Shown here: piece after piece, positions 1 through 64,000 of the stretch
Position numbering within the stretch: the stretch's first letter is position 1
Layout of the letters: every line of letters begins with the position of its first letter
Source: Anaerosomatales bacterium
GTDB taxonomy: Bacteria; Actinomycetota; Coriobacteriia; Anaerosomatales; Anaerosomataceae
DNA length: 64,000 nucleotides
Direction of reading: 5' to 3'
Assembly (NCBI GenBank): GCA_030019445.1
Contig: JASEEU010000002.1
Span: 62,995 to 126,994, forward strand
Notes under the pieces: generated by a model
What the model was told of the DNA's origin: nothing
What the model saw: only the letters and a program-made list of their open reading frames with translations
Databases searched by the model: none
Made by a program: the position numbers and the translations under genes

Positions 1-969
1 GAAGAAGTGATCGGTGGTCACGATCGTGTGGGAGCTCCAGCTCGAGCCGCTCTTACGCATGAAGCGCCAGTCGTACGTCCACGGGCCGGCGCCGGTGCCG
101 GTCAGGAACAGCACGCAGGGGGCGCCCGTGTCGTCCCGCTTCACGGTGATCTCGTTCACCAGCTCGGCCCCGCTGTCGAAGACCATGCAGTGCGCGTTCG
201 CCTCGGCCAGGTCGATCGGCAGCGAGAGCGCGACACCATCGGCTCCGCGCCACGCACCGGCGAGGTCGCGGTACGCGTAGTACGCGTTGCGGCGGACGAA
301 CCACAGCCCCGTCATGAAGAGCTGCCGGTCATGCCAGGTGAACGCGAGATCGAGCTGGCCGTCGGGCGCCCGGCGAAGGTCGGCGTACCAGTACGCCCGA
401 TCGGCGTCCGCCTGCAACACGCGGACCTCGGGGCCGAACGTGTCGGCGCCGTCTTCCGAGGACCGCAGCACCCAGTGGTGAGCGCCGCTCCGGTAGAACA
501 GCGACATGCGGCCGCCGCCGTGGTCGACGGCCTGGGGATAGGTGGCCGAGGAGAGATCCGCAAGGCGCTGCCAGCGCGAGGGGTCGTCGGGCGCGGAGCG
601 GACGTGCCGCAGGGCCGTCGCGTGGCACCCGTAGAAGGCGTGCAAGCGTCCCGAAGGATCGCGGTAGAGCGCGGGGGCGCCGTGCGCGTCCAGGCGCAGC
701 GCGTTCGTGCCCATCCGGTACGGGCCGCTCCACGCGCCGGTCGTCTCGGCGTACGTGACGAGCATCGGGTCGAAGCCGACGCCCTGGTAGGCGATGTACG
801 TGACGTCTCCGACGCGGATCGCGGCGGGGTGGATCGCCATCTCGGACAGCACCGTCTCCTGGCCGGCCTCGCGCGCGAAGCACGTCAGCGTGCCGGCGTG
901 CGCGACCCCGCCCTGCGCCGTGAGCAGCAGGGCCAGCACCAGGGCGAATGCACGCGCTCCTCGGGCCAT
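1..969 (-). CDS. Secreted BNR-repeat-like protein (C-terminus beyond the window)
   Basis: This reading frame runs off the left edge, so only 323 N-terminal residues are visible. It begins with a Sec-type signal peptide: Met-Ala-Arg-Gly-Ala-Arg, a hydrophobic run, then a cleavage site near Ala-His-Ala-Gly at about residue 26. The mature part is rich in Trp/Tyr/Asp with recurring HAFY-, SLFY- and LAFTWHD-like strands, which fits a BNR/sialidase-type beta-propeller of the BNR_4 kind. That fold is known for secreted glycan-binding or glycan-cleaving proteins, but no catalytic residues can be assigned here. The ATG at 967-969 is preceded by GGAGGGG. Family membership is likely; substrate and function are unknown. 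Confidence 0.6.
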   Translation of the reverse strand, partial: MARGARAFALVLALLLTAQGGVAHAGTLTCFAREAGQETVLSEMAIHPAAIRVGDVTYIAYQGVGFDPMLVTYAETTGAWSGPYRMGTNALRLDAHGAPALYRDPSGRLHAFYGCHATALRHVRSAPDDPSRWQRLADLSSATYPQAVDHGGGRMSLFYRSGAHHWVLRSSEDGADTFGPEVRVLQADADRAYWYADLRRAPDGQLDLAFTWHDRQLFMTGLWFVRRNAYYAYRDLAGAWRGADGVALSLPIDLAEANAHCMVFDSGAELVNEITVKRDDTGAPCVLFLTGTGAGPWTYDWRFMRKSGSSWSSHTIVTTDHFF

Positions 970-1025
970 CGAACCCCTCCCTGATGCTAGTATCGTCGCA
1001 ATCCGTCCCCACGACGAGGGTCCGC

Positions 1026-1850
1026 ATGAGCCGCACCGTCCCGCGATCCGAGCTCGAAGCGTTCCGGCACACCGTTCTCGGCTGGTATGCCGGGCACCGT
1101 CGCGACCTGCCGTGGCGTCGAACGCGCGATCCGTACCGGGTGCTCGTCTCGGAGGTCATGCTCCAGCAGACGCAGGTGACGCGCGTCATCGACAAGTACG
1201 CCGAGTTCGTCTCGGCGTTCCCCACGGTCCAGGCGCTCGCCGCCGCGCCGCTGGCCGAGGTGCTGCGCGTGTGGAGCGGGCTCGGCTACAACCGCCGGGC
1301 GCGGTCGCTCAAGGCCGCCGCCGAGACGATCGTCGCGGAGCACGGCGGACGGGTGCCCGACACGCTCGAGACGCTCGTGGCGCTGCCCGGGGTCGGCCAC
1401 GCCACCGCCGCGCAGGTACTGGCGTTCGCGTTCGGGACGGGCGTGCCGTTCATCGAGACGAACATCCGCGCGGTCTACCTGCACCACTTCTTCCCCGGCG
1501 AGAGCGACGTCCCCGATGCCGAGGTCCTGCCGCTCGTGGCCGCGACGCTCGACGCCGACGATCCGCGCGAGTGGTACTACGCGCTCATGGACTACGGGAC
1601 GTGGTTGAAGAAGACGGTGCCCAACCCGTCCCGCGCGAGCCGGCACCATGCGTCGCAGTCGCGGTTCGAGGGCTCGCCTCGCCAGGCGCGCGGCGCGGTG
1701 CTGCGGGCGCTCATCGCCGTCCCCGGTCTGGACGTCGCCGGTATCGCCGCCGAGACGGGCGTCGACGAGGAGCGCATCGCGCGGGCGGTGGCGGCGCTCA
1801 TGGCCGAGGGGTTCCTCGCGGCGGACGGCGGTCGCCTCCGCATCGTGTGA
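1026..1850 (+). CDS. MutY/Nth-family DNA glycosylase lacking the Fe-S cluster
   Basis: This 274-residue protein belongs to the HhH-GPD base-excision repair superfamily and is most like A/G-specific adenine glycosylase. The MutY catalytic Glu motif (SEVMLQQTQ, Glu43) and the helix-hairpin-helix (LPGVGHATA, residues 120-128) are present. Two departures stand out. The usual catalytic Asp of VDGNV/VDTH is replaced by Glu144 in PFIETNIR, and the protein has no cysteine at all, so the [4Fe-4S] loop of MutY/Nth is absent. It also lacks the MutT-like 8-oxoG domain; about 55 C-terminal residues look like a winged helix instead. ATG at 1026 is preferred over 948 because of the upstream GAGGG and because 948 would overlap the divergent gene. 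Lesion specificity is uncertain. Confidence 0.8.
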   Translation: MSRTVPRSELEAFRHTVLGWYAGHRRDLPWRRTRDPYRVLVSEVMLQQTQVTRVIDKYAEFVSAFPTVQALAAAPLAEVLRVWSGLGYNRRARSLKAAAETIVAEHGGRVPDTLETLVALPGVGHATAAQVLAFAFGTGVPFIETNIRAVYLHHFFPGESDVPDAEVLPLVAATLDADDPREWYYALMDYGTWLKKTVPNPSRASRHHASQSRFEGSPRQARGAVLRALIAVPGLDVAGIAAETGVDEERIARAVAALMAEGFLAADGGRLRIV

Positions 1851-2009
1851 CGGATTGGCAGAAACTGCCGCTCGTCGCGTCGGTGTCAAGTCCGAGCGGC
1901 GGTCCCGCCGATGCACTTGATGAGACCCTTGAGGCGCTCCTCAGCGGGCGCCAGCGTCGAGGACCGCCGGCCGCGGGCGCTGGAAAGAATCTGTCGGCTG
2001 CGGGACGAG

Positions 2010-2033
2010 CCCGCCCTGGTTCACCGGGGCGGG
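2010..2033 (-). terminator. Hairpin overlapping the larC stop codon
   Basis: CCCGCCC at 2010-2016 pairs perfectly with GGGCGGG at 2027-2033, and the larC stop codon lies in the loop. No T-run follows on the minus strand, so this may be a weak or factor-assisted 3' end rather than a classical terminator. The 170-base gap between mutY-like and larC, two genes that converge here, holds nothing else recognisable. Confidence 0.35.
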
Positions 2034-3211
2034 TTCTCGTTTCCGAGCAGCGCGGCCGCCTCGATCTCGAGCGCGCGACGCACGTCGCTCTCGGCATGGC
2101 CGAGTTCGCGCGCGATGCGCGCAACGTCGTCGGACTCGGGACGTACGGCGGGGCCGGGCCCGTCGATCTCGGCGACTTTGAAGCGCACGGTGCCGAGCGA
2201 CGTGGCCAGCTCGATGACCTCGCGCTCGGCCACCACGCGCTCGGCGGGCAGGACGCGCACGCCGAGGCTGCCCGTCTCGGCGATCACTCGTGTCGCGAGC
2301 GCAGCGGCGTCGGTCGAACGCGTAAGCGCCGAGAGCACCACGCCCGGGCGGCCCTTCTTCATGGTGACGGGCGCGAACCACACGTCGAGCGCGCCCGCCG
2401 CACGCAGGCGGTCGGCGGCGTTGGCGAGCTGTTCGCCGCTCAGGTGGTCGATCGTGGTCTCCAGGAGGGTCACCCGCTCGAGCCCGGAGCGTGACGGCTC
2501 CGGCTCCGTGCCGAGGAAGACGCGTGCGATGTTGGGGACGGAGAGCTGGCGCGTGCCGGCACCGTGCCCCACGGCCGTCACCGTCATCTCCGGCAGGTCG
2601 CCGAACGCGTCGGCGAGCGTGGCGACGAGCGCGGCGCCGGTGGGCGTGGTGAGCTCGCCTTCGGCGGGGCCAGCCTCGACGGGCGTCCCGCGCAGCAGCA
2701 GCGCCGTGGCGGGTGCGGGGACCGGCAGGACGCCGTGGGCGGTTCGGACGGTGCCCGAGCCGGTCGCGATCGGCGACGCGACGAGCCGGGTGACGCCGAG
2801 CGCGTGCAGCGCCCAGCAGACGCCGACGACGTCCGCGATGCTGTCGATCGCGCCGACCTCGTGGAAGTGCACGTCGTCGACGGCGGTGCCATGCACGGTG
2901 GCCTCCGCCTCGGCCAGCGCCGTGAACACGGCGAGCGCGCTCGAACGGACGGCCTCGGTGAGCGGAGCGGCTTCGATCGCAGTGCGTATCTCGGCCCAGG
3001 CGCGGTGTGGCTGGTCGTCGATCGCCGAGACGGTCACGTGTGCCCCGGTGATACCGGAACGCGTCACGCGCTCCGTCACGATACCGATGGGGCCGAAGCC
3101 GAGCGCGCCGAGCGCCGCCTCGAGCGCCGAGGCGTCCGCCCCCGCGTCGATGAGCGCGGCGAGGAGCTTGTCGCCCGAGACGCCCGAAGAGCAGTCGACG
3201 TACGCGATCAT
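2021..3211 (-). CDS. larC: LarC, nickel insertion enzyme of nickel-pincer cofactor synthesis
   Basis: The 396-residue protein matches LarC, which cyclometallates pyridinium-3,5-bisthiocarboxylate with nickel, using CTP, to make the nickel-pincer nucleotide of lactate racemase and related enzymes. The N-terminal YVDCSSGVSGDKLLAAL, the VHFHEVGAIDSIADVVG histidine/acid motif and TTPTGAA are characteristic. Unlike many larC genes, which need a programmed frameshift, this is one uninterrupted frame. The start at 3209-3211 overlaps the end of larB by four bases (ATGA), so the two are translationally coupled. LarA and LarE genes are not in the window, so the enzyme using the cofactor cannot be named. 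Confidence 0.92.
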   Translation of the reverse strand: MIAYVDCSSGVSGDKLLAALIDAGADASALEAALGALGFGPIGIVTERVTRSGITGAHVTVSAIDDQPHRAWAEIRTAIEAAPLTEAVRSSALAVFTALAEAEATVHGTAVDDVHFHEVGAIDSIADVVGVCWALHALGVTRLVASPIATGSGTVRTAHGVLPVPAPATALLLRGTPVEAGPAEGELTTPTGAALVATLADAFGDLPEMTVTAVGHGAGTRQLSVPNIARVFLGTEPEPSRSGLERVTLLETTIDHLSGEQLANAADRLRAAGALDVWFAPVTMKKGRPGVVLSALTRSTDAAALATRVIAETGSLGVRVLPAERVVAEREVIELATSLGTVRFKVAEIDGPGPAVRPESDDVARIARELGHAESDVRRALEIEAAALLGNENPPR

Positions 3212-3966
3212 CGCGGTTCGGCCGCCTGGTTGATGCGGCTTGCGAGCGCAGCCGCGCCGAAGCCGTTGTCGATGTTCACCACGCCGATGCCCGAGGCACA
3301 CGAGTTCAGCATGGTGAGCAGCGCCGAGACGCCCCCGAACGAGGCGCCGTAGCCCACCGAGGTCGGCACGGCGACCACTGGGCAGCTCACGAGGCCCGCG
3401 ACGAGGGAGGGCAGCGCGCCCTCCATGCCGGCGACCGCCACGATGACACGGGCGTCGCGCAACACGTCCTGGTGCGCGAGCAGGCGGTGGAGGCCCGCGA
3501 TGCCCACGTCGAACAGGCGCGTGACGCGGTTGCCCATCACCTCGGCCGAGATGGCGGCCTCCTCGGCCACCGGCGTGTCGGCGGTACCCGCCGAGGCGAC
3601 CACGATATGCCCCACGGCCGGCGGATCGGTGCGACGATCGACCACGAGCAGGCGTGCATCCTCGAAGTACCGAGCGTCGTTCGCCACCTGCGCGGCGGCC
3701 TGGTAGTGCGCCGCGGACGCGCGCGTCCCAAGCACCACATCGCCGTGCTCGATCAGCTCGCGCACGATGCCGCGCACCTGCGAGGGCTTCTTGCCCTCGC
3801 AGAACACGACCTCGGCGAAGCCGCAGCGCACCGCGCGATGGTGGTCGAGCTTGGCGTCGCCGATGTCGGTGAAGGGCAGTGTCGAGAGGCGCTCGGCGGC
3901 CTCGGCCACCGTCGTCTCGCCACGCGAAAGCGCCTCAAGGAGCGACCGCAGTTCGTCCGATGTCAT
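3208..3966 (-). CDS. larB: LarB, nicotinic acid adenine dinucleotide carboxylase/hydrolase
   Basis: LarB carries out the first step of nickel-pincer cofactor synthesis: it carboxylates C5 of nicotinic acid adenine dinucleotide and releases AMP. The 252 residues are typical length. The PurE-like C-terminal half is clear from VAVAGMEGALPSLVAGL, the VPTSVGYGASFGG loop and the final INIDNG-like VNIDNGFGAA motif. The N-terminal third carries KLDHHRAVRCGFAEVVFCEGK, the family's conserved segment. The gene is first in a two-gene operon with larC. Its ATG follows a GGAGGAC-like site. No nickel regulator or transporter is adjacent. Confidence 0.92.
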   Translation of the reverse strand: MTSDELRSLLEALSRGETTVAEAAERLSTLPFTDIGDAKLDHHRAVRCGFAEVVFCEGKKPSQVRGIVRELIEHGDVVLGTRASAAHYQAAAQVANDARYFEDARLLVVDRRTDPPAVGHIVVASAGTADTPVAEEAAISAEVMGNRVTRLFDVGIAGLHRLLAHQDVLRDARVIVAVAGMEGALPSLVAGLVSCPVVAVPTSVGYGASFGGVSALLTMLNSCASGIGVVNIDNGFGAAALASRINQAAEPR

Positions 3967-4018
3967 GAAGATGTCCTCCGTCGGGGGCAGAAACGAACGT
4001 GAACACGATATCGAAAGC

Positions 4019-4024
4019 TATACT
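4019..4024 (+). promoter_or_regulatory. Candidate -10 element for the diguanylate cyclase-pheA pair
   Basis: TATACT, in the context GCTATACTC, lies 34 bases before the GTG start of the cyclase gene. The same GCTATACTC string precedes serS and two tRNA-Ser genes in this window. No convincing -35 box is seen at the usual spacing. Confidence 0.4.
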
Positions 4025-4057
4025 CATGAGCAGGATACCCGCATCAAGGAGCGCCGC

Positions 4058-5617
4058 GTGACCGAGAAGCGCCTAGGCATCGACAACGCGACGTACGTCA
4101 TCGCCCGGATCGGCGGCGCGGTGACGCTCTTCGCCGTCTATGTCGTCCTCGGCGCGAGCTTCGAGGAAGGTCCCGCCCGGACGCTGTACCTCATCGGCGC
4201 GCTCGTCTGGATCCTCACCACGGTCGTCATCGCGGCGCTGCGACTCACAAGCTTCGAGTGGGACCTGCGTCGGGTGCTGCAGGGCGCGCTGCTGTTCGAC
4301 GCGATCTCGCTCGGCTTGCTCGCCGCCGCGCTCGGCGGTTCGGAGGATCCGTTCTACGCGTGGTTCGTGCTCGAGGCCGTGCTCTACTCGGCGGTGTTCA
4401 GGCAGGCGCGCGCGTGGATGTACTCGGCGGTCCTGCTCGTGGCGTACGTCATCGGCCACCTGCTCGGCTTCGCGACGGTGCCCGAGCCCGCCGTGCTCGT
4501 CTTCGTCATGGGCAAGTCGCTCGGTCTGATCGCGGTGGGCTGGGCGGTGGGCTGGCTCATGGAGGAGCAGGTCGAGGTGCAGACCGAGCTCATGGAGCAC
4601 GGCGAGGAGGTCGCCGGGCTCAACATGCAACTCGCGCGCAGCATCGCTGAGCTCCGGGCCATGGCCGAGATAACCGAGCTCATCCACTCCACGCTCGACC
4701 TCGATACCGTCGGGCCGCTCGTGCTCGAGACGCTGCAGAAGGTCATCGACGTCCCCGCTGCCTGCATCTTCGTGATCGACAAGGTCAAGGCGCAGACGCT
4801 CTTCAGCGCGAGCAAGGGGCTCGAGAGCGGTTCGCAGGCGCGCTACGGCGACATCGACCATGAGACGGGCGACCTCTCCGTGGGCGAGGAGCACTTCGCG
4901 TGCCTCGAGCTGCTCGACCACAACCAGATGCTCGTCGTCTTCTGTGCCGAGGCGCAGCAGATCGATGCGCTCGACAACGAGGACCGCATGGTCCTGCAGA
5001 CGGTCGCCTCGGAGCTCGTGGTGGCGGTGGAGAACTCCCGCCTGTACAAGCTCACGCGGCGCCTCGCCATCACCGATGAGCTCACCGACCTCTACAACTA
5101 CCGCTATCTCCAGCAGCGGCTCGACGACGAGGTCGGCCGCGCAAAACGCTACGGCAAGCAGCTATCGCTGCTCATGCTCGACGTGGACGACTTCAAGGTC
5201 GTCAACGACACCCACGGTCACCTTGCGGGCGACGCCGTGCTCGCCGAGCTCGGCACCGTCATGAAGTCGGTCGTCCGTGAGGTCGACGTCGTCGCGCGCT
5301 ACGGCGGCGAGGAGTTCTCGGTCATGCTGCCCGAGACCGACGCGTCGGGCGCGTTCATCGTGGCCGAGAAGATCCGCGAGGCGGTCTCCATCCATCGCTT
5401 CCCCGACGAGGACGGCGATCGCCGCGTGCACGTCACGGTGAGCATCGGGCTGGCGAACATGCCGGTGCATGCCGAGGACAAGGAGTCGTTGCTGCGGGCC
5501 GCGGACGATGCGCTCTATCAGGCGAAGAACACCGGCAAGGACCGGGTACGGGCGCCGCGCGTGAACCTCGGCACGCTCGACTCGACATCCACCGACGGCG
5601 AGGAGGCCGGGTCATGA
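4058..5617 (+). CDS. Membrane-bound GAF-GGDEF diguanylate cyclase
   Basis: This 519-residue protein is predicted to make c-di-GMP at the inner face of the membrane. About six hydrophobic helices occupy residues 15-168, followed by a coiled coil (170-205), a GAF-like sensor (about 205-325) and a GGDEF domain (about 337-500). The active-site loop is GGEEF at 416-420, fully compatible with activity. An RxxD inhibitory site (Arg407-Asp410) lies five residues upstream, so product inhibition is expected. GTG at 4058 is chosen because AAGGA sits seven bases upstream and the first membrane helix follows directly. The stop overlaps the pheA start by four bases (ATGA), an odd coupling of signalling and phenylalanine synthesis. 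Confidence 0.9.
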   Translation: MTEKRLGIDNATYVIARIGGAVTLFAVYVVLGASFEEGPARTLYLIGALVWILTTVVIAALRLTSFEWDLRRVLQGALLFDAISLGLLAAALGGSEDPFYAWFVLEAVLYSAVFRQARAWMYSAVLLVAYVIGHLLGFATVPEPAVLVFVMGKSLGLIAVGWAVGWLMEEQVEVQTELMEHGEEVAGLNMQLARSIAELRAMAEITELIHSTLDLDTVGPLVLETLQKVIDVPAACIFVIDKVKAQTLFSASKGLESGSQARYGDIDHETGDLSVGEEHFACLELLDHNQMLVVFCAEAQQIDALDNEDRMVLQTVASELVVAVENSRLYKLTRRLAITDELTDLYNYRYLQQRLDDEVGRAKRYGKQLSLLMLDVDDFKVVNDTHGHLAGDAVLAELGTVMKSVVREVDVVARYGGEEFSVMLPETDASGAFIVAEKIREAVSIHRFPDEDGDRRVHVTVSIGLANMPVHAEDKESLLRAADDALYQAKNTGKDRVRAPRVNLGTLDSTSTDGEEAGS

Positions 5618-6435
5618 CCCGATGCGCGTTCCTGGGACCGGCCGGCACGTTCACCGAGGAAGCGCTGCTCTCCCTCGACATCGAGGGGTGCGAGCCGCTT
5701 GCGTGCGCGTCGATCGAGGACGTGTTCGCCGCTGCAGCCGACGGGCGTGCAGACCACGGTCTCGTCCCCATCGAGAACAGCGTTGAGGGGAGCGTCAATG
5801 CGACGCTCGACGCGCTCGCGTTCGACTCCGAGCTGCTCATCCAGCGCGAGGTCGTGCGCGACATCCACCACGTGCTCATCGTGGCGCCGGGCGTCACGAT
5901 CGAGGATGTCACCGCCGTGGCCAGCCATCCGCAGGCGACCGCGCAGTGCCGGCGGTGGCTCGCCGAGAACCTGCCCGGGCGCCCGGTGCTTGCGGCGAAC
6001 TCGACCGCCGAGGCGGCGCAGCGCGCCGTGGCCGAGCCGGGCGTCGCGGCGGTGGGGACCGCGCTCGCGGCCGAGCTGCACGGCGGGCACATCCTGCGCG
6101 CGTCGATCGAGGACTCCGAGCGCAACCAGACGCGCTTCGTGCTTCTCGGCAGGGAAAGCCAGCCGCGGACGGGGCATGACAAGACGTCGCTCGCGCTCTT
6201 CTTGTACGAGGACAAGCCCGGCGCGCTGCTCATGATCCTCTCGGAGTTCGCGTACGGGCAGATCAACCTCACCAAGATCCAGTCACGACCCACCAAGCGC
6301 GCGCTCGGCGAGTACATGTTCTACGTGGACCTCGAGGGCCACCTCGAGGACGAGGCCGTGGCGCTCGCCCTCGAGTGCCTGCGCCTCAAGCTGCGCAGGG
6401 TCAAGGTGCTCGGCAGCTACCCCAACGCGCGGTAG
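5614..6435 (+). CDS. pheA: Prephenate dehydratase
   Basis: Monofunctional prephenate dehydratase (273 residues) converts prephenate to phenylpyruvate in phenylalanine synthesis. The catalytic domain spans about 1-180, with the N-terminal FLGPAGTFTEEA, the VPIENSVEGSVN motif and the catalytic TRF motif at 173-175. A C-terminal ACT domain (about 192-265) should bind phenylalanine for feedback control. The allosteric motif usually written ESRP reads QSRP here (223-226). There is no chorismate mutase domain. Translation is coupled to the upstream diguanylate cyclase by a four-base overlap. Confidence 0.95.
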   Translation: MTRCAFLGPAGTFTEEALLSLDIEGCEPLACASIEDVFAAAADGRADHGLVPIENSVEGSVNATLDALAFDSELLIQREVVRDIHHVLIVAPGVTIEDVTAVASHPQATAQCRRWLAENLPGRPVLAANSTAEAAQRAVAEPGVAAVGTALAAELHGGHILRASIEDSERNQTRFVLLGRESQPRTGHDKTSLALFLYEDKPGALLMILSEFAYGQINLTKIQSRPTKRALGEYMFYVDLEGHLEDEAVALALECLRLKLRRVKVLGSYPNAR

Positions 6436-6532
6436 GGCACCGCACCCGCACCGCACCCGCGACCGCTCGCGCGGGCGCCACCTTCGACTTCCGACGCTCC
6501 CGGCGCAGGGGCTGGACGTGCCGTGTGCGTTC

Positions 6533-6572
6533 AGTTATAACTAATCGGCATAGGTCGCATTAGAGATGCCGA
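6533..6572 (+). promoter_or_regulatory. Palindrome and inverted repeat before the cluster-protein operon
   Basis: AGTTATAACT at 6533-6542 is a perfect 10-base palindrome in an otherwise GC-rich stretch and could hold a -10 element. It is followed by TCGGCAT at 6545-6551 and its reverse complement ATGCCGA at 6566-6572, with a 14-base spacer. The pair ends six bases before the GGGAGG ribosome-binding site of the GTG-initiated gene at 6589, so it may be an operator or a leader hairpin. Function is inferred from position only. Confidence 0.45.
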
Positions 6573-6588
6573 ATACAGGGAGGCCGTC

Positions 6589-7875
6589 GTGTCGGACACC
6601 GTCGAGACCGTGGACTACACCGAGATGTGGGAGGGGCTCGGTCTGAACGTGCCGGCCCACTGCGCGTTGCTCAAGGCCATCGGACCCGCGTACGAATCCG
6701 TCTACCTCTCGCAGGAGAACCGCCCCGAGGGCATGGGCTACTTCGACTTCGTCATGAGCGAGATCCACGGCCTGCGTATCCAGGAGTTGCAGGACCACAA
6801 GGCCGACGGCGGCACGGTGATCGGGACGTTCTGCGTCTACGTGCCCGAGGAGATCATCCGCGCGCTCGGCGGGCAGTCCATCGGGCTCTGCGCCGGCGCC
6901 GAGTGGGCGTTCCCGGAAGTGGAGCAGGTGCTGCCGAGGAACACCTGTGCGCTCATCAAGAGCTTCATGGGATTCAAACTCGGGAAGGTGTGCCCGTACA
7001 TCGAGAGCGCGGACCTGGTGGTGGGCGAGACCACCTGCGACGGCAAGAAGAAGGCGTACGAGGTGCTCGGCGAGCTGCACAACACGCACGTCATGGAACT
7101 CCCGCAGATGAAGCGGCCGGAGGACCGGGCGCTGTGGCGGGCCGAGATCGACCGGCTCGTGGCGGAGCTTGAGCGACTGTCCGGCCGTACGCTGCAGGCC
7201 GATGCGCTCACGGCCGCCATCACGGAGGTCAACGACAAGCGGCGCGCGCTGCAGCGCCTGAACGCCGCTCGCGCCGCCGCGGCAGCGCCGATCTCAGGCA
7301 AGGACGCGCTCCTTGCGGTGCAGGTCGCGTTCTACGACGACGTCCCGCGCCTCACCCAGATGGTGAACGCGATCGCCGATGAGCTCGAGGCGCGCATCGA
7401 GGCGGGCGTGTCCGTGGCGCCGGCCGACGCCAAGCGCATCCTCATCACCGGCTCGCCCATGGCGATCCCCAACTGGAAGGTGCACCACATCGTGGAGAGC
7501 GCCGGCGGCGTGGTCGTCGCGGAGGAGCTGTGCACCGGCTCGCGCTACTACGACACGCTCGTGCCCGAGGACGGCGGGACCATCGAGGAGATGCTCGACG
7601 CGATCACCGACAAGTACCTCGGCGTGAACTGCGCCTGCTTCACCCCCAACGAGGCGCGCGTGGACGACATCGTGCGCATGGCCGAGGAGTACGGGGCCGA
7701 CGGCGTCATCCACTACGCGCTGCAGTTCTGCGGTCCCTACCAGTTCGAGGGGTTCACGGTGGAGAAGGCGCTGCGCGAGGCGGGCATCCCCGTGCTGAAG
7801 ATCGAGACCGACTACTCCATGGAAGACGCCGGCCAGCTGTCCACTCGCGTCGAGGCGTTCCTGGAGATGCTCTAG
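6589..7875 (+). CDS. Double-cubane cluster protein, 2-hydroxyacyl-CoA dehydratase D-component family
   Basis: This 428-residue protein belongs to the HgdB/FldC/YjiM superfamily of Fe-S reductases. Ten cysteines are present (25, 82, 101, 120, 135, 150, 315, 348, 350, 381), including the GKVCPYIESADLVVGETTCDGKKK-type segment around 135-150, EELCTGSRYYD at 315 and LQFCGPYQ at 381, which match the cluster-binding cysteines of this family. Only one dehydratase-like subunit is encoded, next to one activator ATPase. That is the arrangement of the double-cubane [8Fe-9S] protein and its reductase rather than of the two-subunit CoA dehydratases. The natural substrate is unknown. The start is GTG at 6589 behind GGGAGG; four bases separate it from the activator gene. 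Confidence 0.8.
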   Translation: MSDTVETVDYTEMWEGLGLNVPAHCALLKAIGPAYESVYLSQENRPEGMGYFDFVMSEIHGLRIQELQDHKADGGTVIGTFCVYVPEEIIRALGGQSIGLCAGAEWAFPEVEQVLPRNTCALIKSFMGFKLGKVCPYIESADLVVGETTCDGKKKAYEVLGELHNTHVMELPQMKRPEDRALWRAEIDRLVAELERLSGRTLQADALTAAITEVNDKRRALQRLNAARAAAAAPISGKDALLAVQVAFYDDVPRLTQMVNAIADELEARIEAGVSVAPADAKRILITGSPMAIPNWKVHHIVESAGGVVVAEELCTGSRYYDTLVPEDGGTIEEMLDAITDKYLGVNCACFTPNEARVDDIVRMAEEYGADGVIHYALQFCGPYQFEGFTVEKALREAGIPVLKIETDYSMEDAGQLSTRVEAFLEML

Positions 7876-7878
7876 CCG

Positions 7879-8622
7879 ATGCGGGTCCTCGGCCTCGATA
7901 TCGGCTCCCGGACCGTCGACGCTGTCTGGCTCGAGGACGGCCGCGTCGTGGACTGGGCGGTCGCCGACTCGGGCTTCGACCCCGGGTCGGCGGCGGCGGT
8001 GCTCGTCGATCGCGGCGCCCATGACCTCCTCGTGTCCACCGGATACGGGCGTCACGCGGCGCGCGAACGCTTCGGCGGGTCGGTCGTCACGGAGATCACC
8101 GCGTACGGGAGGGGCGCCTCGGCGCTCTTCCCCGACGCGCGCGCCGTGCTCGATATCGGCGGGCAGGACACCAAGGTGATCGCCCTCGGCGAGCAGGGTC
8201 GCGTGGCGGACTTCGAGATGAACGACAAGTGCGCCGCCGGCACCGGCAAGTTCCTCGAAGTGATGGCGCGCGCGCTCGGCTACGGGCTCTCCGAGATGGC
8301 CGAGGCGGCGCTCGCCGCGGACAGGGGGGTCGCGATCTCCAGCATGTGCACCGTCTTCGCGGAAAGCGAGGTGACCGGCCTCGTGCATCGCGGCGAGGAC
8401 CGGGCGAGGATCGCGCGTGGGCTGCACGACGCGATCGCCACCCGGACGCTCGGCTCGCTCAAGCGCATCGCCGCTGGGGGGCCGCTCGTCTTCGCGGGCG
8501 GCGTGGCGCGCAACCCGGCGATGGTCGCGCTCGTCACTGGTGGTTTCGAAGGCGACGTGCTCGTTCCGGCTGAGGCGCAGATCGTGGGGGCGTACGGCGC
8601 CGCTCTGAGCGTGGAGGACTGA
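7879..8622 (+). CDS. HgdC/YjiL-type ATP-dependent activator (reductase of the cluster protein)
   Basis: This 247-residue ASKHA-fold ATPase is expected to bind one [4Fe-4S] cluster between two subunits and to push low-potential electrons into its partner on ATP hydrolysis. The cluster cysteines are Cys118 in DKCAAGTGKF and Cys157 in SSMCTVFAESE. The nucleotide-binding motifs are GLDIGSRT at 5-12, LDIGGQDTK at 91-99 and FAGGVARNP near 220. It lies three bases after the cluster-protein gene and is certainly cotranscribed. An electron donor (ferredoxin or flavodoxin) is not encoded nearby. Confidence 0.9.
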   Translation: MRVLGLDIGSRTVDAVWLEDGRVVDWAVADSGFDPGSAAAVLVDRGAHDLLVSTGYGRHAARERFGGSVVTEITAYGRGASALFPDARAVLDIGGQDTKVIALGEQGRVADFEMNDKCAAGTGKFLEVMARALGYGLSEMAEAALAADRGVAISSMCTVFAESEVTGLVHRGEDRARIARGLHDAIATRTLGSLKRIAAGGPLVFAGGVARNPAMVALVTGGFEGDVLVPAEAQIVGAYGAALSVED

Positions 8623-8640
8623 TAACACGCATCAGCAGAC

Positions 8641-8670
8641 TTGATTATCGTCGCGCGGCGCTGCTAGAGT
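8641..8670 (+). promoter_or_regulatory. Possible sigma-70-type promoter of the PHP gene
   Basis: TTGATT at 8641-8646 and TAGAGT at 8665-8670 are separated by 18 bases and end 19 bases before the ATG at 8690. The match to consensus is moderate and there is no independent support. Confidence 0.35.
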
Positions 8671-8689
8671 TGGCCGCGAGGCGGTGACC

Positions 8690-9442
8690 ATGGCCGAGTA
8701 CACGCTGGACCTGCACAATCACACGCCGCTCATCCCGGGCGACTATCGCGGGCGTCTCGACACGACGCCAGCCGAGATCGTGCGCGCGGCGCTCGACGCC
8801 GGGATCGACGTGCTCGGCGTGACCGATCACTTCTCGGCGGCCTACGCACCGCGCATCGTGCAGGCGGCCGATGATGTCTGGCGCGAGGAGGGTCGGCGGC
8901 TCCACATCATCCCCGGAGCCGAGATCAAGATCCGGCGTGACGGCGACGAGGCGCACCTGATCGCGCTCTTCGCGGCCGGGAGTGCGGAGCGCCGTCTCAG
9001 CGCGCTGCTCGCGGTCCTGGGATTGCCGGATCCGGCCGCACCCCTTGAGGGGCTGCCGGCGCTTAGCGTCAGCTACGACCCGCTTGTCGCGGCGCGCGCC
9101 ATCGACACCCTCGGCGGGCTGTGCATCGTCGGGCATGCCGACCGCACCTTCGGCGAGTACCGCCTGAGCGAGTCGCCGCTCGTAGGCGAGCTGATGGCAT
9201 CGCCGCACGTCTCGGCCATCGAGATGATCGACCACGCGTGCCTCGGCACGCTGCCGGGCGGCAGCGACGTCGCGTGCGTGCAGTCCTCCGACGCGCACGC
9301 GCCCGGGGAGATGGGCCGCCGCACGACGCGGCTCTCGATGAGCGAGCCGACGCTCGAAGGGCTGCGCGACGCGCTCAAGCGCGCCCGGCGTCCGCGCGTG
9401 CAGGCGCGTACCGCGGGGGACGCCGCGGCCGTCATACGGTGA
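8690..9442 (+). CDS. PHP-domain metal-dependent phosphoesterase
   Basis: The 250-residue protein is a stand-alone PHP domain. The metal-binding motifs are all visible: HNH near the start (His9, His11), TDHF around residue 45, a His in GHAD and DAH near the C-terminus. Such proteins hydrolyse phosphate esters or nucleotides with two or three metal ions; several act on small nucleotides, but no substrate can be read from this sequence. ATG at 8690 is preferred to GTG at 8684 because CGAGG lies seven bases before it. The gene converges on the phosphoglycerate mutase gene with an 11-base overlap of coding ends. Confidence 0.8.
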   Translation: MAEYTLDLHNHTPLIPGDYRGRLDTTPAEIVRAALDAGIDVLGVTDHFSAAYAPRIVQAADDVWREEGRRLHIIPGAEIKIRRDGDEAHLIALFAAGSAERRLSALLAVLGLPDPAAPLEGLPALSVSYDPLVAARAIDTLGGLCIVGHADRTFGEYRLSESPLVGELMASPHVSAIEMIDHACLGTLPGGSDVACVQSSDAHAPGEMGRRTTRLSMSEPTLEGLRDALKRARRPRVQARTAGDAAAVIR

Positions 9443-10724
9443 AGCGCTCGTACTCCTCGGGCCAGTGCAGGCCCACCTCGGCGGAGAGCTTCGCGCCCAG
9501 GTAGCGGACCGTCCCGCGCAGGTTCAGCAGCGTCGGCATGAGGTCGGCGCCGTCCAGATGGCCGAGCACGCCACGCGCGCACGCCCGCTCGCTGAAGGCC
9601 GCGACGTCGTCGGTGAGCACGCCCGGCCCCGCGATCAGGATCGGTGGCGCGTCGCCCGAGTGGATCAGGCCCGTGCCCGACGGCGTCCCGTGGTCGCCGG
9701 TGACGACCACGAGCGTTCCCTCGTCGGCAAGCTCGCCGAGCTCGCCGAGCCCGGCGTCGAGCGCCGCGATGACGTCGCGCTTCAGCGCGGGGTCCTTGCG
9801 GTGTCCCGCTTCATCCGGCGCCTTGGTGTGCACGTGCACGAAGTCGGCGCCCTCGGCGAACGCGCCCGCCGCCGCCGCGATGCGCGCACGCATGTCGTCG
9901 GTCCAGTCGCTCGCGTACGGCAGGTGCCGGTACGACATGCCGAGCGTGGCGGCGATCCCCTCGAAGAGCGTGCTGCTGGCGACGATGGCGCCGCGCATGC
10001 CGGTGCGCGCCGAGAAGGACGGCAGCTCGCGCGCGCGGCCCGTCCACTTGAGGAGCGGGAAGTCGGCGCGGCGATCGGTGTCGGCGTTGAGCGGGTGCGT
10101 TGAGAGCGTCGCGTACGCGTGACGCAGGTACGCCGTGACCGCATCGGCCGTGAGCGCGGCCGAGCGCGGGTCGCCGGCGCGGGCAAGCGGGCGCACCGCC
10201 GCGATGGGGCGCTCAGGGAAGAAGGGGTCGCAGTCGGTGACCTCCTCCGAGACGCCGGGCCCTCGCACGTGGAGGATCCCCTGGCGGTCGCCGGTGAAGG
10301 TGAGGCGCATCTCGAAGCCGCCGTGCTCGAACTCGGCGATAAGCGCAGCGAGCGCTCTGCAGGTGTCGTCGTCCGTCTCGGCGAAATGCTTCTCGAGCAC
10401 GAGCGTGCCGTCGGGTTGTTCGCGTACGGCCGAGAAGAGCACCCGGAAGACGACCTCGTCGTGGGAGAGCGTGACGCCGCAGCCGGCCGCTTCGAAGACC
10501 GCGCGGCCCGGGTACCACGCCTCGGGGTAGCCGAAGAGCACGAAGTGCGCGAGCTCGCTGCCGGGCGCGCGCCCCCGACCGAGCGAGTGCAGGACGCCGG
10601 TGGCGCCGCGCGCGGCGAGCGCATCGAGCGTGGGGGTGGCGGCCGCTTCGAGCGGAGTGCGGTCGTCGAGCGCCGGCCACGGACGGTCGCCGAGGCCATC
10701 GAGGATGACGAGCAGGACGCGCAT
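9432..10724 (-). CDS. apgM: Cofactor-independent phosphoglycerate mutase, archaeal type
   Basis: This 430-residue protein of the alkaline phosphatase superfamily interconverts 2- and 3-phosphoglycerate in glycolysis. The metal site begins with LLVILDGLGDRP at residues 4-15. The phosphorylated-serine region is RGRAPGSELAHFVLFGY, and the C-terminal metal ligands are HVHTKAPDEAGH and VVVTGDHGTPSGTGLIHSGDAPP. These are features of the aPGAM branch rather than of GpmI. The ATG at 10722-10724 has GAGGGAGAAGC directly upstream. A divergent methyltransferase gene starts 67 bases away, so both promoters lie in that gap. Confidence 0.88.
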   Translation of the reverse strand: MRVLLVILDGLGDRPWPALDDRTPLEAAATPTLDALAARGATGVLHSLGRGRAPGSELAHFVLFGYPEAWYPGRAVFEAAGCGVTLSHDEVVFRVLFSAVREQPDGTLVLEKHFAETDDDTCRALAALIAEFEHGGFEMRLTFTGDRQGILHVRGPGVSEEVTDCDPFFPERPIAAVRPLARAGDPRSAALTADAVTAYLRHAYATLSTHPLNADTDRRADFPLLKWTGRARELPSFSARTGMRGAIVASSTLFEGIAATLGMSYRHLPYASDWTDDMRARIAAAAGAFAEGADFVHVHTKAPDEAGHRKDPALKRDVIAALDAGLGELGELADEGTLVVVTGDHGTPSGTGLIHSGDAPPILIAGPGVLTDDVAAFSERACARGVLGHLDGADLMPTLLNLRGTVRYLGAKLSAEVGLHWPEEYERFTV

Positions 10725-10791
10725 GCTTCTCCCTCCGTCGAGCCGACGATACCATGAGGGGCACATGCGCCGAACCAGGGAGGGGACGAGC

Positions 10792-11577
10792 GTGGCCGAG
10801 AAGCGCCGATCGGATCACATCGCCGCGTCGCGAGAGCGGTTCGGGCCGCGCGCGGCGGGGTACCGCGAGAGCCCGCTGCACGCCGCGGGCGCCGATCTCG
10901 ACCTGCTGCTCGCGTGGGTCGCGCCGCAGCTGGGGGAGCGCGCGCTCGACGTCGCGACCGGCGGCGGGCACGTGGCCGTGGCGCTCGCCCGGGCGGGCGC
11001 CGGCGTGACCGCGGTGGATGTGACGCCCGAGATGCTCGCCGAGGTGGCCGCGTTGGCCGAGGCCGAGGGCGTCCCGATCGCGACGGTGGAGGCCGAGGCC
11101 GGTGAGCTGCCCTTCGCCGACGGCAGCTTCGACATCGTGACGTGCCGCATCGCGGCGCACCACTTCCCCGATGCGGCGCGCTTCTTCGCCGAGGTCGCGC
11201 GCGTCCTGGCGCCGGGGGGTCGTCTCGGCTTCCAGGACCAGACGTTGCCGCCGCAGGGGACCTCGGCGGTGCTCGTCGACGCGTTCGAGCGGTTGCGCGA
11301 TCCCAGCCACAACCAGGCGTACAGCGAGGCGGGGTGGCTGACACTGATCGAGCGCGCGGGGCTGTCGGTCGAGCGCGCCGAGCTGGTGGACAAGGCGCAC
11401 GCGTTCGCCGAGTGGACGGGGCGTCAGGACTGTGCGCCGGCGACGGTGGCCGAGCTGCGTCGCCTCATGGCCGAGGCGCCGCCCGGGATGGCCGAGTGGC
11501 TGGCGCCGGAGTGCGACGCCCAGGGCGCGCTCGTCGCCTTCAGGAACCGGCACCTCGTCGTGCTGGCGCGAGCGTAG
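10792..11577 (+). CDS. Class I SAM-dependent methyltransferase
   Basis: The 261-residue protein has the Rossmann-fold methyltransferase motif I as LDVATGGGHVAVAL, an acidic residue after strand 2 (VTAVDVTPEML), motif II around FDIVTCRIAAHHF and a post-motif VLAPGGRLGF. This layout is that of UbiE/COQ5- and Methyltransf_11-type small-molecule enzymes. The substrate cannot be determined. GTG at 10792 is chosen because GGAGGGG lies seven bases upstream; an in-frame ATG at 10765 has no such site. Confidence 0.8.
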   Translation: MAEKRRSDHIAASRERFGPRAAGYRESPLHAAGADLDLLLAWVAPQLGERALDVATGGGHVAVALARAGAGVTAVDVTPEMLAEVAALAEAEGVPIATVEAEAGELPFADGSFDIVTCRIAAHHFPDAARFFAEVARVLAPGGRLGFQDQTLPPQGTSAVLVDAFERLRDPSHNQAYSEAGWLTLIERAGLSVERAELVDKAHAFAEWTGRQDCAPATVAELRRLMAEAPPGMAEWLAPECDAQGALVAFRNRHLVVLARA

Positions 11578-11604
11578 AGCGTCGCCGAGAAACGCCGCGC
11601 CCCC

Positions 11605-12345
11605 TCAGCCTTCGAGCACGTCTCGGACGATGGCGTCCCAGTCCGGCGTGTGGCCCTTCTCGGCCTCGGTGCGCCACGCGCGGACGACCGCCTGTCCGAC
11701 CGGCTCAAGGAACTCGGCCAGGTAGCGGGCGTGAGCCAGCTCGTCGTAACGCACGCTGCCGTCGAGTGCTCGGTAGTTGCCCGAGAGCAGGCATCCGAGC
11801 TGCCCCGCACCCTGCTGCCAGCCGCCACCCACCAGCTCGGCGACCTCCGGCCCGCTCAGGTGGCGGATCGGCTGCAGGAGCTCGATGCCGGCGAAGCCGA
11901 GCACGCGGACCGAGGCGTCGATGCCGGCGGTGGTCTGCGAGAGCTTGACGACGCCGTCATGCGTGTCGCGCTCGCCCGCGATGACGGGCGCGTGGCCCAG
12001 CTCCCACGCGAGCGGTACGCGCAGCAGGTGCAGGTAGAGGTGGCATGCGAGGCACGGCGAGCAGAGGCCGTAGCGGTCGCCCAGCTCGGCGGCGTGGCGG
12101 CCGTTCATCGCCGCCCAGAGCGCCGGCTCCGAGAGCTGCACCGGCTCGAGGACGTCGACCGTGCCGCCGAGAAGCTCGGTCAGCCGCTCCACCGCGCGGT
12201 ACGGCGCGTCGAAGTCGCCGATCTCGGTGCCGGTGAGGGCGATGGTGGGGAGCAGCGTGTCGAAGCCGTGCTCGCGCACGGCCGCGACCGCGGCGGCGAC
12301 GCTGTCGCGGCCGGCGATCTCGGCGATGGCGAGCGTGGAGTTCAT
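11605..12345 (-). CDS. PP-loop-like ATP pyrophosphatase fold protein with CxxCxxC
   Basis: This 246-residue protein opens with LAIAEIAGRDSVAAAV, in which GRDS at 12-15 sits where the P-loop-like SGGxDS motif of N-type ATP pyrophosphatases would be. A CxxCxxC cluster (Cys95, Cys98, Cys101), immediately followed by His, lies in the middle, and GERDTHDGVVKLSQ follows. Together these suggest an enzyme that adenylates a substrate and may use a metal or Fe-S centre, as in some tRNA thiolases. No named family is recognised. ATG at 12345 has only a weak ribosome-binding site. It is transcribed divergently from vapB. Confidence 0.5.
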   Translation of the reverse strand: MNSTLAIAEIAGRDSVAAAVAAVREHGFDTLLPTIALTGTEIGDFDAPYRAVERLTELLGGTVDVLEPVQLSEPALWAAMNGRHAAELGDRYGLCSPCLACHLYLHLLRVPLAWELGHAPVIAGERDTHDGVVKLSQTTAGIDASVRVLGFAGIELLQPIRHLSGPEVAELVGGGWQQGAGQLGCLLSGNYRALDGSVRYDELAHARYLAEFLEPVGQAVVRAWRTEAEKGHTPDWDAIVRDVLEG

Positions 12346-12370
12346 GGGGGAAGTGTAGCAGGGTGAGGGA

Positions 12371-12391
12371 AGATGTATACTAAATACATCT
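12371..12391 (+). promoter_or_regulatory. Inverted-repeat operator of vapBC module 1
   Basis: AGATGTAT (12371-12378) and ATACATCT (12384-12391) form a perfect 8-base inverted repeat with a 5-base spacer, 45 bases before the antitoxin start. The A/T-rich core TATACTAAATA could include the -10 element. Ribbon-helix-helix antitoxins typically bind such repeats to repress their own operon. The 5-base spacing is the same as in the operator of the second module. Confidence 0.7.
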
Positions 12392-12436
12392 GTATGGCAG
12401 ATACCGGTCATTGTCCGGCAAGGCGGTGAGGCTACG

Positions 12437-12709
12437 ATGGCGCGCATGGTGCGCAAGCAGCTCAACATCGAATACGAGCTCGACCGTGCGCTCGCCGAGC
12501 AGGCCGAGAAGCTCGGCATATCGCAGTCAGAGCTCGTCCGGCAGGCGCTCGAGCGCTTCCTGACCGAGAGTGACGAGGAGCGGCGTCGCGCGCACGTGCA
12601 ACGGCTCAGGGAGATGTGGACCGACTCCGATGACCGGCGCGGGACGAGCGGCTCTGCCGATGACGGGTGGACGCGTGAGGAGATCCATGAGCGTCGGCGT
12701 CGTCGTTGA
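12437..12709 (+). CDS. VapB-type antitoxin, ribbon-helix-helix
   Basis: The 90-residue protein begins MARMVRKQLNIEYELDRALAEQAEKLGISQSELVRQALE-like, the strand-helix-helix pattern of MetJ/Arc/CopG DNA-binding antitoxins (residues about 5-42). The remaining highly charged tail is expected to fold on and block the toxin. GTGAGG lies just upstream. The coding sequence overlaps the toxin gene by 23 bases, the usual arrangement for a PIN-domain toxin pair. Confidence 0.8.
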   Translation: MARMVRKQLNIEYELDRALAEQAEKLGISQSELVRQALERFLTESDEERRRAHVQRLREMWTDSDDRRGTSGSADDGWTREEIHERRRRR

Positions 12710-13142
12710 CACAAACGTCCTCGTGTACGCGCTCGATGCCCGCGACCCTGTGAAGCGGAGCGCGGCGCGTGCACTGCTCGCGAAGTTGGCCGAGGCTGGA
12801 CGAGGCGTCCTCACCGCGCAGGTGCTCGCGGAGTACTTCAGCGTGGCCACCTCCAAGCTGGCGCCCCCGCTCGATCCGGTGACGGCCGCGCTTCAAGTCG
12901 CCGAGTTCCGCCGCGCCTTCTCAGTGCTGGATGTGACCGCAGACGTGGTAGAGGATGCAGCGCGGGGCGTAGTCCAGCATCAGCTCTCGTTCTGGGATGC
13001 GCAACTGTGGGCCACGGCGCGGCTGGCCGGCTTCGATGTCATCCTCTCCGAAGACTTCCAGGACGGCCGCGAGATCGAAGGCGTGCGGTTCGTGGACCCG
13101 TTCGGGCGTGGGTTCCGGCTGGAGGGGTGGCTCGGCAGCTGA
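12687..13142 (+). CDS. VapC-type PIN-domain toxin
   Basis: This 151-residue PIN-domain protein should be a Mg-dependent endoribonuclease, the toxin of the adjacent RHH antitoxin. Acidic catalytic residues are visible: Asp8 in VVVDTNVLVYALD, Glu in VLAEYF, Asp in SFWDAQLWA and Asp in LSEDFQDG. RNA target specificity cannot be predicted. ATG at 12687 follows GTGAGGAGATCC, a good ribosome-binding site lying within the antitoxin gene. Confidence 0.85.
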   Translation: MSVGVVVDTNVLVYALDARDPVKRSAARALLAKLAEAGRGVLTAQVLAEYFSVATSKLAPPLDPVTAALQVAEFRRAFSVLDVTADVVEDAARGVVQHQLSFWDAQLWATARLAGFDVILSEDFQDGREIEGVRFVDPFGRGFRLEGWLGS

Positions 13143-13175
13143 GCGAGCACCTGTTCCCGGCGATGACAGACGTGT

Positions 13176-13607
13176 CTAGCGAATCAGGCGCACCGAGCAC
13201 TCGGTCGCGCGAGCATGTGCGCGATCGGCAGTCACCAGTTCGCAGTCCAGGAGACATGCGAGCGCCGGGAAGAGGGCGTCGTTGACCGTCAGCCCATGGC
13301 GCGCGGCCAGCGACGCGGACTCCGCTAGAAGGTTCGTGGTCCAGTCGGCGTACGTGATGCCGACCTCCCCGAGGGCGCGGGCCGCCACTGCCATCTCAGC
13401 CGTCGTCAGCTTGCGGCTGTGAAGGCCGTTGAGCACTTCTGCCGGCATATGGGCGGGGGCGACCAACTCGACCTCTCCGTCACGATGTCGACGGAGGAGC
13501 CGGAGGGCCTCATCGACCGCAGATTCTTCATCTGCACAGAACCACTTGAACGCCACCGACGAGTCGACGCACACTCGCTGGACCGCACGCCCTCTGGAGC
13601 TGCTCAC
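13176..13607 (-). CDS. VapC-type PIN-domain toxin, second module
   Basis: A 143-residue PIN-domain RNase-like toxin. Acidic residues expected at the active site are Asp15 in VCVDSSVAFKWF, Glu in PAEVLNG, Asp in TVNDALFPALA and Asp in VTADRAHA. The GTG at 13607 overlaps the antitoxin stop in a GTGA arrangement and has GGGAG five bases upstream, so it is preferred to the ATG at 13619. It converges with module 1 and is not closely similar to that toxin in sequence, so the pair did not arise by simple duplication. Confidence 0.8.
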   Translation of the reverse strand: MSSSRGRAVQRVCVDSSVAFKWFCADEESAVDEALRLLRRHRDGEVELVAPAHMPAEVLNGLHSRKLTTAEMAVAARALGEVGITYADWTTNLLAESASLAARHGLTVNDALFPALACLLDCELVTADRAHARATECSVRLIR

Positions 13608-13879
13608 GCGCGCTCCCATCGTGGACCACGGTCGCGGACGGACCGGATCACGTGCTCTGCGTCCGGCGCCCCGACGCGGAGGGATAGAGAGCGCATCTCT
13701 TCGAGAGCGTCATCGATCCGCGCAGCTCGGGCGGCGTGCTGCCGCTTGCTGTCAAGCGCAGACCCGTAGTGGGCGATAGCTTCCTGGATGAACGCTGAGC
13801 GCGTCACTCCCGCTTCTGCGGCGCGACGATCAACGTCCTCAAGCATGCCGTCAGGCATCGAGATGTTCGTCTTCGCCAT
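13604..13879 (-). CDS. VapB/CopG-type antitoxin, second module
   Basis: The 91-residue protein starts MAKTNISMPDGMLEDVDRRA, the strand and first helix of a ribbon-helix-helix DNA-binding domain, followed by GVTRSAFIQEAI. The C-terminal half is charged and helical, as expected for toxin neutralisation. It is first in a two-gene minus-strand operon, immediately upstream of the PIN toxin. A strong inverted-repeat operator lies 24-57 bases before the start codon. Confidence 0.8.
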   Translation of the reverse strand: MAKTNISMPDGMLEDVDRRAAEAGVTRSAFIQEAIAHYGSALDSKRQHAARAARIDDALEEMRSLSLRVGAPDAEHVIRSVRDRGPRWERA

Positions 13880-13902
13880 GCGGTGCCTCCGAGAACGATG
13901 GT

Positions 13903-13936
13903 GGTAGTAGTGCTGGTACTACCGATTGTAGTACCA
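13903..13936 (-). promoter_or_regulatory. Triple half-site operator of vapBC module 2
   Basis: TGGTACTAC (13914-13922) and GTAGTACCA (13928-13936) form a perfect 9-base inverted repeat with a 5-base spacer. A further half-site, GGTAGTA at 13903-13909, pairs with the TACTACC inside the first arm. Three half-sites in tandem suggest cooperative binding of antitoxin dimers and ratio-dependent autoregulation, as known for other VapBC systems. The sequence differs from the module 1 operator, so the two should not cross-regulate. Confidence 0.72.
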
Positions 13937-14013
13937 CGTCTGAGTGGAAGACCAGGGCTCATCACCCGCTTGCATCGCTCAGGCATACTGGAATTGACGC
14001 CGAGAGGAGCGAT

Positions 14014-15363
14014 ATGGAAGAACGTATCTCCTATGACCCCACCGACCCGCACTCGATCGAGACCTATGCTCGCCGTCTCGTTGGACACAGCCTTCGAGAG
14101 ATGCTTGCCGAGGATGCCAGGACCGTCTACCAGACAGGCAAGGGCAGGCTGGGGGACGTCGTCGAGCGGAGCTATTTCGGAATCAACCCAGGCAACGTAT
14201 CGGGACCTGACTTCGAGCAAGCGGGGGTGGAACTCAAGACCACGCCGCTCAAGCGCGTCGGCAAGAAGCTAAAGGCCAAGGAGCGGCTCTCTCTCCAGAT
14301 GATTGACTACATGAGCATTCACCGGGAGGAGTGGGAGACCAGCTCCTTCCTCCGCAAGAACGCCCTCATCCTCCTCTTGTTCTACTTGTTCGAGCCGGAT
14401 AAGGAGATTCTCGACTACGTCTTCAAGATCGCTCGTCTGTGGGAGATCCCCGAAGCGGATCTGGAGATCATACGCGACGACTGGGAGACCATCGTCGGCA
14501 AGATCCGCGCGGGTAAGGCGCACGAGATCTCGGAGGGCGACACCATGTACCTGGCCGCCTGCACGAAAGGGGCCAAAGGGACCGATCGACGAGAGCAGCC
14601 CTTCTCCGACGAACCGGCGAAGCCTCGCGCCTTTTCTCTCAAGGCGAGCTACATGAACTCGGTGATTGCTGCGAGCCTGAGACAGCAGCAGGCGGTCAGT
14701 GCCGACGAGCTGAGGACCGGAAGGACGTTCGAGCAAGTCGTGCACGAACGCTTCCGTCCATACATCGGCATGACGGCAGACGAGATCGCTCAGATGCTCG
14801 GGGTCGAACAGAAGCCGGGGACGAAGAAGTCGAAGGCATTCTATGCCAACCTGACCAAGCGGATCCTCGGCGTTGCCGAAGCGAACCGAATCGCCGAGTT
14901 CGAGAAAGCCGATATCACCGTCAGGACCATCCGACTGCGCCCCAGCGGCATGCCCAAGGAGGCCGTCTCATTCCCCGCCTTCAAGTACCTCGACCTGGTC
15001 GAACAGGACTGGGACGATTCTGACCTGAGAGAGGCCCTTTCGCGTCGCTTCTTCTTCGTCATCTACCAGCTCGATGCGAGCGGCAGGACGCGTCTTGCCC
15101 GCACGCAGTTCTGGACGATGCCGGTAGAGGATATCGAACAGCATGCGCGGGAGTGTTTCGAGAAGACCGTCGAGCTGATCATGGAGGACAGGGCCGACTA
15201 CCTGCCACAGAGTACCGACAATCCGGTGTGTCATGTCCGTCCGCACGGGAGGAACAAGGCCGACACGCTTCCGACGCCTTCGGGACGGATGGTGGTAAGG
15301 AAGTCCTTCTGGTTGAATCAGAAGTACCTTGCTGACCAACTGGGAGCGTCGGAGGACAGCTAG
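14014..15363 (+). CDS. Sau3AI/MutH-family type II restriction endonuclease
   Basis: This 449-residue protein resembles Sau3AI, which cuts at GATC and consists of an N-terminal MutH-like catalytic half and a C-terminal allosteric half. The nuclease signature is clear: GRLGDVVERSYFG followed by PDFEQAGVELKTTP, giving the D-x6-E-x-K triad Asp66, Glu73 and Lys75. GATC specificity is inferred from the family, not shown by the sequence. ATG at 14014 follows GAGAGG. The gene converges on vsr with a four-base overlap, and the cognate methyltransferase lies beyond it. Codon use is visibly less GC-extreme than in the neighbouring housekeeping genes, in keeping with acquisition by transfer. Confidence 0.88.
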   Translation: MEERISYDPTDPHSIETYARRLVGHSLREMLAEDARTVYQTGKGRLGDVVERSYFGINPGNVSGPDFEQAGVELKTTPLKRVGKKLKAKERLSLQMIDYMSIHREEWETSSFLRKNALILLLFYLFEPDKEILDYVFKIARLWEIPEADLEIIRDDWETIVGKIRAGKAHEISEGDTMYLAACTKGAKGTDRREQPFSDEPAKPRAFSLKASYMNSVIAASLRQQQAVSADELRTGRTFEQVVHERFRPYIGMTADEIAQMLGVEQKPGTKKSKAFYANLTKRILGVAEANRIAEFEKADITVRTIRLRPSGMPKEAVSFPAFKYLDLVEQDWDDSDLREALSRRFFFVIYQLDASGRTRLARTQFWTMPVEDIEQHARECFEKTVELIMEDRADYLPQSTDNPVCHVRPHGRNKADTLPTPSGRMVVRKSFWLNQKYLADQLGASEDS

Positions 15364-15794
15364 GCCGACTCTAGCGCCTCGATGATGGTCCGGACGACGG
15401 CTTCAGGCGCTTCCCGCAACCGGCACTCCCAAACTGTCAAGACCGTCCAACCTGCCGTCTCGAGCTCGCGTGTCTTTCGCGCGTCGCGCTCCTTATTGAG
15501 CTCGAACTTCTTGCCCCAGTAGTCGGCGTGCGACTTGGGCTCAGCGGGTCGGCAATGCGGGCAGCGATGCCAGAAGCACCCGTTGACGAAGATCGCCACC
15601 CGCCGCCCTGGATAGGCGATGTCAGGCCTTCCAGGAGCGCGCTTCCAGTGCAGCCGATAGCCCGGATAGCCTGCCGCCCTGAGCAGGCGCCGTAGCTCTA
15701 TCTCCGGTTTGGTGTCACGCCCCCGATTGCCCTTCATCGAGCGCGTGACCGCCTCCGAAGTCGCCTCAGGTATCGGTCCCAGCTTGCCGGGCAT
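15360..15794 (-). CDS. vsr: Vsr, very short patch repair endonuclease
   Basis: The 144-residue protein is a Vsr-type strand-specific nickase that starts repair of T:G mismatches produced when 5-methylcytosine deaminates. The catalytic Asp58 is in GRPDIAY, and the zinc-binding region is FVNGCFWHRCPHC (69-81). The N-terminal RSMKGNRGRDTKPE segment is also typical. It overlaps the upstream methyltransferase gene by 29 bases, so both are expressed together. That genetic link implies it protects the sites methylated by this enzyme rather than CCWGG. Confidence 0.93.
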   Translation of the reverse strand: MPGKLGPIPEATSEAVTRSMKGNRGRDTKPEIELRRLLRAAGYPGYRLHWKRAPGRPDIAYPGRRVAIFVNGCFWHRCPHCRPAEPKSHADYWGKKFELNKERDARKTRELETAGWTVLTVWECRLREAPEAVVRTIIEALESA

Positions 15795-17085
15795 CGCGCT
15801 CCCTGTCCTCGGCCAAGCATGCTCTCGCTTCCTGCCTGATCGCGCGTCCGATCAACTCGACCACTCCTACGACGAGAGCGTTCCCCATCATGAAGGCACG
15901 CCGACCGTCGCTCATCCCGTTGGCCGTCCAGCCGCGGGGGAACCCGTTGAGATCCTCGAGTTCCTCAGGCGTGAGGCGGCGTAGCCGGCCGTTGCGTGGA
16001 TCGCGGATCACATGCTTGAAGCGGGACGCCGACGAGCCGCCTTCACCGGTCAGAATGGTGCGCGCGGGCTTGTCGAGCGGGTCCGGGAACGCCATGCCAC
16101 CCTCCGAGTACCGGTACTCGTGACCGGTCTTCTTGTCGACGCGGGGCTCAGCCTTGGCGCCCTTGAGGTACGTCCAGCGCTCGATCTTGTCTTCCGCGAT
16201 GTAGAAGTGTGTCGGCACAGTCTCGGTGCGTTTGACTATGTCGCCGAGCGTGACCTTCTTGCGCCGACTGTTCGGCGTGACGGTCCGGGTCCACACGCGA
16301 CCCTCCAGCATCACGCCGGCGTTCATGAACGGCGTGGTCTTGCGATCCAGCCCGAAGGTCTCGCTGACCTCATACGGGTTGGGGTCGAGCTCGAAATCGG
16401 GTGCCGAGAGCTCCTCGCATTCGGCATCGATCGCCGCTCTCGTGCCCGCGCGCGATACCGGCAGGGCCCGCGCCATCACGCCGTCGACGTACAGTCGACG
16501 CAGCGGTCTCCACTGGAAGCCGCAGTGGTCCAGTCGGTGGGCGTACAGGAACACCCTGCGCCGCCGCTGTGGGAAGCCGTAATCGGCAGCATTGACCACA
16601 CGCCACTCGGCCACGTATCCCAATTGCGCCAGGCAGGAAAGGATGATCGCGAAGTCTCGGCCGCGTTGGTCAGCCGGCGACTTGAGGAGACGGTCGACGT
16701 TCTCGAGCAGCACGAACGGCGGTCGCTTGAGCTCGAGCATGTCGTATATCGACCACCAGAGGACGCCCTTCTTGCCCTGGATGCCGGCCGCCTGCGAGAG
16801 CGGCTTGGCGACCGAGTAATCCTGGCAGGGAAACCCACCGACGAGCAACTCGTGGTTCGGGATGTCGTCCGCCGTAGCATCGGCGAGCACCTTCGCGATG
16901 TCCTCGCACACGTGCTGGACCTCGGGGAAGCGCTGGGTGTAGCACTCCGAGGCATGTTGCGCCTTCGTCGACGGCTCCCACTGGTTGCTCCACACGATCT
17001 CCCACCCGGATCTTGCGAGCCCCAGATGGAAGCCGCCCACACCGGCGAACAGCTCGACGACTCGGAATTGTGGCTTGGATGCCAT
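15766..17085 (-). CDS. DNA (cytosine-5)-methyltransferase of the restriction-modification set
   Basis: This 439-residue enzyme carries the C5-methyltransferase motifs in order: motif I ELFAGVGGFHLGL (11-23), catalytic motif IV GGFPCQDYSVA with Cys87, motif VI LLENVDRLL (127-135), motif VIII RRRRVF, a target-recognition region at about 200-340, and motifs IX-X around LTPEELEDLNGFP and MGNALVVGVVE. As partner of a Sau3AI-like nuclease it probably makes GAT-m5C, but the target is inferred. It overlaps vsr by 29 bases. A LexA-box-like sequence lies 20 bases upstream of the start codon. Confidence 0.92.
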   Translation of the reverse strand: MASKPQFRVVELFAGVGGFHLGLARSGWEIVWSNQWEPSTKAQHASECYTQRFPEVQHVCEDIAKVLADATADDIPNHELLVGGFPCQDYSVAKPLSQAAGIQGKKGVLWWSIYDMLELKRPPFVLLENVDRLLKSPADQRGRDFAIILSCLAQLGYVAEWRVVNAADYGFPQRRRRVFLYAHRLDHCGFQWRPLRRLYVDGVMARALPVSRAGTRAAIDAECEELSAPDFELDPNPYEVSETFGLDRKTTPFMNAGVMLEGRVWTRTVTPNSRRKKVTLGDIVKRTETVPTHFYIAEDKIERWTYLKGAKAEPRVDKKTGHEYRYSEGGMAFPDPLDKPARTILTGEGGSSASRFKHVIRDPRNGRLRRLTPEELEDLNGFPRGWTANGMSDGRRAFMMGNALVVGVVELIGRAIRQEARACLAEDRERDARQAGTDT

Positions 17086-17104
17086 GCGGGTCCTTCGGAC
17101 GAGT

Positions 17105-17118
17105 CGAACAGATGTTCA
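17105..17118 (-). promoter_or_regulatory. LexA-box-like palindrome upstream of the methyltransferase
   Basis: CGAACAGATGTTCA matches the Gram-positive SOS box (CGAAC-N4-GTTCG) at 13 of 14 positions and sits 20 bases before the methyltransferase start. If it is functional, methyltransferase and vsr expression would be damage-inducible. It could equally be the operator of an unrelated repressor, since no other SOS gene is adjacent for comparison. Confidence 0.4.
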
Positions 17119-17167
17119 CATTGTAGGGGTTCACAGTGACAGGATCAACCGCTGCCGGCTGACCCCC

Positions 17168-17515
17168 TCACCCCGCGCCCAACAGCAGCAGCACCTCGGC
17201 GAACGTGCGCTCCCGCTCCGCGCCCTCCAGCGCGTCGAGCCGCTTGAGCGCGACGACGAGCGTCCGGTACGCGTCCTTGCGCTTGCGCGAGGCGAACCGC
17301 CCCGGTTCTCTCGGCAGGAAGATCGCGAGGTCTTCGGAGAGCTTGTAGCGCTCGGCCGTGCGGCGTGCGCGCTCCAGCTCTCGGCCCTGCGGCGGGCGCC
17401 ACGGCTGCAGGGTGTGCGACACGAGCGCGAGGGCGAACGCGCCGGCGAGGGTATCGCCCTGCTCCATGCCGAGAAGCGCCGCTGCCATCGCCATGTCCAT
17501 CGGCCGCTCGGGCAT
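17168..17515 (-). CDS. Conserved-looking 115-residue hypothetical protein
   Basis: No family is recognised. The protein is soluble, mostly helical and basic, with the segment RTAERYKLSEDLAIFLPREPGRF in the middle and a leucine-rich end. Its ATG shares one base with the stop codon of the upstream glycosylase gene (TGATG), so the two are translationally coupled, which argues that it is a real gene. A link to DNA repair is suggested only by that coupling. Confidence 0.55.
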   Translation of the reverse strand: MPERPMDMAMAAALLGMEQGDTLAGAFALALVSHTLQPWRPPQGRELERARRTAERYKLSEDLAIFLPREPGRFASRKRKDAYRTLVVALKRLDALEGAERERTFAEVLLLLGAG

Positions 17516-18159
17516 CACGCACGCGCCGCCCGCTCCTCGGCACGCCTGAGCGCAAGGCCGCGCCACAGATAGAGCGACGCGGCCGTGCGGTACGGGCGCC
17601 ACGCCTTGCCGATGCGCGCCACGGCATCGCGGTCGGCGCCGCCGTCGAGCCCGTAGAGCCAGCCGACGGTCGCGCGCAGCGCGCCGTCGTCGACGGCGAG
17701 CACGTCGGGCCGGCCGAGCGCGAAGATCAGGAACATCTCGGCGGTCCACCGACCGATCCCGCTGACGGCCGTGAGCTCGGCGATCACGTCCTCGTCGGGC
17801 AGCGTGGCGACGTGCGCCAGGTCCAGGCTGCCGGTCGCCACGCGTGTCGCCAGGTCGCGCAGGTAGCGCGTCTTACTGGCCGAGAGGCCCATCGCCCGCA
17901 GCGTGTCGTCCTCGGCGGACAGCACGCGCTCGGGCGTGACGCCGCCGAGTCGATCTTCGACGCGCTTCCAGATGGTGCGAGCCGCCGCATCGGAGAGCTG
18001 CTGCGCGACGATCGCGCCGGCAAGCGAGCCGAAGTAGTCGGTCTCCAACGGCTGGGTGAGCGGACCGATGCGCTCGATGAAGGAGCCGAGCGTGGGGTCC
18101 GCTGCCGAGAGGTGACGCACCTCGGGGGAGTCGGGCGTGTATGCGAGCGTGGCGGGCAT
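17515..18159 (-). CDS. AlkA-like DNA-3-methyladenine glycosylase
   Basis: The 214-residue HhH-GPD protein should excise alkylated bases. The helix-hairpin-helix is VSGIGRWTAEMF (132-143), and the catalytic aspartate follows in VLAVDDGALR (Asp157/Asp158), matching the position of AlkA Asp238. There is no Fe-S cysteine motif and no AlkA N-terminal TBP-like domain, so it resembles the short AlkA/MAG1-type enzymes. ATG at 18159 lies just after a divergent promoter region shared with the membrane protein gene at 18267. Confidence 0.85.
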   Translation of the reverse strand: MPATLAYTPDSPEVRHLSAADPTLGSFIERIGPLTQPLETDYFGSLAGAIVAQQLSDAAARTIWKRVEDRLGGVTPERVLSAEDDTLRAMGLSASKTRYLRDLATRVATGSLDLAHVATLPDEDVIAELTAVSGIGRWTAEMFLIFALGRPDVLAVDDGALRATVGWLYGLDGGADRDAVARIGKAWRPYRTAASLYLWRGLALRRAEERAARA

Positions 18160-18266
18160 GCGGCGATTGTAGCGCGTCGGTCCGCACGCGCGGGCAGCGC
18201 GCGCGTGTCTGACGCCGGTAGTACCATGAGTAGGGCGAAGCGGACGACCAGGAGAGGGGCGTCGGC

Positions 18267-18869
18267 GTGGGGGTCGACCAGATGATCGATACCAGTGACA
18301 GCAGCCCATCAGAGCCGATCGTCTGGCGGATGCGCCTGAGCCTGCTCGGCGACCCGCTCCTCCTGCTCGACCTGCTGCGCGTGGCGCTCATCTCGGTCGC
18401 CGCCATGTACGTGCTCGTCGCGCTCATGGGCCTGGTCGCCGAGGGAGAGCTGGTCGTGCTGCCGCCGATCGTCGGCGTCGTGGCGCTCGGCGCGCTCGCA
18501 GGGCTCTTCCTCATCGCCATGCTGCTCATGGGGAACCGCTACGAGATGACGTTCACGGTGGGGGCCGACGGCGTCGGTTGGGAGATGGGGAGGCGCGAGC
18601 ACGTGCTCAACCGCGTGACCGTGGCGGCCGGCGCGCTGGCGAGGAGTCCGGGGACCGCCGGGGCGGGGCTGCTGGCGCGGGCGAACGAGCGCGGACTGTT
18701 GCGCTGGCGCGATATCCACTCTGTCCGCGAGTTCCCCGCCCGCCGCGTCCTGTCGGTGCGCAACTCGTGGCGCACGGTCGTGCGGGTGCACTGCACACCG
18801 GAGAACTGGGAGCCGGTCCGCGCGATGATCGCTCAGGGTATCGAGCGCGGCAGCGCCGAGCGGGTGTGA
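18267..18869 (+). CDS. Two-helix membrane protein of unknown function
   Basis: The 200-residue protein has two hydrophobic helices at about 33-58 and 63-90. A soluble C-terminal part (about 95-195) follows, whose alternating strands (YEMTFTVGADGVGWEM, RVLSVRNSWRTVVRVHC) resemble a small PH-like or YcxB-like domain. No catalytic motif is visible. The GTG at 18267 is supported by GGAGAGGGG seven bases upstream. The gene stands alone between the AlkA-like gene (divergent) and serS. Confidence 0.6.
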   Translation: MGVDQMIDTSDSSPSEPIVWRMRLSLLGDPLLLLDLLRVALISVAAMYVLVALMGLVAEGELVVLPPIVGVVALGALAGLFLIAMLLMGNRYEMTFTVGADGVGWEMGRREHVLNRVTVAAGALARSPGTAGAGLLARANERGLLRWRDIHSVREFPARRVLSVRNSWRTVVRVHCTPENWEPVRAMIAQGIERGSAERV

Positions 18870-18901
18870 CGCGACGCGGCTGGCCCCACCACGCCCTGCG
18901 C

Positions 18902-18907
18902 TATACT
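18902..18907 (+). promoter_or_regulatory. -10 element of serS
   Basis: TATACT in the context GCTATACTC lies 52 bases before the serS ATG. The identical GCTATACTC occurs in the promoters of tRNA-Ser(GGA) and tRNA-Ser(CGA). The -35 region is a poor match. The 89-base gap is too short for a T-box leader. Confidence 0.45.
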
Positions 18908-18958
18908 CCCAGCAGGTCCCGAACGACCGCCGACCACACCCTGACCGGAGGCTTCCTG

Positions 18959-20239
18959 ATGCTCGACGCCAAGTACGTCCGCGAGAACCTCGACGCCGTG
19001 CGCGCTGCGATGGCGGACCGCGGCGAGGAGTGGGACTTCGCGACGTTCGTACACCTCGACGGAGAGCGTCGGGACCTCATCGGCGAGGTCGAGTCCCGGC
19101 AGGCGCGCCGCAATGAGGCGTCGAAGCAGATCGGCGCGCTCATGAAAGACGGCAAGCGCGACGAGGCCGAGGCGCTCAAGGAGGAAGTGCGGCTCATCAA
19201 CGAGCAGATCGCCGCCGAGGACGCCCACCTCGCGCAGGTTGAGGCGGAGCTCGAGCACCTGCTGCTCACCATCCCCAACATGCCGCACGAGAGCGTGCCG
19301 GTAGGAGCCGATGAGACCGACAACGTCGAGGTGCGCCGGCGGGGGACGCCGCCCGCGTTCGACTTCGAGCCGATCGCGCACTGGGACCTGGGCCCCGCGC
19401 TCGGCGTCATCGACTTCGAGCGTGGCGTGAAGCTCGCCAAGAGCCGCTTCGTGGTGCTCGGCAACGACGGGGCGCGCCTCAACCGCGCCCTGGTGAACTT
19501 CATGCTCGACGAGCATGCCAAGCGCGGCTACACGGAGTGGGCGCTTCCGGCGCTTGCCAACGAGGAGACGCTTACGGGCACGGGCCAGCTGCCCAAGTTC
19601 GAGGACGACCTCTTCAAGACCAGCGAGGGGCTCTACCTCATCCCCACGGCGGAGGTGCAGCTCACCAACCTGCACCGCGGCGAGGTGCTGGAAGCCGACG
19701 CGCTCCCGCTCAGGTACTGCGCCTACACGCCCTGCTTCCGGGAGGAGGCGGGCAGCGCCGGGCGCGACACGCGCGGCATGATCCGCGTCCACCAGTTCGA
19801 CAAGGTCGAGCTCGTGAAGATCACCACGCCTGAGACGAGCTTCGACGAGCTCGAGGGCATGGTGGGCGATGCCGAGCACATCCTGGACGCCCTCGGGCTG
19901 GCGTACCGCACCGTCGTGCTCTGCACCGGCGACATGGGCTTCTCGGCGGCCAAGACGTACGACATCGAGGTGTGGCTGCCGAGCTACGGCGACTACAAGG
20001 AGATCTCGTCGTGCAGCGACTGCACGGACTTCCAGGCGCGCCGCGCCGCGATCAAGTACCGCGGCGGCGGCTTCAAGGGGAGCCGACTGGCGCACACCCT
20101 GAACGGCAGCGGCCTGGCAGTCGGGCGGACGCTCGTGGCGGTGCTCGAGAACTACCAACGCGCCGACGGCAGCGTCCTCATCCCGGAGGCGCTCCGGCCG
20201 TACATGGGCGGCCAGGAGGTCATCGAGCCGCGCGGCTGA
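18959..20239 (+). CDS. serS: Seryl-tRNA synthetase
   Basis: This 426-residue class II synthetase charges tRNA-Ser. The N-terminal coiled-coil arm that grips the long variable arm of tRNA-Ser spans about residues 25-105. Catalytic motifs are present: TAEVQLTNLHRGE for serine binding, motif 2 as CFREEAGSAGRDTRGMIRVHQF, and motif 3 as SGLAVGRTLVAVLENYQ. Four of its tRNA substrates are encoded in this same window (33.3-40.8 kb). It is monocistronic with its own promoter, and ATG at 18959 begins the standard MLDAKYVREN. Confidence 0.97.
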   Translation: MLDAKYVRENLDAVRAAMADRGEEWDFATFVHLDGERRDLIGEVESRQARRNEASKQIGALMKDGKRDEAEALKEEVRLINEQIAAEDAHLAQVEAELEHLLLTIPNMPHESVPVGADETDNVEVRRRGTPPAFDFEPIAHWDLGPALGVIDFERGVKLAKSRFVVLGNDGARLNRALVNFMLDEHAKRGYTEWALPALANEETLTGTGQLPKFEDDLFKTSEGLYLIPTAEVQLTNLHRGEVLEADALPLRYCAYTPCFREEAGSAGRDTRGMIRVHQFDKVELVKITTPETSFDELEGMVGDAEHILDALGLAYRTVVLCTGDMGFSAAKTYDIEVWLPSYGDYKEISSCSDCTDFQARRAAIKYRGGGFKGSRLAHTLNGSGLAVGRTLVAVLENYQRADGSVLIPEALRPYMGGQEVIEPRG

Positions 20240-20245
20240 TCCGCG

Positions 20246-20620
20246 TCAGATCTCGAACCAATCGGTGACGAGCACGCCCACAAGCCGCGTCGTGCCGAAG
20301 TCCAGCGGGTAGCCGCGCATCGTCGCGTGCAGCGCCGTGCCGTCGCACGCGATGACGCGGTTGTCCACCTGCGGGAAGTGGACGCCGTTTCTGTGGGCGA
20401 GGCGCATCCGCTCGCGCGCGGCGTCGTGAGTGCCCGGGTCGATGAAGTCGAGCACCGGCTTGCCGACGATCTCCTCGGCTGAGCGCGCTCGCAGCAGCAC
20501 GCGGGCCGCCTGGTTCGCGTAGACGAAGTCCCGCTCGTCATGCACGAGGAGTGGTGCGGGCAACTCCTCGATGAGCAGGTGACACAGCCCCTCGATGGCC
20601 ATACCCTTCAGCGACCCCAT
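20246..20620 (-). CDS. Stand-alone PAS-domain protein
   Basis: The 124-residue protein consists of essentially one PAS domain: LLVHDERDFVYANQAARVLL, the GKPVLDFIDPGTHDAARERM segment, and the closing strands VIACDGTALHATM and RLVGVLVTDW. There is no output domain, so it may act by heterodimerising with another sensor or may simply bind a ligand. GAGAAGGAGAAGGC precedes the ATG. It converges on serS with only six bases between the stop codons. Confidence 0.75.
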   Translation of the reverse strand: MGSLKGMAIEGLCHLLIEELPAPLLVHDERDFVYANQAARVLLRARSAEEIVGKPVLDFIDPGTHDAARERMRLAHRNGVHFPQVDNRVIACDGTALHATMRGYPLDFGTTRLVGVLVTDWFEI

Positions 20621-20844
20621 GCCTTCTCCTTCTCGCCGGTTGGGGCCATTGTAGCCGAGGGCTCTGACACGCCTGCGGCGCGGTGGCTACCGCGCGGCCC
20701 TTCCGTGACGGCAGGCGAATGGGAACGAACATGACGTGCACCCACGCCGCTCATGGTAGCCTGTTCGTCCGAAGCTGCCGTGATGAGCGCTCGCTTCGTC
20801 TGCACCGGGCGCGATGCGTTCGACGAGCCAGAAAGGAGCCCGCC

Positions 20845-21345
20845 CTGGGCACCGCACGCCGAGCTCTGATCCGCTGGGCGGTCTTGACCGCGATCTGGTG
20901 GGCGATATCGGAAGGCGATACCGCCGCGCTCGCGGTGGGCGCGCCTGCGGCTCTTGCCGCGGCACTGATATCGCTGGCGCTGCATCCGGATCCCCTGCCG
21001 GTCGTTCGTCCGCTGGGCCTTCTGCGATTCGCGGGCTTCTTCCTCGTGCATTCGGTCCGCGGCGGCATCGACGTCGCACTCCGCGCCCTCAAGCCGAGCA
21101 TGCCGATCGATCCGCGCATCATCACGTATGACCTGCGGCTTCCGGGCAACACGGCGCGCGTGGTGTTCACGAACACGCTGAGCCTGCTCCCCGGCACGCT
21201 GAGCGCGAAGCTCGGCCGGGACACCCTGGAGGTGCACGTCCTTGACTGCGCGGGCGAGGTGACCGCCGAGATCGCGCGCGTGGAAGACCGCGTCGCGGAC
21301 CTCTTCGGCGTGCGTCTCGCCCCGCACGCGGGAGGTGCCTGCTGA
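20845..21345 (+). CDS. MnhE/MbhA-type antiporter subunit, probable CTG start
   Basis: This is the first gene of the antiporter operon and encodes the Na+/H+ antiporter MnhE subunit (166 residues from the chosen start). Three membrane helices (RWAVLTAIWWAI, ALAVGAPAALAAALISLAL, LLRFAGFFLVHSVRGGIDVALRA) are followed by the typical soluble tail with LRLPGNTARVVFTNTLSLLPGTL. No ATG, GTG or TTG lies in frame near the expected N-terminus, whereas AGGAG at 20834-20838 sits six bases before CTG at 20845. An upstream in-frame ATG at 20731 would add 38 residues and has no good ribosome-binding site. Confidence 0.85.
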   Translation: MGTARRALIRWAVLTAIWWAISEGDTAALAVGAPAALAAALISLALHPDPLPVVRPLGLLRFAGFFLVHSVRGGIDVALRALKPSMPIDPRIITYDLRLPGNTARVVFTNTLSLLPGTLSAKLGRDTLEVHVLDCAGEVTAEIARVEDRVADLFGVRLAPHAGGAC

Positions 21346-21605
21346 TGGATCCGGTGCTCGGCGCGCTCGCCGCATTCATCATGGTGACGGCCTTTCTCGG
21401 CATCCTGCGCATCGAACGCGGTCCCTCGGGCGCCGATCGCATGCTCTCCGCGATGCTCTTCGGTACCACGGGCGTGGCGCTCGCGCTCGTCTTGGCCGAG
21501 GCGATCGGCAGTGCCGGAGCGCGCGATGCCGGTCTCGTGTTCGCGCTGCTTGGCGCCGTGACGGCGGTCGCCTTCGTGAAGCGCGCGTGGAGGGCGGGCG
21601 AGTGA
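21345..21605 (+). CDS. MnhF/MbhB-type antiporter subunit
   Basis: The 86-residue, three-helix membrane protein matches the MnhF subunit of multisubunit Na+/H+ antiporters; the conserved RIERGPSGADRMLSAMLFGTTGVA segment lies between helices 1 and 2. It begins in the stop codon of the E subunit (TGATG) and ends in the start of the G subunit, so stoichiometric coupled translation is expected. Confidence 0.88.
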   Translation: MDPVLGALAAFIMVTAFLGILRIERGPSGADRMLSAMLFGTTGVALALVLAEAIGSAGARDAGLVFALLGAVTAVAFVKRAWRAGE

Positions 21606-21928
21606 TGTCGACGCTCGACACGCTGACCGCCGGCATCGAGTACGCCCTGTACGCCGCGGGCGCCTTCTTCTTCCTCGCCGGCTCCGTGGGCCTCGTGCGC
21701 TTCCCCGACGTCTACACGCGGCTCCACGCGCTCACCAAGGCCGACAATCTCGGCCTTGGCCTCGTCTGCCTCGGCCTTGCGGTCCGCGCCGGATCGCCGG
21801 TGGTGGCGCTGAAGCTGCTGCTCATATGGCTGCTCGTGCTGGGCGCGGGTGCCACGGCGTGCTACCTGGTCGCCGAGGCTGCTCGCGCGGCCGAGGTCGC
21901 GCCGTGGACGCGGGGGGAGCGGCGGTGA
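21605..21928 (+). CDS. MnhG/MbhC-type antiporter subunit
   Basis: This 107-residue protein with three hydrophobic helices carries the MnhG signature FFFLAGSVGLVRFPDVYTRLHA followed by KADNLG. The subunit is structural in the Mrp/Mbh membrane arm. It overlaps both neighbours by one to four bases. Confidence 0.9.
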   Translation: MSTLDTLTAGIEYALYAAGAFFFLAGSVGLVRFPDVYTRLHALTKADNLGLGLVCLGLAVRAGSPVVALKLLLIWLLVLGAGATACYLVAEAARAAEVAPWTRGERR

Positions 21929-22206
21929 GCCTGCTCTTCGACATCCTGCTCATCGTGACGCTGCTCTGGATCGCCGTGGGGGCGCTCAGCGAGACGAAGC
22001 TCTTCAAGTCCGTGGTCATGTTCATCGTGTTCGGGCTGTTCCTCGCGATCGCGTGGGTCCGCCTCGGCGCACCCGACGTGGCATTGGCCGAGGCTGCCAT
22101 CGGGGCTGGCGTGACCGGGGCGCTGATGCTGGACGCGGTGGGGCACCTGCGGAAGCGGCCCACGCCGTACCCGACCGACCAGCGGGAGGAGGAGGCCGAT
22201 GCGTGA
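21925..22206 (+). CDS. MbhD-type subunit (MrpA C-terminal domain homologue)
   Basis: The 93-residue membrane protein corresponds to MbhD, which in Mrp antiporters is the penultimate part of the large MrpA subunit. The key segment is LGAPDVALAEAAIGAGVTGALML, the conserved PDVALAEA motif. It starts at GTG 21925 overlapping the G-subunit stop (GTGA). Separation from a MrpA core follows the Mbh rather than the Mrp gene plan. Confidence 0.82.
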   Translation: MSLLFDILLIVTLLWIAVGALSETKLFKSVVMFIVFGLFLAIAWVRLGAPDVALAEAAIGAGVTGALMLDAVGHLRKRPTPYPTDQREEEADA

Positions 22207-22891
22207 TCGCGAGCGCCTGCTCGCCCCGGTGCCCGTGCTCGTCGCGCTTGCGACGCTCGCGGTCGTGACGCGCGCCGTGCTCTCGCTGCCGCGATCGGCC
22301 GAGGGGCTGTACGGTCCGGTGGCCGAGGCAGCCGCCCGCGCGGGCATCTCCAACCGGGTGACCGCCGTTCTCCTGGACTTCCGCGGCTATGACACCCTCC
22401 TGGAGATCGCGGTGCTGATGCTCGCCACGGTCGCCGTGCTGTCGCTCCGAGAGGACCCCCGGCAACTCTACCGGCGCCTCTCGGAGCGTGCGACTCCGGT
22501 GCTGGCGGCGCTGACGCGCATCCTCGTGCCGCTCGCGTTCGTGGTCTCCGTCCACCTCGTATGGATCGGCTCATCGCAGCCGGGCGGCGCCTTCCAGGCG
22601 GCCGCCGTGCTCGGCGCCACCGGTATCCTGCTCTCGCTCTCCGGCTATGCGCGTCCGCAGTGGGTGGGCAGGACCGCCATGCGCTCCATCCTCGCCGTCG
22701 GGTTGCTGACGTTCATCGGCATCGCCGTGCTCGCCATGGTCGCGGGCGGGGCGTTGCTGGAGTATCCGGAGGGCACCCGCAAGACGCTCATGCTCGTCAT
22801 CGAGTCGCTGCTCACGTTGTCGATCGGTGCGAGCCTCGCGAGCCTCTTCCTGTCCTCGGCGTCCGGTGATTCGGAGCGTGACGGCCGATGA
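22199..22891 (+). CDS. Fused MbhE-MnhB/MbhF subunit
   Basis: The 230-residue protein joins two parts. Residues 1-100 resemble MbhE (VTAVLLDFRGYDTLLEIAVLMLA). Residues about 105-220 are a MnhB domain with VHLVWIGSSQPGGAFQAAAVLGATGILL, where the PGGAFQ motif marks the family. In Pyrococcus Mbh these are separate adjacent genes (mbhE, mbhF). Eight bases of overlap with the preceding gene and four with the next make it part of the same translational unit. Confidence 0.82.
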   Translation: MRDRERLLAPVPVLVALATLAVVTRAVLSLPRSAEGLYGPVAEAAARAGISNRVTAVLLDFRGYDTLLEIAVLMLATVAVLSLREDPRQLYRRLSERATPVLAALTRILVPLAFVVSVHLVWIGSSQPGGAFQAAAVLGATGILLSLSGYARPQWVGRTAMRSILAVGLLTFIGIAVLAMVAGGALLEYPEGTRKTLMLVIESLLTLSIGASLASLFLSSASGDSERDGR

Positions 22892-23202
22892 GCACGACGG
22901 TCCTCTACCCGCTGCTCGGCGCCGCGCTCTTCGCCCTGGGTGTCTGGGGACTGCTCGCGCGCAAGCACCTCATCCACAAGGTCATCGCCGCGAACTTCCT
23001 CGGCTCCGGGGTCTTCCTCGTCCTCATCGGCCTCGCCGGTCGGACCGCGGGGGCCGACCCGGACCCGGTGCCGCTGGCGATGGTCCTCACGGGCATCGTG
23101 GTGACGGTGGCGCTCACCGCGCTCGCCCTCGCGCTCATCAAGCGGTACTACTCGGCGACGGGCCTGGACACGCTCGAGCCTGCCGAGGAGGCCGAGCAGT
23201 GA
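22888..23202 (+). CDS. MnhC/MbhG-type antiporter subunit (NuoK-like)
   Basis: This three-helix, 104-residue protein is homologous to NuoK. The sequence KVIAANFLGSGVFLVLIGLAG and the late PLAMVLTGIVVTVALTALALALI are typical of MnhC. NuoK-like subunits carry membrane-buried acidic residues of the ion path. It overlaps the next gene by four bases (GTGA). Confidence 0.9.
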   Translation: MSTTVLYPLLGAALFALGVWGLLARKHLIHKVIAANFLGSGVFLVLIGLAGRTAGADPDPVPLAMVLTGIVVTVALTALALALIKRYYSATGLDTLEPAEEAEQ

Positions 23203-24695
23203 ACCTCGTAGCCCACCTTCCCGTGATCGTGATCATGATGCCGCTCATCGGCGCGAGCATCGCCTTCGTGGCCGGCCCCCGTCGCGCGCCGCTCGTGACG
23301 GTCGCCACCGCGGTGCTCACGATCGCGCCGGTCGCCTGGCTCGGCGCGCGGGTGTTGGCCGAGGGTCCGACACGCTACGAGATCGGCGGGTGGGGCGGGC
23401 CGCTCGGCATCGTGCTCGTGGCCGACGGCCTCTCGGCGGCCTTCCTCGGACTTGTCGCGATCGTCGGTCTTGGCGTCACGCTCTATGCGACCGGCTACTA
23501 CCGGGTGGCGACCGGGTCTCGGCCGGGACCCGGGCACGGGCTGTACTGGACGCTCTGGCTCTTCATGTGGTCCTCGCTCAACGCGCTGCTTCTCACCGGC
23601 GACGTCTTCAACGTGTACGTCTGCCTCGAGCTCGTGGGCCTCTCGGCTGTCGCGCTCGTCACGCTTGCCGAGGGCGCCGAACCGCTGCGCGCCGCGATGC
23701 GGTACCTCTTCGCGAGCATCCTCGGCGCGATGACGTACCTGCTGGGCGTTGCGCTCCTCTACGCGGCCACCGGCGTGCTCGACATGCGGATGCTCGCCGA
23801 CTCGCTCGGGCCATCGGTGGCCGCCGAGACGGGCCTCGCGCTCATGGTGGCGGCGCTGCTGCTCAAGACCGCGCTCGTCCCGATGCACTTCTGGCTGCCG
23901 ACGGCGCACGCCGCTGCCCCCTCGCCGGTGAGCGCCGCGCTCTCCGCGCTCGTGGTGAAGGGCTCGTTCTTCGTGACGCTGCGCCTGTTCCTCGATGTCA
24001 TGCCGGCGGGCTATCTCGGCGGCGCGGACGTGCTGATCGGCGTGCTCGGTGCCGTGGCCATCGTCTGGGGCTCCATCCAGGCGCTGCTGCAGGAGCGGAT
24101 CAAGCTGCTCGTGGCGTACTCCACGGTCGCGCAGGTAGGCTACCTCTTCCTCCTTTTCCCGCTGGCCCGCCACGGCGGTGAGGTGCTCTCGGCGGCGCTT
24201 CTCGGCGTCCTCGTGCACGCGCTTGCTCACGCGTTCGCGAAGTCGTCGATGTTCCTCGCGGCGGGCGTGACGCTCAAGCGCTTCGGGCACGACCGCATCG
24301 CCGACCTCCCGGGCACGGCACGCCGCGCGCCGGTCATCGCCGCCACGTTCGCGCTCGCCGGCGTCACGATGATGGGTCTGCCGCCCAGCGGCGGGTTCGG
24401 CGCCAAGTGGCTCATCGCGAGCGCAGCGCTCGCGTCGGGCGAGTGGTGGTGGGCCGCGGTCGTCCTCGTGGGCGGCCTGCTCGCCTCGGCATACATGTTC
24501 CGGCTCCTCGCGGTCTTCATGGCTGCTCCCGGCGGGCGACCGCTGCCGGTGGGCGGCGTGCGGACGCTTCGTACCGAGTGGGTACCGCTCGCGCTGGCGG
24601 CCGCCTCGTTCCTGCTCGTTCTGGCGGTCCCGCTCGTGACGCGCCTGGCCGAGGCGAGCGCGGTCGTGGCGCAGGCGGGGGGTGTCGTGCCGTGA
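23199..24695 (+). CDS. MnhD/MbhH-type antiporter subunit (NuoN/L-like), first of three
   Basis: The 498-residue protein with about 14 membrane helices is an ion-translocating antiporter-like subunit. The family landmarks are ELVGLSAVALVTLA (helix 5 region with its acidic residue), KTALVPMHFWLPTAHAAAPSPVSAALSALVVKGSFF (the lysine of helix 7 and the HAxAPSPVSALLS loop), and YSTVAQVGYLFL. The start is GTG 23199, four bases inside the C-subunit gene. Confidence 0.9.
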   Translation: MNLVAHLPVIVIMMPLIGASIAFVAGPRRAPLVTVATAVLTIAPVAWLGARVLAEGPTRYEIGGWGGPLGIVLVADGLSAAFLGLVAIVGLGVTLYATGYYRVATGSRPGPGHGLYWTLWLFMWSSLNALLLTGDVFNVYVCLELVGLSAVALVTLAEGAEPLRAAMRYLFASILGAMTYLLGVALLYAATGVLDMRMLADSLGPSVAAETGLALMVAALLLKTALVPMHFWLPTAHAAAPSPVSAALSALVVKGSFFVTLRLFLDVMPAGYLGGADVLIGVLGAVAIVWGSIQALLQERIKLLVAYSTVAQVGYLFLLFPLARHGGEVLSAALLGVLVHALAHAFAKSSMFLAAGVTLKRFGHDRIADLPGTARRAPVIAATFALAGVTMMGLPPSGGFGAKWLIASAALASGEWWWAAVVLVGGLLASAYMFRLLAVFMAAPGGRPLPVGGVRTLRTEWVPLALAAASFLLVLAVPLVTRLAEASAVVAQAGGVVP

Positions 24696-26164
24696 CGGTG
24701 TGGCTGCCCGTGCTTCTGCCCGTGCTCGTGGGCGTGACGACCTTCCTGCTCGGCGAGACGCGCGAGCGGCTCCGCGTGCTCGTCAACCTCGCCGGGGCCG
24801 TTCTGTCCTCGGGCGTCGTGATCGCGCTCGTCGTGCGAGCGTACGACGGGGCGGTGGCCGGAAGCTCGGTGGAGATGCTGCCGGGGCTCGCGCTCTCGCT
24901 CGAGGCTGACCTGCTCGGGCTGCTCTTCTCGGCGGTCGCGACCGTGCTCTGGGCGGTGACGCTCGTCTACGCGTTCGGCTACATGGCGCATGCCGAGAAC
25001 CGCGCGCGTTTCTTCGGCTTCTTCGCGCTGTGCATCGCTTCGGCCAACGGTGTGGCGCTCTCGGCGGATCTGCTCGGCCTGTTCGTCTTCTACGAGCTGC
25101 TGACGTTGGCGACGTACCCGCTCGTCGTGCACTCCGGCACCGACGAGGCGCTGGTCGCCGGGCGACGCTACCTCTACTACGCGCTCAGCGGCGGTGCCGC
25201 GCTGCTGCTGGGCGTGGTGTGGCTCTACGCGATCGCGGGAACGGTGCCGTTCACGCCCGGCGGCGCGCTCGGGGCGGTGGCCGGCCGAACCGGCGAGCTG
25301 CGTGCGATCTTTGCGCTGCTCGCAGGGGGATTCGGCGTGAAGGCCGCGCTGGTGGGTCTGCACCGCTGGCTGCCGGGGGCGATGGTGGCGCCCGCGCCGG
25401 TGAGCGCGCTGCTGCATGCGGTGGCCGTGGTCAAGGCGGGCGCGTTCGGCATGGTGCGCCTCGTGAACGAGGTCTACGGCCCCGAGCTCGCGACCTCGCT
25501 CGGGGTGGCGCAGCCGCTCGCCGCGATCGCGGCGATCACCATCCTCTTCGGCTCGATCGTGGCGCTGCGCCAGGACGACATCAAGCGGCGACTGGCGTAC
25601 TCGACCATCGCGCAGCTCTCCTACATCACGCTCGGCGTGGCGCTCTGCTCTCCGCTCGCCGCCGTCGGCGCGGTCGCGCATCTCGCTCACCACGCCGTCA
25701 TGAAGATCACGATGTTCTTCTCGGCGGGCAGTCTTGCCGAGACGCACCACATCAAGCGGCTGAGCGCTCTGGATGGCGTCGGCCACCTGATGCCGGCGAC
25801 GATGGCCTCGTTCGCGGCGGCTTCCTTCGGCCTTGCGGGTATCCCGCCGTTCGCGGGCTTCTTCAGCAAGTGGCCGCTCGGCGCGGGCGCCGCCGAGTCG
25901 GGCCAGGTGTGGGCGACGCTGCTGTTCGTGACGAGCGGGGCGCTCGCGGTCGGGTACCTCGCGCCGTTCCTGGTGCGCGCCGTTCGGCCCGCCGCCGCAG
26001 CGCGTGAGCCGGGCGCCGAGAGCGATCCGCGCATGCTGTGGCCCATCGTGATCGTCGGCGCGCTGTCGCTCGTCCTCGGCCTGCTCGCCGGCGTTCCCGG
26101 CAGCCCGCTCGACTGGGCCGCGCGCGCCGTCGCGCCCTCGTATGCGGGGTGGTCGCCGTGGTAG
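24692..26164 (+). CDS. Antiporter-like subunit (NuoL/N family), second of three
   Basis: This 490-residue polytopic protein has the proton/cation-translocating core: FYELLTLATYPLVVHSG, VKAALVGLHRWLPGAMVAPAPVSALLHAVAVVKAGAF and YSTIAQLSYITLG, then LAHHAVMKITMFFSAGS with the helix 12 lysine. It lacks the long MrpA C-terminus, whose parts are encoded separately upstream. The start is GTG 24692, overlapping the previous stop by four bases. It is more MnhD-like than MnhA-like. Confidence 0.87.
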   Translation: MTVWLPVLLPVLVGVTTFLLGETRERLRVLVNLAGAVLSSGVVIALVVRAYDGAVAGSSVEMLPGLALSLEADLLGLLFSAVATVLWAVTLVYAFGYMAHAENRARFFGFFALCIASANGVALSADLLGLFVFYELLTLATYPLVVHSGTDEALVAGRRYLYYALSGGAALLLGVVWLYAIAGTVPFTPGGALGAVAGRTGELRAIFALLAGGFGVKAALVGLHRWLPGAMVAPAPVSALLHAVAVVKAGAFGMVRLVNEVYGPELATSLGVAQPLAAIAAITILFGSIVALRQDDIKRRLAYSTIAQLSYITLGVALCSPLAAVGAVAHLAHHAVMKITMFFSAGSLAETHHIKRLSALDGVGHLMPATMASFAAASFGLAGIPPFAGFFSKWPLGAGAAESGQVWATLLFVTSGALAVGYLAPFLVRAVRPAAAAREPGAESDPRMLWPIVIVGALSLVLGLLAGVPGSPLDWAARAVAPSYAGWSPW

Positions 26165-27726
26165 ACGGGCTCGTGCGCGCCATCGGCTCGGGGGCGTTTC
26201 TCGCCGACGACCTCGCGGTGACCTTCGGTGTGCTCTTCTCGGCCATCTGGGGTATCTCCGCGCTCTACGCCCTGGTCACGGTGCCCAGCGACGAGCGGGG
26301 GCGGCTGTTCGCGTACTTCGTGCCGGCCGCTGTGGGGGGCATCGGCGTGGCGTTCGCCGCCGACGCGGTCTCGTTCTACCTCTGCTTCGCGCTCATGGCG
26401 CTGCCGTCGTGGGGGCTTGTCACGCACCCGCGTACGGCCGAGGCGCATCGGGCGGGGACGGCGTACCTGGGCGTCACGGTCCTCGGCGAGGCGCTGCTGC
26501 TGGCGGCGCTCATGCTGCTGGCTGCCGAGGCGAAGAGCATCCACCTCGCCGAGCTGCGTGGCGCGCTCGCCGCTGCCGAGCATGCCGGTGTCGCGTTCGC
26601 GCTCGTCGTTGCGGCGTTCGGGCTCAAGCTGGGCGCGATCGGCGCGAGCGGCGCCCTCCCGCTGACGTACGGGACCGCGCCCGCCGGGGCTGCGTCCGCG
26701 CTCGCGGGCGCGACGGTGAAGGTGGGCGTGCTCGGCCTGTTGCGCCTGCTGCCCCTCGGCGAGGTCGTGCCCGATGGCTGGGGAGCGGCGGTCATCGTGC
26801 TCGGCCTGCTGACGGCGTTCGGGGCGGCGGCCCTCGGCGTGCTCACCACGACTCCGAAGGCGGTGCTCGGCTACTCGAGCGCGAGCCAGATGGGGCTCGT
26901 GCTGATCGGCATCGGGGCGGGGCTCGCCGACCCTGCGGCGGGGTCGTGGGCGATCGCCGCGGCCGTCGCGTACTCCGTGCACCACGGGCTCGCGAAGGCG
27001 ACGCTCTTCCTCGGCGAGGATGTCGTACGGCATGCCACCGGCCACTTCCGGCGACTCGCCCTCGCGGCACTCGTGCTGCCGGCGCTGGCGCTCGTGGGCG
27101 CTCCGCTCACGAGCGGTTTCGTCGCCAAGTACGCGCTCAAGCACGCCGTGCACGATGCCGCCGGTGCGCTGCCGCACCTCGCCGGGACGCTGCTGTCGTG
27201 GGCGGCGGTGGGCACCGCGCTGCTGATGCTTCGCTTCTTCGTGCTGCTGATGCAGGAGCCGGTCGATCAGGGGGCGGGCACCGTGGGAGGAGCGGCCGCG
27301 CCGCGGCGTGCTGCCGCGGTGCTCTGGGCGTCCATGCTCGCGCTCGTCGCCGGCGCGGCGTGGCTCTGGCCGGCCGGGTGGGCGGCTGACGCGGCGCACT
27401 CCGCGTTCGATCCGACCTCGCTGTTCGCGGCCACCTGGCCGGGGCTCGTGGCGCTGGCTGCGGCGCTGCTCGCGCGGCGGCTCGCCCGCGGCGCTGTACG
27501 TCTGCGAGAGGGCATCGTGCCGCCGGGAGACCTCGTTGCGGGTGCGACCCGGGTCGTCTCGGCATGGCTCGCGCCGGTACCGGCGCCGGTGATCGCCGGC
27601 GGTCGTACGCGGGCCACCGGGCTGCCTCGCATGCTGCTCGAAGCAGAGGGCTTCTGGACGGTCTGGGCGGTCGCGGCTGGCGTCTTCGTGGTCGTGGCGG
27701 TCGTGCTCGTGCTCGTCGCGGCGTAG
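26158..27726 (+). CDS. Antiporter-like subunit (NuoL/N family), third and divergent
   Basis: The 522-residue membrane protein keeps the overall NuoL/N plan but is the most diverged of the three. The helix 7 region reads FGLKLGAIGASGALPLTYGTAPAGAASALAGATVKVG, in place of a charged lysine-proline-HAxAPSPVS loop, and SYSSASQMGLVLIGIG is followed by YSVHHGLAKATLFLGEDV. Loss of canonical loop residues suggests a structural or altered translocating role. GTG 26158 is chosen (26149 is an in-frame alternative) and overlaps the previous gene by seven bases. It ends the operon; zwf-gnd starts 78 bases on. Confidence 0.75.
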   Translation: MVDGLVRAIGSGAFLADDLAVTFGVLFSAIWGISALYALVTVPSDERGRLFAYFVPAAVGGIGVAFAADAVSFYLCFALMALPSWGLVTHPRTAEAHRAGTAYLGVTVLGEALLLAALMLLAAEAKSIHLAELRGALAAAEHAGVAFALVVAAFGLKLGAIGASGALPLTYGTAPAGAASALAGATVKVGVLGLLRLLPLGEVVPDGWGAAVIVLGLLTAFGAAALGVLTTTPKAVLGYSSASQMGLVLIGIGAGLADPAAGSWAIAAAVAYSVHHGLAKATLFLGEDVVRHATGHFRRLALAALVLPALALVGAPLTSGFVAKYALKHAVHDAAGALPHLAGTLLSWAAVGTALLMLRFFVLLMQEPVDQGAGTVGGAAAPRRAAAVLWASMLALVAGAAWLWPAGWAADAAHSAFDPTSLFAATWPGLVALAAALLARRLARGAVRLREGIVPPGDLVAGATRVVSAWLAPVPAPVIAGGRTRATGLPRMLLEAEGFWTVWAVAAGVFVVVAVVLVLVAA

Positions 27727-27804
27727 CGTATGCGGCGTACGCTCTGACACGCCCGCGGCGTTCGGGAACACACTCCGTGTGACGCTCGCGCTGAAAGGAC
27801 CGAG

Positions 27805-30159
27805 ATGATCCCGACCACGCCCACCACGCTCGTCGTGTTCGGCACCACCGGCGACCTCATGGCACGCAAGATCGTGCCGTCGCTCGCGTACCTCTACGTC
27901 AACGAGCGCCTGCCCGACCGCCTTCGCGTCGTGGGATGGGGCCGCCGCGGCTGGGACGACGCGCAGCTCCGCGACCACGTGCGGGGGATCCTCGAGCCCT
28001 ACGACGGCGTCAAGCCGGAGGGGGAGGAGCTCGAGCGCTTCCTGGACCTGTTCACGTACCATGACGGCACGTTCACCGACGACGGCGCGTACGTCGCGCT
28101 GCGCGAGCGGATCCGCGGCTTCGCGGACGAGTGGGGACAGTGCGCGAACACGCTGTTCTACCTGGCGGTGCCGCCCGAGAACTACCGGGCGATCTTCGAG
28201 CGGCTCGCCGACTCGGGGCTGACCACGCCCTGCAGCGAGAGCGAGGGCTACACGCGCGTGCTCGTGGAGAAGCCCTTCGGCAGCGACCTTGAGAGCGCGC
28301 GGGAGCTCGACGATCTTCTCGGCAGCCTGTTCGCCGAGGAGCAGGTGTACCGCATCGACCACTACCTCGCCAAGGAGATGCTGCAGCAGGTCCTCGCATT
28401 CCGCTTCGTCAACCAGCTCTTCGAGCCGTCGTGGGACGCGCGACAGGTCGAGCGGATCGACATCTCGCTGCTGGAGACCATCGGCGTGGAGAAGCGCGGG
28501 GCGTTCTACGACGGCGTGGGCGCGCTGCGCGACGTGGGTCAGAACCACCTCCTGCAGATGCTCGCCCTCGTCGCCATGGACCGCCCTGCCGAGATGACCG
28601 CCGACGCGATCAGGGCCGAGCGTGCGCGGTTTCTCGGCACGCTCGTGCCGCCGTCGCCGGACGACATCGCGGCGGGCAGCTTCCGTGCGCAGTACGAGGG
28701 CTATCGCGACATCCGCGGCGTCGCGCCGGACTCCGGGACCGAGACGTACTTCCGCCTGCGGTTCACGCTAGCCGGAGGCCGGTGGGCGGGCGTCCCGGTC
28801 ACCATGGAGTCGGGCAAGCGGTTCGCCGAGCCGCGCAAGGAGATCGCGGTCACGTTCCGCCACCCGGACCCGTGTCTGTGCGACGGAGCCGGACCGGGGC
28901 GCTACGAGAACGTGGTCACCTTCAGGATGGAGCCCGAGGAGTCGATCCGGCTGCAGTTCTGGGCGAAGAAGCCCGGCTTCGACGACGTCTTGGAGCCGCG
29001 CGAGTTCACGTTCTTCCTGTACGAGACCGACGAGAAGGTCCAGTACGTCGAGGAGTACGCGACGCTCCTGCTCGATGCCATCGAGGGGGACCAGACGCTG
29101 TTCGTCAGCACCGACGAGGTGCAGGCGATGTGGGCGTTCATCGACCCGTTCCTCGAAGTGTGGGACGCCGGCGCCGTCCCGCTCGACACGTATGCGCCGG
29201 ACACCGCCGACGTGCTCGACCGGGCACGGGACCGCGTCGACCTCGGCATGCGGATGCCTCCGGAGATCGGCGTCGCCGGTCTTGGCAAGATGGGCGCCGC
29301 GCTCGCGCGCAACCTGCTCGAGCACGGCTGGCGCGTGGTCGGCTACAACCGCACGCATTCAGTCGCTGAGGGGATGGCGTCCGAGGGCCTGGAGCCGACC
29401 GCGAGCCTTGCGGAGCTGGCCGAGAAGCTCGCGCCGCCCCGCTGCGTCTGGGTGATGGTGCCCGCCGGCGCCGCCACCGAGGCCATGCTCTTCGGCGAGG
29501 GCGGCCTGGCCGAGGTGCTGGAGCCCGGGGACATCGTGATCGACGGCGGGAACTCCTTCTACGAGGACTCGCGGGAGCGTGCGACACGTCTGGCCGAGCG
29601 GGGCATCCGCTTCATGGACGCGGGCACGTCCGGCGGTCCGGGCGGCGCCCGCCACGGCGCCTGCCTGATGGTGGGCGGCCGTCGCGAGGACTTCGACGCC
29701 CTCGGCAGGCTGTGGAGCGACATCAGTGTGCGCGACGGCTTCCGGTTCTTCGAGGGCCACGGTGCGGGCCACTTCGTGAAGATGGTGCACAACGGCATCG
29801 AGTACGGCATGATGCAGGCGCTCGCCGAGGGCTTCTCGGTCATGAAGGCGTCCGACTACGAGCTCGATCTCACGGCAGCCGCGGAGGTCTACAACCGGGG
29901 GAGCGTGATCGAATCGCGCCTCGTCGGCTGGCTGGCCGAGGCGTTCGAGGTCTTTGGCGAGGACCTCGAGCCGGTATCGCCGACCGTGGCGCACACGGGC
30001 GAGGGCGAGTGGACCGTTCAGACCGCCGAGAAGCTCGGCGTCTCCGCGAGGATCATCGAGGGCGCGCTGCGGTTCCGAACAGAGTCCGAGCGCGATCCCA
30101 GCTACGCGGGACGGGTCCTCTCGGCGCTGCGCAACCGTTTCGGCGGCCACGCCGTCTAG
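27805..30159 (+). CDS. Fused glucose-6-phosphate dehydrogenase/6-phosphogluconate dehydrogenase
   Basis: One 784-residue frame joins two oxidative pentose phosphate enzymes. Residues 1-475 are G6PDH: coenzyme loop FGTTGDL (12-18), EKPFGSDL near 155, active-site RIDHYLAKE (183-191, with Ala where Gly is usual) and the C-terminal EWGQ/FVSTDEV region. Residues 486-784 are a short-class 6PGDH: GLGKMG (492-497), GYNRTHS suggesting NADP, DGGNSFYEDS, the substrate motif TSGGPGGARHG, and catalytic Lys659/Asn663 in HFVKMVHNG. The roughly ten-residue linker contains Met482 and Met484 but no ribosome-binding site lies before them, so a single polypeptide is expected. No 6-phosphogluconolactonase domain or gene is present here. 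AAAGGA precedes the ATG. Confidence 0.93.
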   Translation: MIPTTPTTLVVFGTTGDLMARKIVPSLAYLYVNERLPDRLRVVGWGRRGWDDAQLRDHVRGILEPYDGVKPEGEELERFLDLFTYHDGTFTDDGAYVALRERIRGFADEWGQCANTLFYLAVPPENYRAIFERLADSGLTTPCSESEGYTRVLVEKPFGSDLESARELDDLLGSLFAEEQVYRIDHYLAKEMLQQVLAFRFVNQLFEPSWDARQVERIDISLLETIGVEKRGAFYDGVGALRDVGQNHLLQMLALVAMDRPAEMTADAIRAERARFLGTLVPPSPDDIAAGSFRAQYEGYRDIRGVAPDSGTETYFRLRFTLAGGRWAGVPVTMESGKRFAEPRKEIAVTFRHPDPCLCDGAGPGRYENVVTFRMEPEESIRLQFWAKKPGFDDVLEPREFTFFLYETDEKVQYVEEYATLLLDAIEGDQTLFVSTDEVQAMWAFIDPFLEVWDAGAVPLDTYAPDTADVLDRARDRVDLGMRMPPEIGVAGLGKMGAALARNLLEHGWRVVGYNRTHSVAEGMASEGLEPTASLAELAEKLAPPRCVWVMVPAGAATEAMLFGEGGLAEVLEPGDIVIDGGNSFYEDSRERATRLAERGIRFMDAGTSGGPGGARHGACLMVGGRREDFDALGRLWSDISVRDGFRFFEGHGAGHFVKMVHNGIEYGMMQALAEGFSVMKASDYELDLTAAAEVYNRGSVIESRLVGWLAEAFEVFGEDLEPVSPTVAHTGEGEWTVQTAEKLGVSARIIEGALRFRTESERDPSYAGRVLSALRNRFGGHAV

Positions 30160-30395
30160 CGCAGGAACGTGGCCGTCCCCGTGCGCGCCGCGAGCGCATG
30201 GTACGCGTCAGCATCGAACGGGAGCAGGTGGCGCGGAACGCGGTCGGGGCCGATGAGCCGCGCCGCGCGCAGTCGCGCGCATGCTGCCGCGTCCGCCCAG
30301 CAGAAACGCGCCTTGGCGAGCGTCACGAGCTCGGGCGAGTAGCTGACCTCGTGGTTGAAGAACGGGCACACGGGCGAGATGCTGCACTCGGCCAT
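30156..30395 (-). CDS. Four-cysteine miniprotein A
   Basis: The 79-residue protein has cysteines at 4, 10, 32 and 39, giving C-x5-C-x21-C-x6-C, with conserved YSPEL, CARLRAARL and LLPFD segments. The spacing is identical to that of the neighbouring miniprotein B, with which it shares clear similarity. Zinc or an Fe-S cluster is the likely ligand. ATG at 30395 is preferred over the GTG at 30440: GGGGGA lies four bases upstream and the N-terminus then matches miniprotein B. Its end overlaps the end of zwf-gnd by four bases. Function is unknown. Confidence 0.65.
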   Translation of the reverse strand: MAECSISPVCPFFNHEVSYSPELVTLAKARFCWADAAACARLRAARLIGPDRVPRHLLPFDADAYHALAARTGTATFLR

Positions 30396-30499
30396 CAGTT
30401 CCCCCAGCGTGATCCGACGGTCTTGGACGTGCCTGAACACGACCCCTCGTACGGGGAGAAGAACGTCGGGAGCGCGCGAGAGGATACGGGTGGGTCGAG

Positions 30500-30517
30500 G
30501 ATCGCCCGGAGGCGATC
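30500..30517 (-). terminator. Hairpin at the end of miniprotein B
   Basis: GATCGCC (30500-30506) pairs with GGCGATC (30511-30517); on the minus strand the loop is TCCG closed by C-G, a stable UNCG tetraloop. It overlaps the stop codon of miniprotein B. There is no T-run, so it may be an mRNA-stabilising end or an attenuator between the two paralogues. Confidence 0.4.
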
Positions 30518-30737
30518 AGTTCGCGAGAAGCCGAGAGACGCGCTCGCGGTCGACGGGGAAGAGGTCGATCGGCACGTTCTCGCTGCCCAGCAGGCGGGCG
30601 GCGTGGTAGCGCGCGCACGCCGTGAACTCGCCGCGGCACCACACGGTGCGCAGGTTGCGGGCGAACTCCGGCGAGTAGCCGGTGGCGTCCGCGGTGAGCG
30701 GACAGTACCCGATATGGTCGCAGGCGTGGACGGCCAT
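30516..30737 (-). CDS. Four-cysteine miniprotein B
   Basis: This 73-residue protein has cysteines at 6, 12, 34 and 41 (C-x5-C-x21-C-x6-C), exactly as in miniprotein A 120 bases downstream. Matching blocks are GYSPEFARNL, CARYHAARLLG and DLFPVDRERV. It is tandemly duplicated with A, transcribed in the same direction and separated from it by a hairpin. No known family is recognised; a small metal or redox protein is the best guess. The ATG is at 30737. Confidence 0.65.
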   Translation of the reverse strand: MAVHACDHIGYCPLTADATGYSPEFARNLRTVWCRGEFTACARYHAARLLGSENVPIDLFPVDRERVSRLLAN

Positions 30738-30791
30738 CAGAGTTCTCCACAGAGTCCGTGAACACGTTAACGAATCATAGTATGCGCGCGG

Positions 30792-30823
30792 ACGGGCAGT
30801 TGATGCAACCTATCAACGCCCGT
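30792..30823 (-). terminator. Terminator-like hairpin after the PEGA protein gene
   Basis: ACGGGC (30792-30797) and GTTGAT (30799-30804) pair with ATCAAC (30812-30817) and GCCCGT (30818-30823), giving 12 base pairs with one bulged base and a 7-base loop. It starts four bases after the stop codon of the gene at 30828. The T-run is absent. Confidence 0.55.
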
Positions 30824-30827
30824 GAAG

Positions 30828-32531
30828 CTACTTCCTGATGTCGTCGAAGTGCTCGTCCCAGCGGCCGCCGCCACCCGCCGCGAAGACGTCATAGGGTGGG
30901 ATCTCGTAGACCCGCAGCCGGTCATCGAGGAAGTCGCTCATCACGAGCATGGTGCCATCGTCCGAGAGGTCGAGCGCGGTCGGCTGGTTGCCGCACACGA
31001 CGGCGTCGAGCGGTGCGCCGCTCTTCGCGTCGAGCACGACGATCGTCCCCCACTCGGGACCTGGGATGTAGTAGGTCGTGGGGTTGTTCTCGCCGCGGCA
31101 ACTGACGAAGAGCATCGTGCCGTCGGGCGAGAGGTCGATCGTGTTGGGCTTCTCGTCCACATCGGCGAGCTTCGTGGTCGTGCCGGTCTTCATGTCGTGC
31201 ACGTATATGCAGTCATCGGCCATGTCCGAGATGTACAGGCGACCCGCGCTCTCGTCGGCCACGATGTGGCGAAGCGCCCCGCCATCCTTGAAGACGGCGG
31301 TCACCTCGCCGCTGGCAAGGTCCACTTTGTCGAGCCAGCCGCTGTCGAAGCCGGCGACGTAGAGCGTGAGGCCGTCGGCCGTGGGCCAGAGCCCGCGCGG
31401 CGTCTTGGAGACGGGGATGCGCCTCCTGAGCTCGCCGGTCGCGAGGTCGATCTCCGAGACGTCGTTGCCCGACCAGTTGGCGGCGTAGAGCGTGCCTCCG
31501 TCGGGCGAGAGCGCGACCACCTTGGTCCACGCGCTCTCGGTGTCGAACTCCCGCAGCACCGTGCGCGTCGCCACGTCGATCTCAAAGACCTTCGCGGTCT
31601 CCATCTGGCTCGCGTACGCCTTGGTGCCATCCGCCGAGAAGATCACCTCCACCGCCCCGTGCTCGCCGAGGTCCATCTCGCCGACCTTCTTGCCGGTGAG
31701 CGGGTCGAATATCTCGATCGACGGCGGACCGTTCAGGATGGTCGCCCACGCCTCCGACTTGTCGGGGGTGATGGCGACGGCCTTGGGAGCCCCGCTCGTG
31801 GAGAACATGCCGAGCGCGTGCACGATCTGCCCGTCGGGGTCGAGCCACAGGTCGAGCGCGAACGGCTCGTCCAAGAAGAGCTCGCGCGTGAAGGTGTTGT
31901 AGCCGTCGCGGGAGAGGCTCACCGTCACCGGTCCGGCGGGCACTTCCGCCGAGAACGGCGCCGCCCCCTCGAACGTCTGGCCGTCGGCGCACGTGACCGT
32001 GCACGTCGCGCCCTCGGGGTGGCTTGCGAGCGTGACCTCGAACGGCAGCGGCTCGAGGTCGTAGGCGAGGCGCGGATGCTTGCCGCGTTCGAGCTCGACG
32101 GACGTCTCGACCGGCTCGAAGCCCTTGCGCTCGACCCTGATGGGATACGTGCCGGGCTCGAGATCCGAAGCTTCAAGGGTGCCGGCCGCAGTCGTGCCGT
32201 TGAAGGCGATCACCGCGTCGGCGGGGGTCACGGTGATGCTCACCGCCGCGGGTCGCGTCAGCAGCCAGAAGCCGACGCCGCCGGCGACGACTGCGAGCAC
32301 CAGCAGCACGGCGATCGGCGCGAGCAGGTTGCGTCGCACCGGTCGACGTCCCACCGGCCGGCCGGAGCCGATGACCTCTCCGCGCCTGCGCGCCGCGCGC
32401 GTGGGCGTGCGCCCTCGTGGCGGCGTGGCGCCGGCGCGGGGCGGGGCGCTGCGGATGACCGGCGGCGTGCCGCCACGCCGCTTCCGGCCTCGGTGGTGGC
32501 GATCGCTTCGTCGGGGGCGGTACTCGGACAT
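30828..32531 (-). CDS. PEGA-domain, YVTN-type beta-propeller membrane protein
   Basis: The 567-residue protein has a basic cytoplasmic N-terminus (1-68, very Arg/Pro-rich), one membrane helix (about 69-91, LLAPIAVLLVLAVVAGGVGFWLL), and a PEGA domain near 95-215 (SITVTPADAVIAFNG, EPGTYPIRVERKGFEP). From about 230 to 555 there are repeated YVTN/cytochrome-D1-like blades such as AITPDKSEAWATI, LSPDGGTLYAANWSGNDV, LSPDGTMLFVSCRGEN and LSDDGTMLVMSDF. Such proteins are surface or periplasmic scaffolds; ligand unknown. A hairpin follows its stop codon. Confidence 0.78.
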   Translation of the reverse strand: MSEYRPRRSDRHHRGRKRRGGTPPVIRSAPPRAGATPPRGRTPTRAARRRGEVIGSGRPVGRRPVRRNLLAPIAVLLVLAVVAGGVGFWLLTRPAAVSITVTPADAVIAFNGTTAAGTLEASDLEPGTYPIRVERKGFEPVETSVELERGKHPRLAYDLEPLPFEVTLASHPEGATCTVTCADGQTFEGAAPFSAEVPAGPVTVSLSRDGYNTFTRELFLDEPFALDLWLDPDGQIVHALGMFSTSGAPKAVAITPDKSEAWATILNGPPSIEIFDPLTGKKVGEMDLGEHGAVEVIFSADGTKAYASQMETAKVFEIDVATRTVLREFDTESAWTKVVALSPDGGTLYAANWSGNDVSEIDLATGELRRRIPVSKTPRGLWPTADGLTLYVAGFDSGWLDKVDLASGEVTAVFKDGGALRHIVADESAGRLYISDMADDCIYVHDMKTGTTTKLADVDEKPNTIDLSPDGTMLFVSCRGENNPTTYYIPGPEWGTIVVLDAKSGAPLDAVVCGNQPTALDLSDDGTMLVMSDFLDDRLRVYEIPPYDVFAAGGGGRWDEHFDDIRK

Positions 32532-32576
32532 CGTCTTCGGGTCACCTGCCTCGGCAGTACCATGCCACGAAGCGGC

Positions 32577-33059
32577 TCACTCGGCCAACTCCTCGACGAT
32601 GAGCGCCACGGCCTCTTCGGGTGTCTCGGCGGACCGCAGCAGCGCGCCGCCCGCCGCACGCATCGCGTCGCCGGGGTCCCACCCAAGCGCGATGACGGCG
32701 CGTCCCGCCTTGAGCGCGAGCGCGACCTCGGAGAGCGTGCCGGCGCCGCCGGGCAGCGCCACCACCACGCGGCTCGAGAGCGCGTTCACCGCGTTGCGGG
32801 CGTCACCCATGCCGGTGCAGATGGGGATGTCCACCCATCGTGATGCGCACGAGGGGTCCTCGTCGGGCAGCACGCCGACGACGAGCCCGCCTGCGTGCGC
32901 CGCGCCGCGCGAGCAGGCGTCCATCACGCCCGCGGCGCGCCCACCGGTGAGCAGCGCCCAGCCGTTCTCGGCGATGAGCCTGCCGAGATGTTCGGCGGTG
33001 CGCTCGGCTTGGGCCGAGAGCATCCGGCCCGAACCCATGACGCCGATGATCGTACGCAT
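32577..33059 (-). CDS. LOG/YvdD-like nucleotide-binding protein (TIGR00725-type)
   Basis: The 160-residue Rossmann-like protein has IGVMGSGRM at the start, LLTGGRAAGVMDACSRGA in place of the LOG-family GGGxxGLMG motif, and LPGGAGTLSEVALAL, equivalent to PGGxGTxxE. The family includes cytokinin-activating phosphoribohydrolases and the lysine-decarboxylase-misnamed proteins; the TIGR00725 branch has no established substrate. ATG at 33059 gives the standard start. Confidence 0.75.
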   Translation of the reverse strand: MRTIIGVMGSGRMLSAQAERTAEHLGRLIAENGWALLTGGRAAGVMDACSRGAAHAGGLVVGVLPDEDPSCASRWVDIPICTGMGDARNAVNALSSRVVVALPGGAGTLSEVALALKAGRAVIALGWDPGDAMRAAGGALLRSAETPEEAVALIVEELAE

Positions 33060-33121
33060 GTCGACCACCCCCACATGGATGGTAGCGCACGGGGGAGCGA
33101 TGGCCGAGGGCCGGGACGCAC

Positions 33122-33142
33122 GAAACCCCGCACGCGGCGGGG
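33122..33142 (-). terminator. Terminator of tRNA-Arg(ACG)
   Basis: GCGGGG/CCCCGC arms at 33126-33131 and 33137-33142 form a GC-rich stem read on the minus strand, followed by TTT. It lies 17 bases beyond the tRNA CCA end, as expected for a short Rho-independent terminator. Confidence 0.6.
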
Positions 33143-33158
33143 CTTCGGTGTGATCGTG

Positions 33159-33235
33159 TGGCGCGCCCTGAGAGATTCGAACTCCCGACCTTCTGATTCG
33201 TAGTCAGACGCTCTATCCGGCTGAGCTAAGGGCGC
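33159..33235 (-). tRNA. tRNA-Arg(ACG)
   Basis: A complete cloverleaf with encoded CCA (33159-33161). The acceptor stem is GCGCCCT/AGGGCGC with G as discriminator, the D-arm is AGCTCAGCCGGATAGAGC, and the anticodon stem-loop CTGACTACGAATCAG shows anticodon ACG. The T-arm has the usual GTTCGAATC. A34 of this anticodon is the substrate of TadA, whose gene lies 370 bases away. Confidence 0.96.
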
Positions 33236-33285
33236 GTCCCAAAATGGGCTTGGTAATCCTGCCAGGTGGCAGGCGTAATGTCAAA

Positions 33286-33380
33286 TGGCGGAGAGTGAGG
33301 GATTCGAACCCTCGAAGGGGCTTTATAACCCCTTACTCGCTTAGCAGGCGAGCGCCTTCGACCGACTCGGCCAACTCTCC
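33286..33380 (-). tRNA. tRNA-Ser(GCT)
   Basis: A long-variable-arm serine tRNA with encoded CCA (33286-33288). The acceptor is GGAGAGT/ACTCTCC with G73, and the anticodon loop reads CTGCTAA within the stem CTCGC/GCGAG. The variable arm is AAGGGGTTATAAAGCCCCTT. It reads AGC/AGT (AGY) serine codons. Confidence 0.96.
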
Positions 33381-33414
33381 GCGCCGTGCGTCCGCCGGGG
33401 CGAAACGCCGCATC

Positions 33415-33443
33415 ATTGTAGCAGGGAGCATGCCGAGCGTGAA
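33415..33443 (-). promoter_or_regulatory. Promoter of tRNA-Ser(GCT)
   Basis: Read on the minus strand, TTCACG (33438-33443) and TACAAT (33415-33420) are separated by 17 bases. The -10 element ends 34 bases before the mature 5' end of the tRNA. The upstream tRNA-Ser(TGA) therefore need not be cotranscribed. Confidence 0.55.
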
Positions 33444-33468
33444 CCACGATGCGCGGGGGGAGCGCGGA

Positions 33469-33556
33469 TGGCGGAGGGGGTGGGATTCGAACCCACGAGC
33501 CCTTGCGGGCTACCGGTTTTCAAGACCGGGGCAATCAACCGCTCTGCCACCCCTCC
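33469..33556 (-). tRNA. tRNA-Ser(TGA)
   Basis: A serine tRNA with CCA encoded at 33469-33471. The acceptor is GGAGGGG/CCCCTCC with G73, the anticodon loop is CTTGAAA within CCGGT/ACCGG, and the variable arm is built on AGCCCGCAAGGGCT. It reads TCA and related TCN codons. A TACACT element at 33589-33594 (minus strand) is a possible -10. Confidence 0.96.
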
Positions 33557-33605
33557 GCACGGATGGCGATGCCGCTCAGGCAGCCTGTAGTGTAGCATCG
33601 AGGCC

Positions 33606-34070
33606 ATGGAGCCGGACACGACGTACATGGCGTTGGCGCTGGAAGAGGCGCGCGCCGCTGCCGGGGAGGGCGAGGTGCCCATCGGCGCGGTCGTCGTCTG
33701 CGAAGGCGCCGTGGTCGCGCGGGCGCACAACCGCCGCGAGTCCGACTTCGACCCCACCGCGCACGCGGAGCTGCTCGCCATCCGCGAGGCCGCCCGACGC
33801 CTCGGCAGATGGCGTCTCTCGGACTGCACGGTGTACGTCACGCTCGAGCCGTGCCCGATGTGCGCCGGCGCGATGCACCAGGCGCGGATCGAGCGGCTCG
33901 TCTACGGCGCCACCGACCCCAAGGCGGGCGCGGTCGGCACGCTCTACGACCTCAGCAACGATGAACGCTTGAACCACCGCTTCAGCTACACGGCCGGCGT
34001 CCTGGCCGAGGAGAGCGCGGCCCTGCTGCGCGACTTCTTCGGCAGGCTCCGCCGGACGGGGGACCACTGA
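33606..34070 (+). CDS. tadA: tRNA-specific adenosine deaminase TadA
   Basis: The 154-residue zinc deaminase converts A34 to inosine in tRNA-Arg(ACG). The zinc site and catalytic Glu are HAE (53-55) and PCPMC (Cys83, Cys86), with the family's FFGRLR end. The window also encodes its tRNA-Arg(ACG) substrate on the opposite strand nearby. The first ATG has a short GAGG spacing; ATG 33627 is a possible alternative. The DUF2207 gene follows after 13 bases. Confidence 0.94.
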   Translation: MEPDTTYMALALEEARAAAGEGEVPIGAVVVCEGAVVARAHNRRESDFDPTAHAELLAIREAARRLGRWRLSDCTVYVTLEPCPMCAGAMHQARIERLVYGATDPKAGAVGTLYDLSNDERLNHRFSYTAGVLAEESAALLRDFFGRLRRTGDH

Positions 34071-34083
34071 CAGGAGGAGCGCC

Positions 34084-35937
34084 ATGCGTGGGTACCGGGT
34101 CTTCGCCGTAGCCGTCTTCCTCACGCTCGTCGCGGGGGTGATCGCCGTTCCCGGCGTCGCGCTCGCCAAGTCCTACTCGGTCACGGCGGTGGACATCGAG
34201 GCCGAGGTCCAGCCGGACGGGACCCTCGTGGTGACCGAGCGGCGGACGTTCGACTTCGACGGCGACTACACGTTCGCCTTCTGGGAGCTCGACGTCGCGG
34301 ACTCGCAGGGCATCGAGGTGCTCGGCATGTCCGGCCCGGACGGGCCGCACACGTTCACCGACGACGCGGCCGCCTGGGACACGCGGCCGCCCGGCACGTA
34401 CCAGGTCACCGACTTCGGCACCTATCTGGATGCCCGCGTCTTCTTCCGGGAAGCGGACACGGAAGCCACGTTCACGCTCGAGTACCGCGTCTTCGGTGCC
34501 GCCAAGCGCTGGCAGGACACCGGCGAGCTCTACTGGAAGTTCATCGGCGACCGGTGGGAGATCCCGGCCGAGAACGTACGCATCCATATCACCGTGCCCG
34601 GCGCGACGGCACAAGACGTCCGGGCGTGGGCGCACGGTCCGCTCACCGGGCTCGTCACCATCAACGACGACGGCACCGTGACCCTCACGCTCGACCGGCT
34701 GCCCTCCTACACGTTCGTGGAAGCGCGGCTGCTCTTCCCCGCGACGCTGCTCCCTCAGGCGCCCACCATCCCGCAGGAGCGTGTCCAGGTGGTGCTGGAT
34801 GAGGAAGCCGAATGGGCCGAGGAGGCCAACGCCGAGCGCACGGCCGCGCGGCTCAAACTCTGGGGGAGCATCGCCGTCGTCGTGCTGCTCTCGCTCGGCG
34901 CGCTGGCGGCGACCATCATCAACTTCCTCCGGCATGGCAAGGAGTACAAGCCGCAGTTCGCGGGCGACTACTTCCGGGAGCTGCCGGACGAGACGCTCTC
35001 GCCGGCGCACGTGAGCTCGCTCATGTCGATGGGCCAGCCGTCCAACGAGGCGGTGAGCGCGACCCTCATGGACCTCATCGACCGCGGTGTCCTCGGCATC
35101 GAGCGCATCCTGACCGAGAAGAACGGGTTTCTCGGCATCGGTGCCAAGACCGAAGAGCAGTACCGGCTGACGCTCCGGCGGGAGCGCCTGGGCGACAACG
35201 TCCGCCGGCACGAGCGCGAGCTGATCGACCTGCTGTTCGCCGAGACGATGGGGGCGGACCAGTTCACGTTCGAGGAGCTCAAGGACCAGCTCAAGAGCCG
35301 CACGGACGCGGACCACTACCTCAAGAGCATCCAGGCGTGGAAGAAGCAGGTCTACGACGGCGTGAAGGGCCAGGGGCTCATCGAGAAGGGCGGCGACGCC
35401 CGCTCGGGCGGCTTCGTCGCGCTCGGCGTGCTCGTGGGAGGCTCGGGCTTCCTGCCGCTCGTCATCGCCGAGTTCGGTTGGCTGCTGATCCTGACGGTGC
35501 CGATCGGCATCGTCGTGGCCGTGCTCGGCGCGGGCATGGCCCGCCGCAGCCGTGAAGGCGCTGAGCTGGCCGCCAAGTACGAGGCGCTTCGCAACTACCT
35601 GCGTGACTTCGGGCGACTGCACGAGAAGCCGCCGCAGTCCGTCATCCTGTGGCGCCACTTCCTCGTGCTTGCCGTGGTCTTCGGCATCGCGGAGCAGGTC
35701 ATCGACGCGATGCGGACCCGGGTGCCGGAGGTCGCCAACGATGCGCACCTGGGCACGATGGCGTGGATGTACGCGGCTGACAGCCACGGCGTGACGCCGG
35801 CGAGCGCGCTCTCCTCGGGCATGGCCTCGGTCGCGAGCGTCGCGTCCAGCCACAGCTCGTCCTCCTCGGGCGGCGGAGGCGGCTTCTCGGGAGGCGGCGG
35901 CGGTGGTGGTGGCGGTGGCGGCGGCGGCGCCGGATAG
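34084..35937 (+). CDS. DUF2207-family membrane protein with glycine-rich tail
   Basis: The 617-residue protein has a signal peptide (1-28, ending ALAK), an extracytoplasmic beta-rich DUF2207 domain (about 30-245), a membrane helix near 260-280, a cytoplasmic helical domain (about 300-440), and further helices near 446-485 and 520-540. The C-terminus is Ser-rich, then an almost pure glycine tract that includes a run of 13 Gly. Function of the family is unknown; such low-complexity tails are common in DUF2207 proteins. AGGAGGAG precedes the ATG. Confidence 0.82.
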   Translation: MRGYRVFAVAVFLTLVAGVIAVPGVALAKSYSVTAVDIEAEVQPDGTLVVTERRTFDFDGDYTFAFWELDVADSQGIEVLGMSGPDGPHTFTDDAAAWDTRPPGTYQVTDFGTYLDARVFFREADTEATFTLEYRVFGAAKRWQDTGELYWKFIGDRWEIPAENVRIHITVPGATAQDVRAWAHGPLTGLVTINDDGTVTLTLDRLPSYTFVEARLLFPATLLPQAPTIPQERVQVVLDEEAEWAEEANAERTAARLKLWGSIAVVVLLSLGALAATIINFLRHGKEYKPQFAGDYFRELPDETLSPAHVSSLMSMGQPSNEAVSATLMDLIDRGVLGIERILTEKNGFLGIGAKTEEQYRLTLRRERLGDNVRRHERELIDLLFAETMGADQFTFEELKDQLKSRTDADHYLKSIQAWKKQVYDGVKGQGLIEKGGDARSGGFVALGVLVGGSGFLPLVIAEFGWLLILTVPIGIVVAVLGAGMARRSREGAELAAKYEALRNYLRDFGRLHEKPPQSVILWRHFLVLAVVFGIAEQVIDAMRTRVPEVANDAHLGTMAWMYAADSHGVTPASALSSGMASVASVASSHSSSSSGGGGGFSGGGGGGGGGGGGGAG

Positions 35938-36075
35938 CCGTACGTCGCGGCGTTGTGACCGCTCCTACCCGTCACGACCGGCATAATCGGTATCATGAAA
36001 GGACTGTACGGTTCTCTGCCGAATGCCGATAGTGCCTCCATGAAGCGTCCGCAGACGATGACCGAGGGGTGACCG

Positions 36076-36561
36076 ATGAGGACGACCCTGCGAACCGCGA
36101 CCCTCGCCGCCGTTCTGACGCTGGCGGTGCCCGCGTCGGCGTACGCGGTCGACGGTGGTGGCGATGTCCCGACGGCCCTCTCGACCGGCGCGGGCATCGT
36201 GGCGCTCCTGCTCGCCGCCGGCTTGCTCGTGCAGATGCTCTCGCTGCGCAAGCTGGCCGAGGGCGCTGCCATCGCCGACAACATCACCTACGCCGTGCTG
36301 GCGATCATCTGTCTTGCCGCCGGCGTCTTGGTCGGCTGGGTGGCCGACCTGCTGCCGACGGGCTTCTCGGCGGAGCAAGCCCGTCTCGGCGCCGATCTTC
36401 TGACGATCGCGTCGCTCGTCCTCTTCGGCGTGTACTTCTACCGGGTCCGGAGAGCGATGGCCAGGTTTCTGAGCGTGCTGACCGGAGCCCAGCAGGATCT
36501 CGTGGCCGCGCTCGACGCGGACAAGGACCTGCCTGCGACCAGCGGGGACGAGCGTGTCTAA
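36076..36561 (+). CDS. Small membrane protein of the histidine-kinase cluster
   Basis: The 161-residue protein starts with a signal-peptide-like segment (MRTTLRTATLAAVLTLAVPASAYA) followed by three hydrophobic helices at about 35-58, 70-98 and 110-128 and a short charged tail. No family is recognised. It is the first of three genes: it overlaps the next by eight bases, and the kinase follows. A role in membrane sensing for that kinase is an inference from the operon. Confidence 0.6.
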   Translation: MRTTLRTATLAAVLTLAVPASAYAVDGGGDVPTALSTGAGIVALLLAAGLLVQMLSLRKLAEGAAIADNITYAVLAIICLAAGVLVGWVADLLPTGFSAEQARLGADLLTIASLVLFGVYFYRVRRAMARFLSVLTGAQQDLVAALDADKDLPATSGDERV

Positions 36562-36784
36562 CCTGCTCGCACAGCGCATAGAAGAAGTGCTCCGTCCCAT
36601 CGTCGGGACGGTGTTGGCGTCTGTCTCCGTCGACCTCGAGAGCAAGCGCATCGGCAAGGATCCGGAGTCCATCACACGGTTCGACCTGCCCGACATCGCG
36701 CAGAATCTCTCACAGCAACTGAAGCTCGTGGTCGGACCCGACCTGGCCGAGGCCGCGGCCGACAAGGTTCGGGAATTGGCGTGA
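36554..36784 (+). CDS. 76-residue hypothetical protein of the histidine-kinase cluster
   Basis: A small soluble protein of unknown family that starts at GTG 36554, inside the preceding gene. The pattern LAQRIEEVLRPIVGTVLASVSVDLESKRIG followed by LPDIAQNLSQQLKLVVGPDLAEAAADKV suggests two helices around a short strand. The eight-base overlap with the membrane protein and the 13-base gap to the kinase support a shared function. Confidence 0.55.
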   Translation: MSNLLAQRIEEVLRPIVGTVLASVSVDLESKRIGKDPESITRFDLPDIAQNLSQQLKLVVGPDLAEAAADKVRELA

Positions 36785-36797
36785 CGGGAGGGGAGCG

Positions 36798-38840
36798 GTG
36801 AGCGAAGCATCAGGGACGCCTGATCCGCAGCCGCTCGAACGACTGCTCGCGGAGAGCGAGCGCTGGCTGATGCGGCGCGTGCTCCACTACGCCAAGGAAC
36901 AGGGCTACGCGCGCTACACGTCCACGCTCGAGGAGCCCTGGCGCGTCTCGATCGCCGGCCTGACCGCGTCGCTCGTCCAGCTCATCGACGAGCGCGGCAT
37001 CGAGATCGGCATGGCGTGCGAAGAGGACGTGTGCGCCGATCCGGCGAGCCGCTTCGGCATCGCGGAGGCGCGCTCACACCGGGCGCGCGGCGTGGGCCTT
37101 GGGATGTTCCTCGGCCTCATCAAGTACTACCGCACCGCGTACGAGGACCTCGTCTGGGAGCGGGTCGACGATCGGGCGACCGCGTGGTCGTACTGCGGCG
37201 CGATCGCGCGCTTCTTCGACCGGGTCGAGATCGCGTTCGTGAGCGAGTGGGCCGGTCTCGGCGAATCGGACGCGGTCGCCGAGCTGCAGGAGCGCAATCG
37301 CCACATGACCAACGAGAAGAACAAGTACCTCACCATCTTCGAATCCCTGAGCGAGCCCGCCGTGCTGTTCGGTCCCGACTGCCTGCTGGAGAACGTCAAC
37401 GAGACCGCTGCGCGCCTGTTCAGCCTCGGCGAAGAGATCAGCGGCTCGGCGTACTACTCGGGCTCGGTGGCCGGCAACATCTTCGAACCGCTCGCCGCGG
37501 ATGTCGCGGCGTTCACCGAGGGGCGCCTCCGCGAGCAGACGGTGGAGCGCACGCTCGACACCGTCTCGGGGCCACGTCACTTCATCGTGCGACTGAAGCG
37601 GATGCTGGACGTGAGCGGGAAGTTCCACGGCACCATCGCCGTGCTCTCCGACGTGACCGAGCGCAAGCAGGCCGAGGAGACCGCGCTCCGGCTGAGCGCC
37701 CGCTACCGGTCGATCTTCTCCAGCATGCTCGATGCCGTCGCCCACCACGAGGTGATCCGCGACGCGACGGGCGCCATCGTGGACTACCGCTTCCTCGACG
37801 TGAACGACGCGTTCGAGGAGTTGACGGGCATGGCGGCCTCCGAGGTGGTCGGTCGCACGGCGACCGAGGTCTTCCCGACCATGGCCGAGGAGGACGCGGA
37901 ATGGATCGCCTCGTTCGCGCGCGTCGTGGACGAGGACACCGCCGTGTGGTTCGAGCGCGAGTTCGGACCGCTCGGCCGCACGTACAGCGTCCGCGCGTAC
38001 CGGTCGGGGCCGGAGCGCTTCGGCGTCGTGTTCACCGACGTGACGGGCGTGCGGGAGGCGACGCGACAGCTGCAGGACGAGGTGGCCGAGCATGCCGAGC
38101 AGCTCGAGCGCCTCGTCGCCGAGCTCGAGCAGGCCAACCGCGTGAAGGACGCGTTCATGGCGAGCATGAGCCACGAGCTCCGCACGCCGCTCAACTCGGT
38201 GCTCGGCTTCTCGGGCATCCTCCTCGATGAGCTCGCCGGGCCGCTCAACGACGAGCAGCGCCGGCAGCTCGGCATGATCCGCTCGGCGGGACAACGCCTG
38301 CTCGGTCTGGTGAACGACCTGCTTGACCTCTCGCGCATAGAGTCGGGGCGGGTGGACGTGGCGGTGACCGAGTTCGACCTCGTTCATGTCGCCGAGGAGG
38401 TCGTCGAGAGCATGCGCCCGCTCGCCGACGCCAAGGGCCTCCAGATGGCGGTCATCGGCCGCGAGACCCTCGTGCCGATGTGGAACGACGAGGAGAAGAT
38501 CGCCCAGGTGCTGATCAACCTCGTCTCGAACGCCATCAAGTTCACCAACGACGGAGCGGTCGACGTGGAGCCGACGGTCAGCCGCGACGGCCTGTGGGCG
38601 ATGGTCCGCGTGACCGACACGGGTCGCGGCATCGCGTCGAGCGAGATGGACTCGGTCTTCCAGCGGTTCTCGCGCGCCAAGCTCGATCGGCCCGCCGAGG
38701 ACGGCGCCGGCCTGGGACTCGCCATCTCCAAACGACTGGCCGAGCTCTGTGGAGGCACGCTGCTCGTGGAGAGCGCGCTCGGCAGAGGGTCGACGTTCAC
38801 CCTGAAGGTGCCGGTCCGCCACCGCGAGGCGCGCCTGTAG
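36798..38840 (+). CDS. Soluble PAS-PAS sensor histidine kinase
   Basis: The 680-residue kinase has an all-helical N-terminal domain of unknown type (about 10-155), two PAS domains (about 175-290 and 300-420), a coiled coil (420-450), a HisKA dimerisation domain with phospho-acceptor His459 in MSHELRTPLNS, and a HATPase domain (about 560-677; N box LINLVSNAIKF, G boxes DTGRGI and GAGLGLAI). There are no membrane helices. Its response regulator is probably the receiver-GGDEF protein at 39024-39980, which lies just beyond tRNA-Ser(GGA). GGGAGGGGAGC precedes the GTG start. Confidence 0.9.
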   Translation: MSEASGTPDPQPLERLLAESERWLMRRVLHYAKEQGYARYTSTLEEPWRVSIAGLTASLVQLIDERGIEIGMACEEDVCADPASRFGIAEARSHRARGVGLGMFLGLIKYYRTAYEDLVWERVDDRATAWSYCGAIARFFDRVEIAFVSEWAGLGESDAVAELQERNRHMTNEKNKYLTIFESLSEPAVLFGPDCLLENVNETAARLFSLGEEISGSAYYSGSVAGNIFEPLAADVAAFTEGRLREQTVERTLDTVSGPRHFIVRLKRMLDVSGKFHGTIAVLSDVTERKQAEETALRLSARYRSIFSSMLDAVAHHEVIRDATGAIVDYRFLDVNDAFEELTGMAASEVVGRTATEVFPTMAEEDAEWIASFARVVDEDTAVWFEREFGPLGRTYSVRAYRSGPERFGVVFTDVTGVREATRQLQDEVAEHAEQLERLVAELEQANRVKDAFMASMSHELRTPLNSVLGFSGILLDELAGPLNDEQRRQLGMIRSAGQRLLGLVNDLLDLSRIESGRVDVAVTEFDLVHVAEEVVESMRPLADAKGLQMAVIGRETLVPMWNDEEKIAQVLINLVSNAIKFTNDGAVDVEPTVSRDGLWAMVRVTDTGRGIASSEMDSVFQRFSRAKLDRPAEDGAGLGLAISKRLAELCGGTLLVESALGRGSTFTLKVPVRHREARL

Positions 38841-38844
38841 CGCG

Positions 38845-38873
38845 TTGCCCGCCCCCGTCATCCCCGCTATACT
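38845..38873 (+). promoter_or_regulatory. Promoter of tRNA-Ser(GGA)
   Basis: TTGCCC (38845-38850), a 17-base spacer and TATACT (38868-38873), in the context GCTATACTCGC. The tRNA-Ser(CGA) gene has the same boxes with the same spacing. The tRNA begins 44 bases after the -10 box. Confidence 0.62.
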
Positions 38874-38885
38874 CGCGGTTGCGTC

Positions 38886-38903
38886 TGACGCCTCCCGGCG
38901 TCA
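38886..38903 (+). other. Leader hairpin between promoter and tRNA-Ser(GGA)
   Basis: TGACGCC (38886-38892) and GGCGTCA (38897-38903) form a perfect 7-base stem with loop TCCC, between the -10 box and the mature tRNA. It may guide 5' leader processing. Confidence 0.35.
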
Positions 38904-38916
38904 TGGTGTGACGCGC

Positions 38917-39010
38917 GGAGAGCTGCCCGAGTGGTTGAAGGGGCACGACTGGAAATCGTGTGTGCCGGCTTGAACCGGTACCCAGGGTTCGAATCCCTGG
39001 CTCTCCGCCA
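38917..39010 (+). tRNA. tRNA-Ser(GGA)
   Basis: A serine tRNA with encoded CCA. The acceptor is GGAGAGC/GCTCTCC with G73, the anticodon loop is CTGGAAA within ACGA/TCGT pairs, a long variable arm follows (TGTGCCGGCTTGAACCGGTA), and the T-loop is GTTCGAATC. It decodes TCC and TCT. Confidence 0.96.
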
Positions 39011-39023
39011 GCTCACACCCCTG

Positions 39024-39980
39024 CTAGCGCTGCTGGTCGCGGCGCTCCACCGCCACCGTGCTCCCCGGCGTCGCGCGCGCGTACTCGAGCAGCTCGGTGC
39101 CGATGTCCATGAGCGCGATCACCGACTCAGGGAAGCGATCCACGACCCTGATGACCGCCGATGAGAGCGTGAGCGGCCCGTGCTCCTCGGCATCGCCCTG
39201 GCGGTCTTTGAGCACGTAGTAGCCGCGGTCGCGGTCCTCGTCCTCGAAGAAGTCCATGATGCTCGAGTCCCACGCGTCGGAAACCGATCGCGCGACCTCC
39301 TCGGCCTTCTCCGGCTCGCAGATGAACAGGAAGTCGTCCGCGCCGAGATGCCCTACGAACGGATCGGAACACTCGGCGTACTTGAGCGACTCGAGGATGA
39401 GCTCGGTGAGATGGCGCAACACGAGGTCTCCTCGGCCATGCCCGTAGCGCTTGTTGAACATGCGGAAGCCGTCGATGTCCAGGAAAGCGACCCCGAACGG
39501 GCGTCCGCGGGCGAGCATGAAGGCGAGCCGCTCCTCGGTGAGCGCGTTGGAGGGCAGACCGGTGAGCGCGTTGGCGAAGCGCTCGCGGCGCATGCGCCGG
39601 ACGACCATCTCGATGCGCGCATCCAGCACGAGCGGGTCCACCGGCTTGGCGATGAAGTCGTCGGCCCCGGACTCGATCGCCATGATCTCGAAGCCGGACT
39701 GCCCCATCCCGGTCATCATGAGGACCGGGATGTTGCGGCTCTTGGGCTCCGCCTTCATCCGCTTGCAGAGCTCGAAGCCATCGATGTCCGGCAGGTTGAT
39801 ATCGAGCACCACCGCATCGGGCACGCGCTCAGCGAGCACCTGCAGCCCGGTGTAGCCGTCACCCGCTTCGTAGACCTCGTAGCCCCGCTCCTCGAGCGTC
39901 ATCTTGACCATCTGACGCAGGGTGCGAGTGTCCTCGACGATGAGCACGCGGCACTTCTTGTTGCTCGGCTGGGCGCTCAT
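39024..39980 (-). CDS. Response regulator with degenerate GGDEF output domain
   Basis: The 318-residue protein has an N-terminal receiver domain (about 9-127; acidic Glu16/Asp17, phospho-acceptor Asp60, Thr90 and Lys112). A GGDEF-fold domain follows (about 138-305), with DIDGFRMFNKRYGHGRGD. The active-site loop reads GADDF (213-217) rather than GGDEF, with Ala replacing the second Gly and Asp replacing Glu, so cyclase activity is doubtful. It could be a c-di-GMP/GTP sensor or an inactive partner. The nearby histidine kinase is a plausible partner. Confidence 0.85.
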   Translation of the reverse strand: MSAQPSNKKCRVLIVEDTRTLRQMVKMTLEERGYEVYEAGDGYTGLQVLAERVPDAVVLDINLPDIDGFELCKRMKAEPKSRNIPVLMMTGMGQSGFEIMAIESGADDFIAKPVDPLVLDARIEMVVRRMRRERFANALTGLPSNALTEERLAFMLARGRPFGVAFLDIDGFRMFNKRYGHGRGDLVLRHLTELILESLKYAECSDPFVGHLGADDFLFICEPEKAEEVARSVSDAWDSSIMDFFEDEDRDRGYYVLKDRQGDAEEHGPLTLSSAVIRVVDRFPESVIALMDIGTELLEYARATPGSTVAVERRDQQR

Positions 39981-40165
39981 TGCGCCACCTCCCCAGGCCG
40001 AGTGGATCGTGTGTGCAAGGCGCCCGGTCCTGAGCGAACCTTGCTATCGGGTAGATTCGACATGCGGAGCCCGTGACCTGCAACTCCTCGCGGCCCTGCA
40101 TCCGCCTGGCGCGGAGGTTGCAGGCAGCCCGGCGACTGCTCGCATTTCCCGCCGAGAGGATCCTC

Positions 40166-40579
40166 GTGCGCTCGCTCTACCGCTGGATGCTCGTCGTGGT
40201 CGGTTCGCTGTCTCTTGCAGCGGGCATCATCGGCATGCTCGTGCCGATGTGGCCCACCACGCCGTTCCTGTTGCTTGCCGCCGCCTGCTACGTTCGCAGC
40301 TCCGAGCGGCTCTACGGCTGGCTCATCGAGCACCGGCACCTCGGTCCGTACATCCAGGACTTCCGGACCGGACGCGGCATCCCCTTGCGTGTGAAGGTCA
40401 TCGTCCTCGGGCTCATGTGGACCACCACCGTGATGTCTTCGGTGATGATGGTGAGCTCGCGCGAGGCCGATCCCTTCGCCCTGGCCTACGCATTCGTCGT
40501 CATGGCCGCGGCGGTGGGCGTGCAATACTACGTGGGCTTCAGGATCCCGACGCGTGTCGTGGAGGAAGAGGCCGAGTAG
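40166..40579 (+). CDS. DUF454/YbaN-family inner membrane protein
   Basis: The 137-residue protein matches the YbaN family: MVVVGSLSLAAGIIGMLVPMWPTTPFLLLAAACYVRSSERLY with the conserved LPxxPTTPF motif, LIEHRHLGPYIQDF and two C-terminal helices. Function is unknown. GTG at 40166, with GAGAGGA five bases upstream, is preferred to the ATG at 40073. The 185-base gap to the divergent regulator gene holds an imperfect inverted repeat (CTGCAAC at 40078, GTTGCAG at 40117). Confidence 0.82.
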   Translation: MRSLYRWMLVVVGSLSLAAGIIGMLVPMWPTTPFLLLAAACYVRSSERLYGWLIEHRHLGPYIQDFRTGRGIPLRVKVIVLGLMWTTTVMSSVMMVSSREADPFALAYAFVVMAAAVGVQYYVGFRIPTRVVEEEAE

Positions 40580-40639
40580 GGAAGCGCGGACCGGTACGCA
40601 CCGCCGAGTGTGGGCCGAACCGGGCTCGCCGCGCGTGCG

Positions 40640-40668
40640 TTGCCCCGGCCCCGCGCCCTCGCTATACT
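40640..40668 (+). promoter_or_regulatory. Promoter of tRNA-Ser(CGA)
   Basis: TTGCCC (40640-40645) and TATACT (40663-40668) with a 17-base spacer and the extended GCTATACTCGC, matching the tRNA-Ser(GGA) promoter. The tRNA begins 46 bases after the -10 box. Confidence 0.62.
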
Positions 40669-40713
40669 CGCACGTGCGCTCTCAGCGGCCTCCGGGTCGC
40701 CGGCAGCCACCAC

Positions 40714-40806
40714 GGAGAGGTGGCAGAGTGGTTGAATGCGGCGGTCTCGAAAACCGTTAGTCGGGTATCCCCCGGCTCGAGGGTTCGAATCCCTCCCTCT
40801 CCGCCA
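40714..40806 (+). tRNA. tRNA-Ser(CGA)
   Basis: A complete serine tRNA with encoded CCA (40804-40806). The acceptor is GGAGAGG/CCTCTCC with G73, the anticodon loop is TCTCGAAAA with anticodon CGA, a long variable arm is present (TAGTCGGGTATCCCCCGGCT), and the T-arm is GAGGG/CCCTC. It reads TCG. Its 3' 62 bases and four bases beyond are repeated, diverged, at 42307-42372. Confidence 0.96.
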
Positions 40807-40821
40807 GAGAAATGTGACGAT

Positions 40822-40847
40822 GCCCGTTCCCGACAAGGGGGGCGGGC
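40822..40847 (+). terminator. Hairpin downstream of tRNA-Ser(CGA)
   Basis: GCCCGTTCCC and GGGGGGCGGGC-type arms give a 10-base-pair stem (two G-U pairs) with loop GACAAG, 16 bases after the tRNA. It also lies just beyond the stop codon of the minus-strand oxidoreductase, so it may serve both. No strong T-run. Confidence 0.45.
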
Positions 40848-40869
40848 GTCTCTGTGCGACGACATCCGC

Positions 40870-42237
40870 TCAGGCTGAGGCGCGCAACCTGTCCAGCTCC
40901 TCGCCAAGATGCCAGTACATCTCGGAGAACGTCGGGAACTGGAACATGAGATCACGCAGCTCCGTGTAGGGCAGCCGGGCCTTGATCGCGACTGCGGCCA
41001 CGTGGATGAACTCGCTCGTGAGCGGACCGGCTGCAGCCGCACCGAGCACCTTGCCTGTGGACCGCTCCACAACCAGTATCCCGATGCCGGACCAGTCGGT
41101 CTGGTACGTATATGGCCTGTCCAGCTCCTCGAAGGGAAGGCTTGCCGAGAGTACGTCGATCCCGTTCTCCCGGGCTTGCCGCTCGGTCATACCCACGGCC
41201 GAGAGTTCGGGGTCGGTGAAGACGACGCGTGGCGTGGCGCGTTCGTCCAGTTCGCGGGAGGGCTCGACGATGTTCGCCGCGATGCAGCGTGCGTGATACA
41301 TGGCGCGGTGCGTGAAGAACGGCGGACCTGTGACGTCTCCGATCGCCCACAGACCCTCTCCGGCGCGACCATATCCGTCCACGGCCACCCCGCCATCGTC
41401 ACCCGGGACGATGCCGACGGTTTCCAGGCCGATTCCCGCGCTGCGCGGACGCCGTCCTGTCGCCACTACGACATGCTCGGCGGTGATCTCGGTCCCGTCT
41501 GACAGAAGCACCTTTCGCGAGTCACCCTCGCGTGTCACTCGTTGCACCACGGTGCCGAGGCGCACCTCGATCCCGTCGGCTTCAAGCGCGGTCTGGAGCA
41601 GCTCCCCAAGCGCCGGTTCTTCTCTCGGAAACAACGTGTCGGCCTGTTCCACGATCGTCACGGTGGCACCGTAGCGGCGCAGCATCTGGCCGAGCTCTAC
41701 GGCCACCGGACCGCCACCGATGAACACCAGGCTGTGCGGAATCTCGGTCACAGAGACTGCCTCCCTGTTCGTCCAGTAGCCTGCCCGCTCCAGGCCATCT
41801 ATCGGTGGAATGACAGCCTCAGAGCCTGTGGCGATCACGATATCCGGGGCCGTGAGGATCCGGTCTCCGGCGACGACACGGCCGGGTCCATCGAGGCGAC
41901 CGTCGGCCCGGACCAGAGTGATGCCGGCTTCATCGAGCCGCCCCGCAAACACCGAATCGTCGTAGTGGCGAACCATCTCGTCGCGATAGTCCGAGATCTC
42001 TGGCCAGTTCAGGGCGACGGGCTCGGTCCCGAAACACTTGACGCTCTCTCCCCACAGGGCGACGGGTCGAAGGAGCGTCTTGCTCGGGTTGCAGGCCCAA
42101 TACGCGCACTCCCCCTCGATTCGCTCGCGCTCAACTACCGCGACCCTCTTCCCCCGTGCGGCCAGTCGGTGCGCGGCGAACTCGCCGGCCGTCCCCGTCC
42201 CCACGATCACTACATCGAAGTCTTCTCGGCTTGTCAT
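40870..42237 (-). CDS. Pyridine nucleotide-disulfide oxidoreductase (mercuric reductase/LPD-like)
   Basis: The 455-residue flavoprotein has an FAD-binding DVVIVGTGTAGEFAAHRL (8-25), a redox-active disulfide GECAYWACNPSK (Cys44, Cys49), a second dinucleotide fold (VFIGGGPVAVELGQML), LWAIGDVTG and a C-terminal dimerisation domain. The catalytic His-x4-Glu of lipoamide dehydrogenases is not seen in the C-terminus, which favours another disulfide or small-molecule substrate. ATG at 42237 follows GGAGGTGG. It is the only gene between tRNA-Ser(CGA) and the tRNA fragment, and its codon use is less GC-biased than that of flanking genes. Confidence 0.85.
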   Translation of the reverse strand: MTSREDFDVVIVGTGTAGEFAAHRLAARGKRVAVVERERIEGECAYWACNPSKTLLRPVALWGESVKCFGTEPVALNWPEISDYRDEMVRHYDDSVFAGRLDEAGITLVRADGRLDGPGRVVAGDRILTAPDIVIATGSEAVIPPIDGLERAGYWTNREAVSVTEIPHSLVFIGGGPVAVELGQMLRRYGATVTIVEQADTLFPREEPALGELLQTALEADGIEVRLGTVVQRVTREGDSRKVLLSDGTEITAEHVVVATGRRPRSAGIGLETVGIVPGDDGGVAVDGYGRAGEGLWAIGDVTGPPFFTHRAMYHARCIAANIVEPSRELDERATPRVVFTDPELSAVGMTERQARENGIDVLSASLPFEELDRPYTYQTDWSGIGILVVERSTGKVLGAAAAGPLTSEFIHVAAVAIKARLPYTELRDLMFQFPTFSEMYWHLGEELDRLRASA

Positions 42238-42306
42238 GGGAGCCACCTCCTCCGGGGTTCTTACCCGGGCCCCAGCAGGGCCGTGTGCGCGCCCGCCGTG
42301 CTTCCC

Positions 42307-42372
42307 TCTCGAGTACCGTTGGTCGGGTATCCGCCGGTTCGAGAGTTCGAAACCCTCTCGCTCTGCCAGAGA
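42307..42372 (+). pseudogene. tRNA-Ser(CGA) 3' fragment, putative attachment-site scar
   Basis: These 66 bases align without gaps to 40745-40810, the anticodon loop through the CCA and four bases beyond of tRNA-Ser(CGA), with 10 mismatches (85 percent identity). The anticodon CGA and CCAGAGA are kept, but the acceptor 5' strand and D-arm are absent. The T-stem GAGAG/CCCTC also has an A-C mismatch, so it is not a working tRNA. Duplication of a tRNA 3' end in the same orientation is the usual mark of integration at a tRNA gene. Confidence 0.75.
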
Positions 42373-42386
42373 GAGCGAAGAAGCGA

Positions 42387-42414
42387 TCCCGACAACCCGA
42401 AGGAGATGTCGGGA
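42387..42414 (-). other. Inverted repeat between the tRNA fragment and the antiporter gene
   Basis: TCCCGACA (42387-42394) and TGTCGGGA (42407-42414) form a perfect 8-base inverted repeat with a 12-base spacer. It lies 94 bases after the end of the KefB-like gene (minus strand) and could be its terminator hairpin or an operator for the oxidoreductase gene. The rest of the 270-base gap holds only the tRNA fragment. Confidence 0.4.
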
Positions 42415-42507
42415 CACGCCGTTCGCAGCGGGGCAGGCTCGAGTCGCATCTGCGGAGCAGATGAGCGAGCGACAGAACGCGTGGCGGCGGGTCTGGTCAG
42501 CGGCCTC

Positions 42508-44475
42508 CTAGGAGACGCTCTGTGGATCCCACGCAAGCGGACCGATCACGAACAGCACGTCACCCTCGCGCAAGACGGTCTCACCCCGGGGATTCCCGAG
42601 ACTCTCTCCCTCTCGCGTGACGGCAAGCACCGTCACACCGTGATCCGCCCTCAGGCGGCTCTGCGCGATCGTCGTCCCGGCAAGCGGCGATGACGGGCTG
42701 ATGCGCAGCGTATGCGTCGCAAGATCAGGGATGTTCACCCGGAGATCGGGCACGGAGGTCGCCTCCCGGGCGAAGCTGCGTGCCATCCTGCGCCAATCGC
42801 CGCGGACCTCACCGATGAGACGTTTGATATCCTCGCGCGGCACGAGCATGCGCGACAGGACACGCGCGAAGATCTCGATGGACACCTCAAGCTCATCGGC
42901 GATCACTTCGTCCGCACCGAGCGTATGCAGCACCTCCACTTCGCGGAGGTAGCGCGTGCGCACGAGCACGTAGGCGTCCGGCGCGACCCTCCGAGCCAGC
43001 TCGACGATGCGCCGGGTTCCCGCCGGGTCGTCGATCACGATGACGATCGCTCTGGCCTTGTCGGCGTCGACATGTCGAAGGATCGTCTCCTGGGATGCGT
43101 CGCCATAGTGGATCGGCTCGCCCTCGGCGGCCGCCTTGCGCACCGTGGCGGCGTTCAGCTCTAGTATCGCGTACGGCACCTCAGCCGCTCGCGCGGCGTG
43201 AGCGACGTTGGCCCCCGTGACGCCGAAGCCCACGATCAGGATGTGACCGAAGTAGGCATGAGCCGGCTCGACACGTTCACGTGCGAAGCCGCTTGCCTCA
43301 AGACGGACGAGGGGGGTCCTGCAGGCCAGGTCGGCGCAGCGCGGACCGATCGCGAAGAGGACAGGCGTCAGCAACATGCTCAAGACGGCCGTGTCGAGCA
43401 CGGACTGGAACACGGTTCCGTCAACGAGTCCCGCTGAGACCGCAGCCTGCGTCGCTACGAGCGAGAACTCGCCCACTTGCCCGAGCGCGAGGCCGGCAAG
43501 CACCGCGCTGCGAACGGGGAGTCCGACGACCATGGAACCCATGGTGGCGATTACAGGCTTGATCACCAGCACTCCGAACGTGAGGAGCAGTATCCGCATC
43601 GGGTCGCTCAAGAGGAACTCGACATCCAGCAACAGACCGACCGAGACGAAGAACAGACTCATGAACACGTCACGGAACGGCAGGATCACGCTGACTGCCT
43701 GATGCGAGTACTCGGACTCCGAGATCAGGATGCCGGCGAGGAATGCGCCGAGCGCCAGAGACAGGCCCAGTGAATGCGTGAGAACCGCGATACCGATGCA
43801 GATGACGATCACGCCGAGCAAGAACGCCTCGGAGCTTCGCGTCGCCGCGATCTGTCGCAGCACCACAGGGACGAGCCACCGATAAGCGACGTACGAGAAC
43901 AAAGCGACCCCGACGACGCGCGCCAGAAGCGCCCCCACGGAGACGACGACGGACTCGCCCGTTCCGCCGGCCAGGAGTGGAGCCATCAGCATGACGGGGA
44001 CGACCGCGATGTCTTGGTAGATGAGCGATGCAAGAATCGATCGGCCGTGTGGCGAGTCCAGCTCGGCTCGATCCTGGAGCATCTTGAGCACCACGGCCGT
44101 GCTCGACAGGGCGACAACGAACCCGAGGTAGAGGCTCTGCGGCGCTGAAGTCCCCATCCACCACGTCGCGAGCGCGATGACGGCGGTCGTCCCGAAGAAC
44201 TGAATGGATCCGCCGACCAGGAATTGCCGCCGCATGTGGGCGAGATCCTTAAGGGAGAACTCGAGTCCGATCACGAACAGGAGCAGGATCACACCGATCT
44301 CGGAGATGACCTCTATCTGGTGGGCGTTCCGGACGAGGCCGAGAACCCCGGGGCTTGCCGCGACACCAGTCAGAAGGAGCCCGATGGACGAGGGCAGATT
44401 GAGCCGATGGCAGACGATCACAGCGAGGATCGCGAGTGCGAAGATGACGGTGATGTCGAACAACAGCCCGAGCAC
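42508..44475 (-). CDS. KefB-like CPA2 monovalent cation/proton antiporter
   Basis: This 655-residue membrane protein has a CPA2 transporter domain with about 12 helices (residues 1-385; LLLFVIGLEF and SLYLGFVVALSSTAVVLKML are typical). A TrkA-N nucleotide-binding domain follows (about 412-530; HILIVGFGVTGANVAHA), then a TrkA-C domain (about 570-650; SSPLAGTTIAQSRLRADHGVTVLAVTREG). It should exchange K+ or Na+ for protons under control of a dinucleotide or nucleotide ligand. The N-terminus starts directly in helix 1. Confidence 0.9.
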   Translation of the reverse strand: MLGLLFDITVIFALAILAVIVCHRLNLPSSIGLLLTGVAASPGVLGLVRNAHQIEVISEIGVILLLFVIGLEFSLKDLAHMRRQFLVGGSIQFFGTTAVIALATWWMGTSAPQSLYLGFVVALSSTAVVLKMLQDRAELDSPHGRSILASLIYQDIAVVPVMLMAPLLAGGTGESVVVSVGALLARVVGVALFSYVAYRWLVPVVLRQIAATRSSEAFLLGVIVICIGIAVLTHSLGLSLALGAFLAGILISESEYSHQAVSVILPFRDVFMSLFFVSVGLLLDVEFLLSDPMRILLLTFGVLVIKPVIATMGSMVVGLPVRSAVLAGLALGQVGEFSLVATQAAVSAGLVDGTVFQSVLDTAVLSMLLTPVLFAIGPRCADLACRTPLVRLEASGFARERVEPAHAYFGHILIVGFGVTGANVAHAARAAEVPYAILELNAATVRKAAAEGEPIHYGDASQETILRHVDADKARAIVIVIDDPAGTRRIVELARRVAPDAYVLVRTRYLREVEVLHTLGADEVIADELEVSIEIFARVLSRMLVPREDIKRLIGEVRGDWRRMARSFAREATSVPDLRVNIPDLATHTLRISPSSPLAGTTIAQSRLRADHGVTVLAVTREGESLGNPRGETVLREGDVLFVIGPLAWDPQSVS

Positions 44476-44527
44476 GCAGCGCCTCCCTGTCCACGAACAC
44501 CTCGATGGTACCGGACGGCTCGTGCCC

Positions 44528-45031
44528 CTATGCTTCTCCTACCCGTAACCGCCCCGCGAACGCGTGCCAGAACGCCCGGTCGGCCAGCAGCAGCGCCGTC
44601 CCCACGCCGATATAGAGCGCACCCATGATGCCTGCGCCGACGGCGTCCGGGTGGACGACCAACCGCCTGAGCACCATGCCCGCACCCATCATCACAGCGA
44701 CGAGCGCCCATGAGCGTGCCGAGAAGAACCCGAAGAAATGGGCACGTCCGCGCTCGTAGATGCGGGCGACCGCAGCGCGCGCGGCGCGGTCGAGGATCAT
44801 GCGGGCCTTGAGGACGCCGAGCGCCAGTCCGGCGGCGAGGGCCCATGCGTGCCACGAACGCCCCTGCAGATAGCCGGCGCCACGGACGAGCAGGATGCCT
44901 GCCCCGATGAGCCACATGGTCGCGGCCGCGAGCAGCTGGACGCGCTCGCCGACGATCGGCGAGACTGCGCGCTTGAAGCGCTCGATCGGGCGCACGCCCG
45001 GGCGGATGGGGTTGCTGTCCGGATGGGTCAC
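44528..45031 (-). CDS. Polytopic membrane protein of unknown function
   Basis: The 167-residue protein has about four hydrophobic segments (LLAAATMWLIGAGILLV, WHAWALAAGLALGVLKARMIL, WALVAVMMGAGMVLRRLVV, GIMGALYIGVGTALLLAD) and a basic loop with ARIYERGRAHFFGFFSARSW, which suggests a cytoplasmic face. No family is recognised. GTG at 45031 with GAGGAG upstream is the best start. The 235-base gap to the next, divergent, gene holds a TTGACC at 45102 that could be a -35 box for the amino-acid transporter operon. Confidence 0.55.
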   Translation of the reverse strand: MTHPDSNPIRPGVRPIERFKRAVSPIVGERVQLLAAATMWLIGAGILLVRGAGYLQGRSWHAWALAAGLALGVLKARMILDRAARAAVARIYERGRAHFFGFFSARSWALVAVMMGAGMVLRRLVVHPDAVGAGIMGALYIGVGTALLLADRAFWHAFAGRLRVGEA

Positions 45032-45266
45032 GCGGTCGTGCTCCTCGCTCCTCGGGGTGGCGGTCGACGAGCACGGTCCGTGCCATGCTGCGCGCGGTGT
45101 TTTGACCGCAGTGCATAAGACCGTCAACATACTGTAAACTGTTCGCCACGCGAGAGCGCGAGTCTGCGCGAGTGCACGAAGGAACCATGCCCAGCGACAC
45201 GCAGGCGGGCGCTCCGTTCCCCTCGGCCACTCGGCGGTCTCGGCACATCCAGCACGAGGAGCACGC

Positions 45267-45992
45267 ATGATCAAACTCGTCGACGTGAGCAAGCACTTCG
45301 GCAGCCACGAGGCGCTCAAGCACGTGAATCTCGAGGTGCCGACGGGGCAGAAGCTCGTCATCATCGGCCCGTCGGGCTCCGGCAAGTCCACGCTCATCCG
45401 CTGTATCAACATGCTGGAGAAGCCGAGCTCCGGTCAGGTCATCGTCGACGGCGTCGACCTCACGGCGCTTCGCGCACCGGTCGCCAAGGTGCGCCAACAG
45501 GTCGCGATGGTCTTCCAGCAGTTCAACCTCTACCCGCACAAGACGGTGCTCGAGAACATCACGCTTGCGCCCATCGTGGTCTGCGGGGTCTCCCGCGACG
45601 AGGCGACCGAGTCGGCGTACAAGTACCTGGACCGGGTCGGCTTGCGCGAGAAGGCCGACAAGTACCCCGCACAGCTTTCGGGCGGGCAGCAGCAGCGCGT
45701 CGCGATCGCGCGAGCGCTCAACATGCATCCCAAGATCATGCTGTTCGACGAGCCCACCTCGGCGCTCGACCCGGAGATGATCCAGGAAGTCCTCGAGGTC
45801 ATCATCGACCTCGCGCACGGCGGCATCACGATGGTCGTCGTGACGCACGAGATGGGCTTCGCCAAAGAGGCCGCCGATCGCGTGATCTTCCTCGATGACG
45901 GCCTCATCCTCGAAGACGGCACCCCCGAGCACTTCTTCGAGAATCCGCAGCACGACCGTACGAAGCTGTTCCTGAGCAAGATCCTGCGCTAG
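45267..45992 (+). CDS. Amino-acid ABC transporter ATPase (GluA/GlnQ type)
   Basis: The 241-residue ATPase drives polar amino-acid uptake. Walker A is GPSGSGKST (35-43), the Q-loop is [12 protein letters not shown], the signature is [15 protein letters not shown], Walker B is [15 protein letters not shown] and the H-loop is VVVTHEMGF. It comes first in an operon whose order (ATPase, binding protein, two permeases) is that of the corynebacterial gluABCD system. GAGGAG precedes the ATG. Confidence 0.93.
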
Positions 45993-46020
45993 GCGGGGTC
46001 ACCCCCGATCGCGGCACGTC

Positions 46021-46036
46021 GAGACCTCACGGTCTC
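46021..46036 (+). other. Intercistronic hairpin between ATPase and binding-protein genes
   Basis: GAGACC and GGTCTC form a perfect 6-base stem with loop TCAC in the 119-base gap. Such hairpins often protect the mRNA end or allow higher expression of the binding protein; this role is inferred. Confidence 0.35.
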
Positions 46037-46111
46037 TACTGCACCACACTGCACTGCTGGACGATGTGGGTCACCGTGTAACCCGGAACTGTCCGGGGAG
46101 AAGGAGGAAGG

Positions 46112-46936
46112 ATGAAGAAGACGGCACTGCTTCTGGTGTTCGCGCTGGTCTTCAGCGCGTTCGCCCTGGTCGGCTGTGGCTCGGACGAGCCCGCCGAGAC
46201 GGACGGCGGCTCCGAGCCCGCCGCCGAGCTGCCCGCCGGCGTCCAGGAGATCGCCGACACGGGCAAGCTGCGCGTGGGCGTCAAGGCGGACGTCCCGAAC
46301 TTCGGCCTGCAGGATGCGGCCACCGGTGAGTTCGAGGGTATGGAGATCGACCTCGCCTACGCGCTCGCGGAGCGCATGGGTCTCTCGGCAGACGATGTGG
46401 AATTCGAGGCCGTCACGGCCAAGACCCGTGGTCCGCTGCTCGACAACGGCCAGCTCGACGTGGTCATCGCGACGTTTACCATCAAGCCCGAGCGTCTTGA
46501 GCAGTGGAACTTCTCGGACACGTACTACCAGGACGAGGTCGGACTGCTCGTGAAGAAGGACTCCGGCATCGAGGGCCTCGCCGATCTTGACGGCAAGGTC
46601 ATCGGCGTGGCGCAGGGCGCGACCACGCGTGACGCCGTGCAGGCCGAGGCGGACGCTGCCGGCATCACGGTCGAGTTCCTCGAGTTCGCGACCTATCCGG
46701 AGATCAACGCCGCGCTCGAGTCCGGTCGCGTGGACGCGTTCTCGGTGGACAAGTCGATCCTGTCCGGCTACGTGACCGAGGACTCGGTCATCCTCCCGGA
46801 CGGCTTCTCGCCGCAGGACTACGGCATCGCGAGCAAGCTGGGGACCGACGACCTGACGACCTTCATCAACGAGATGCTCGCGGAGATGCAGGCCAACGGC
46901 GAGATGGACGCCCTGCTGGAGAAGTGGGGTCTCTGA
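46112..46936 (+). CDS. Amino-acid-binding lipoprotein of the ABC transporter
   Basis: The 274-residue solute-binding protein (SBP_bac_3 family) has a lipoprotein signal ending ALVGC with Cys22 as the lipidated residue, then an acidic linker. The ligand-binding fold begins GKLRVGVKADVPNFGLQDAATGEFEGMEIDLAYAL and includes the Asp/Arg-type contacts of polar amino-acid binders. It is anchored outside the membrane and passes substrate to the two permeases encoded next. GGAGAAGGAGG lies upstream of the ATG. Confidence 0.93.
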   Translation: MKKTALLLVFALVFSAFALVGCGSDEPAETDGGSEPAAELPAGVQEIADTGKLRVGVKADVPNFGLQDAATGEFEGMEIDLAYALAERMGLSADDVEFEAVTAKTRGPLLDNGQLDVVIATFTIKPERLEQWNFSDTYYQDEVGLLVKKDSGIEGLADLDGKVIGVAQGATTRDAVQAEADAAGITVEFLEFATYPEINAALESGRVDAFSVDKSILSGYVTEDSVILPDGFSPQDYGIASKLGTDDLTTFINEMLAEMQANGEMDALLEKWGL

Positions 46937-46963
46937 TCCTCGTGATCGGGGATCCGAGCGCGC

Positions 46964-47671
46964 ATGTCTGAGCTGCTGGCGAACATAGGCTTCCTGCAAG
47001 AGGGACCGTTCTCGGTACCTCGCTGGGAGGCGCTGTTCTCCAACTTCGGCGTGCTCGTCGACGGCGCGCTCGTGACGTTGCTGGTGGCGTCCCTGGGGCT
47101 GGCCCTCGCGCTGGCCCTGGGGACCGCCATCGGCGTCATGTCGACGTCGCAGTGGCGTGTCCCGCGCGCGTTCGCCCGTGGCTACGTGGAGTTCTTCCAG
47201 AACACGCCGCTGCTCATCCAGGTGTTCATGATCTACAACGCGCTTCCGATCATCTATCCCCGCCTGTTCATCCCGGTGATCGCGATCGGCATCATGGGTG
47301 TGGGGATGTATCACGGCGCCTACATCGCCGAGGTCGTGCGCGCGGGCATCCAGTCCATCGGCAGGGGACAGCTCGAGGCGGCGGTGTCCCAGGGCTTCTC
47401 GTACGTCGGTGCGATGCGCTACATCATCATCCCGCAGGCGATGCGCGTGGTGCTCCCGCCGCTCACCAACCAGGCGGTCAACCTCATCAAGAACACCTCG
47501 GTGCTTGCGATCATCGCCGGCGGCGACCTGATGTACGCGGGTGATTCGTTCGCCGGCCGCTTCGGCCACTACGGACCGACCTACATCATGGTCGGCCTCA
47601 TCTACTTCCTGATGTGCTTCCCGCTCGCGATGCTGGCGCGCCGCCTTGAAGAGCGCACGAGGGCCGCGTGA
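46964..47671 (+). CDS. Amino-acid ABC transporter permease 1
   Basis: The 235-residue permease of the HisM/GlnP family has about five membrane helices and the cytoplasmic EAA-type coupling motif GQLEAAVSQGFSYVGAMRYIIIPQAMRVVLPP. VEFFQNTPLLIQVFM matches the conserved R-x-TPLL-Q segment. It probably forms a heterodimer with the product of the next gene, with which it overlaps at TGATG. Confidence 0.92.
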   Translation: MSELLANIGFLQEGPFSVPRWEALFSNFGVLVDGALVTLLVASLGLALALALGTAIGVMSTSQWRVPRAFARGYVEFFQNTPLLIQVFMIYNALPIIYPRLFIPVIAIGIMGVGMYHGAYIAEVVRAGIQSIGRGQLEAAVSQGFSYVGAMRYIIIPQAMRVVLPPLTNQAVNLIKNTSVLAIIAGGDLMYAGDSFAGRFGHYGPTYIMVGLIYFLMCFPLAMLARRLEERTRAA

Positions 47672-48357
47672 TGGAAGCGATCATGAACAACCCCGTCATG
47701 GAGATGCTCTCCGACCCGGTGCTCTACATCGGTCTGGGGTACGGCCTGCTCCTGACGCTGCAGATCGCAGGCCTCTCCATCGTGCTGAGCTTCGCGTTCG
47801 GTACGATCCTCGGCTCGATGCGCTACTCGGGCCTCCCGGTCATCAAGCACGTTGCGGCGGGCTATATCGAGGTCGTGCGCAACCTGCCGACGCTGCTGCT
47901 GATCCTCACGAGCTACTTCGTGCTCGGGTTGCCGGCGATGTGGGCGGCGACCATCGGCCTCACGATCTACACCTCGGCCATCATCGCCGAGATCATCCGC
48001 GGCGGCCTGAACTCAGTGCCGACCGGCCAGTGGGAAGCCGCGCGGTCGCAGGGCTTCTCGTTCCTGCAGTCGATGCGCCACATCGTGCTGCCGCCCTCGG
48101 TCGTCAAGATGATCCCGCCGATCGTCTCCCAGTTCGTCACGGTCATCAAAGACTCGTCGTTCGCGATGGCGATCGGCGCGTACGAGCTGATGTTCAAGGG
48201 GACGATCCTCGCGGCGAAGTACTGGAAGCCGGAGCAGATCATCACCATCTACATCGTGATCTCGCTCATCTACTTCGCCGTGAACTTCCTGATCTCCACC
48301 GTCGCGCGGCGGCTTCAGACGAAGCTCTCGGTGGGCCGGGGCACCATCGGCGCGTAG
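47671..48357 (+). CDS. Amino-acid ABC transporter permease 2
   Basis: A 228-residue HisM-type permease whose EAA motif is GQWEAARSQGFSFLQSMRHIVLPPSVVKMIPP and whose IEVVRNLPTLLLIL segment is typical. ATG 47671 (TGATG overlap) is chosen; GTG 47668 would add one residue. It completes the four-gene importer. Confidence 0.92.
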   Translation: MEAIMNNPVMEMLSDPVLYIGLGYGLLLTLQIAGLSIVLSFAFGTILGSMRYSGLPVIKHVAAGYIEVVRNLPTLLLILTSYFVLGLPAMWAATIGLTIYTSAIIAEIIRGGLNSVPTGQWEAARSQGFSFLQSMRHIVLPPSVVKMIPPIVSQFVTVIKDSSFAMAIGAYELMFKGTILAAKYWKPEQIITIYIVISLIYFAVNFLISTVARRLQTKLSVGRGTIGA

Positions 48358-48411
48358 CAGCCGTCCCTCCGCACGACCGGGAGCGCACCCGGATCCCGGA
48401 CTGTCCGTCCT

Positions 48412-49290
48412 TCACCGCCTCCGCGGCGACCGGGGCACCAGCACGGGCGTGGTGCGCTTGTACTCCTCGTACGCCGGCTGACCGCCCCATTTCTCCTCGG
48501 CCTTCTTCTCCAGAAGCGGCACGCCGCTGACGCGTGTGATGAGCACGTAGACGAAGAGCGGGGAGATGAGCGTCGCCAGTCGCCAGCCTTCGAGCGTGGG
48601 GAAGGCGATGATCGCCACGCCCGTCCACAGCGTGATCTCACCGAAGTAGTTGGGATGGCGCGACCACGCCCAGAGGCCGGAGCTGATGAATCCGCCGCGG
48701 CTCTCCGGGTCCGCCCTGAAGCGGTTCTTCTGGTAGTCCGCGGCCGCCTCGATCGCGAAGCCCGCGAGCCACACGGCGAGGCCGATCGCCGCGAACCCGT
48801 CGAGGTCGCGCGCCTCGGGCGCCGTCACAGCAGCGAGCGCCGCCGCGAGCGTGAGGCTCACCCAGAGCCCCTGGAGCGTCCACGTCATCAGGAAGTCGAG
48901 GGCCGAGCGCTTGATGCGGTCGAAGCGGTCGTCCTTGCCGGCCTTGAGCACGCGCCGGAACAGGAAGGTCCCGAGTCTGCCCGCCCACACGACGACGAGG
49001 GCGAGCAGCAGGAGCGAGCGCGCGTCCACGGCGTCGCTCGCGATCACGGCGAAGGTCATGACCGAGATGTATGTGACGCTCCCGGTGATGTCGTAGAAGC
49101 GCTCCGTGCGCGCGAGGTAGGACGGCACGAAGACGAGCCACTGCACCGCGAAGGCGATGGCCACGCAGATCGCGAAGACGGGGATGCCCCCGAGGGTGGC
49201 GCCGCCCTGCGAGCCCGCCCACGCAATCGCGGCGCCGAGTGCGACCGCGACCACCGTCCCGACCACCGCTGTCATCCGTCCCCTGTCCAT
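48412..49290 (-). CDS. DUF1295-family membrane protein (steroid 5-alpha-reductase-like fold)
   Basis: The 292-residue protein has about seven membrane helices and the C-terminal DUF1295 signature RGGFISSGLWAWSRHPNYFGEITLWTG, followed by SPLFVYVLITRVSGVPLLEKKAEEKWG. The RHPNYFGE motif is shared with isoprenylcysteine methyltransferases and steroid reductases, enzymes that use NADPH or SAM on lipids. The substrate of the DUF1295 branch is not established. GGAGGAG precedes the ATG. Confidence 0.85.
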   Translation of the reverse strand: MDRGRMTAVVGTVVAVALGAAIAWAGSQGGATLGGIPVFAICVAIAFAVQWLVFVPSYLARTERFYDITGSVTYISVMTFAVIASDAVDARSLLLLALVVVWAGRLGTFLFRRVLKAGKDDRFDRIKRSALDFLMTWTLQGLWVSLTLAAALAAVTAPEARDLDGFAAIGLAVWLAGFAIEAAADYQKNRFRADPESRGGFISSGLWAWSRHPNYFGEITLWTGVAIIAFPTLEGWRLATLISPLFVYVLITRVSGVPLLEKKAEEKWGGQPAYEEYKRTTPVLVPRSPRRR

Positions 49291-49400
49291 CGCTCCTCCG
49301 TCCCCGGCGGGTTCTCGCCGCGCGCCCACGGGTATCTTCCATTGACGCATGCCGTTGCCTGTATGTACCACTTGGAGCCCCTCACGAATGGAGGTCGCTG

Positions 49401-50276
49401 ATGGCCGTCCGCGTGGTGACCGACTCGGCGAGCAGCGTCGGCGGTCCGGACCTCGAGCGCCTTGGCATCGCTACCGTCCCGCTCGTCGTGACCGTGGGGG
49501 AGCGGGTGCTCTCCGAGGACCACCTGCAGGACCCGGGGTCCCCCGCCCAGGTGGCGTCGCTCGCCGACCTGCCGCGCACCTCGCAGCCGTCTCCCGGGGA
49601 GTTCGCGTCTACCTTCAGGTCGATCCTCGCCGGCGGCGATGACGTGCTGGCCGTGCTCATCTCGGCAGGCCTGAGCGGCACGATGCGCTCGGCCGAGATG
49701 GCCGCGGACATCGTCCGCTCGGAGTCGCCGGGTGCGCGCATCGCTATCGTGGACAGCCGCTCCAACAGCATGGAGGAGGGCTTCGCGGTGCTCGCAGCCG
49801 CCGAGGCGGCCGCGGCAGGAGCGGGCCTCGATGCGTGTGTCGAGGCCGCCGAGGAGACCACGCGCCGCACGCGCTTCCTCTTCACCCCGCGGACGCTTGA
49901 GCATCTCCGGCGCGGTGGGCGGATCTCCGGCGCGGCGGGTCTTCTCGGCGTGATGCTCAAGATCGCACCGGTACTGACGGCCGAGAAGGGCGCGACGGGG
50001 GTCGCGGCGGTCGCTCGCGGCGGACGCGCGGCCTGGCGCAAGATCGCGTCGCTCATGCGGGGCGACGTCGAGCGGTTCGGCCTGCGACGCGCGGCGGTGC
50101 AGTTCTTCGCCGACCGGGCCGAGGCGCTGCGCTTCTCGGCGGAGGTCGTCGAGCCCATCGTGGGCGCGACCGTCCCGCTCGTGCCCATCCCGCCGGTGGT
50201 GGGCGTCCACGTGGGGCCGGCCGTGGGCGTGGTCTACGAGACCGAGCGGCCGATGCGGGAGGTCATGCGCGGATGA
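49401..50276 (+). CDS. DegV-family fatty-acid-binding protein
   Basis: The 291-residue protein matches DegV/FakB, which hold a fatty acid for phosphorylation by FakA. Landmarks are VRVVTDSASSVGG at the start, TSQPSPGEFASTF, LISAGLSGTMRSAEMAA, IVDSRSNSMEEG (where SxxxSMG is usual) and TLEHLRRGGRISGAAGLLG. No fakA gene is in the window. GGAGGTCGCTG leads into the ATG. Confidence 0.9.
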   Translation: MAVRVVTDSASSVGGPDLERLGIATVPLVVTVGERVLSEDHLQDPGSPAQVASLADLPRTSQPSPGEFASTFRSILAGGDDVLAVLISAGLSGTMRSAEMAADIVRSESPGARIAIVDSRSNSMEEGFAVLAAAEAAAAGAGLDACVEAAEETTRRTRFLFTPRTLEHLRRGGRISGAAGLLGVMLKIAPVLTAEKGATGVAAVARGGRAAWRKIASLMRGDVERFGLRRAAVQFFADRAEALRFSAEVVEPIVGATVPLVPIPPVVGVHVGPAVGVVYETERPMREVMRG

Positions 50277-50301
50277 CGGCGCGCTTGGGGTCGGCGCGAC
50301 G

Positions 50302-51198
50302 TCAGCGGGAGATGATCCGGTAGCGCACCTCGTGCACGCCGCGGAAGCCGAGCACGCGGATGACGCCGGGTCCGAGGTCGAACGTCCGCCCTTCGGTGTA
50401 CGGTCCGCGATCGACGACCTTGGCGACCGCTCGCTTGCCGTCGTACTCGAACTCGATGAGCGTGCCGAAGGGCAGCGTCTTGTGTGCGACGATCATCGAG
50501 TACGGCCCGATCGCCTCGCCGCTCGCGCCGGTGCCGGTGAAGTTGATCCCGTAGTGCGAGGCGACCGCGGTCTGCCACGCGCCGCTCCCAGTGAGTTGTT
50601 GCGTGCTGTCGCTTGCGGGAGCGCGGGCTGCGGCGGCCACACGAGACTCGTACTCGCGCAGCGCCGCCTCGCTGGCGGCGAGCTCCTGCTTGGCGCGCGC
50701 GACCTCCTCGGCCACGGCATCAAGGGTCGCAACCGCCTGCGCCTGCAGCTCGAGCAGCTGTCCGGCGGTCGTCTCGGCCTCGAACCGTGCCGCCTTGAGC
50801 TCCTCCAGCGTCACGGCGTCCTGCCGGGCGATGCGGGTGAGCAGGTCCCAGCGGGTCATGAAGTCCTGGATGGTGTCCGAGCCGAGCAGCATCGAGAGGA
50901 AGCCTGACTCGTCGGCGCGGTACATCGCCACCACCCGCAGGCGCAACCGCTCGTGCGCCTGCTCCTCCCGCGCGATCGCCTCGTCCAGCCCAGCGCTGGA
51001 CTCGGCCATGCGCGCCTCGACCTCGGCGAGCGACGCCCTGGCCGCGTCGTAGCGCTCCATGGCGGCCTCCACCGCCGCGCGGTCTTCGGCGGTCTGCGCG
51101 GCCGAAGGGGCGGCGAGCGCGGGGACGCTTCCTGACGCGCCGATGCACGCCGCGAGTACGACGGCGATCACGGATATGGTGTTCCGCCGAGAAGACAT
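50302..51198 (-). CDS. Secreted coiled-coil protein with RlpA-like double-psi beta-barrel
   Basis: The 298-residue protein has a signal peptide (about 1-30), a long coiled coil (about 35-190, with EARMAESSAGLDEAIAREEQAH and the PcsB-like segment), and a C-terminal RlpA-like domain (about 207-298). The latter has SHYGINFTGTGASGEAIGPYSMIVAHKTLPFGT, VVDRGPYTEGRTFDLG and a conserved Asp, as in cell-wall lytic transglycosylase or Rpf-associated barrels. It probably acts in peptidoglycan remodelling outside the membrane. GAGGGAC lies before the ATG at 51198. Confidence 0.85.
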   Translation of the reverse strand: MSSRRNTISVIAVVLAACIGASGSVPALAAPSAAQTAEDRAAVEAAMERYDAARASLAEVEARMAESSAGLDEAIAREEQAHERLRLRVVAMYRADESGFLSMLLGSDTIQDFMTRWDLLTRIARQDAVTLEELKAARFEAETTAGQLLELQAQAVATLDAVAEEVARAKQELAASEAALREYESRVAAAARAPASDSTQQLTGSGAWQTAVASHYGINFTGTGASGEAIGPYSMIVAHKTLPFGTLIEFEYDGKRAVAKVVDRGPYTEGRTFDLGPGVIRVLGFRGVHEVRYRIISR

Positions 51199-51271
51199 GT
51201 CCCTCAGTGTAGCAGCGCCCTGCAAGCGAGGAGGCCCCGGCTTGCGCCGTCGGTGAACGCGTGTTTAAACT

Positions 51272-51289
51272 ATTGAACATGCGTTCAAT
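51272..51289 (+). promoter_or_regulatory. Operator-like inverted repeat before the TetR gene
   Basis: ATTGAAC (51272-51278) and GTTCAAT (51283-51289) form a perfect 7-base inverted repeat around ATGC, ending 17 bases before the TetR-type start codon. A related imperfect site (GAAC-N4-GTTT) lies just upstream. Autoregulation of the exporter operon by its own TetR protein is the simplest reading. The core also resembles an SOS box, but the flanking C/G are missing. Confidence 0.6.
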
Positions 51290-51306
51290 GTCAGACGGCG
51301 GTGGCC

Positions 51307-51960
51307 ATGGACGATCGGACGACGAAATCGCGCATACGCGATGCGGCGATACACCGCTTCGGCGAGGTCGGCTTCGAGCGCGCGACCATTCGCGAGATCG
51401 CTGCCGACGCGGACGTGTCGCCAGGGCTCGTGCTGCACCACTTCGGCTCCAAGGCCGGCCTGAGGGAGGCCTGCGACGAGCACGTCGTCGCCTCCTTCGG
51501 AGCGTCCCGTGCCGAGATGGTCGAGACGGGGACCACGGACCCCTTCGCCACGCTGGCTGCCCTAAGGGAGGAGGAGCCGCACCTGCGCTACCTCATGCGG
51601 GCGCTGCGTGATGGCTCGCCCGCGGCGGCGCGGCTGTTCGACGAGGTGGTCCGTGAGTCCGAGGCGATGACAGCGCTCGGCGTCGAAGCGGGGATCCTGC
51701 GGCCGAGCGAGCATCCTCACGACCAGGCGGTCCTGCTGGTGGCGTGGCAGTTCGGCGCACTCGCGCTCGCCGAACATATGGCACGAGGATTCGGCGTGGA
51801 GCCGTTCAGCGATGAGATGACCGCACGGGTGGGGCGCGCCGCGCTCGAGGTGCTCAGCCACGGGGTGTTCGCGGATACCCGGTACGAAGATGCGTGGCGA
51901 CGGTTGGATGAAGCGGCGGACGTGACGCCCGCCGATGCGGCGGAAGGAGAGAGCGAATGA
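51307..51960 (+). CDS. TetR-family transcriptional regulator
   Basis: The 217-residue protein has a TetR_N helix-turn-helix (about 5-52; IRDAAIHRFGEVGFERATIREIAADADVSPGLVLHHFGSK) and a ligand-binding all-helical C-terminal domain. It overlaps the ABC ATPase gene by four bases, so it controls and is cotranscribed with that exporter. The inducer is unknown; resistance or lipid export is typical for such sets. ATG 51307 is chosen over GTG 51301. Confidence 0.9.
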   Translation: MDDRTTKSRIRDAAIHRFGEVGFERATIREIAADADVSPGLVLHHFGSKAGLREACDEHVVASFGASRAEMVETGTTDPFATLAALREEEPHLRYLMRALRDGSPAAARLFDEVVRESEAMTALGVEAGILRPSEHPHDQAVLLVAWQFGALALAEHMARGFGVEPFSDEMTARVGRAALEVLSHGVFADTRYEDAWRRLDEAADVTPADAAEGESE

Positions 51961-52865
51961 GCGAGCAGCCGGCGATCCGGACCGAGAAGCTCACCAAGCA
52001 CTACGGGAAGGTCGAGGCGCTCGTGGACCTCGACCTGGAGATCCCCCGCGGTGAGATCTTCGGGTTCCTCGGGCCGAACGGAGCGGGGAAGACCACCACG
52101 ATCCGCACGATGCTCGACGAGATCCGCCCGACACGCGGCTCAGCCTCCATCCTCGGCATGGACACGCACGAGCGGTCCGTCGAGATACGCCGTCACATCG
52201 GCTATGTTCCGGGCGACCTGGCGATGTATCCCGACCTCACCGGGCGTGACACGCTCACGTACTTCGCCAACCTCAGGGGCGGCGTCGATCAGGCGTACGT
52301 CGACACGCTCGCCGAGCGCTTGGATGCGGATCTCTCCAAGAAGGTGGGCGACCTCTCCTCGGGCAATCGCCAGAAGGTGGGCCTGATCCAGGCGTTCATG
52401 AACCGCCCCGAGGTGCTGATCATGGACGAGCCGAGCTCCGGCCTCGACCCGCTCGTGCAGCGCGAGTTCCAGACGATGATGCGCGAGGTGGCCGCCGAGG
52501 GGTGCACGGTGTTCCTCTCGAGCCACACGCTCTCTGAGGTGCAGCGCGTCGCGGCGCGCGTGGGCATCATCCGGCACGGCCACCTGGTGGCGGTCGAGTC
52601 GGTGGCGGCGCTCCGCTCCAAGGCGATGCGTCGCGTGGAGCTCGAGCTCGATTCGACCGCCGAGGCGGCGGTCTTCGAAGCAGTCCCGGGCGCGAGCGAC
52701 GTCGCCGTGGGCAACCACCATGTGAGCATGTCGTTCGAAGGCGACATGGGCGCGCTCATCCGGGCCGCATCGGAGCGCTACGGGATCCTCGACATCAGCA
52801 CGCAGGAGGCCGACCTCGAGGAGATCTTCCTCACCTACTACCACGACGAGGAGGTGTCGGCCTGA
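51957..52865 (+). CDS. ABC-2-type exporter ATPase
   Basis: The 302-residue ATPase has Walker A GPNGAGKTT, the signature LSSGNRQKVGLIQAF (diverged from LSGGQ), Walker B VLIMDEPSSGLDPL and an H-loop SSHTLSEV. The C-terminal ~80 residues form the extra domain common in ABC-2 exporter ATPases. It is coupled to the TetR gene and to the permease gene by overlaps of four bases and one base. Confidence 0.92.
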   Translation: MSEQPAIRTEKLTKHYGKVEALVDLDLEIPRGEIFGFLGPNGAGKTTTIRTMLDEIRPTRGSASILGMDTHERSVEIRRHIGYVPGDLAMYPDLTGRDTLTYFANLRGGVDQAYVDTLAERLDADLSKKVGDLSSGNRQKVGLIQAFMNRPEVLIMDEPSSGLDPLVQREFQTMMREVAAEGCTVFLSSHTLSEVQRVAARVGIIRHGHLVAVESVAALRSKAMRRVELELDSTAEAAVFEAVPGASDVAVGNHHVSMSFEGDMGALIRAASERYGILDISTQEADLEEIFLTYYHDEEVSA

Positions 52866-54538
52866 TGCTCGGCAGCGTGTTCCTCAAGACGATCAGGGAC
52901 CGCTGGGTTGGCTGGCTCGTCACCTATCTGAGCCTCGTCGTGCTCTTGCTGATGGTGATGGCCATCTACAAGGAAGTGGACCTGTCGCTGTACTCGAACC
53001 TCCCCGAGGTCTACCGCTCGATGCTCGGACTCCCGACCGATGCGGACGTCGCAAGCCTGTCCATCCGAAGCCTGATCGGCACGTACGGGGCGATCACGGT
53101 CGCTTCGGTCGCGCTTGCCATGGGCTCGGGGCTCGTCGCGCGCGAAGAGCGCACGGGCACGATCGGGCTGCTGCTGGCCAACCCGAAGAGCCGGACCCAC
53201 GTGCTCGTATCCACGACGGCGGTGATGGCGCTCTTCACCGTGCTCATGGCGGGTGCGCTCTGGGGCGCCTCGGTCGTCTCGGCGGCGATGCTGGACGTCT
53301 CCATCGAAGGTATGGAGGTGGGGGCGCTCAGCCTCCACATGCTCGTCAACACGCTCTTCTACGGTCTGCTCGCGCTCGCCGTGAGCTCGTGGACCGGCAA
53401 TCGCGGCGCCGCGCTCGGCGCGTCCGTCGGTCTGCTGGTCGTCTCATTCGTCGCCGCGGGCGCCCTCCCGCTCCTGGAGAACGGTGCCGACTACGTCAAG
53501 GCGGTCCCGTGGCACTACTTCGTGGGAAGCGACCCGCTGCTCAACGGCGTGAGCTGGGGGGACCTCGGCGTCCTGCTCGCGGCGTGCGCGCTCTTCTTCG
53601 GCCTCGCGCTCTACGGGCTCAACCGACGCGACCTGAAGGGTCAGTCGACCGGTGTCACGCTGTTGGATCGGCTGCGCTCGCATCCGCTGACCGAGAAAGT
53701 CATCGGCCGGCTCGCGGGCTCGGCGCGCGTGTCGAGCATCTGGGTGAAGACGGCCTCCGAGTACCAGACCCACCTGGTCATCACTGCGGTCTACATGTTC
53801 ACGGTCCAGGGGCTCATGATGGGACCGCTCTACGCGGCGATCCCTGAAGAGACCCGCGCGGCGGCGGACGCGGCGTTCGCGGCGATGCCGCCGGCGTTCC
53901 TCGCGCTGTTCGGCGGAGGTGGGATGGGCAGTCCCGAGGCGTACTACCAGATCGAGACGTTCGGCATGGTCGCCCCCATCGCCATCATGATCGTGGCCGT
54001 CGCCATCGGCGCCGGAGCGCTCGCCGGCGAAGAGGCCAAGCGCACGATGGGTCTGCTTCTGGCGAACCCGATCACGCGCACCCGGGTGGTCGCCGCGAAG
54101 ACCGTCACGATGCTCGTCTACTCGGCCATCATCGGCGCGGTCACGTTCGCGGGTGTCGCCGCGGGAGCGGCCGTCGGCGGCCTGGACATGAGCTACGGCA
54201 ACATCGCAGCCGCGTGCGTCCTGCAGACGCTCGTGGGGCTCGTCTTCGGCTCGCTCGCGCTCGCGTTGAGCGCGGGGACCGGGCGTCGCAAGCTCGCGAT
54301 CTGGGGCGCGGTCGGCGCGGCGCTCATGCTGCACGTCTACAACTCGGTCTCGATGATCGGCGACACGCTCGCGGGCTGGGAGTGGGTCTCGCCCTTCCAC
54401 TTCTACATCGGCAACGACCCGCTCGCCAACGGCATGGACTGGAGCCACGCCGCCGTGCTCGCCGCGATCAGCGTCGTCCTTATCGGCGCTGCGTTCGTGC
54501 TGTTCCCGCGGCGCGACCTGCGTCAGGGCGGCGAGTAG
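52865..54538 (+). CDS. ABC-2-type permease made of two duplicated halves
   Basis: The 557-residue membrane protein contains two similar halves of about six helices each. GLVAREERTGTIGLLLANPKSRT (89-111) matches GALAGEEAKRTMGLLLANPITRT (384-406), and VPWHYFVGSDPLLNG (214-228) matches VSPFHFYIGNDPLANG (508-523), an offset of about 295 residues. Usually two permease chains assemble with the ATPases, so this fusion would supply the whole channel in one chain. Substrate unknown; the TetR neighbour suggests a toxic or lipophilic compound. Confidence 0.88.
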   Translation: MLGSVFLKTIRDRWVGWLVTYLSLVVLLLMVMAIYKEVDLSLYSNLPEVYRSMLGLPTDADVASLSIRSLIGTYGAITVASVALAMGSGLVAREERTGTIGLLLANPKSRTHVLVSTTAVMALFTVLMAGALWGASVVSAAMLDVSIEGMEVGALSLHMLVNTLFYGLLALAVSSWTGNRGAALGASVGLLVVSFVAAGALPLLENGADYVKAVPWHYFVGSDPLLNGVSWGDLGVLLAACALFFGLALYGLNRRDLKGQSTGVTLLDRLRSHPLTEKVIGRLAGSARVSSIWVKTASEYQTHLVITAVYMFTVQGLMMGPLYAAIPEETRAAADAAFAAMPPAFLALFGGGGMGSPEAYYQIETFGMVAPIAIMIVAVAIGAGALAGEEAKRTMGLLLANPITRTRVVAAKTVTMLVYSAIIGAVTFAGVAAGAAVGGLDMSYGNIAAACVLQTLVGLVFGSLALALSAGTGRRKLAIWGAVGAALMLHVYNSVSMIGDTLAGWEWVSPFHFYIGNDPLANGMDWSHAAVLAAISVVLIGAAFVLFPRRDLRQGGE

Positions 54539-54560
54539 GCCGAGAGGAGATGCGGGTGGA

Positions 54561-54636
54561 CGCTCCGTCGGGGTTGCGCGCAAGCACTTAGCATGCTAAT
54601 AGTTTGCAGACTAAGTGTAGCCACCTCGACGGAGCG
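54561..54636 (+). promoter_or_regulatory. MarR operator region framed by a 10-base inverted repeat
   Basis: TTAGCATGCTAA at 54588-54599 is a perfect 12-base palindrome. TTTGCAGACTAA at 54603-54614 repeats it at 9 of 12 positions, 15 bases further on, and CACTTAG/CTAAGTG frame both. Outside them, CGCTCCGTCG (54561-54570) and CGACGGAGCG (54627-54636) are exact reverse complements. Two MarR dimers probably bind here to repress the operon; the outer repeat could cruciform or fold the leader, but is unexplained. Confidence 0.6.
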
Positions 54637-54641
54637 ACGCC

Positions 54642-55160
54642 ATGCATGAGCACTGCACGCCGACACACGGGCCGGGGCACCCGCACCCGCCCGACATCCC
54701 GGTCGACGAGAACGCACCGCTGACCTACCGCGTCTATCACGAGATGCGGTCCGTCCTGCGCGTCCACAAGCAGCTGCTCATGCGCAAGCTTGCCGAGAAG
54801 GACACGCATCCCGGTCAGGCCATCACGCTCTGGGTGCTGAGCAACCACGACGGGCTGACGCAGGGCGAGCTCGCGCAGATGCTCTCGGTCGCGCAACCCA
54901 CGGTGACCGTGATGCTGAACAAGATGGAGCAGGCGGGGCTCGTCGAGCGACGCTTCGACGCCGACGATCGCCGCTACCGGCGGATCTGGCTGACCGAGGC
55001 GGGCCGTGCGCTGCAGGCCGAGCTCGGCGCCGTGCACGCCGATGTCGTCGAGTCGACGATGGCCGGCCTCACCGAGGCCGAACTGACCGAACTCATGCGG
55101 CTGCTCAGACGGATCGGGGAGAACCTCACGATGTCGACGGACGAAAGGCAGGACGGATGA
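54642..55160 (+). CDS. MarR-family regulator with histidine-rich N-terminus
   Basis: The 172-residue regulator has a winged helix at about 60-130 (LTQGELAQMLSVAQPTVTVMLNKMEQAGLVERRFDADDRRYRRIWLTEAG). Before it lies a distinctive N-terminus with His at 2, 4, 9, 13 and 15 and Cys5, which could bind a metal such as Zn or Cu. It overlaps the first ABC exporter gene by four bases and is preceded by palindromic operators, so it almost certainly controls the exporter pair. Confidence 0.9.
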   Translation: MHEHCTPTHGPGHPHPPDIPVDENAPLTYRVYHEMRSVLRVHKQLLMRKLAEKDTHPGQAITLWVLSNHDGLTQGELAQMLSVAQPTVTVMLNKMEQAGLVERRFDADDRRYRRIWLTEAGRALQAELGAVHADVVESTMAGLTEAELTELMRLLRRIGENLTMSTDERQDG

Positions 55161-56887
55161 CCCGACTGCTCGTGCGCTTCGCGAAACCGTACCGGGCGCA
55201 GCTCGCGCTGGTGCTTGTGCTCCTCTTCGCGCAGGCCATAACGAACCTCTATCTGCCCGAGTTGAACGCCGACATCATCAACAACGGCGTCATCAAAGGA
55301 GACATCCCGCACATCTGGCGCACGGGCGGCTGGATAATCGCCGTCACGCTGCTCATGGGGATCACCTCGGTCGCGGGCGCGTACTGGGGCTCCAAGGTCT
55401 CGATGGGGCTGGGGCGCGACATGCGTCGCGCCATCTTCTCGCGCGTGGAGGAGTTCTCGCGCAGCGAGCTCAACGCGTTCGGCGCGCCCTCGCTCATCAC
55501 CCGCAACACCAACGACGTCCAGCAAGTGCAGATGGTGCTCGTCATGGCGCTGAGCGTCATGGTGCTCGCACCGATGATGGCGATCGGCGGCGTGATCATG
55601 GCGATCCGCCAGGACGTCGTGCTCTCCTCGATGATCGCGGTCATCGTCCCGCTGATGGGGGCGCTGATCTGGGTCGTGATGCGCAGGGCGCTCCCGCTGT
55701 TCCAGTCCATGCAGGTCAAGGTGGACCGCGTGAACCAGGTCATGCGGGAGAAGCTGTCCGGCGTCCGCGTCATCAGGGCGTTCGTCCGCACCGACTACGA
55801 GCAGCGCCGCTTCGATGAGGCCAACCGGGACCTCACCGACGTGCAGCTCAAGGTCACCCAGCTCTTCGCCGTGACGATGCCCGCCATGATGGCGATCTTC
55901 AACTTCTCGACCGTGGCGATCATCTGGTTCGGCGCGGCGCGTGTCGACAGCGGGGCCATGCCCATCGGCAACCTGACGGCGTTCCTCTCCTACATCATGC
56001 AGATCCTCATGGCCGTGCTCATGGCCGTGCTCATGTTCGTCATGGTGCCGCGCGCGGCGGCTTCCGCCGAGCGCATCCAAGAGGTGCTGGAGACCGAGCC
56101 GACCGTGCGCGACCCCGAGCACCCGGTCGTGCCCGACGGCAGGCGCGGCGTGCTCTCGTTCGAGCACGTCGAGTTCCGGTACCCGGGAGCCGAGGACGCG
56201 GTCCTGCATGACGTGTCCTTCTCGGCGGGACCCGGTGAGACGACCGCGATCATCGGCAGCACCGGGAGCGGCAAGTCCACGCTCATCAACCTCATACCGC
56301 GCTTCTACGACGTGACCGGCGGCCGCGTCCTGCTTGGCGGCGTGGACATCCGCGACATGGACCGACAGGCGCTCTGGGACCGGATCGGCTTCGTGCACCA
56401 GCGCGCCTTCCTCTTCAGCGGGACCGTGGCGTCGAACCTGCGCTACGCCAAGGAAGACGCCACCGACGAGGAGCTCTGGCACGCGCTCGAGGTCGCCCAG
56501 GGCGTCGACTTCGTGGCCGAGATGCCCGAGGGGCTTGACGCCCCGATCACCCAGGGCGGCACCAACGTATCGGGCGGCCAGCGCCAGCGGCTCGCGATCG
56601 CGCGGGCGCTCGTGAACCGGCCCGAGGTGTACGTCTTCGACGATTCCTTCTCGGCGCTCGACTTCACCACGGACGCGCGTCTGCGCGCGGCGCTCAAGCG
56701 CGAGACGGCCGAGGCGACCGTCATCATCGTCGCCCAGCGCGTGAGCACCATCATGGACGCGACGCGCATCATCGTGCTCGACCGCGGCGAGGTGGTGGGC
56801 ATCGGCACGCACCACGAGCTGATGGAGACGTGCCGGACCTATCAGGAGATCGTCTACTCGCAGCTGTCCGAGGAGGAGGTCGCATGA
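55157..56887 (+). CDS. ABC exporter half-transporter 1 (degenerate ATP site)
   Basis: The 576-residue half-transporter has six membrane helices (about 15-310) and an ATPase domain (about 335-575). Walker A is GSTGSGKST and the signature is VSGGQRQRLAIARAL. Walker B reads VYVFDDSFSALD, with Asp in place of the catalytic Glu. It forms a heterodimer with the next gene product, as in TM287/288 and BmrCD exporters, in which one of the two ATP sites is non-catalytic. It overlaps the MarR gene and the next gene by four bases each. Confidence 0.92.
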   Translation: MTRLLVRFAKPYRAQLALVLVLLFAQAITNLYLPELNADIINNGVIKGDIPHIWRTGGWIIAVTLLMGITSVAGAYWGSKVSMGLGRDMRRAIFSRVEEFSRSELNAFGAPSLITRNTNDVQQVQMVLVMALSVMVLAPMMAIGGVIMAIRQDVVLSSMIAVIVPLMGALIWVVMRRALPLFQSMQVKVDRVNQVMREKLSGVRVIRAFVRTDYEQRRFDEANRDLTDVQLKVTQLFAVTMPAMMAIFNFSTVAIIWFGAARVDSGAMPIGNLTAFLSYIMQILMAVLMAVLMFVMVPRAAASAERIQEVLETEPTVRDPEHPVVPDGRRGVLSFEHVEFRYPGAEDAVLHDVSFSAGPGETTAIIGSTGSGKSTLINLIPRFYDVTGGRVLLGGVDIRDMDRQALWDRIGFVHQRAFLFSGTVASNLRYAKEDATDEELWHALEVAQGVDFVAEMPEGLDAPITQGGTNVSGGQRQRLAIARALVNRPEVYVFDDSFSALDFTTDARLRAALKRETAEATVIIVAQRVSTIMDATRIIVLDRGEVVGIGTHHELMETCRTYQEIVYSQLSEEEVA

Positions 56888-58857
56888 GCCGGAAGACCAC
56901 GAGCGAGCCTCCCCGCCGCGGACCGGGCGGCGGACCCGGGTTCGGCCCGGGACATGCGATGATGGCCGGGTCAGGTGCGAAGCCGAAGGACTTCAAGGCG
57001 TCGTTCAGGCGGCTGGCGAGCTACTTCCGAGACGACGTGCCGGTGCTCATCGTCATCCTGCTTCTCGGCATCGCGAGCGTCGCGTTCACGGTCGTCGGCC
57101 CCAAGCTGCTCGGCAATGCGACCCAGCGCGTCTTCGAGGGCGTGGTCGGTCAGCAGTTTCCCGAGGGCGTGAGCAAAGCACAGGCGGTGGAGGGCCTGCG
57201 CGCGGCGGGTGAGGACGAGATCGCGGACATGCTGGCGAGCATGGACGTCGAGCCGGGCCAGGGCGTCGACTTCGCCGAGGTGCGCAGCATCCTCGCGCTC
57301 GTGGCGGCGGTGTACGCGCTGAGCGCGCTCTTCGGCTGGCTGCAGCAGTGGCTCATGGCCGGCGTCGCCATGCGCAGCATCTACCAGCTGCGGCGGCAGG
57401 TGGACGAGAAGCTTGCGCGGCTCCCGCTCAGCTACTACGACAGCCAGCCACGCGGCGACATCCTCTCGCGCGTGACCAACGACATCGACAACATCTCGCA
57501 GACGCTGCAGCAGAGCCTCATCCAGGTCGTGACGGCCCTGCTGACCATCATCGGCACGCTCGGCATCATGTTCTGGCTGAGCCCGCTGCTTGCGGTCATC
57601 TCCGTCGTCACGATACCGGTCTCGATGGTCGTGACCGTGATGATCGCCAAGCGCTCGCAGAAGCAGTTCGCGGCGCAGTGGGCGCACACCGGCGAGCTCA
57701 ACGGGCACGTGGAGGAGATGTTCACCGGTCACGACGTGGTGAAGGTCTTCGGCCGCCAGCAGGAGGCGATCCGCGTGTTCGAGGAGCACAACGAGCGGGT
57801 CTACGAGGCGAGCTTCAAGGCGCAGTTCATCTCGGGCCTCATCCGTCCGGCGATGATGTTCATCAACAACCTCAACTATGTCGCGATCGCCATCATCGGC
57901 GGCGTGGGCATCACGCGCGGCACGATCTCGCTTGGCGACGTCCAGGCGTTCATCCAGTACTCGCGCCAGTTCACGCAGCCCATCGCGCAGACGGCGAGCA
58001 TCGCGAACGTGCTCCAGTCAACGATCGCGTCTGCCGAGCGGGTCTTCGAGCTGCTCGATGAGGACGAGGAGCTGCCCGAGGCCGAGAAGCCCGCGCGGCT
58101 CGAGCACGTCAACGGCCACATCCGGATCGAGGACCTCTCGTTCCGCTACGAGCCGGAGACGCCGCTCATCGAGGACCTCAGCCTCGATGCGCGTCCCGGC
58201 AGCACGGTGGCGATCGTCGGCCCGACCGGGGCGGGCAAGACCACGCTCGTGAACCTGCTCATGCGCTTCTACGAGATCGACGGCGGCCGCATCAGCATCG
58301 ACGGCACCGACATCCGGGACGTCGCGCGCGCCGACCTGCGCCGGACGTTCGGCATGGTGCTCCAGGACACGTGGCTGTTCGAAGGCACCATGCGCGACAA
58401 CATCGCGTACGGTCGCGAGGGCGCCACCGAGGAGGAGATCGTCTCGGCGGCCCGGGCCGCGCGTGTCGACCACTTCGTGCGAACGCTGCCCGACGGCTAC
58501 GACACCGTCCTTGGCGACGAGGCGCTCAACGTGTCGCAGGGCGAGCGCCAGCTCCTGACCATCGCGCGCGCGTTCCTGGCCGACCCCGAGGTCCTGATCC
58601 TCGACGAGGCGACCTCCTCGGTGGACACGCGCACGGAGGTGCTGATCCAGGAGGCCATGGCCGAGCTGATGGAGGGTCGCACGAGCTTCGTCATCGCCCA
58701 CCGTCTCTCGACCATCCGTAACGCCGAGACGATCATCGTCATGGACCATGGTCGTATCATCGAACAGGGGAACCACGCCGAGCTCATGGCACGACGCGGT
58801 TTCTACCATGACCTGTACAACAGCCAGTTCGTCGCGGCGTACGATGAGGCGTCATAG
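56884..58857 (+). CDS. ABC exporter half-transporter 2 (catalytic Glu present)
   Basis: The 657-residue partner has a Gly/Pro-rich N-terminus (10-30), six membrane helices, with an extra periplasmic-side insertion near 85-140 (helical, acidic), and an ATPase domain (about 415-655). Walker A is GPTGAGKTT and Walker B is VLILDEATSSVDTRT with the catalytic Glu. The signature is NVSQGERQLLTIARAF, deviating from LSGGQ as is usual for the partner of a degenerate subunit. It pairs with the product of the preceding gene as a multidrug or lipid exporter. Confidence 0.92.
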   Translation: MSRKTTSEPPRRGPGGGPGFGPGHAMMAGSGAKPKDFKASFRRLASYFRDDVPVLIVILLLGIASVAFTVVGPKLLGNATQRVFEGVVGQQFPEGVSKAQAVEGLRAAGEDEIADMLASMDVEPGQGVDFAEVRSILALVAAVYALSALFGWLQQWLMAGVAMRSIYQLRRQVDEKLARLPLSYYDSQPRGDILSRVTNDIDNISQTLQQSLIQVVTALLTIIGTLGIMFWLSPLLAVISVVTIPVSMVVTVMIAKRSQKQFAAQWAHTGELNGHVEEMFTGHDVVKVFGRQQEAIRVFEEHNERVYEASFKAQFISGLIRPAMMFINNLNYVAIAIIGGVGITRGTISLGDVQAFIQYSRQFTQPIAQTASIANVLQSTIASAERVFELLDEDEELPEAEKPARLEHVNGHIRIEDLSFRYEPETPLIEDLSLDARPGSTVAIVGPTGAGKTTLVNLLMRFYEIDGGRISIDGTDIRDVARADLRRTFGMVLQDTWLFEGTMRDNIAYGREGATEEEIVSAARAARVDHFVRTLPDGYDTVLGDEALNVSQGERQLLTIARAFLADPEVLILDEATSSVDTRTEVLIQEAMAELMEGRTSFVIAHRLSTIRNAETIIVMDHGRIIEQGNHAELMARRGFYHDLYNSQFVAAYDEAS

Positions 58858-58866
58858 GAGCTGAGC

Positions 58867-59946
58867 ATGCCGAACGGGGGAGGTCGGCGCACACCGACCG
58901 CCGAGCAGGGCGCTGACGCGTCTGCGGCGGTCGGCCGCGTGCGCAGAGCGGCGAGCATCGGCCTCGCGGTCGTCGTCGTGCTCGCGGCGCTCTCCCTCGT
59001 GCTGCTGTCGCGCGGCGAGGGCGTCGGCGAGGCGCTCGTCTCGGCGCACTGGTGGGGCGTTGCCGGAGCGCTCGCGCTCGCGGGACTCAGCATGCTGGCC
59101 GAGGGATGCGTGCTTGCGGCGTTGCATGGCGATCTCGCACCGCGCTCGATCGTGCGCATGGCGCGCGCGTACCTGTCCGGCGGCTTCGTGGGTTCCGTCA
59201 CGCCCTATGCGGCCGGGGGTGCCCCTGCGTGGACGTGGGCGCTCACGCGTGAAGGCATCCGCGTAGGCGAAGCCGCGGGCCTCGTTGCCGGTCGGACGAT
59301 GGTGACGACCGCCTTCCTGGCCGCCATGGCCGCTGTCGCCACCGTCGCGGCTCCGGGTATCGCCGGTGCGCCCAGGGCGATCGCGCTCTCGGCGCTCTTC
59401 CCGCTCGGGCTCCTCATCGCGCTCGTGGTCATCGCCCGCAAGCCCGAAGCCGCAGGCGCGCGCGTTGCCGGCGCGCTGCGGTGGCTCGGACGCAGGATGG
59501 ATGTCGAGCGTCTTGCGCACGCCGCGGACGACGCGGCCGAGGAGATCGAGCACTTCGCCGGAGCGCTCCGGGGCCTCGGGAAGCGGCCGCTCGCGCTTCT
59601 CGGCGCGTTCGGCGCGCTGACCGTCGCACGCTTCTGCCAGTTGCTCGCGATACCGCTGCTCCTTGCCGCCCTGGGCCACCCCCTCGATCTCGGTGAGGCG
59701 CTCGTCGGCGCGATCGTCGTATGGGTGGGCGCGGCCATCACGCCCGCCCCGAGCGGCGAGGGCGTCGCCCAGGCCGTCATCGTCGGCGTGTTCGGCAGGC
59801 TCGCCGGCGCTGATGCCGCGGCCGCTGCGGCGCTTGCGTGGCGCGCCACGGTGTACTACCCGATCTACCTTGTGGGCGGGCTCTTCTTCGCCCGTCTCGT
59901 GAAGGGTCTGTCAGGCTCCCGGGTGTCGTCGGTGGCGGACTTGTAG
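58867..59946 (+). CDS. Flippase-like integral membrane protein (LPG synthase TM/UPF0104 family)
   Basis: The 359-residue protein has about eight helices and the family marks ARAYLSGGFVGSVTPYAAGGAPAWTWALTREGI and TPAPSGEGVAQAVIVGVFG, both typical of the AglD/MprF membrane domain. Such domains move lipids or lipid-linked precursors across the membrane. There is no aminoacyl-transferase domain. It starts nine bases after the ABC exporter and is probably cotranscribed. The following 184 bases carry only a GC-rich hairpin (GCCGCCG/CGGCGGC) before the next gene. Confidence 0.85.
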   Translation: MPNGGGRRTPTAEQGADASAAVGRVRRAASIGLAVVVVLAALSLVLLSRGEGVGEALVSAHWWGVAGALALAGLSMLAEGCVLAALHGDLAPRSIVRMARAYLSGGFVGSVTPYAAGGAPAWTWALTREGIRVGEAAGLVAGRTMVTTAFLAAMAAVATVAAPGIAGAPRAIALSALFPLGLLIALVVIARKPEAAGARVAGALRWLGRRMDVERLAHAADDAAEEIEHFAGALRGLGKRPLALLGAFGALTVARFCQLLAIPLLLAALGHPLDLGEALVGAIVVWVGAAITPAPSGEGVAQAVIVGVFGRLAGADAAAAAALAWRATVYYPIYLVGGLFFARLVKGLSGSRVSSVADL

Positions 59947-60130
59947 CGCTTCGACGCATTGGCTCCGCGGCGCGCGGCGATGAGGGGTATCATCAGAAGC
60001 GTCCAGTCCCCGTAAGGCTCGTCCGAACACCGTGCTCACGCCACGCGCTGCTCGCGCGACACGGCCACCTGCAAGAGGGGTCCGATGAGGGGCCGCCGAC
60101 GGCGGCGGCATGACTGCGGAGGTGAGGGGC

Positions 60131-60568
60131 GTGGCTGACAGCCAGCGCGTGGACGTGCTGCGGAATCTCGTGGCGAAGTACCTGGACGAGATCGGGCTGC
60201 AGTACCTGAAGGATCAGAACAACAACTTCCTGGTACCCTTCGGCGAGGGCGTCCGGCTCCATCTGGTACCCAAGGAGCTGGGCGACGATATGACGGTCAT
60301 CCAGATCATCGCTCCGACGAACGTCGGGCTGAACGTCACGGGCGAGCTTGCGATGTTCATCGCGACGGAGAACGCAAAGTTCATCTTCGGCCGGCTCGCG
60401 CTCTATCCCAACGAGCACGCGGTCGGGTTCGAGGAGTCGCTCCTGGGGGATTTCCTCAATCGCGCGGAACTCGAGGTCGCCATCGGCGTCGCGGCCTCCA
60501 TGGCCAACAAGTACGACGACGAGATCATGCAGCGCTTCGGCGGGCAGAAGGCGGGTCCCGGGATCTAG
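60131..60568 (+). CDS. YbjN-like T3SS-chaperone-fold protein
   Basis: The 145-residue protein has an alternating helix-strand pattern (LRNLVAKYLDEIGLQYLKD, NNNFLVPFGEGVRLHLVP, MTVIQIIAPTNVGLN) that resembles the YbjN/type III chaperone-like fold. Such proteins act as chaperones or regulators, and the Clp ATPase gene 28 bases downstream makes an adaptor role attractive but unproven. GTG 60131 follows GGAGGTGAGG, which is much better than the site for the ATG at 60110. Confidence 0.6.
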   Translation: MADSQRVDVLRNLVAKYLDEIGLQYLKDQNNNFLVPFGEGVRLHLVPKELGDDMTVIQIIAPTNVGLNVTGELAMFIATENAKFIFGRLALYPNEHAVGFEESLLGDFLNRAELEVAIGVAASMANKYDDEIMQRFGGQKAGPGI

Positions 60569-60595
60569 ACCGCCACGGGAGGGGAGGGAGCGCCG

Positions 60596-62965
60596 ATGCT
60601 CGACAACCTGGGCGACTCCGGCCAGCTCGTCGTGCACCACGCGGACTCGATATCCGCGGGCATGGGGCATGATCGCATCGGCGTGGAGCACGTGTTCCTC
60701 GGCGTGCTCGAGCTCGAGGACCTCGGCATCCAGCGGTGTTTCATCAGCGCCGGGGTCGACGTGGGCGCGCTTGCGTCCGAGGTGCGCACACGGGCGCGGC
60801 CCGCAGGCGGCACGCGCACCGGCCAGGCGCTCTTCACTCCCGAGGCGGAGAGCATGCTGGGCGAGGCATCGAGCTGGGCTTCATCGCTCGGCAGCCAGAG
60901 CGTAGAGGCGCCGCACCTGCTGCTCGCCGCCCTGCTCGACGCGGACGCCATACCCGCGCAGACGCTGGCCGACCAGAAGATCGACGTCGACGCGTTGGCG
61001 GGCGCGCTCAAGGAGCTCGCCCGGTCGGGATGGGACGCCACACGCTACGCCGAGCGGAAAGCTGCCGAGCAGACAGACGTCCAGCAGCAGGCGGGCACGC
61101 CCAGGGCGGCCGTCGACACGCTCGGCCGTGACCTCACGGCGATGGCGCGCTCGGGCGAGCTGCATCCCGTCATCGGCCGCGAGTGCGAGATGCTCGAGCT
61201 CATCGGCCACCTCACCGGCAGCAAGACTCCCAACGCGATGATCCTGGGCGAGGCCGGCGTGGGCAAGACCGCGCTCGTGCACGGTCTTGCTGTGGAGATC
61301 GCCGAGGGGGACGTGCCTCCCGAACTGCGAGACGTGACCATCAAGACGATCGAGATCGGGGCTCTGGTCGCGGGCACGATGTACCGCGGGCAGTTCGAGG
61401 AGCGGCTGAAGTCGCTCATCGACGCCGCCGAGTCCGATCCGAACCTCATCCTGTTCATCGACGAGATCCACATGCTCGCAGGTGCGGGTGCGGCCGGCGG
61501 CGGCGACGCCGTCGACGCCGCCAACATACTGAAGCAGCCGCTCGCGGAGGGCCGGATGCGGGTGATCGGCGCCACGACGCAAGACGAGTACAACCGCTTC
61601 CTCCAGAAGGACCCTGCGCTGTGGCGCCGCTTCGGCATCGTGACCCTGCCAGAGCCGTCACGCGACGACAGCATCGAGATCCTCTACGGTCTGCGCGATC
61701 GCTATCAGCAGTTCCACGGCGTGCAGATCCTGGATGATGCGCTCGTGAGCGCGGTCGACCTCTCGGTGCGCTACATGACGGACCGGCGGTTGCCGGACAA
61801 GGCCATCACGGTGCTCGACAAGGCGTGCTCCCAGAAACGGCTGCGCGCGTTCTACGGGTACACGGACCTCGGCGAGATGTCGCGCGAGGAGCGGCGTGCG
61901 CTGTTCGAAGGCAAGCGAGAGCAGGCGGCCGCACCCGACACGCTCATCATCGACCCTGAGGACGTGTGCCTCACGGTCTCGATGATGACCAACGTCCCCG
62001 TCGGCCGCCTGCGCGCCGGAGAGATGGACCGCCTGCTCGAGCTCGAGGACCGCATGCGGCAGCGCGTCATCGGTCAGGATGAGGCGGTGGCCGAGGTGGC
62101 GCAGGCGATCCGCGTCTCCCGCGCGGGCACCGGGCGCCCCGACGCGCCCATCGGCTGCTTCCTGTTCCTCGGCCCCACCGGCACCGGCAAGACCGAGCTC
62201 GCCAAGACGGTCACGGAGGTCCTCTTCGACGACGAGCACAAGATGGTGCGCATCGACATGAACGGCTGCATCGGCGAGTGGGCGGTGTCCCGCCTCATCG
62301 GTTCGGCGCCCGGCTATGTGGACTCCGAGCGCGGCGGGGTCCTCTCGGAAGGCATCCGCCGCAACCCGTACACCGTCGTGCTGCTCGACGAGGTCGAGAA
62401 GGCCGACGCCAAAGTGCACGAACTGCTCCTCACGATCATGGACGAGGGCACGCTCACCGACGGCCTCGGTCGCGTGATCGACTGCCGCAACACGGTCATC
62501 ATCATGACGTCCAACGTCGGGTCGGCGCAGATCCAGGGCGCCGAGAGCGACTTCGGCTTCAAGACGCGGGGCGAGGCGGCAGAGCTCACGCAGCGCGACG
62601 TGCGGACGGCCGTGCAGCGGGAGCTCGGCCGCTACTTCGCGCCGGAGTTCCTCAACCGCTTCGATGCGATCGTGTTCTTCAATCCGCTCTCGCGCGAGGT
62701 GCTCCGCCTGATAGCCGAGAAGATGCTCGCGCGGCTCCCCGTGCGCGTCACCGCGACACCCGAGGCGATCGAACTGCTCGTCGACGCCGGCTACGAACCC
62801 ACGCTCGGCGCCCGGCCGCTCCGTCGCGCGGTGCAGAACCTCGTGGTCAAGCCCGTGACGGACATGATCGTACGCCAGCAGATCGCCCGCGGCACGCCGG
62901 TGGCGATCGACGTCGCCAAGGGCGAGCTCACGTTCACCGCCATGGCTGAGAAGGACGCGGGATAG
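60596..62965 (+). CDS. ClpA/ClpC-like AAA+ unfoldase, divergent
   Basis: The 789-residue protein has a Clp N-domain (1-145), AAA1 (Walker A GEAGVGKT 218-225; Walker B LFIDEIH 286-292; pore MYRGQFE) and AAA2 (Walker A GPTGTGKT 526-533; Walker B LLDEVEK 596-602), then the C-terminal D2-small domain. No middle coiled-coil domain is present; the linker between the rings is about 40 residues. A ClpP-docking-like FGF lies at 653-655. The second pore loop reads GYVD instead of GYVG, and RIDMNGCIGEW replaces RIDMSEY. It probably works with ClpP, or alone as an unfoldase, with the YbjN-like protein upstream. Confidence 0.87.
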   Translation: MLDNLGDSGQLVVHHADSISAGMGHDRIGVEHVFLGVLELEDLGIQRCFISAGVDVGALASEVRTRARPAGGTRTGQALFTPEAESMLGEASSWASSLGSQSVEAPHLLLAALLDADAIPAQTLADQKIDVDALAGALKELARSGWDATRYAERKAAEQTDVQQQAGTPRAAVDTLGRDLTAMARSGELHPVIGRECEMLELIGHLTGSKTPNAMILGEAGVGKTALVHGLAVEIAEGDVPPELRDVTIKTIEIGALVAGTMYRGQFEERLKSLIDAAESDPNLILFIDEIHMLAGAGAAGGGDAVDAANILKQPLAEGRMRVIGATTQDEYNRFLQKDPALWRRFGIVTLPEPSRDDSIEILYGLRDRYQQFHGVQILDDALVSAVDLSVRYMTDRRLPDKAITVLDKACSQKRLRAFYGYTDLGEMSREERRALFEGKREQAAAPDTLIIDPEDVCLTVSMMTNVPVGRLRAGEMDRLLELEDRMRQRVIGQDEAVAEVAQAIRVSRAGTGRPDAPIGCFLFLGPTGTGKTELAKTVTEVLFDDEHKMVRIDMNGCIGEWAVSRLIGSAPGYVDSERGGVLSEGIRRNPYTVVLLDEVEKADAKVHELLLTIMDEGTLTDGLGRVIDCRNTVIIMTSNVGSAQIQGAESDFGFKTRGEAAELTQRDVRTAVQRELGRYFAPEFLNRFDAIVFFNPLSREVLRLIAEKMLARLPVRVTATPEAIELLVDAGYEPTLGARPLRRAVQNLVVKPVTDMIVRQQIARGTPVAIDVAKGELTFTAMAEKDAG

Positions 62966-63010
62966 CCGTACGGCCTGCCTTCGAGGTTATCCGGGGGCGA
63001 CGTCCGTCGG

Positions 63011-63040
63011 AGCAGTTTGTTCACCGCGTAACGAACTGCT
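63011..63040 (+). promoter_or_regulatory. Inverted repeat upstream of the multiheme cytochrome
   Basis: AGCAGTTTGTT (63011-63021) and AACGAACTGCT (63030-63040) are reverse complements at 10 of 11 positions (the odd pair is G-U in RNA) around an 8-base spacer. It lies between the clp stop codon and the cytochrome start, about 80 bases before the latter. It could be a repressor operator or a transcription attenuator; no T-run follows. Confidence 0.5.
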
Positions 63041-63119
63041 ACCATCCGTGTGGACACTGAGTGGAGCCGATCTCACACCGGTCGTGGCTCCATGATCCCT
63101 TTCGGACGGGCGGGACTGG

Positions 63120-64000
63120 TTGCGAATCGTGGTCTCCCGACGGACGCGCGTCCCTGGGGTGTCGTTGGCCGTTGCGGTCGCCGCCACCCTCTTCGCCGGC
63201 GCGTCCACACTGTTCGCGGCAGGACCGGCCAGCCCTCAGGCGACCGCCATCACTTCGCTGAGCGCGCGTGTCTCGCAGGGCTCCGCGGTGCGCGTCACGT
63301 GGGTGCTCGCGGGTGCGGAGCCCGGTCTGTTCGAGCTGCACCGCTCGGCTTGGCCCATGGATCCCGGGGACGTGGACGCTTCGACGCTCGTGACCGTGGC
63401 CCCCGCCGGTACGAGAGCGCTGACGGTCGCTTCCGACGCAGCCGAGGTAGACGGCGGTTTCCAGGAGTACTACACGATACGGTGGGTCACTGGCGAAGAC
63501 TCAGGACTCTCTCGCAGCATGAGCCCGAACCCGCACGGGGCGGCGCTCGCTGATACCGTGCGCTCCTGCGAGGTGTGTCACGGAGCGCACGGGGCACCCG
63601 GCGGTGCGAGCGCTCTCGGGGCCGCGGGTACAGGGACGTGCTACGGCTGCCACGGAGCGACGGAAGGGACGCGCGCCCACGGCGCTGGGGCGACCGCCGA
63701 CGTGCAGGCTGCCTTCTACGACGAGACATCGACCCCGTTGCCTGAGGGAGGTTCTCGGCACCGGACCGCCTTCATGGTGGCGAACGGCGGTGAGTGTACG
63801 GCGTGTCATACGCCACACCGCCGACCGTACGCGGGTGTCACAGAGCCCGGCTTCCCCCGACTGCTACGGACGCGCGATTCGGGCGGCGGGGACTGGGTGT
63901 TCGGTACGGACGCCGTCCCTCTGGGCAACGAGCTCTGCTTCGGTTGTCACGGGGCCGACGACGCGCTCATGGCCGATACGGGCGGACCCGGGGCGCACGT
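63120..64000 (+). CDS. Multiheme c-type cytochrome (3' end beyond the window)
   Basis: The frame is open to the window edge and encodes at least 293 residues. An arginine-containing N-terminus and a hydrophobic stretch (about 14-33, VSLAVAVAATLFAGASTLFA) form a signal peptide. After a beta-rich region (about 40-130), four CxxCH heme motifs appear: CEVCH (150-154), CYGCH, CTACH and CFGCH, some spaced with extra His that may serve as axial ligands. It is exported and probably carries electrons across or beyond the membrane. The start is uncertain: TTG 63120 is proposed, with GTG 63129 as an alternative. Confidence 0.82.
   Translation, partial: MRIVVSRRTRVPGVSLAVAVAATLFAGASTLFAAGPASPQATAITSLSARVSQGSAVRVTWVLAGAEPGLFELHRSAWPMDPGDVDASTLVTVAPAGTRALTVASDAAEVDGGFQEYYTIRWVTGEDSGLSRSMSPNPHGAALADTVRSCEVCHGAHGAPGGASALGAAGTGTCYGCHGATEGTRAHGAGATADVQAAFYDETSTPLPEGGSRHRTAFMVANGGECTACHTPHRRPYAGVTEPGFPRLLRTRDSGGGDWVFGTDAVPLGNELCFGCHGADDALMADTGGPGAH

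What the first reader, a model, noticed from the sequence alone, without database searches (positions are those of the whole stretch)
6533..8622. Candidate double-cubane cluster protein with dedicated activator
Seen: one HgdB-like protein with ten cysteines and one HgdC-like ATPase, four bases apart, with no second dehydratase subunit, CoA transferase or acyl-CoA dehydrogenase nearby. Known: the YjiM/YjiL-type pair forms an [8Fe-9S] double-cubane protein that reduces small molecules with ATP-driven electrons. Inference: this operon encodes such a low-potential reductase whose physiological substrate is unknown. The neighbours (pheA, PHP phosphoesterase) do not reveal it.
Basis: partly seen in the sequence, partly recalled or inferred. 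Interest (0 to 1): 0.7.

Follow-up and report, generated by a model that had tools for sequence, protein, structure and literature searches.

The report
Double-cubane reductase pair, selenium-linked family
Two adjacent genes in an anaerobic actinobacterium encode a known type of ATP-driven iron-sulfur reductase whose natural job has never been shown, and comparing many genomes suggests that its family helps cells supply selenium (or sulfur).

Summary
Window 6589-7875 (428 aa) and 7879-8622 (247 aa) encode a double-cubane-cluster protein (DCCP) and its activator ATPase. NCBIfam's DCCP equivalog scores 488 bits (cut-off 350). The best solved structures are C. hydrogenoformans DCCP. All six cysteines that bind the [8Fe-9S] cluster in BzdN align and are invariant in 130 of 130 DCCP rows. 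The genome holds one HGD-D gene, so no second subunit. This is a new member of a known kind. Local neighbours are bystanders: in relatives pheA and the PHP gene adjoin without the pair. Relatives point to selenium. Among 296 genomes of the class, 113 of 118 with DCCP have SelD, against 90 of 178 without; dehydratase paralogues show no such link. In one close relative (L016, 69% identical) the pair lies inside the selenocysteine operon. The window's genome has its own selenocysteine operon elsewhere. A provisional DCCP-selenium link is already in print. Inside the window's own order the link has no statistical power, so selenium as this member's role is inferred, and the substrate is unproven.

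The parts
6578..6583 (+). ribosome-binding-like GGGAGG before the GTG start
   Evidence: read in the sequence
6589..7875 (+). double-cubane-cluster protein (DCCP, long type, 428 aa); predicted [8Fe-9S] ligands C82, C120, C150, C315, C348, C381; further invariant C101, C135
   Evidence: NF040772 488.3 bits over a cut-off of 350; phmmer to 7yyl/6eno E about 1e-137; cysteine map; tree
7879..8622 (+). activator ATPase / DCCP reductase (247 aa), HgdC/BadF type; C118 and C157 match HgdC C127 and C166; DIGS 7, DIGG 92
   Evidence: TIGR00241 207 bits over 125.4; solved relatives MbdQ, 7yyl_E DCCP reductase and HgdC; cysteine positions
5614..6435 (+). context only: prephenate dehydratase PheA, upstream bystander
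   Evidence: PDT and ACT domains; adjoins the PHP gene directly in relatives without DCCP at this site
8684..9442 (+). context only: PHP-domain phosphoesterase, downstream bystander
   Evidence: PHP_C over its cut-off, PHP just under; follows pheA directly in G057, G075, G045, G010

Best explanation
The operon encodes a homodimeric double-cubane-cluster protein and its dimeric [4Fe-4S] ATPase. The ATPase takes an electron from a reduced carrier such as ferredoxin, hydrolyses ATP, and pushes the electron at very low potential onto the [8Fe-9S] cluster, where a small substrate is reduced (mechanism carried over from the C. hydrogenoformans pair; not shown here). I propose that the physiological job of this family, and most likely of this member, is chalcogen supply. 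It would reduce an oxidised or alkylated selenium compound (selenite, elemental Se or a diselenide, or an R-Se-CH3 compound) to selenide, the substrate of SelD, with the sulfur equivalent in genomes that lack SelD. Shown here: family identity, cluster ligands, lack of a second subunit, co-occurrence with SelD, and relatives with the pair inside or beside Sec operons. Inferred: that this member does the same, and the exact substrate. My estimates: DCCP identity 0.95; role in Se or S supply 0.6; specifically selenide production 0.35.
For: Identity. Selenium: (1) class-wide, SelD is over cut-off in 113 of 118 DCCP genomes against 90 of 178 without DCCP (p = 1e-18); at 95% completeness or more, 96 of 97 against 61 of 134; genus level 48 genera with both, 0 with DCCP alone. 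(2) It holds inside families f18, f19 and f22, and inside genus g52 (26 with both, 0 DCCP only, 1 SelD only, 10 neither). (3) Specificity: 33 genomes with only sub-cut-off relatives of the model have SelD in 15 of 33, like genomes with neither (75 of 145). (4) Other phyla: SelD in 46 of 50 DCCP genomes sent, chosen from the 80 fetched. (5) A second class (Dehalococcoidia by the title of L043): 16 of 17 against 117 of 180, p = 0.014. (6) Of 14 control genomes, E. coli and M. jannaschii alone hold DCCP and alone hold SelD over cut-off. (7) Place: of 72 genomes with both genes in the printed tables, DCCP lies within 10 kb of SelD in 20; about 0.7 expected if placed at random. 18 of 80 fetched DCCP loci carry selA, selB, selD, yedF or yedE. 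(8) L016, 69% identical and in the window's clade, reads selD(TGA)-dccp-activator-yedF-selA. (9) The window's genome has selD (in-frame TGA), the yedF C-terminal half, selA, selB and tRNA-Sec.
Against: In the window's own order SelD is nearly universal (60 of 69), and DCCP presence is independent of it (27/4 against 33/5, p = 1); in its family many SelD genomes lack DCCP. So DCCP is at most an accessory to selenium use there. No selenium gene lies in the 64 kb window; the Sec operon is 217 kb away. DCCP does not co-occur positively with the putative Se transporter YedE in the order (11 of 31 against 21 of 38), and the window's genome lacks YedE. A few DCCP genomes lack SelD: G300, G305, G327, G332 of 50 and 5 of 118 in the class, four of them 73-86% complete. 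G327 (locus L056) is a 2.1 Mb record titled as a chromosome, so a real exception. SelD also marks an anaerobic lifestyle, and genomes are not independent. E. coli yjiM-yjiL has no annotated selenium gene in the 20 kb read.
Confidence: 0.6

Rival explanations
1. Sulfur, not selenium: the pair reduces a sulfur compound (sulfur, polysulfide, or a C-S bond, as the nitrogenase-like MarHDK does) to sulfide for cysteine, Fe-S and thiouridine synthesis, and its company with SelD reflects shared chalcogen chemistry.
For: In L006 the pair stands between cysK, with metY beyond it, and mnmA-nifU-nifS-Rrf2; cysK and Rrf2 clusters recur at L004, L054, L057, L064. The L064 genome has DCCP but no SelD.
Against: Selenium genes are near in 18 of 80 loci and SelD co-occurrence is strong and specific, which a pure sulfur role would not predict.
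Confidence: 0.2
2. A broad or detoxifying reductase of small molecules (acetylene, azide, hydrazine and similar) with no tie to selenium.
For: C. hydrogenoformans DCCP reduces such molecules (passages of PMC11971306 and PMC7306483). DCCP is patchy inside the window's family (15 of 27), as expected of an accessory.
Against: Does not explain SelD co-occurrence or Sec-operon location. [quoted passage not shown]
Confidence: 0.15
3. A subunit of a 2-hydroxyacyl-CoA dehydratase or benzoyl-CoA reductase.
For: Same superfamily: PF06050, and weak hits to HadC, BzdN and BcrC models.
Against: Those models are far under cut-off (112/700, 87/454, 62/421 bits). No second HGD-D gene in the genome. HadC and MbdN lack the equivalents of C82 and C315. 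Tree placement.
Confidence: 0.02
4. A function tied to its neighbours, aromatic amino-acid synthesis (PheA) or the PHP phosphoesterase.
For: PheA-DCCP-activator-PHP order is kept in L002, L009, L012, L017, and in L009 activator and PHP reading frames overlap by 4 bases.
Against: pheA and PHP adjoin within about 10 bases without DCCP in G057, G075, G045 and in G010, whose DCCP is on another contig. In G055 and G071 DCCP follows pheA with no PHP match in the genome.
Confidence: 0.03

Closest known systems
Carboxydothermus hydrogenoformans DCCP and DCCP reductase (PDB 6eno, 7yyl, 7yzm, 7yzq)
   Same: 51% identical over 419 aligned positions, same length class with the N-terminal extension, all six cluster cysteines and the two further invariant ones (C95, C129 there), adjacent activator
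   Different: Different host and chromosomal place (between pheA and PHP); the activator is no closer to 7yyl_E than to MbdQ or HgdC by score (155, 160, 151 bits)
E. coli YjiM/YjiL
   Same: Single HGD-D protein plus activator; all eight invariant cysteines; host also has SelD
   Different: Short type, 39% identical over 380 positions, in a separate clade
Class I benzoyl-CoA reductase BzdNO
   Same: BzdN holds an [8Fe-9S] cluster with the same six cysteines (PMC11971306 passages)
   Different: BzdN is one of two unlike subunits acting on CoA esters; 26% identical to the window protein
2-hydroxyisocaproyl-CoA dehydratase HadBC
   Same: Fold family and HgdC-type activator
   Different: HadC lacks the equivalents of C82 and C315, two subunits; no second subunit here

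Membership tests
double-cubane-cluster protein (NCBIfam NF040772) | score over the curated equivalog cut-off | tested here: met
   488.3 bits against 350
double-cubane-cluster protein (NCBIfam NF040772) | six cysteines that bind the [8Fe-9S] cluster (positions from BzdN, Cys36/73/100/263/293/327, PMC11971306) | tested here: met
   C82, C120, C150, C315, C348, C381; invariant in 130 of 130 DCCP rows
double-cubane-cluster protein (NCBIfam NF040772) | single subunit type, no dehydratase partner | tested here: met
   1 PF06050 match in the genome, 97.6% complete
double-cubane-cluster protein (NCBIfam NF040772) | adjacent activator ATPase with the two cluster cysteines and phosphate motifs | tested here: met
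   TIGR00241 207 bits; C118, C157, DIGS, DIGG; alignment to HgdC
double-cubane-cluster protein (NCBIfam NF040772) | groups with solved DCCP apart from dehydratase and benzoyl-CoA reductase subunits | tested here: met
   FastTree, 127 tips, three outgroup chains only; FldBC, HgdAB and BcrABCD were not in the tree
double-cubane-cluster protein (NCBIfam NF040772) | bound [8Fe-9S] cluster, ATP-driven reduction of acetylene | not testable with these tools
   needs anaerobic purification
two-subunit 2-hydroxyacyl-CoA dehydratase / class I benzoyl-CoA reductase | two unlike HGD-D subunits | tested here: not met
   one HGD-D gene in the genome
two-subunit 2-hydroxyacyl-CoA dehydratase / class I benzoyl-CoA reductase | score over the HadC, BzdN or BcrC model cut-off | tested here: not met
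   112/700, 87.1/453.8, 62.3/421.15 bits
selenium-utilisation accessory gene | found with SelD across genomes | tested here: met
   for the family:
selenium-utilisation accessory gene | found with SelD within the window's own order | tested here: inconclusive
   SelD nearly universal there; 27/4 against 33/5, p = 1
selenium-utilisation accessory gene | located by selenium genes in the window itself | tested here: not met
   no hit to SelA, SelB, SelD, YedF, YedE in 64 kb

The most novel reading that the evidence does not exclude
DCCP is an ATP-powered, nitrogenase-like chalcogen reductase. It makes selenide (or sulfide) from an oxidised or methylated precursor at its [8Fe-9S] cluster, perhaps with the bridging chalcogenide itself as the exchangeable site, and hands it to YedF and SelD. 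That would give the double-cubane protein its missing physiological role.
Probability: 0.3. Interest if true: 0.85.

Novelty: new member of a known kind. Interest (0 to 1): 0.5.

Why it matters
The double-cubane protein is one of very few enzymes with a nitrogenase-like eight-iron cluster, and a 2025 paper still calls its biological function unknown (PMC11971306, passages). The co-occurrence with SelD, the paralogue control and the selD-dccp-activator-yedF-selA operon turn that open question into a concrete test: remove the gene and measure selenium use. Selenium supply before SelD is itself poorly understood.

Tried and rejected
Two-subunit dehydratase: rejected. PheA/PHP partnership: rejected as a shared function, because the pair is a cassette between them. 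YedE as a second selenium marker within the order: no association, if anything negative (11 of 31 against 21 of 38, p = 0.15); outside the order the raw association (p = 0.006) vanishes among SelD genomes (p = 0.84). The one nearly complete class genome with DCCP but no SelD (G156) was followed: its contig starts 8.3 kb after the place that holds SelD in its sister G183, so an assembly gap is likely but not proven. The M. maripaludis selenium study (PMC11097638, passages) does not mention a dehydratase or cubane protein in its main text. A 2026 selenoproteome review (PMC13188914, passages) does not either. Structure prediction was not run: a relative 51% identical is already solved.

Full report
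What is there. Two genes on the + strand form an operon: GTG 6589-7875 (428 aa) with GGGAGG at 6578-6583, then ATG 7879-8622 (247 aa), three bases apart. The first is HGD-D by Pfam (412 bits) and over cut-off for the NCBIfam equivalog 'double-cubane-cluster-containing anaerobic reductase' (488.3 bits, cut-off 350). Models of HadC, BzdN and BcrC stay far under theirs. The second is an acyl-CoA dehydratase activase (TIGR00241, 207 bits). By phmmer it scores 160 bits to MbdQ, 155 to the DCCP reductase 7yyl_E and 151 to HgdC, so the activator alone would not tell which kind of partner it serves.

Test of family. In PDB sequences the first protein matches C. hydrogenoformans DCCP at E about 1e-137, and BzdN, HadC and MbdN at 1e-22 to 1e-19; identities on one alignment are 51, 26, 24 and 25%. 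The six [8Fe-9S] ligands of BzdN, as printed in PMC11971306 (passages read), align with C82, C120, C150, C315, C348 and C381. All six, plus C101 and C135, are cysteine in 130 of 130 DCCP rows; C350 is Cys in 88 and C25 in 12. HadC and MbdN lack the equivalents of C82 and C315. In a FastTree tree of 127 tips, rooted on the three non-DCCP chains, the window lies in the long-DCCP clade with C. hydrogenoformans DCCP. E. coli YjiM falls in a separate short-DCCP clade. The genome has one HGD-D gene in all. The activator carries C118 and C157, which match HgdC C127 and C166 (positions counted on the alignment; their role as [4Fe-4S] ligands is recalled), and DIGS and DIGG motifs.

Local context. The order LarC-LarB-GGDEF-PheA-DCCP-activator-PHP-PGM recurs in L002, L009, L012 and L017. 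In G057, G075 and G045, which have no DCCP match, and in G010, whose DCCP is on another contig, the PHP match begins or ends within about 10 bases of the PheA match. The DCCP pair is therefore a cassette set between two linked housekeeping-type genes, and those neighbours say nothing about its substrate.

Selenium, genome scale. In 296 genomes of the class, 118 have DCCP over cut-off and 203 have SelD over cut-off. The two-by-two table (both, DCCP only, SelD only, neither) is 113, 5, 90, 88 (p = 1e-18). At 95% completeness or more it is 96, 1, 61, 73. Counting genera it is 48, 0, 37, 30. The link holds at 95% completeness or more inside families f18 (25, 1, 18, 24), f19 (26, 0, 14, 28) and f22 (27, 0, 6, 18), and within genus g52 (26, 0, 1, 10). 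Of 8 genera that have DCCP and are mixed for SelD (genomes at least 90% complete), 7 show DCCP only in SelD members; the eighth holds the exception G156, whose contig begins 8.3 kb past the place of SelD in its sister. As a control for lifestyle, 33 genomes have only sub-cut-off relatives of the DCCP model (dehydratase-like paralogues). SelD is in 15 of 33, not different from genomes with neither (75 of 145), and DCCP against paralogue gives p = 2e-10. Outside the class, SelD is over cut-off in 46 of 50 DCCP genomes (50 of the 80 fetched were sent, mostly other phyla). In the class of L043 it is in 16 of 17 DCCP genomes against 117 of 180 others, p = 0.014. Of 14 control genomes the same two, E. 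coli and M. jannaschii, have DCCP and have SelD over cut-off. Genomes are related, so these p-values overstate independence.

Selenium, gene neighbourhood. Of 80 fetched DCCP loci (flanks up to 8 kb, many cut by contig ends), 18 carry at least one of selA, selB, selD, yedF, yedE (identities of these genes). Of 72 class genomes for which both positions were printed, DCCP lies within 10 kb of SelD in 20, and about 0.7 is expected for random placing. Within the window's order that is 1 of 25. That one, G137, is by position and size very probably the genome of locus L016 (inference from coordinates). L016 reads selD (in-frame stop at the Sec place), 84 bases, DCCP, activator, yedF C-terminal half, selA, all on one strand (SelD family; TGA count for G137). 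Its DCCP is 69% identical to the window's and falls in the same 13-tip clade. L014, also in that clade, has yedF downstream. The sister group of the window's 23-tip clade is the long DCCP of the tandem loci of genus-g52 type.

The host. The window's genome has a full selenocysteine operon 217 kb away: selD with one in-frame TGA, yedF C-terminal half (TIGR03527, 133.5 bits over 110), selA, selB and tRNA-Sec. selB was read from its translation. No selenium gene lies in the 64 kb window, and YedE is absent from the genome.

Against. In the window's own order DCCP and SelD are independent because SelD is nearly universal (27, 4, 33, 5). YedE shows no positive link. Some DCCP genomes lack SelD, among them G327, the genome of L056, a record titled as a chromosome. 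In L006 the pair sits between cysK and mnmA-nifU-nifS-Rrf2, with metY beyond cysK, and cysK and Rrf2 clusters recur by DCCP at L004, L054, L057 and L064. The L064 genome has no SelD. A sulfur or general chalcogen role is therefore a live rival.

What is known. PMC11971306 (passages read) states that DCCP reduces acetylene, hydrazine and azide, that physiological relevance is unclear, and that its biological function is unknown. PMC7306483 (passages) reports DCCP genes 4.5- to 5.5-fold down under CO. A 2023 preprint, PMC10418091 (passages), calls DCCP 'provisionally linked to selenium metabolism'. Lin 2015, PMC5322559 (abstract, section 9 part 1 and passages), lists a 2-hydroxyglutaryl-CoA dehydratase subunit and an activase beside YedF, SelD and LysR in its STRING table, but does not take them up among its four candidates. 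The primary DCCP papers (PMC5866592, PMC9351452) are not held and are recalled only. The selenium link is thus not new. I found no co-occurrence test or paralogue control for DCCP in the papers listed by the searches; open-licence papers only were searched, and I read passages of a few of them, not all.

How it probably works. By analogy with the solved pair: a reduced carrier loads the activator's [4Fe-4S] cluster, ATP-driven changes of the activator pass low-potential electrons to the [8Fe-9S] cluster, and a small molecule is reduced there. I take reduction of a selenium (or sulfur) compound to selenide (or sulfide) as the most likely use. The electron donor, substrate and even the presence of the cluster in this member are untested.

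Verdict. It is an ordinary member of a known family in sequence terms. The interest lies in the family's unsettled function, which comparative evidence now makes testable.

Noticed in passing
L058 10099, L070 10702, L080 10026, L079 5695, L063 3235; tandem loci L089, L096, L097, L100-L102, L104, L105, L107, L108: A long-type DCCP and a short YjiM-type DCCP stand side by side, in the tandem loci with one activator in the fetched stretch, which suggests a two-type (hetero) DCCP assembly. The window genome has only the long type.
   Followed up: partly
L006 4813-13196; also L004, L054, L057, L064: DCCP beside cysteine and sulfur-trafficking genes: at L006 cysK, metY, mnmA, nifU, nifS and an Rrf2 regulator; at the others cysK and Rrf2 clusters.
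   Followed up: partly
L008, L013, L014: DCCP genes of the window's clade with no activator found beside them; the fetched contig is short in L008 and L014.
   Followed up: no
L056 (genome G327): A record titled as a chromosome, 2.1 Mb, with DCCP but no SelD: a natural test case for a selenium-free role.
   Followed up: no
window 33159-40806: Four tRNA-Ser genes (gct, tga, gga, cga) and a tRNA-Arg within 7.7 kb.
   Followed up: no
window 2021-3966: larC (nickel insertion protein) and a larB-like AIR carboxylase-domain gene on the - strand, in conserved order with GGDEF and pheA in relatives.
   Followed up: no
L112 9658-16018 (G000 contig 16): Compact Sec operon with selD reading one in-frame TGA, yedF reduced to its C-terminal half, selA, selB and tRNA-Sec.
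   Followed up: yes

Follow-up and report, generated by a model that had tools for sequence, protein, structure and literature searches.

A single-chain fusion of glucose-6-phosphate dehydrogenase and 6-phosphogluconate dehydrogenase in Anaerosomatales and Patescibacteria

Here we describe a gene of a subsurface-type Anaerosomatales bacterium in which glucose-6-phosphate dehydrogenase (G6PDH, zwf) and 6-phosphogluconate dehydrogenase (6PGDH, gnd) are encoded as one polypeptide. The window, by which we mean the whole 64,000-nucleotide stretch of DNA that was analysed (GC content 68.8%), carries a single stop-free frame of 784 aa (87.0 kDa) with both domains complete (Table 1), and this is a genuine bacterial G6PDH-6PGDH fusion that had apparently not been described before. 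Judged from its sequence, the protein is very probably a bifunctional, NADP-dependent enzyme of the oxidative pentose phosphate pathway, since both domains score above curated cutoffs and have invariant catalytic residues, the frame is kept at full length across the order with both domains under constraint and a confident fold, and the genome has transketolase and ribulose-phosphate epimerase, which could take the product further.

Table 1. Features of the fused gene and its neighbours, in window coordinates
Feature	Coordinates	Strand	Evidence or content
Mrp/Mnh-type Na+/H+ antiporter operon	21335-27726	+	MnhG, MnhB/MbhE, three Proton_antipo_M subunits
Leader, AAAGGA Shine-Dalgarno-like, ahead of ATG	27790-27804	+	Direct reading of sequence
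Fused zwf-gnd gene, 784 aa	27805-30159	+	Stop-free translation; full length in 50/69 order genomes
G6PDH domain, aa 6-467	27820-29205	+	PF00479 + PF02781, TIGR00871; active-site residues invariant in 43 fusions
Variable linker of about 20 aa, partly helical by prediction (helix 469-483)	29206-29262	+	43-fusion alignment, AlphaFold model, codon divergence
Short-class 6PGDH domain (about 300 aa), aa 487-784	29263-30156	+	PF03446 + PF00393, NF007161, TIGR00872; invariant catalytic residues
PEGA/beta-propeller protein, convergent to fusion	30828-32531	-	Weak generic PF10282 match

Reading frame, domains and active sites

The frame opens with an ATG preceded by AAAGGA and closes with TAG, both read directly from the sequence, and it is the sole copy of the fusion within its own genome (2.09 Mb, 97.6% complete); a consensus scan found no promoter or terminator for it. 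The sequence-only reading, which had proposed a single-chain G6PDH-6PGDH fusion with a short linker and no internal ribosome-binding site, holds on each of these points, and the motifs that it quoted (FGTTGDL, RIDHYLAKE, GLGKMG, TSGGPGG and HFVKMVHNG) are all present in the translation. In-frame ATG or GTG codons do occur by the domain junction, at 29212, 29248 and 29254, and no Shine-Dalgarno-like sequence was found upstream of them. Just 12 of 43 fusions have a methionine close to the 6PGDH boundary, and its position differs among them, so that no start codon is conserved there; with neither a ribosome-binding site nor a conserved methionine, an internal start yielding a separate 6PGDH is rejected.

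Pfam places G6PD_N at residues 10-194, G6PD_C at 197-467, NAD_binding_2 at 487-638 and 6PGD at 655-763. The zwf model TIGR00871 scores 430.3 bits over residues 6-464, against a curated cutoff of 400.6, and the 6PGDH domain exceeds the cutoffs of both NF007161 (336.4 vs 271 bits) and TIGR00872 (310.3 vs 297.2). It does not have the long C-terminal half, which places it in the short class. The Pfam search gave no 6-phosphogluconolactonase (6PGL) domain (PF01182) within the protein, which is therefore not of the G6PD::6PGL type.

Active-site and cofactor residues were counted in an alignment of 43 non-redundant fusions, using catalytic equivalents taken from the literature on L. mesenteroides G6PDH and ovine 6PGDH. 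The G6PDH residues D185, H186, Y187, K190, H248 (presumably the equivalent of the catalytic H240 of the L. mesenteroides enzyme) and K338 are invariant, as are N583, S609-G610-G611, K659, H662, N663, E666, Y667 and R758 of 6PGDH; the KMVHNGIEY and SGG motifs and the N102-equivalent likewise do not vary, save for V or I at position 661. At the cofactor loop, G6PDH has W-G-R-R and 6PGDH has G-Y-N-R-T. An NADP-type arginine stands at position 47 of G6PDH in 42 of the 43 proteins, and in 6PGDH the NADP-type Asn515 and Arg516 are found in 37 and 34, the window protein having NRT. In aligned structures the 6PGDH loop reads Y-D-H-D in PDB 8ihe, which is named as an NAD+-dependent 6PGDH, and D-L-N in PDB 4e21. 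By model name the 6PGDH cofactor would be NAD+ according to TIGR00872 and NADP+ according to NF007161, and the NRT signature favours NADP+. Because loops of the W-G-R-R and NRT types dominate, and 8ihe reads differently, NADP+ is likely to be the cofactor of both domains. Both domains appear to be active and NADP-type, as had been suggested earlier.

Codon positions 1 and 2 are constrained to about the same degree in both domains, with the linker more divergent, and this constraint together with the invariant active sites rules out a pseudogene or a decayed domain. The AlphaFold model (pLDDT 87.8, pTM 0.73) is confident in both domains. The best Foldseek matches of this model are all G6PDH structures. 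In a separate comparison of the protein with solved structures, none of the 60 chains listed matched both halves.

Distribution and evolutionary history

No stop or frameshift, which the sequence-only reading had named as evidence against a fusion, separates the domains. Within Anaerosomatales the gene is full length and stop-free in 50 of 69 searched genomes (counted by eye), at 58-71% identity, which rules out misassembly, a frameshift artefact or chance; two of the 50 carry a second copy. Other partial matches in the order mostly run to contig ends, as verified for G029. Several genomes that are 98-100% complete have no fusion gene or a mere trace of one (e.g. G003 and G014), and the gene is therefore dispensable. 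No comparable match was found in the genomes searched from other orders of the class.

A wider search covered one genome from each species, together with sampled genomes of Patescibacteria (380) and Actinomycetota (296). It used patterns built from the window protein, which could miss remote fusions, and its finds are thus a lower bound. Single-frame fusions were present in 13 of the 380 sampled Patescibacteria, which have small genomes (a count that takes in the sample's centre) and in at least two further actinobacterial lineages, so that the proposed search of actinobacterial genomes for the domain pair yielded it both within and beyond the order. Among the matches listed, fusions also occur in Wolfebacteria, Magasanikbacteria, Doudnabacteria and Parcubacteria metagenome-assembled genomes. 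Many other Patescibacteria encode close homologues as separate adjoining frames in the order zwf-gnd, and matches in Chloroflexota, Proteobacteria and Chlorobiota have the reverse order, gnd-zwf. One Parcubacteria genome (L031/G105) contains both a fused zwf-gnd gene and a separate zwf-gnd pair (C4:68496-70802, C20:7970-10364). A phage or plasmid fusion was considered and rejected: the best matches listed fall below 40% identity, lie in two pieces and are mostly annotated as adjacent separate genes.

Maximum-likelihood trees were built separately for the two domains. The fusions of the order form one clade in each (support 100/98 for G6PDH and 99/94 for 6PGDH), and in both trees this clade sits amid patescibacterial fusions and split zwf-gnd operons. 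A constraint that unites all fusions in a single clade is rejected by the AU test in either tree (p-AU 5e-11 and 3e-6), which means that there were at least two fusion events, or that fused and split states interchanged. When L115-118 and L121, a subset chosen after seeing the tree, are left out of the G6PDH data, a single origin is not rejected (p 0.073). The two trees disagree in some details, and therefore some domain exchange or fission happened. The nearest relatives of two patescibacterial fusions, L027 and L031, differ between the trees, suggesting domain replacement during or after fusion.

Because split zwf-gnd operons adjoin the fusions in the trees, we favour an origin by operon fusion, in which the stop between zwf and gnd would have been lost at least twice. 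The version found in the order would represent one old clade, akin to patescibacterial fusions. This kinship implies lateral transfer between the groups, and transfer between Patescibacteria and Anaerosomatales is the simplest reading of the trees.

The missing lactonase, the neighbourhood and the value of linkage

In the scheme that we propose for the bifunctional enzyme, the N-terminal domain would convert glucose-6-phosphate and NADP+ to 6-phosphogluconolactone, and the lactone would open spontaneously or by way of some unlinked lactonase. A single gene product would then deliver two NADPH and pentose phosphate, at an enzyme ratio fixed at 1:1. Transketolase and ribulose-phosphate epimerase are encoded in the same genome. 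The first Anaerosomatales (OPB41) isolates are reported to lack sugar transporters, glucokinase and phosphofructokinase, and what they do have was termed an 'incomplete pentose phosphate pathway' (PMC9686372). If the present genome resembles theirs, the fusion would draw on gluconeogenic glucose-6-phosphate for NADPH and pentose, and this is the role that we envisage for it.

In genomes with the fusion, the step between the two fused ones usually has no recognisable gene. The earlier suggestion that no lactonase is linked to the fusion extends to the whole genome, where PF01182 has no match. Nor does it match in 62 of the 69 order genomes, the remaining seven having weak matches only, four of them above the cutoff, or in 19 of 20 other fused genomes. 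The search was widened to PF10282, which gave the weak, generic match to the convergent downstream PEGA/beta-propeller protein; on these grounds we do not accept that protein as a hidden 6PGL. Two patescibacterial genomes without a fusion have a PF01182 gene directly beside zwf or gnd, in a zwf-gnd-pgl cluster (L170, G428:C2:193094-196120) and a zwf-pgl cluster (L169, G396:C11:40526-42576), and a lactonase can therefore belong to the operon.

These absences bear on whether the linkage itself matters. An enzyme that offsets the missing lactonase by channelling, its coupling or domain surface speeding lactone opening or passing 6-phosphogluconate to the second site, would fit both the widespread absence of PF01182 from fused genomes and the fact that the missing step is precisely the one between the two that are fused. 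We nevertheless consider such an enzyme unlikely: the fusion has no extra domain, the lactone hydrolyses spontaneously, and 8 of 10 unfused patescibacterial genomes are likewise without PF01182, so that genomes with fusions are not alone in having lost 6PGL. It is similarly doubtful that the fusion evolved specifically in response to 6PGL loss, arising repeatedly in patescibacterial zwf-gnd operons and being exchanged with deep-branching Coriobacteriia-like actinobacteria. Even chances can be given to a neutral origin, in which the stop was lost without functional gain and the enzymes act as if separate, in fixed ratio and with no channelling. That reading is compatible with the bifunctional enzyme and differs from it on whether linkage matters. 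Tandem separate frames in neighbouring lineages, the variable linker and the interleaving of fused and split states in the trees all speak for it, whereas the survival of the unbroken fusion through the deep divergence of the order, and its having been gained more than once, suggest a benefit without proving one.

A third proposal came from the neighbourhood. The fusion starts 78 bp past the last gene of the antiporter operon, on the same strand, and from this adjacency the sequence-only reading had drawn a hint of redox/ion coupling. The comparison with relatives does not bear this out: none of 23 loci with flanking DNA has an Mrp gene near the fusion, and in 17 of them serS, which in the window precedes the antiporter operon, lies upstream within about 10 kb. 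A redox module tied functionally to the antiporter is thus highly improbable, and the operon was probably inserted locally, separating serS from the fusion. Downstream of the fusion, PEGA/propeller and LDcluster4 genes are often conserved among the same 23 loci.

Relation to known systems

The sequence-only reading knew of no described fusion of these two enzymes. For bacteria this stands, as we found no description in the open-access literature, and the present account appears to be the first to lay one out, although sequence data contain many more bacterial copies. For eukaryotes it does not: the diatom Phaeodactylum tricornutum provides a published G6PDH/6PGDH fusion (protein ID 54663; PMC2173943, PMC3148214), and in 2011 no other was found in nr (PMC3148214). 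On a broader level, a fusion common to an actinobacterial order and Patescibacteria gives a natural setting in which to test whether the joining of steps 1 and 3 offsets a missing lactonase, may serve as a marker of gene exchange between the two groups, and could be used in enzyme work as an NADPH module encoded by one gene.

The diatom protein resembles the bacterial one in joining the same two enzymes in one frame across a short spacer. It is eukaryotic and described from a single species, a later genome annotation split its gene model, and its genome also encodes separate 6PGDHs and a 6PGL, whereas the bacterial fusion has no further copy in the genome studied here, is of the short 6PGDH class and is order-wide. 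The G6PD::6PGL fusions of Giardia, Trichomonas, Plasmodium and animals (H6PD) are likewise multi-enzyme proteins of the oxidative pentose phosphate pathway, but they join steps 1 and 2 rather than steps 1 and 3. Closest in domain sequence and presumed activities are the separate Zwf (TIGR00871) and short-class Gnd (NF007161/TIGR00872) proteins, which have the same two domains on two polypeptides.
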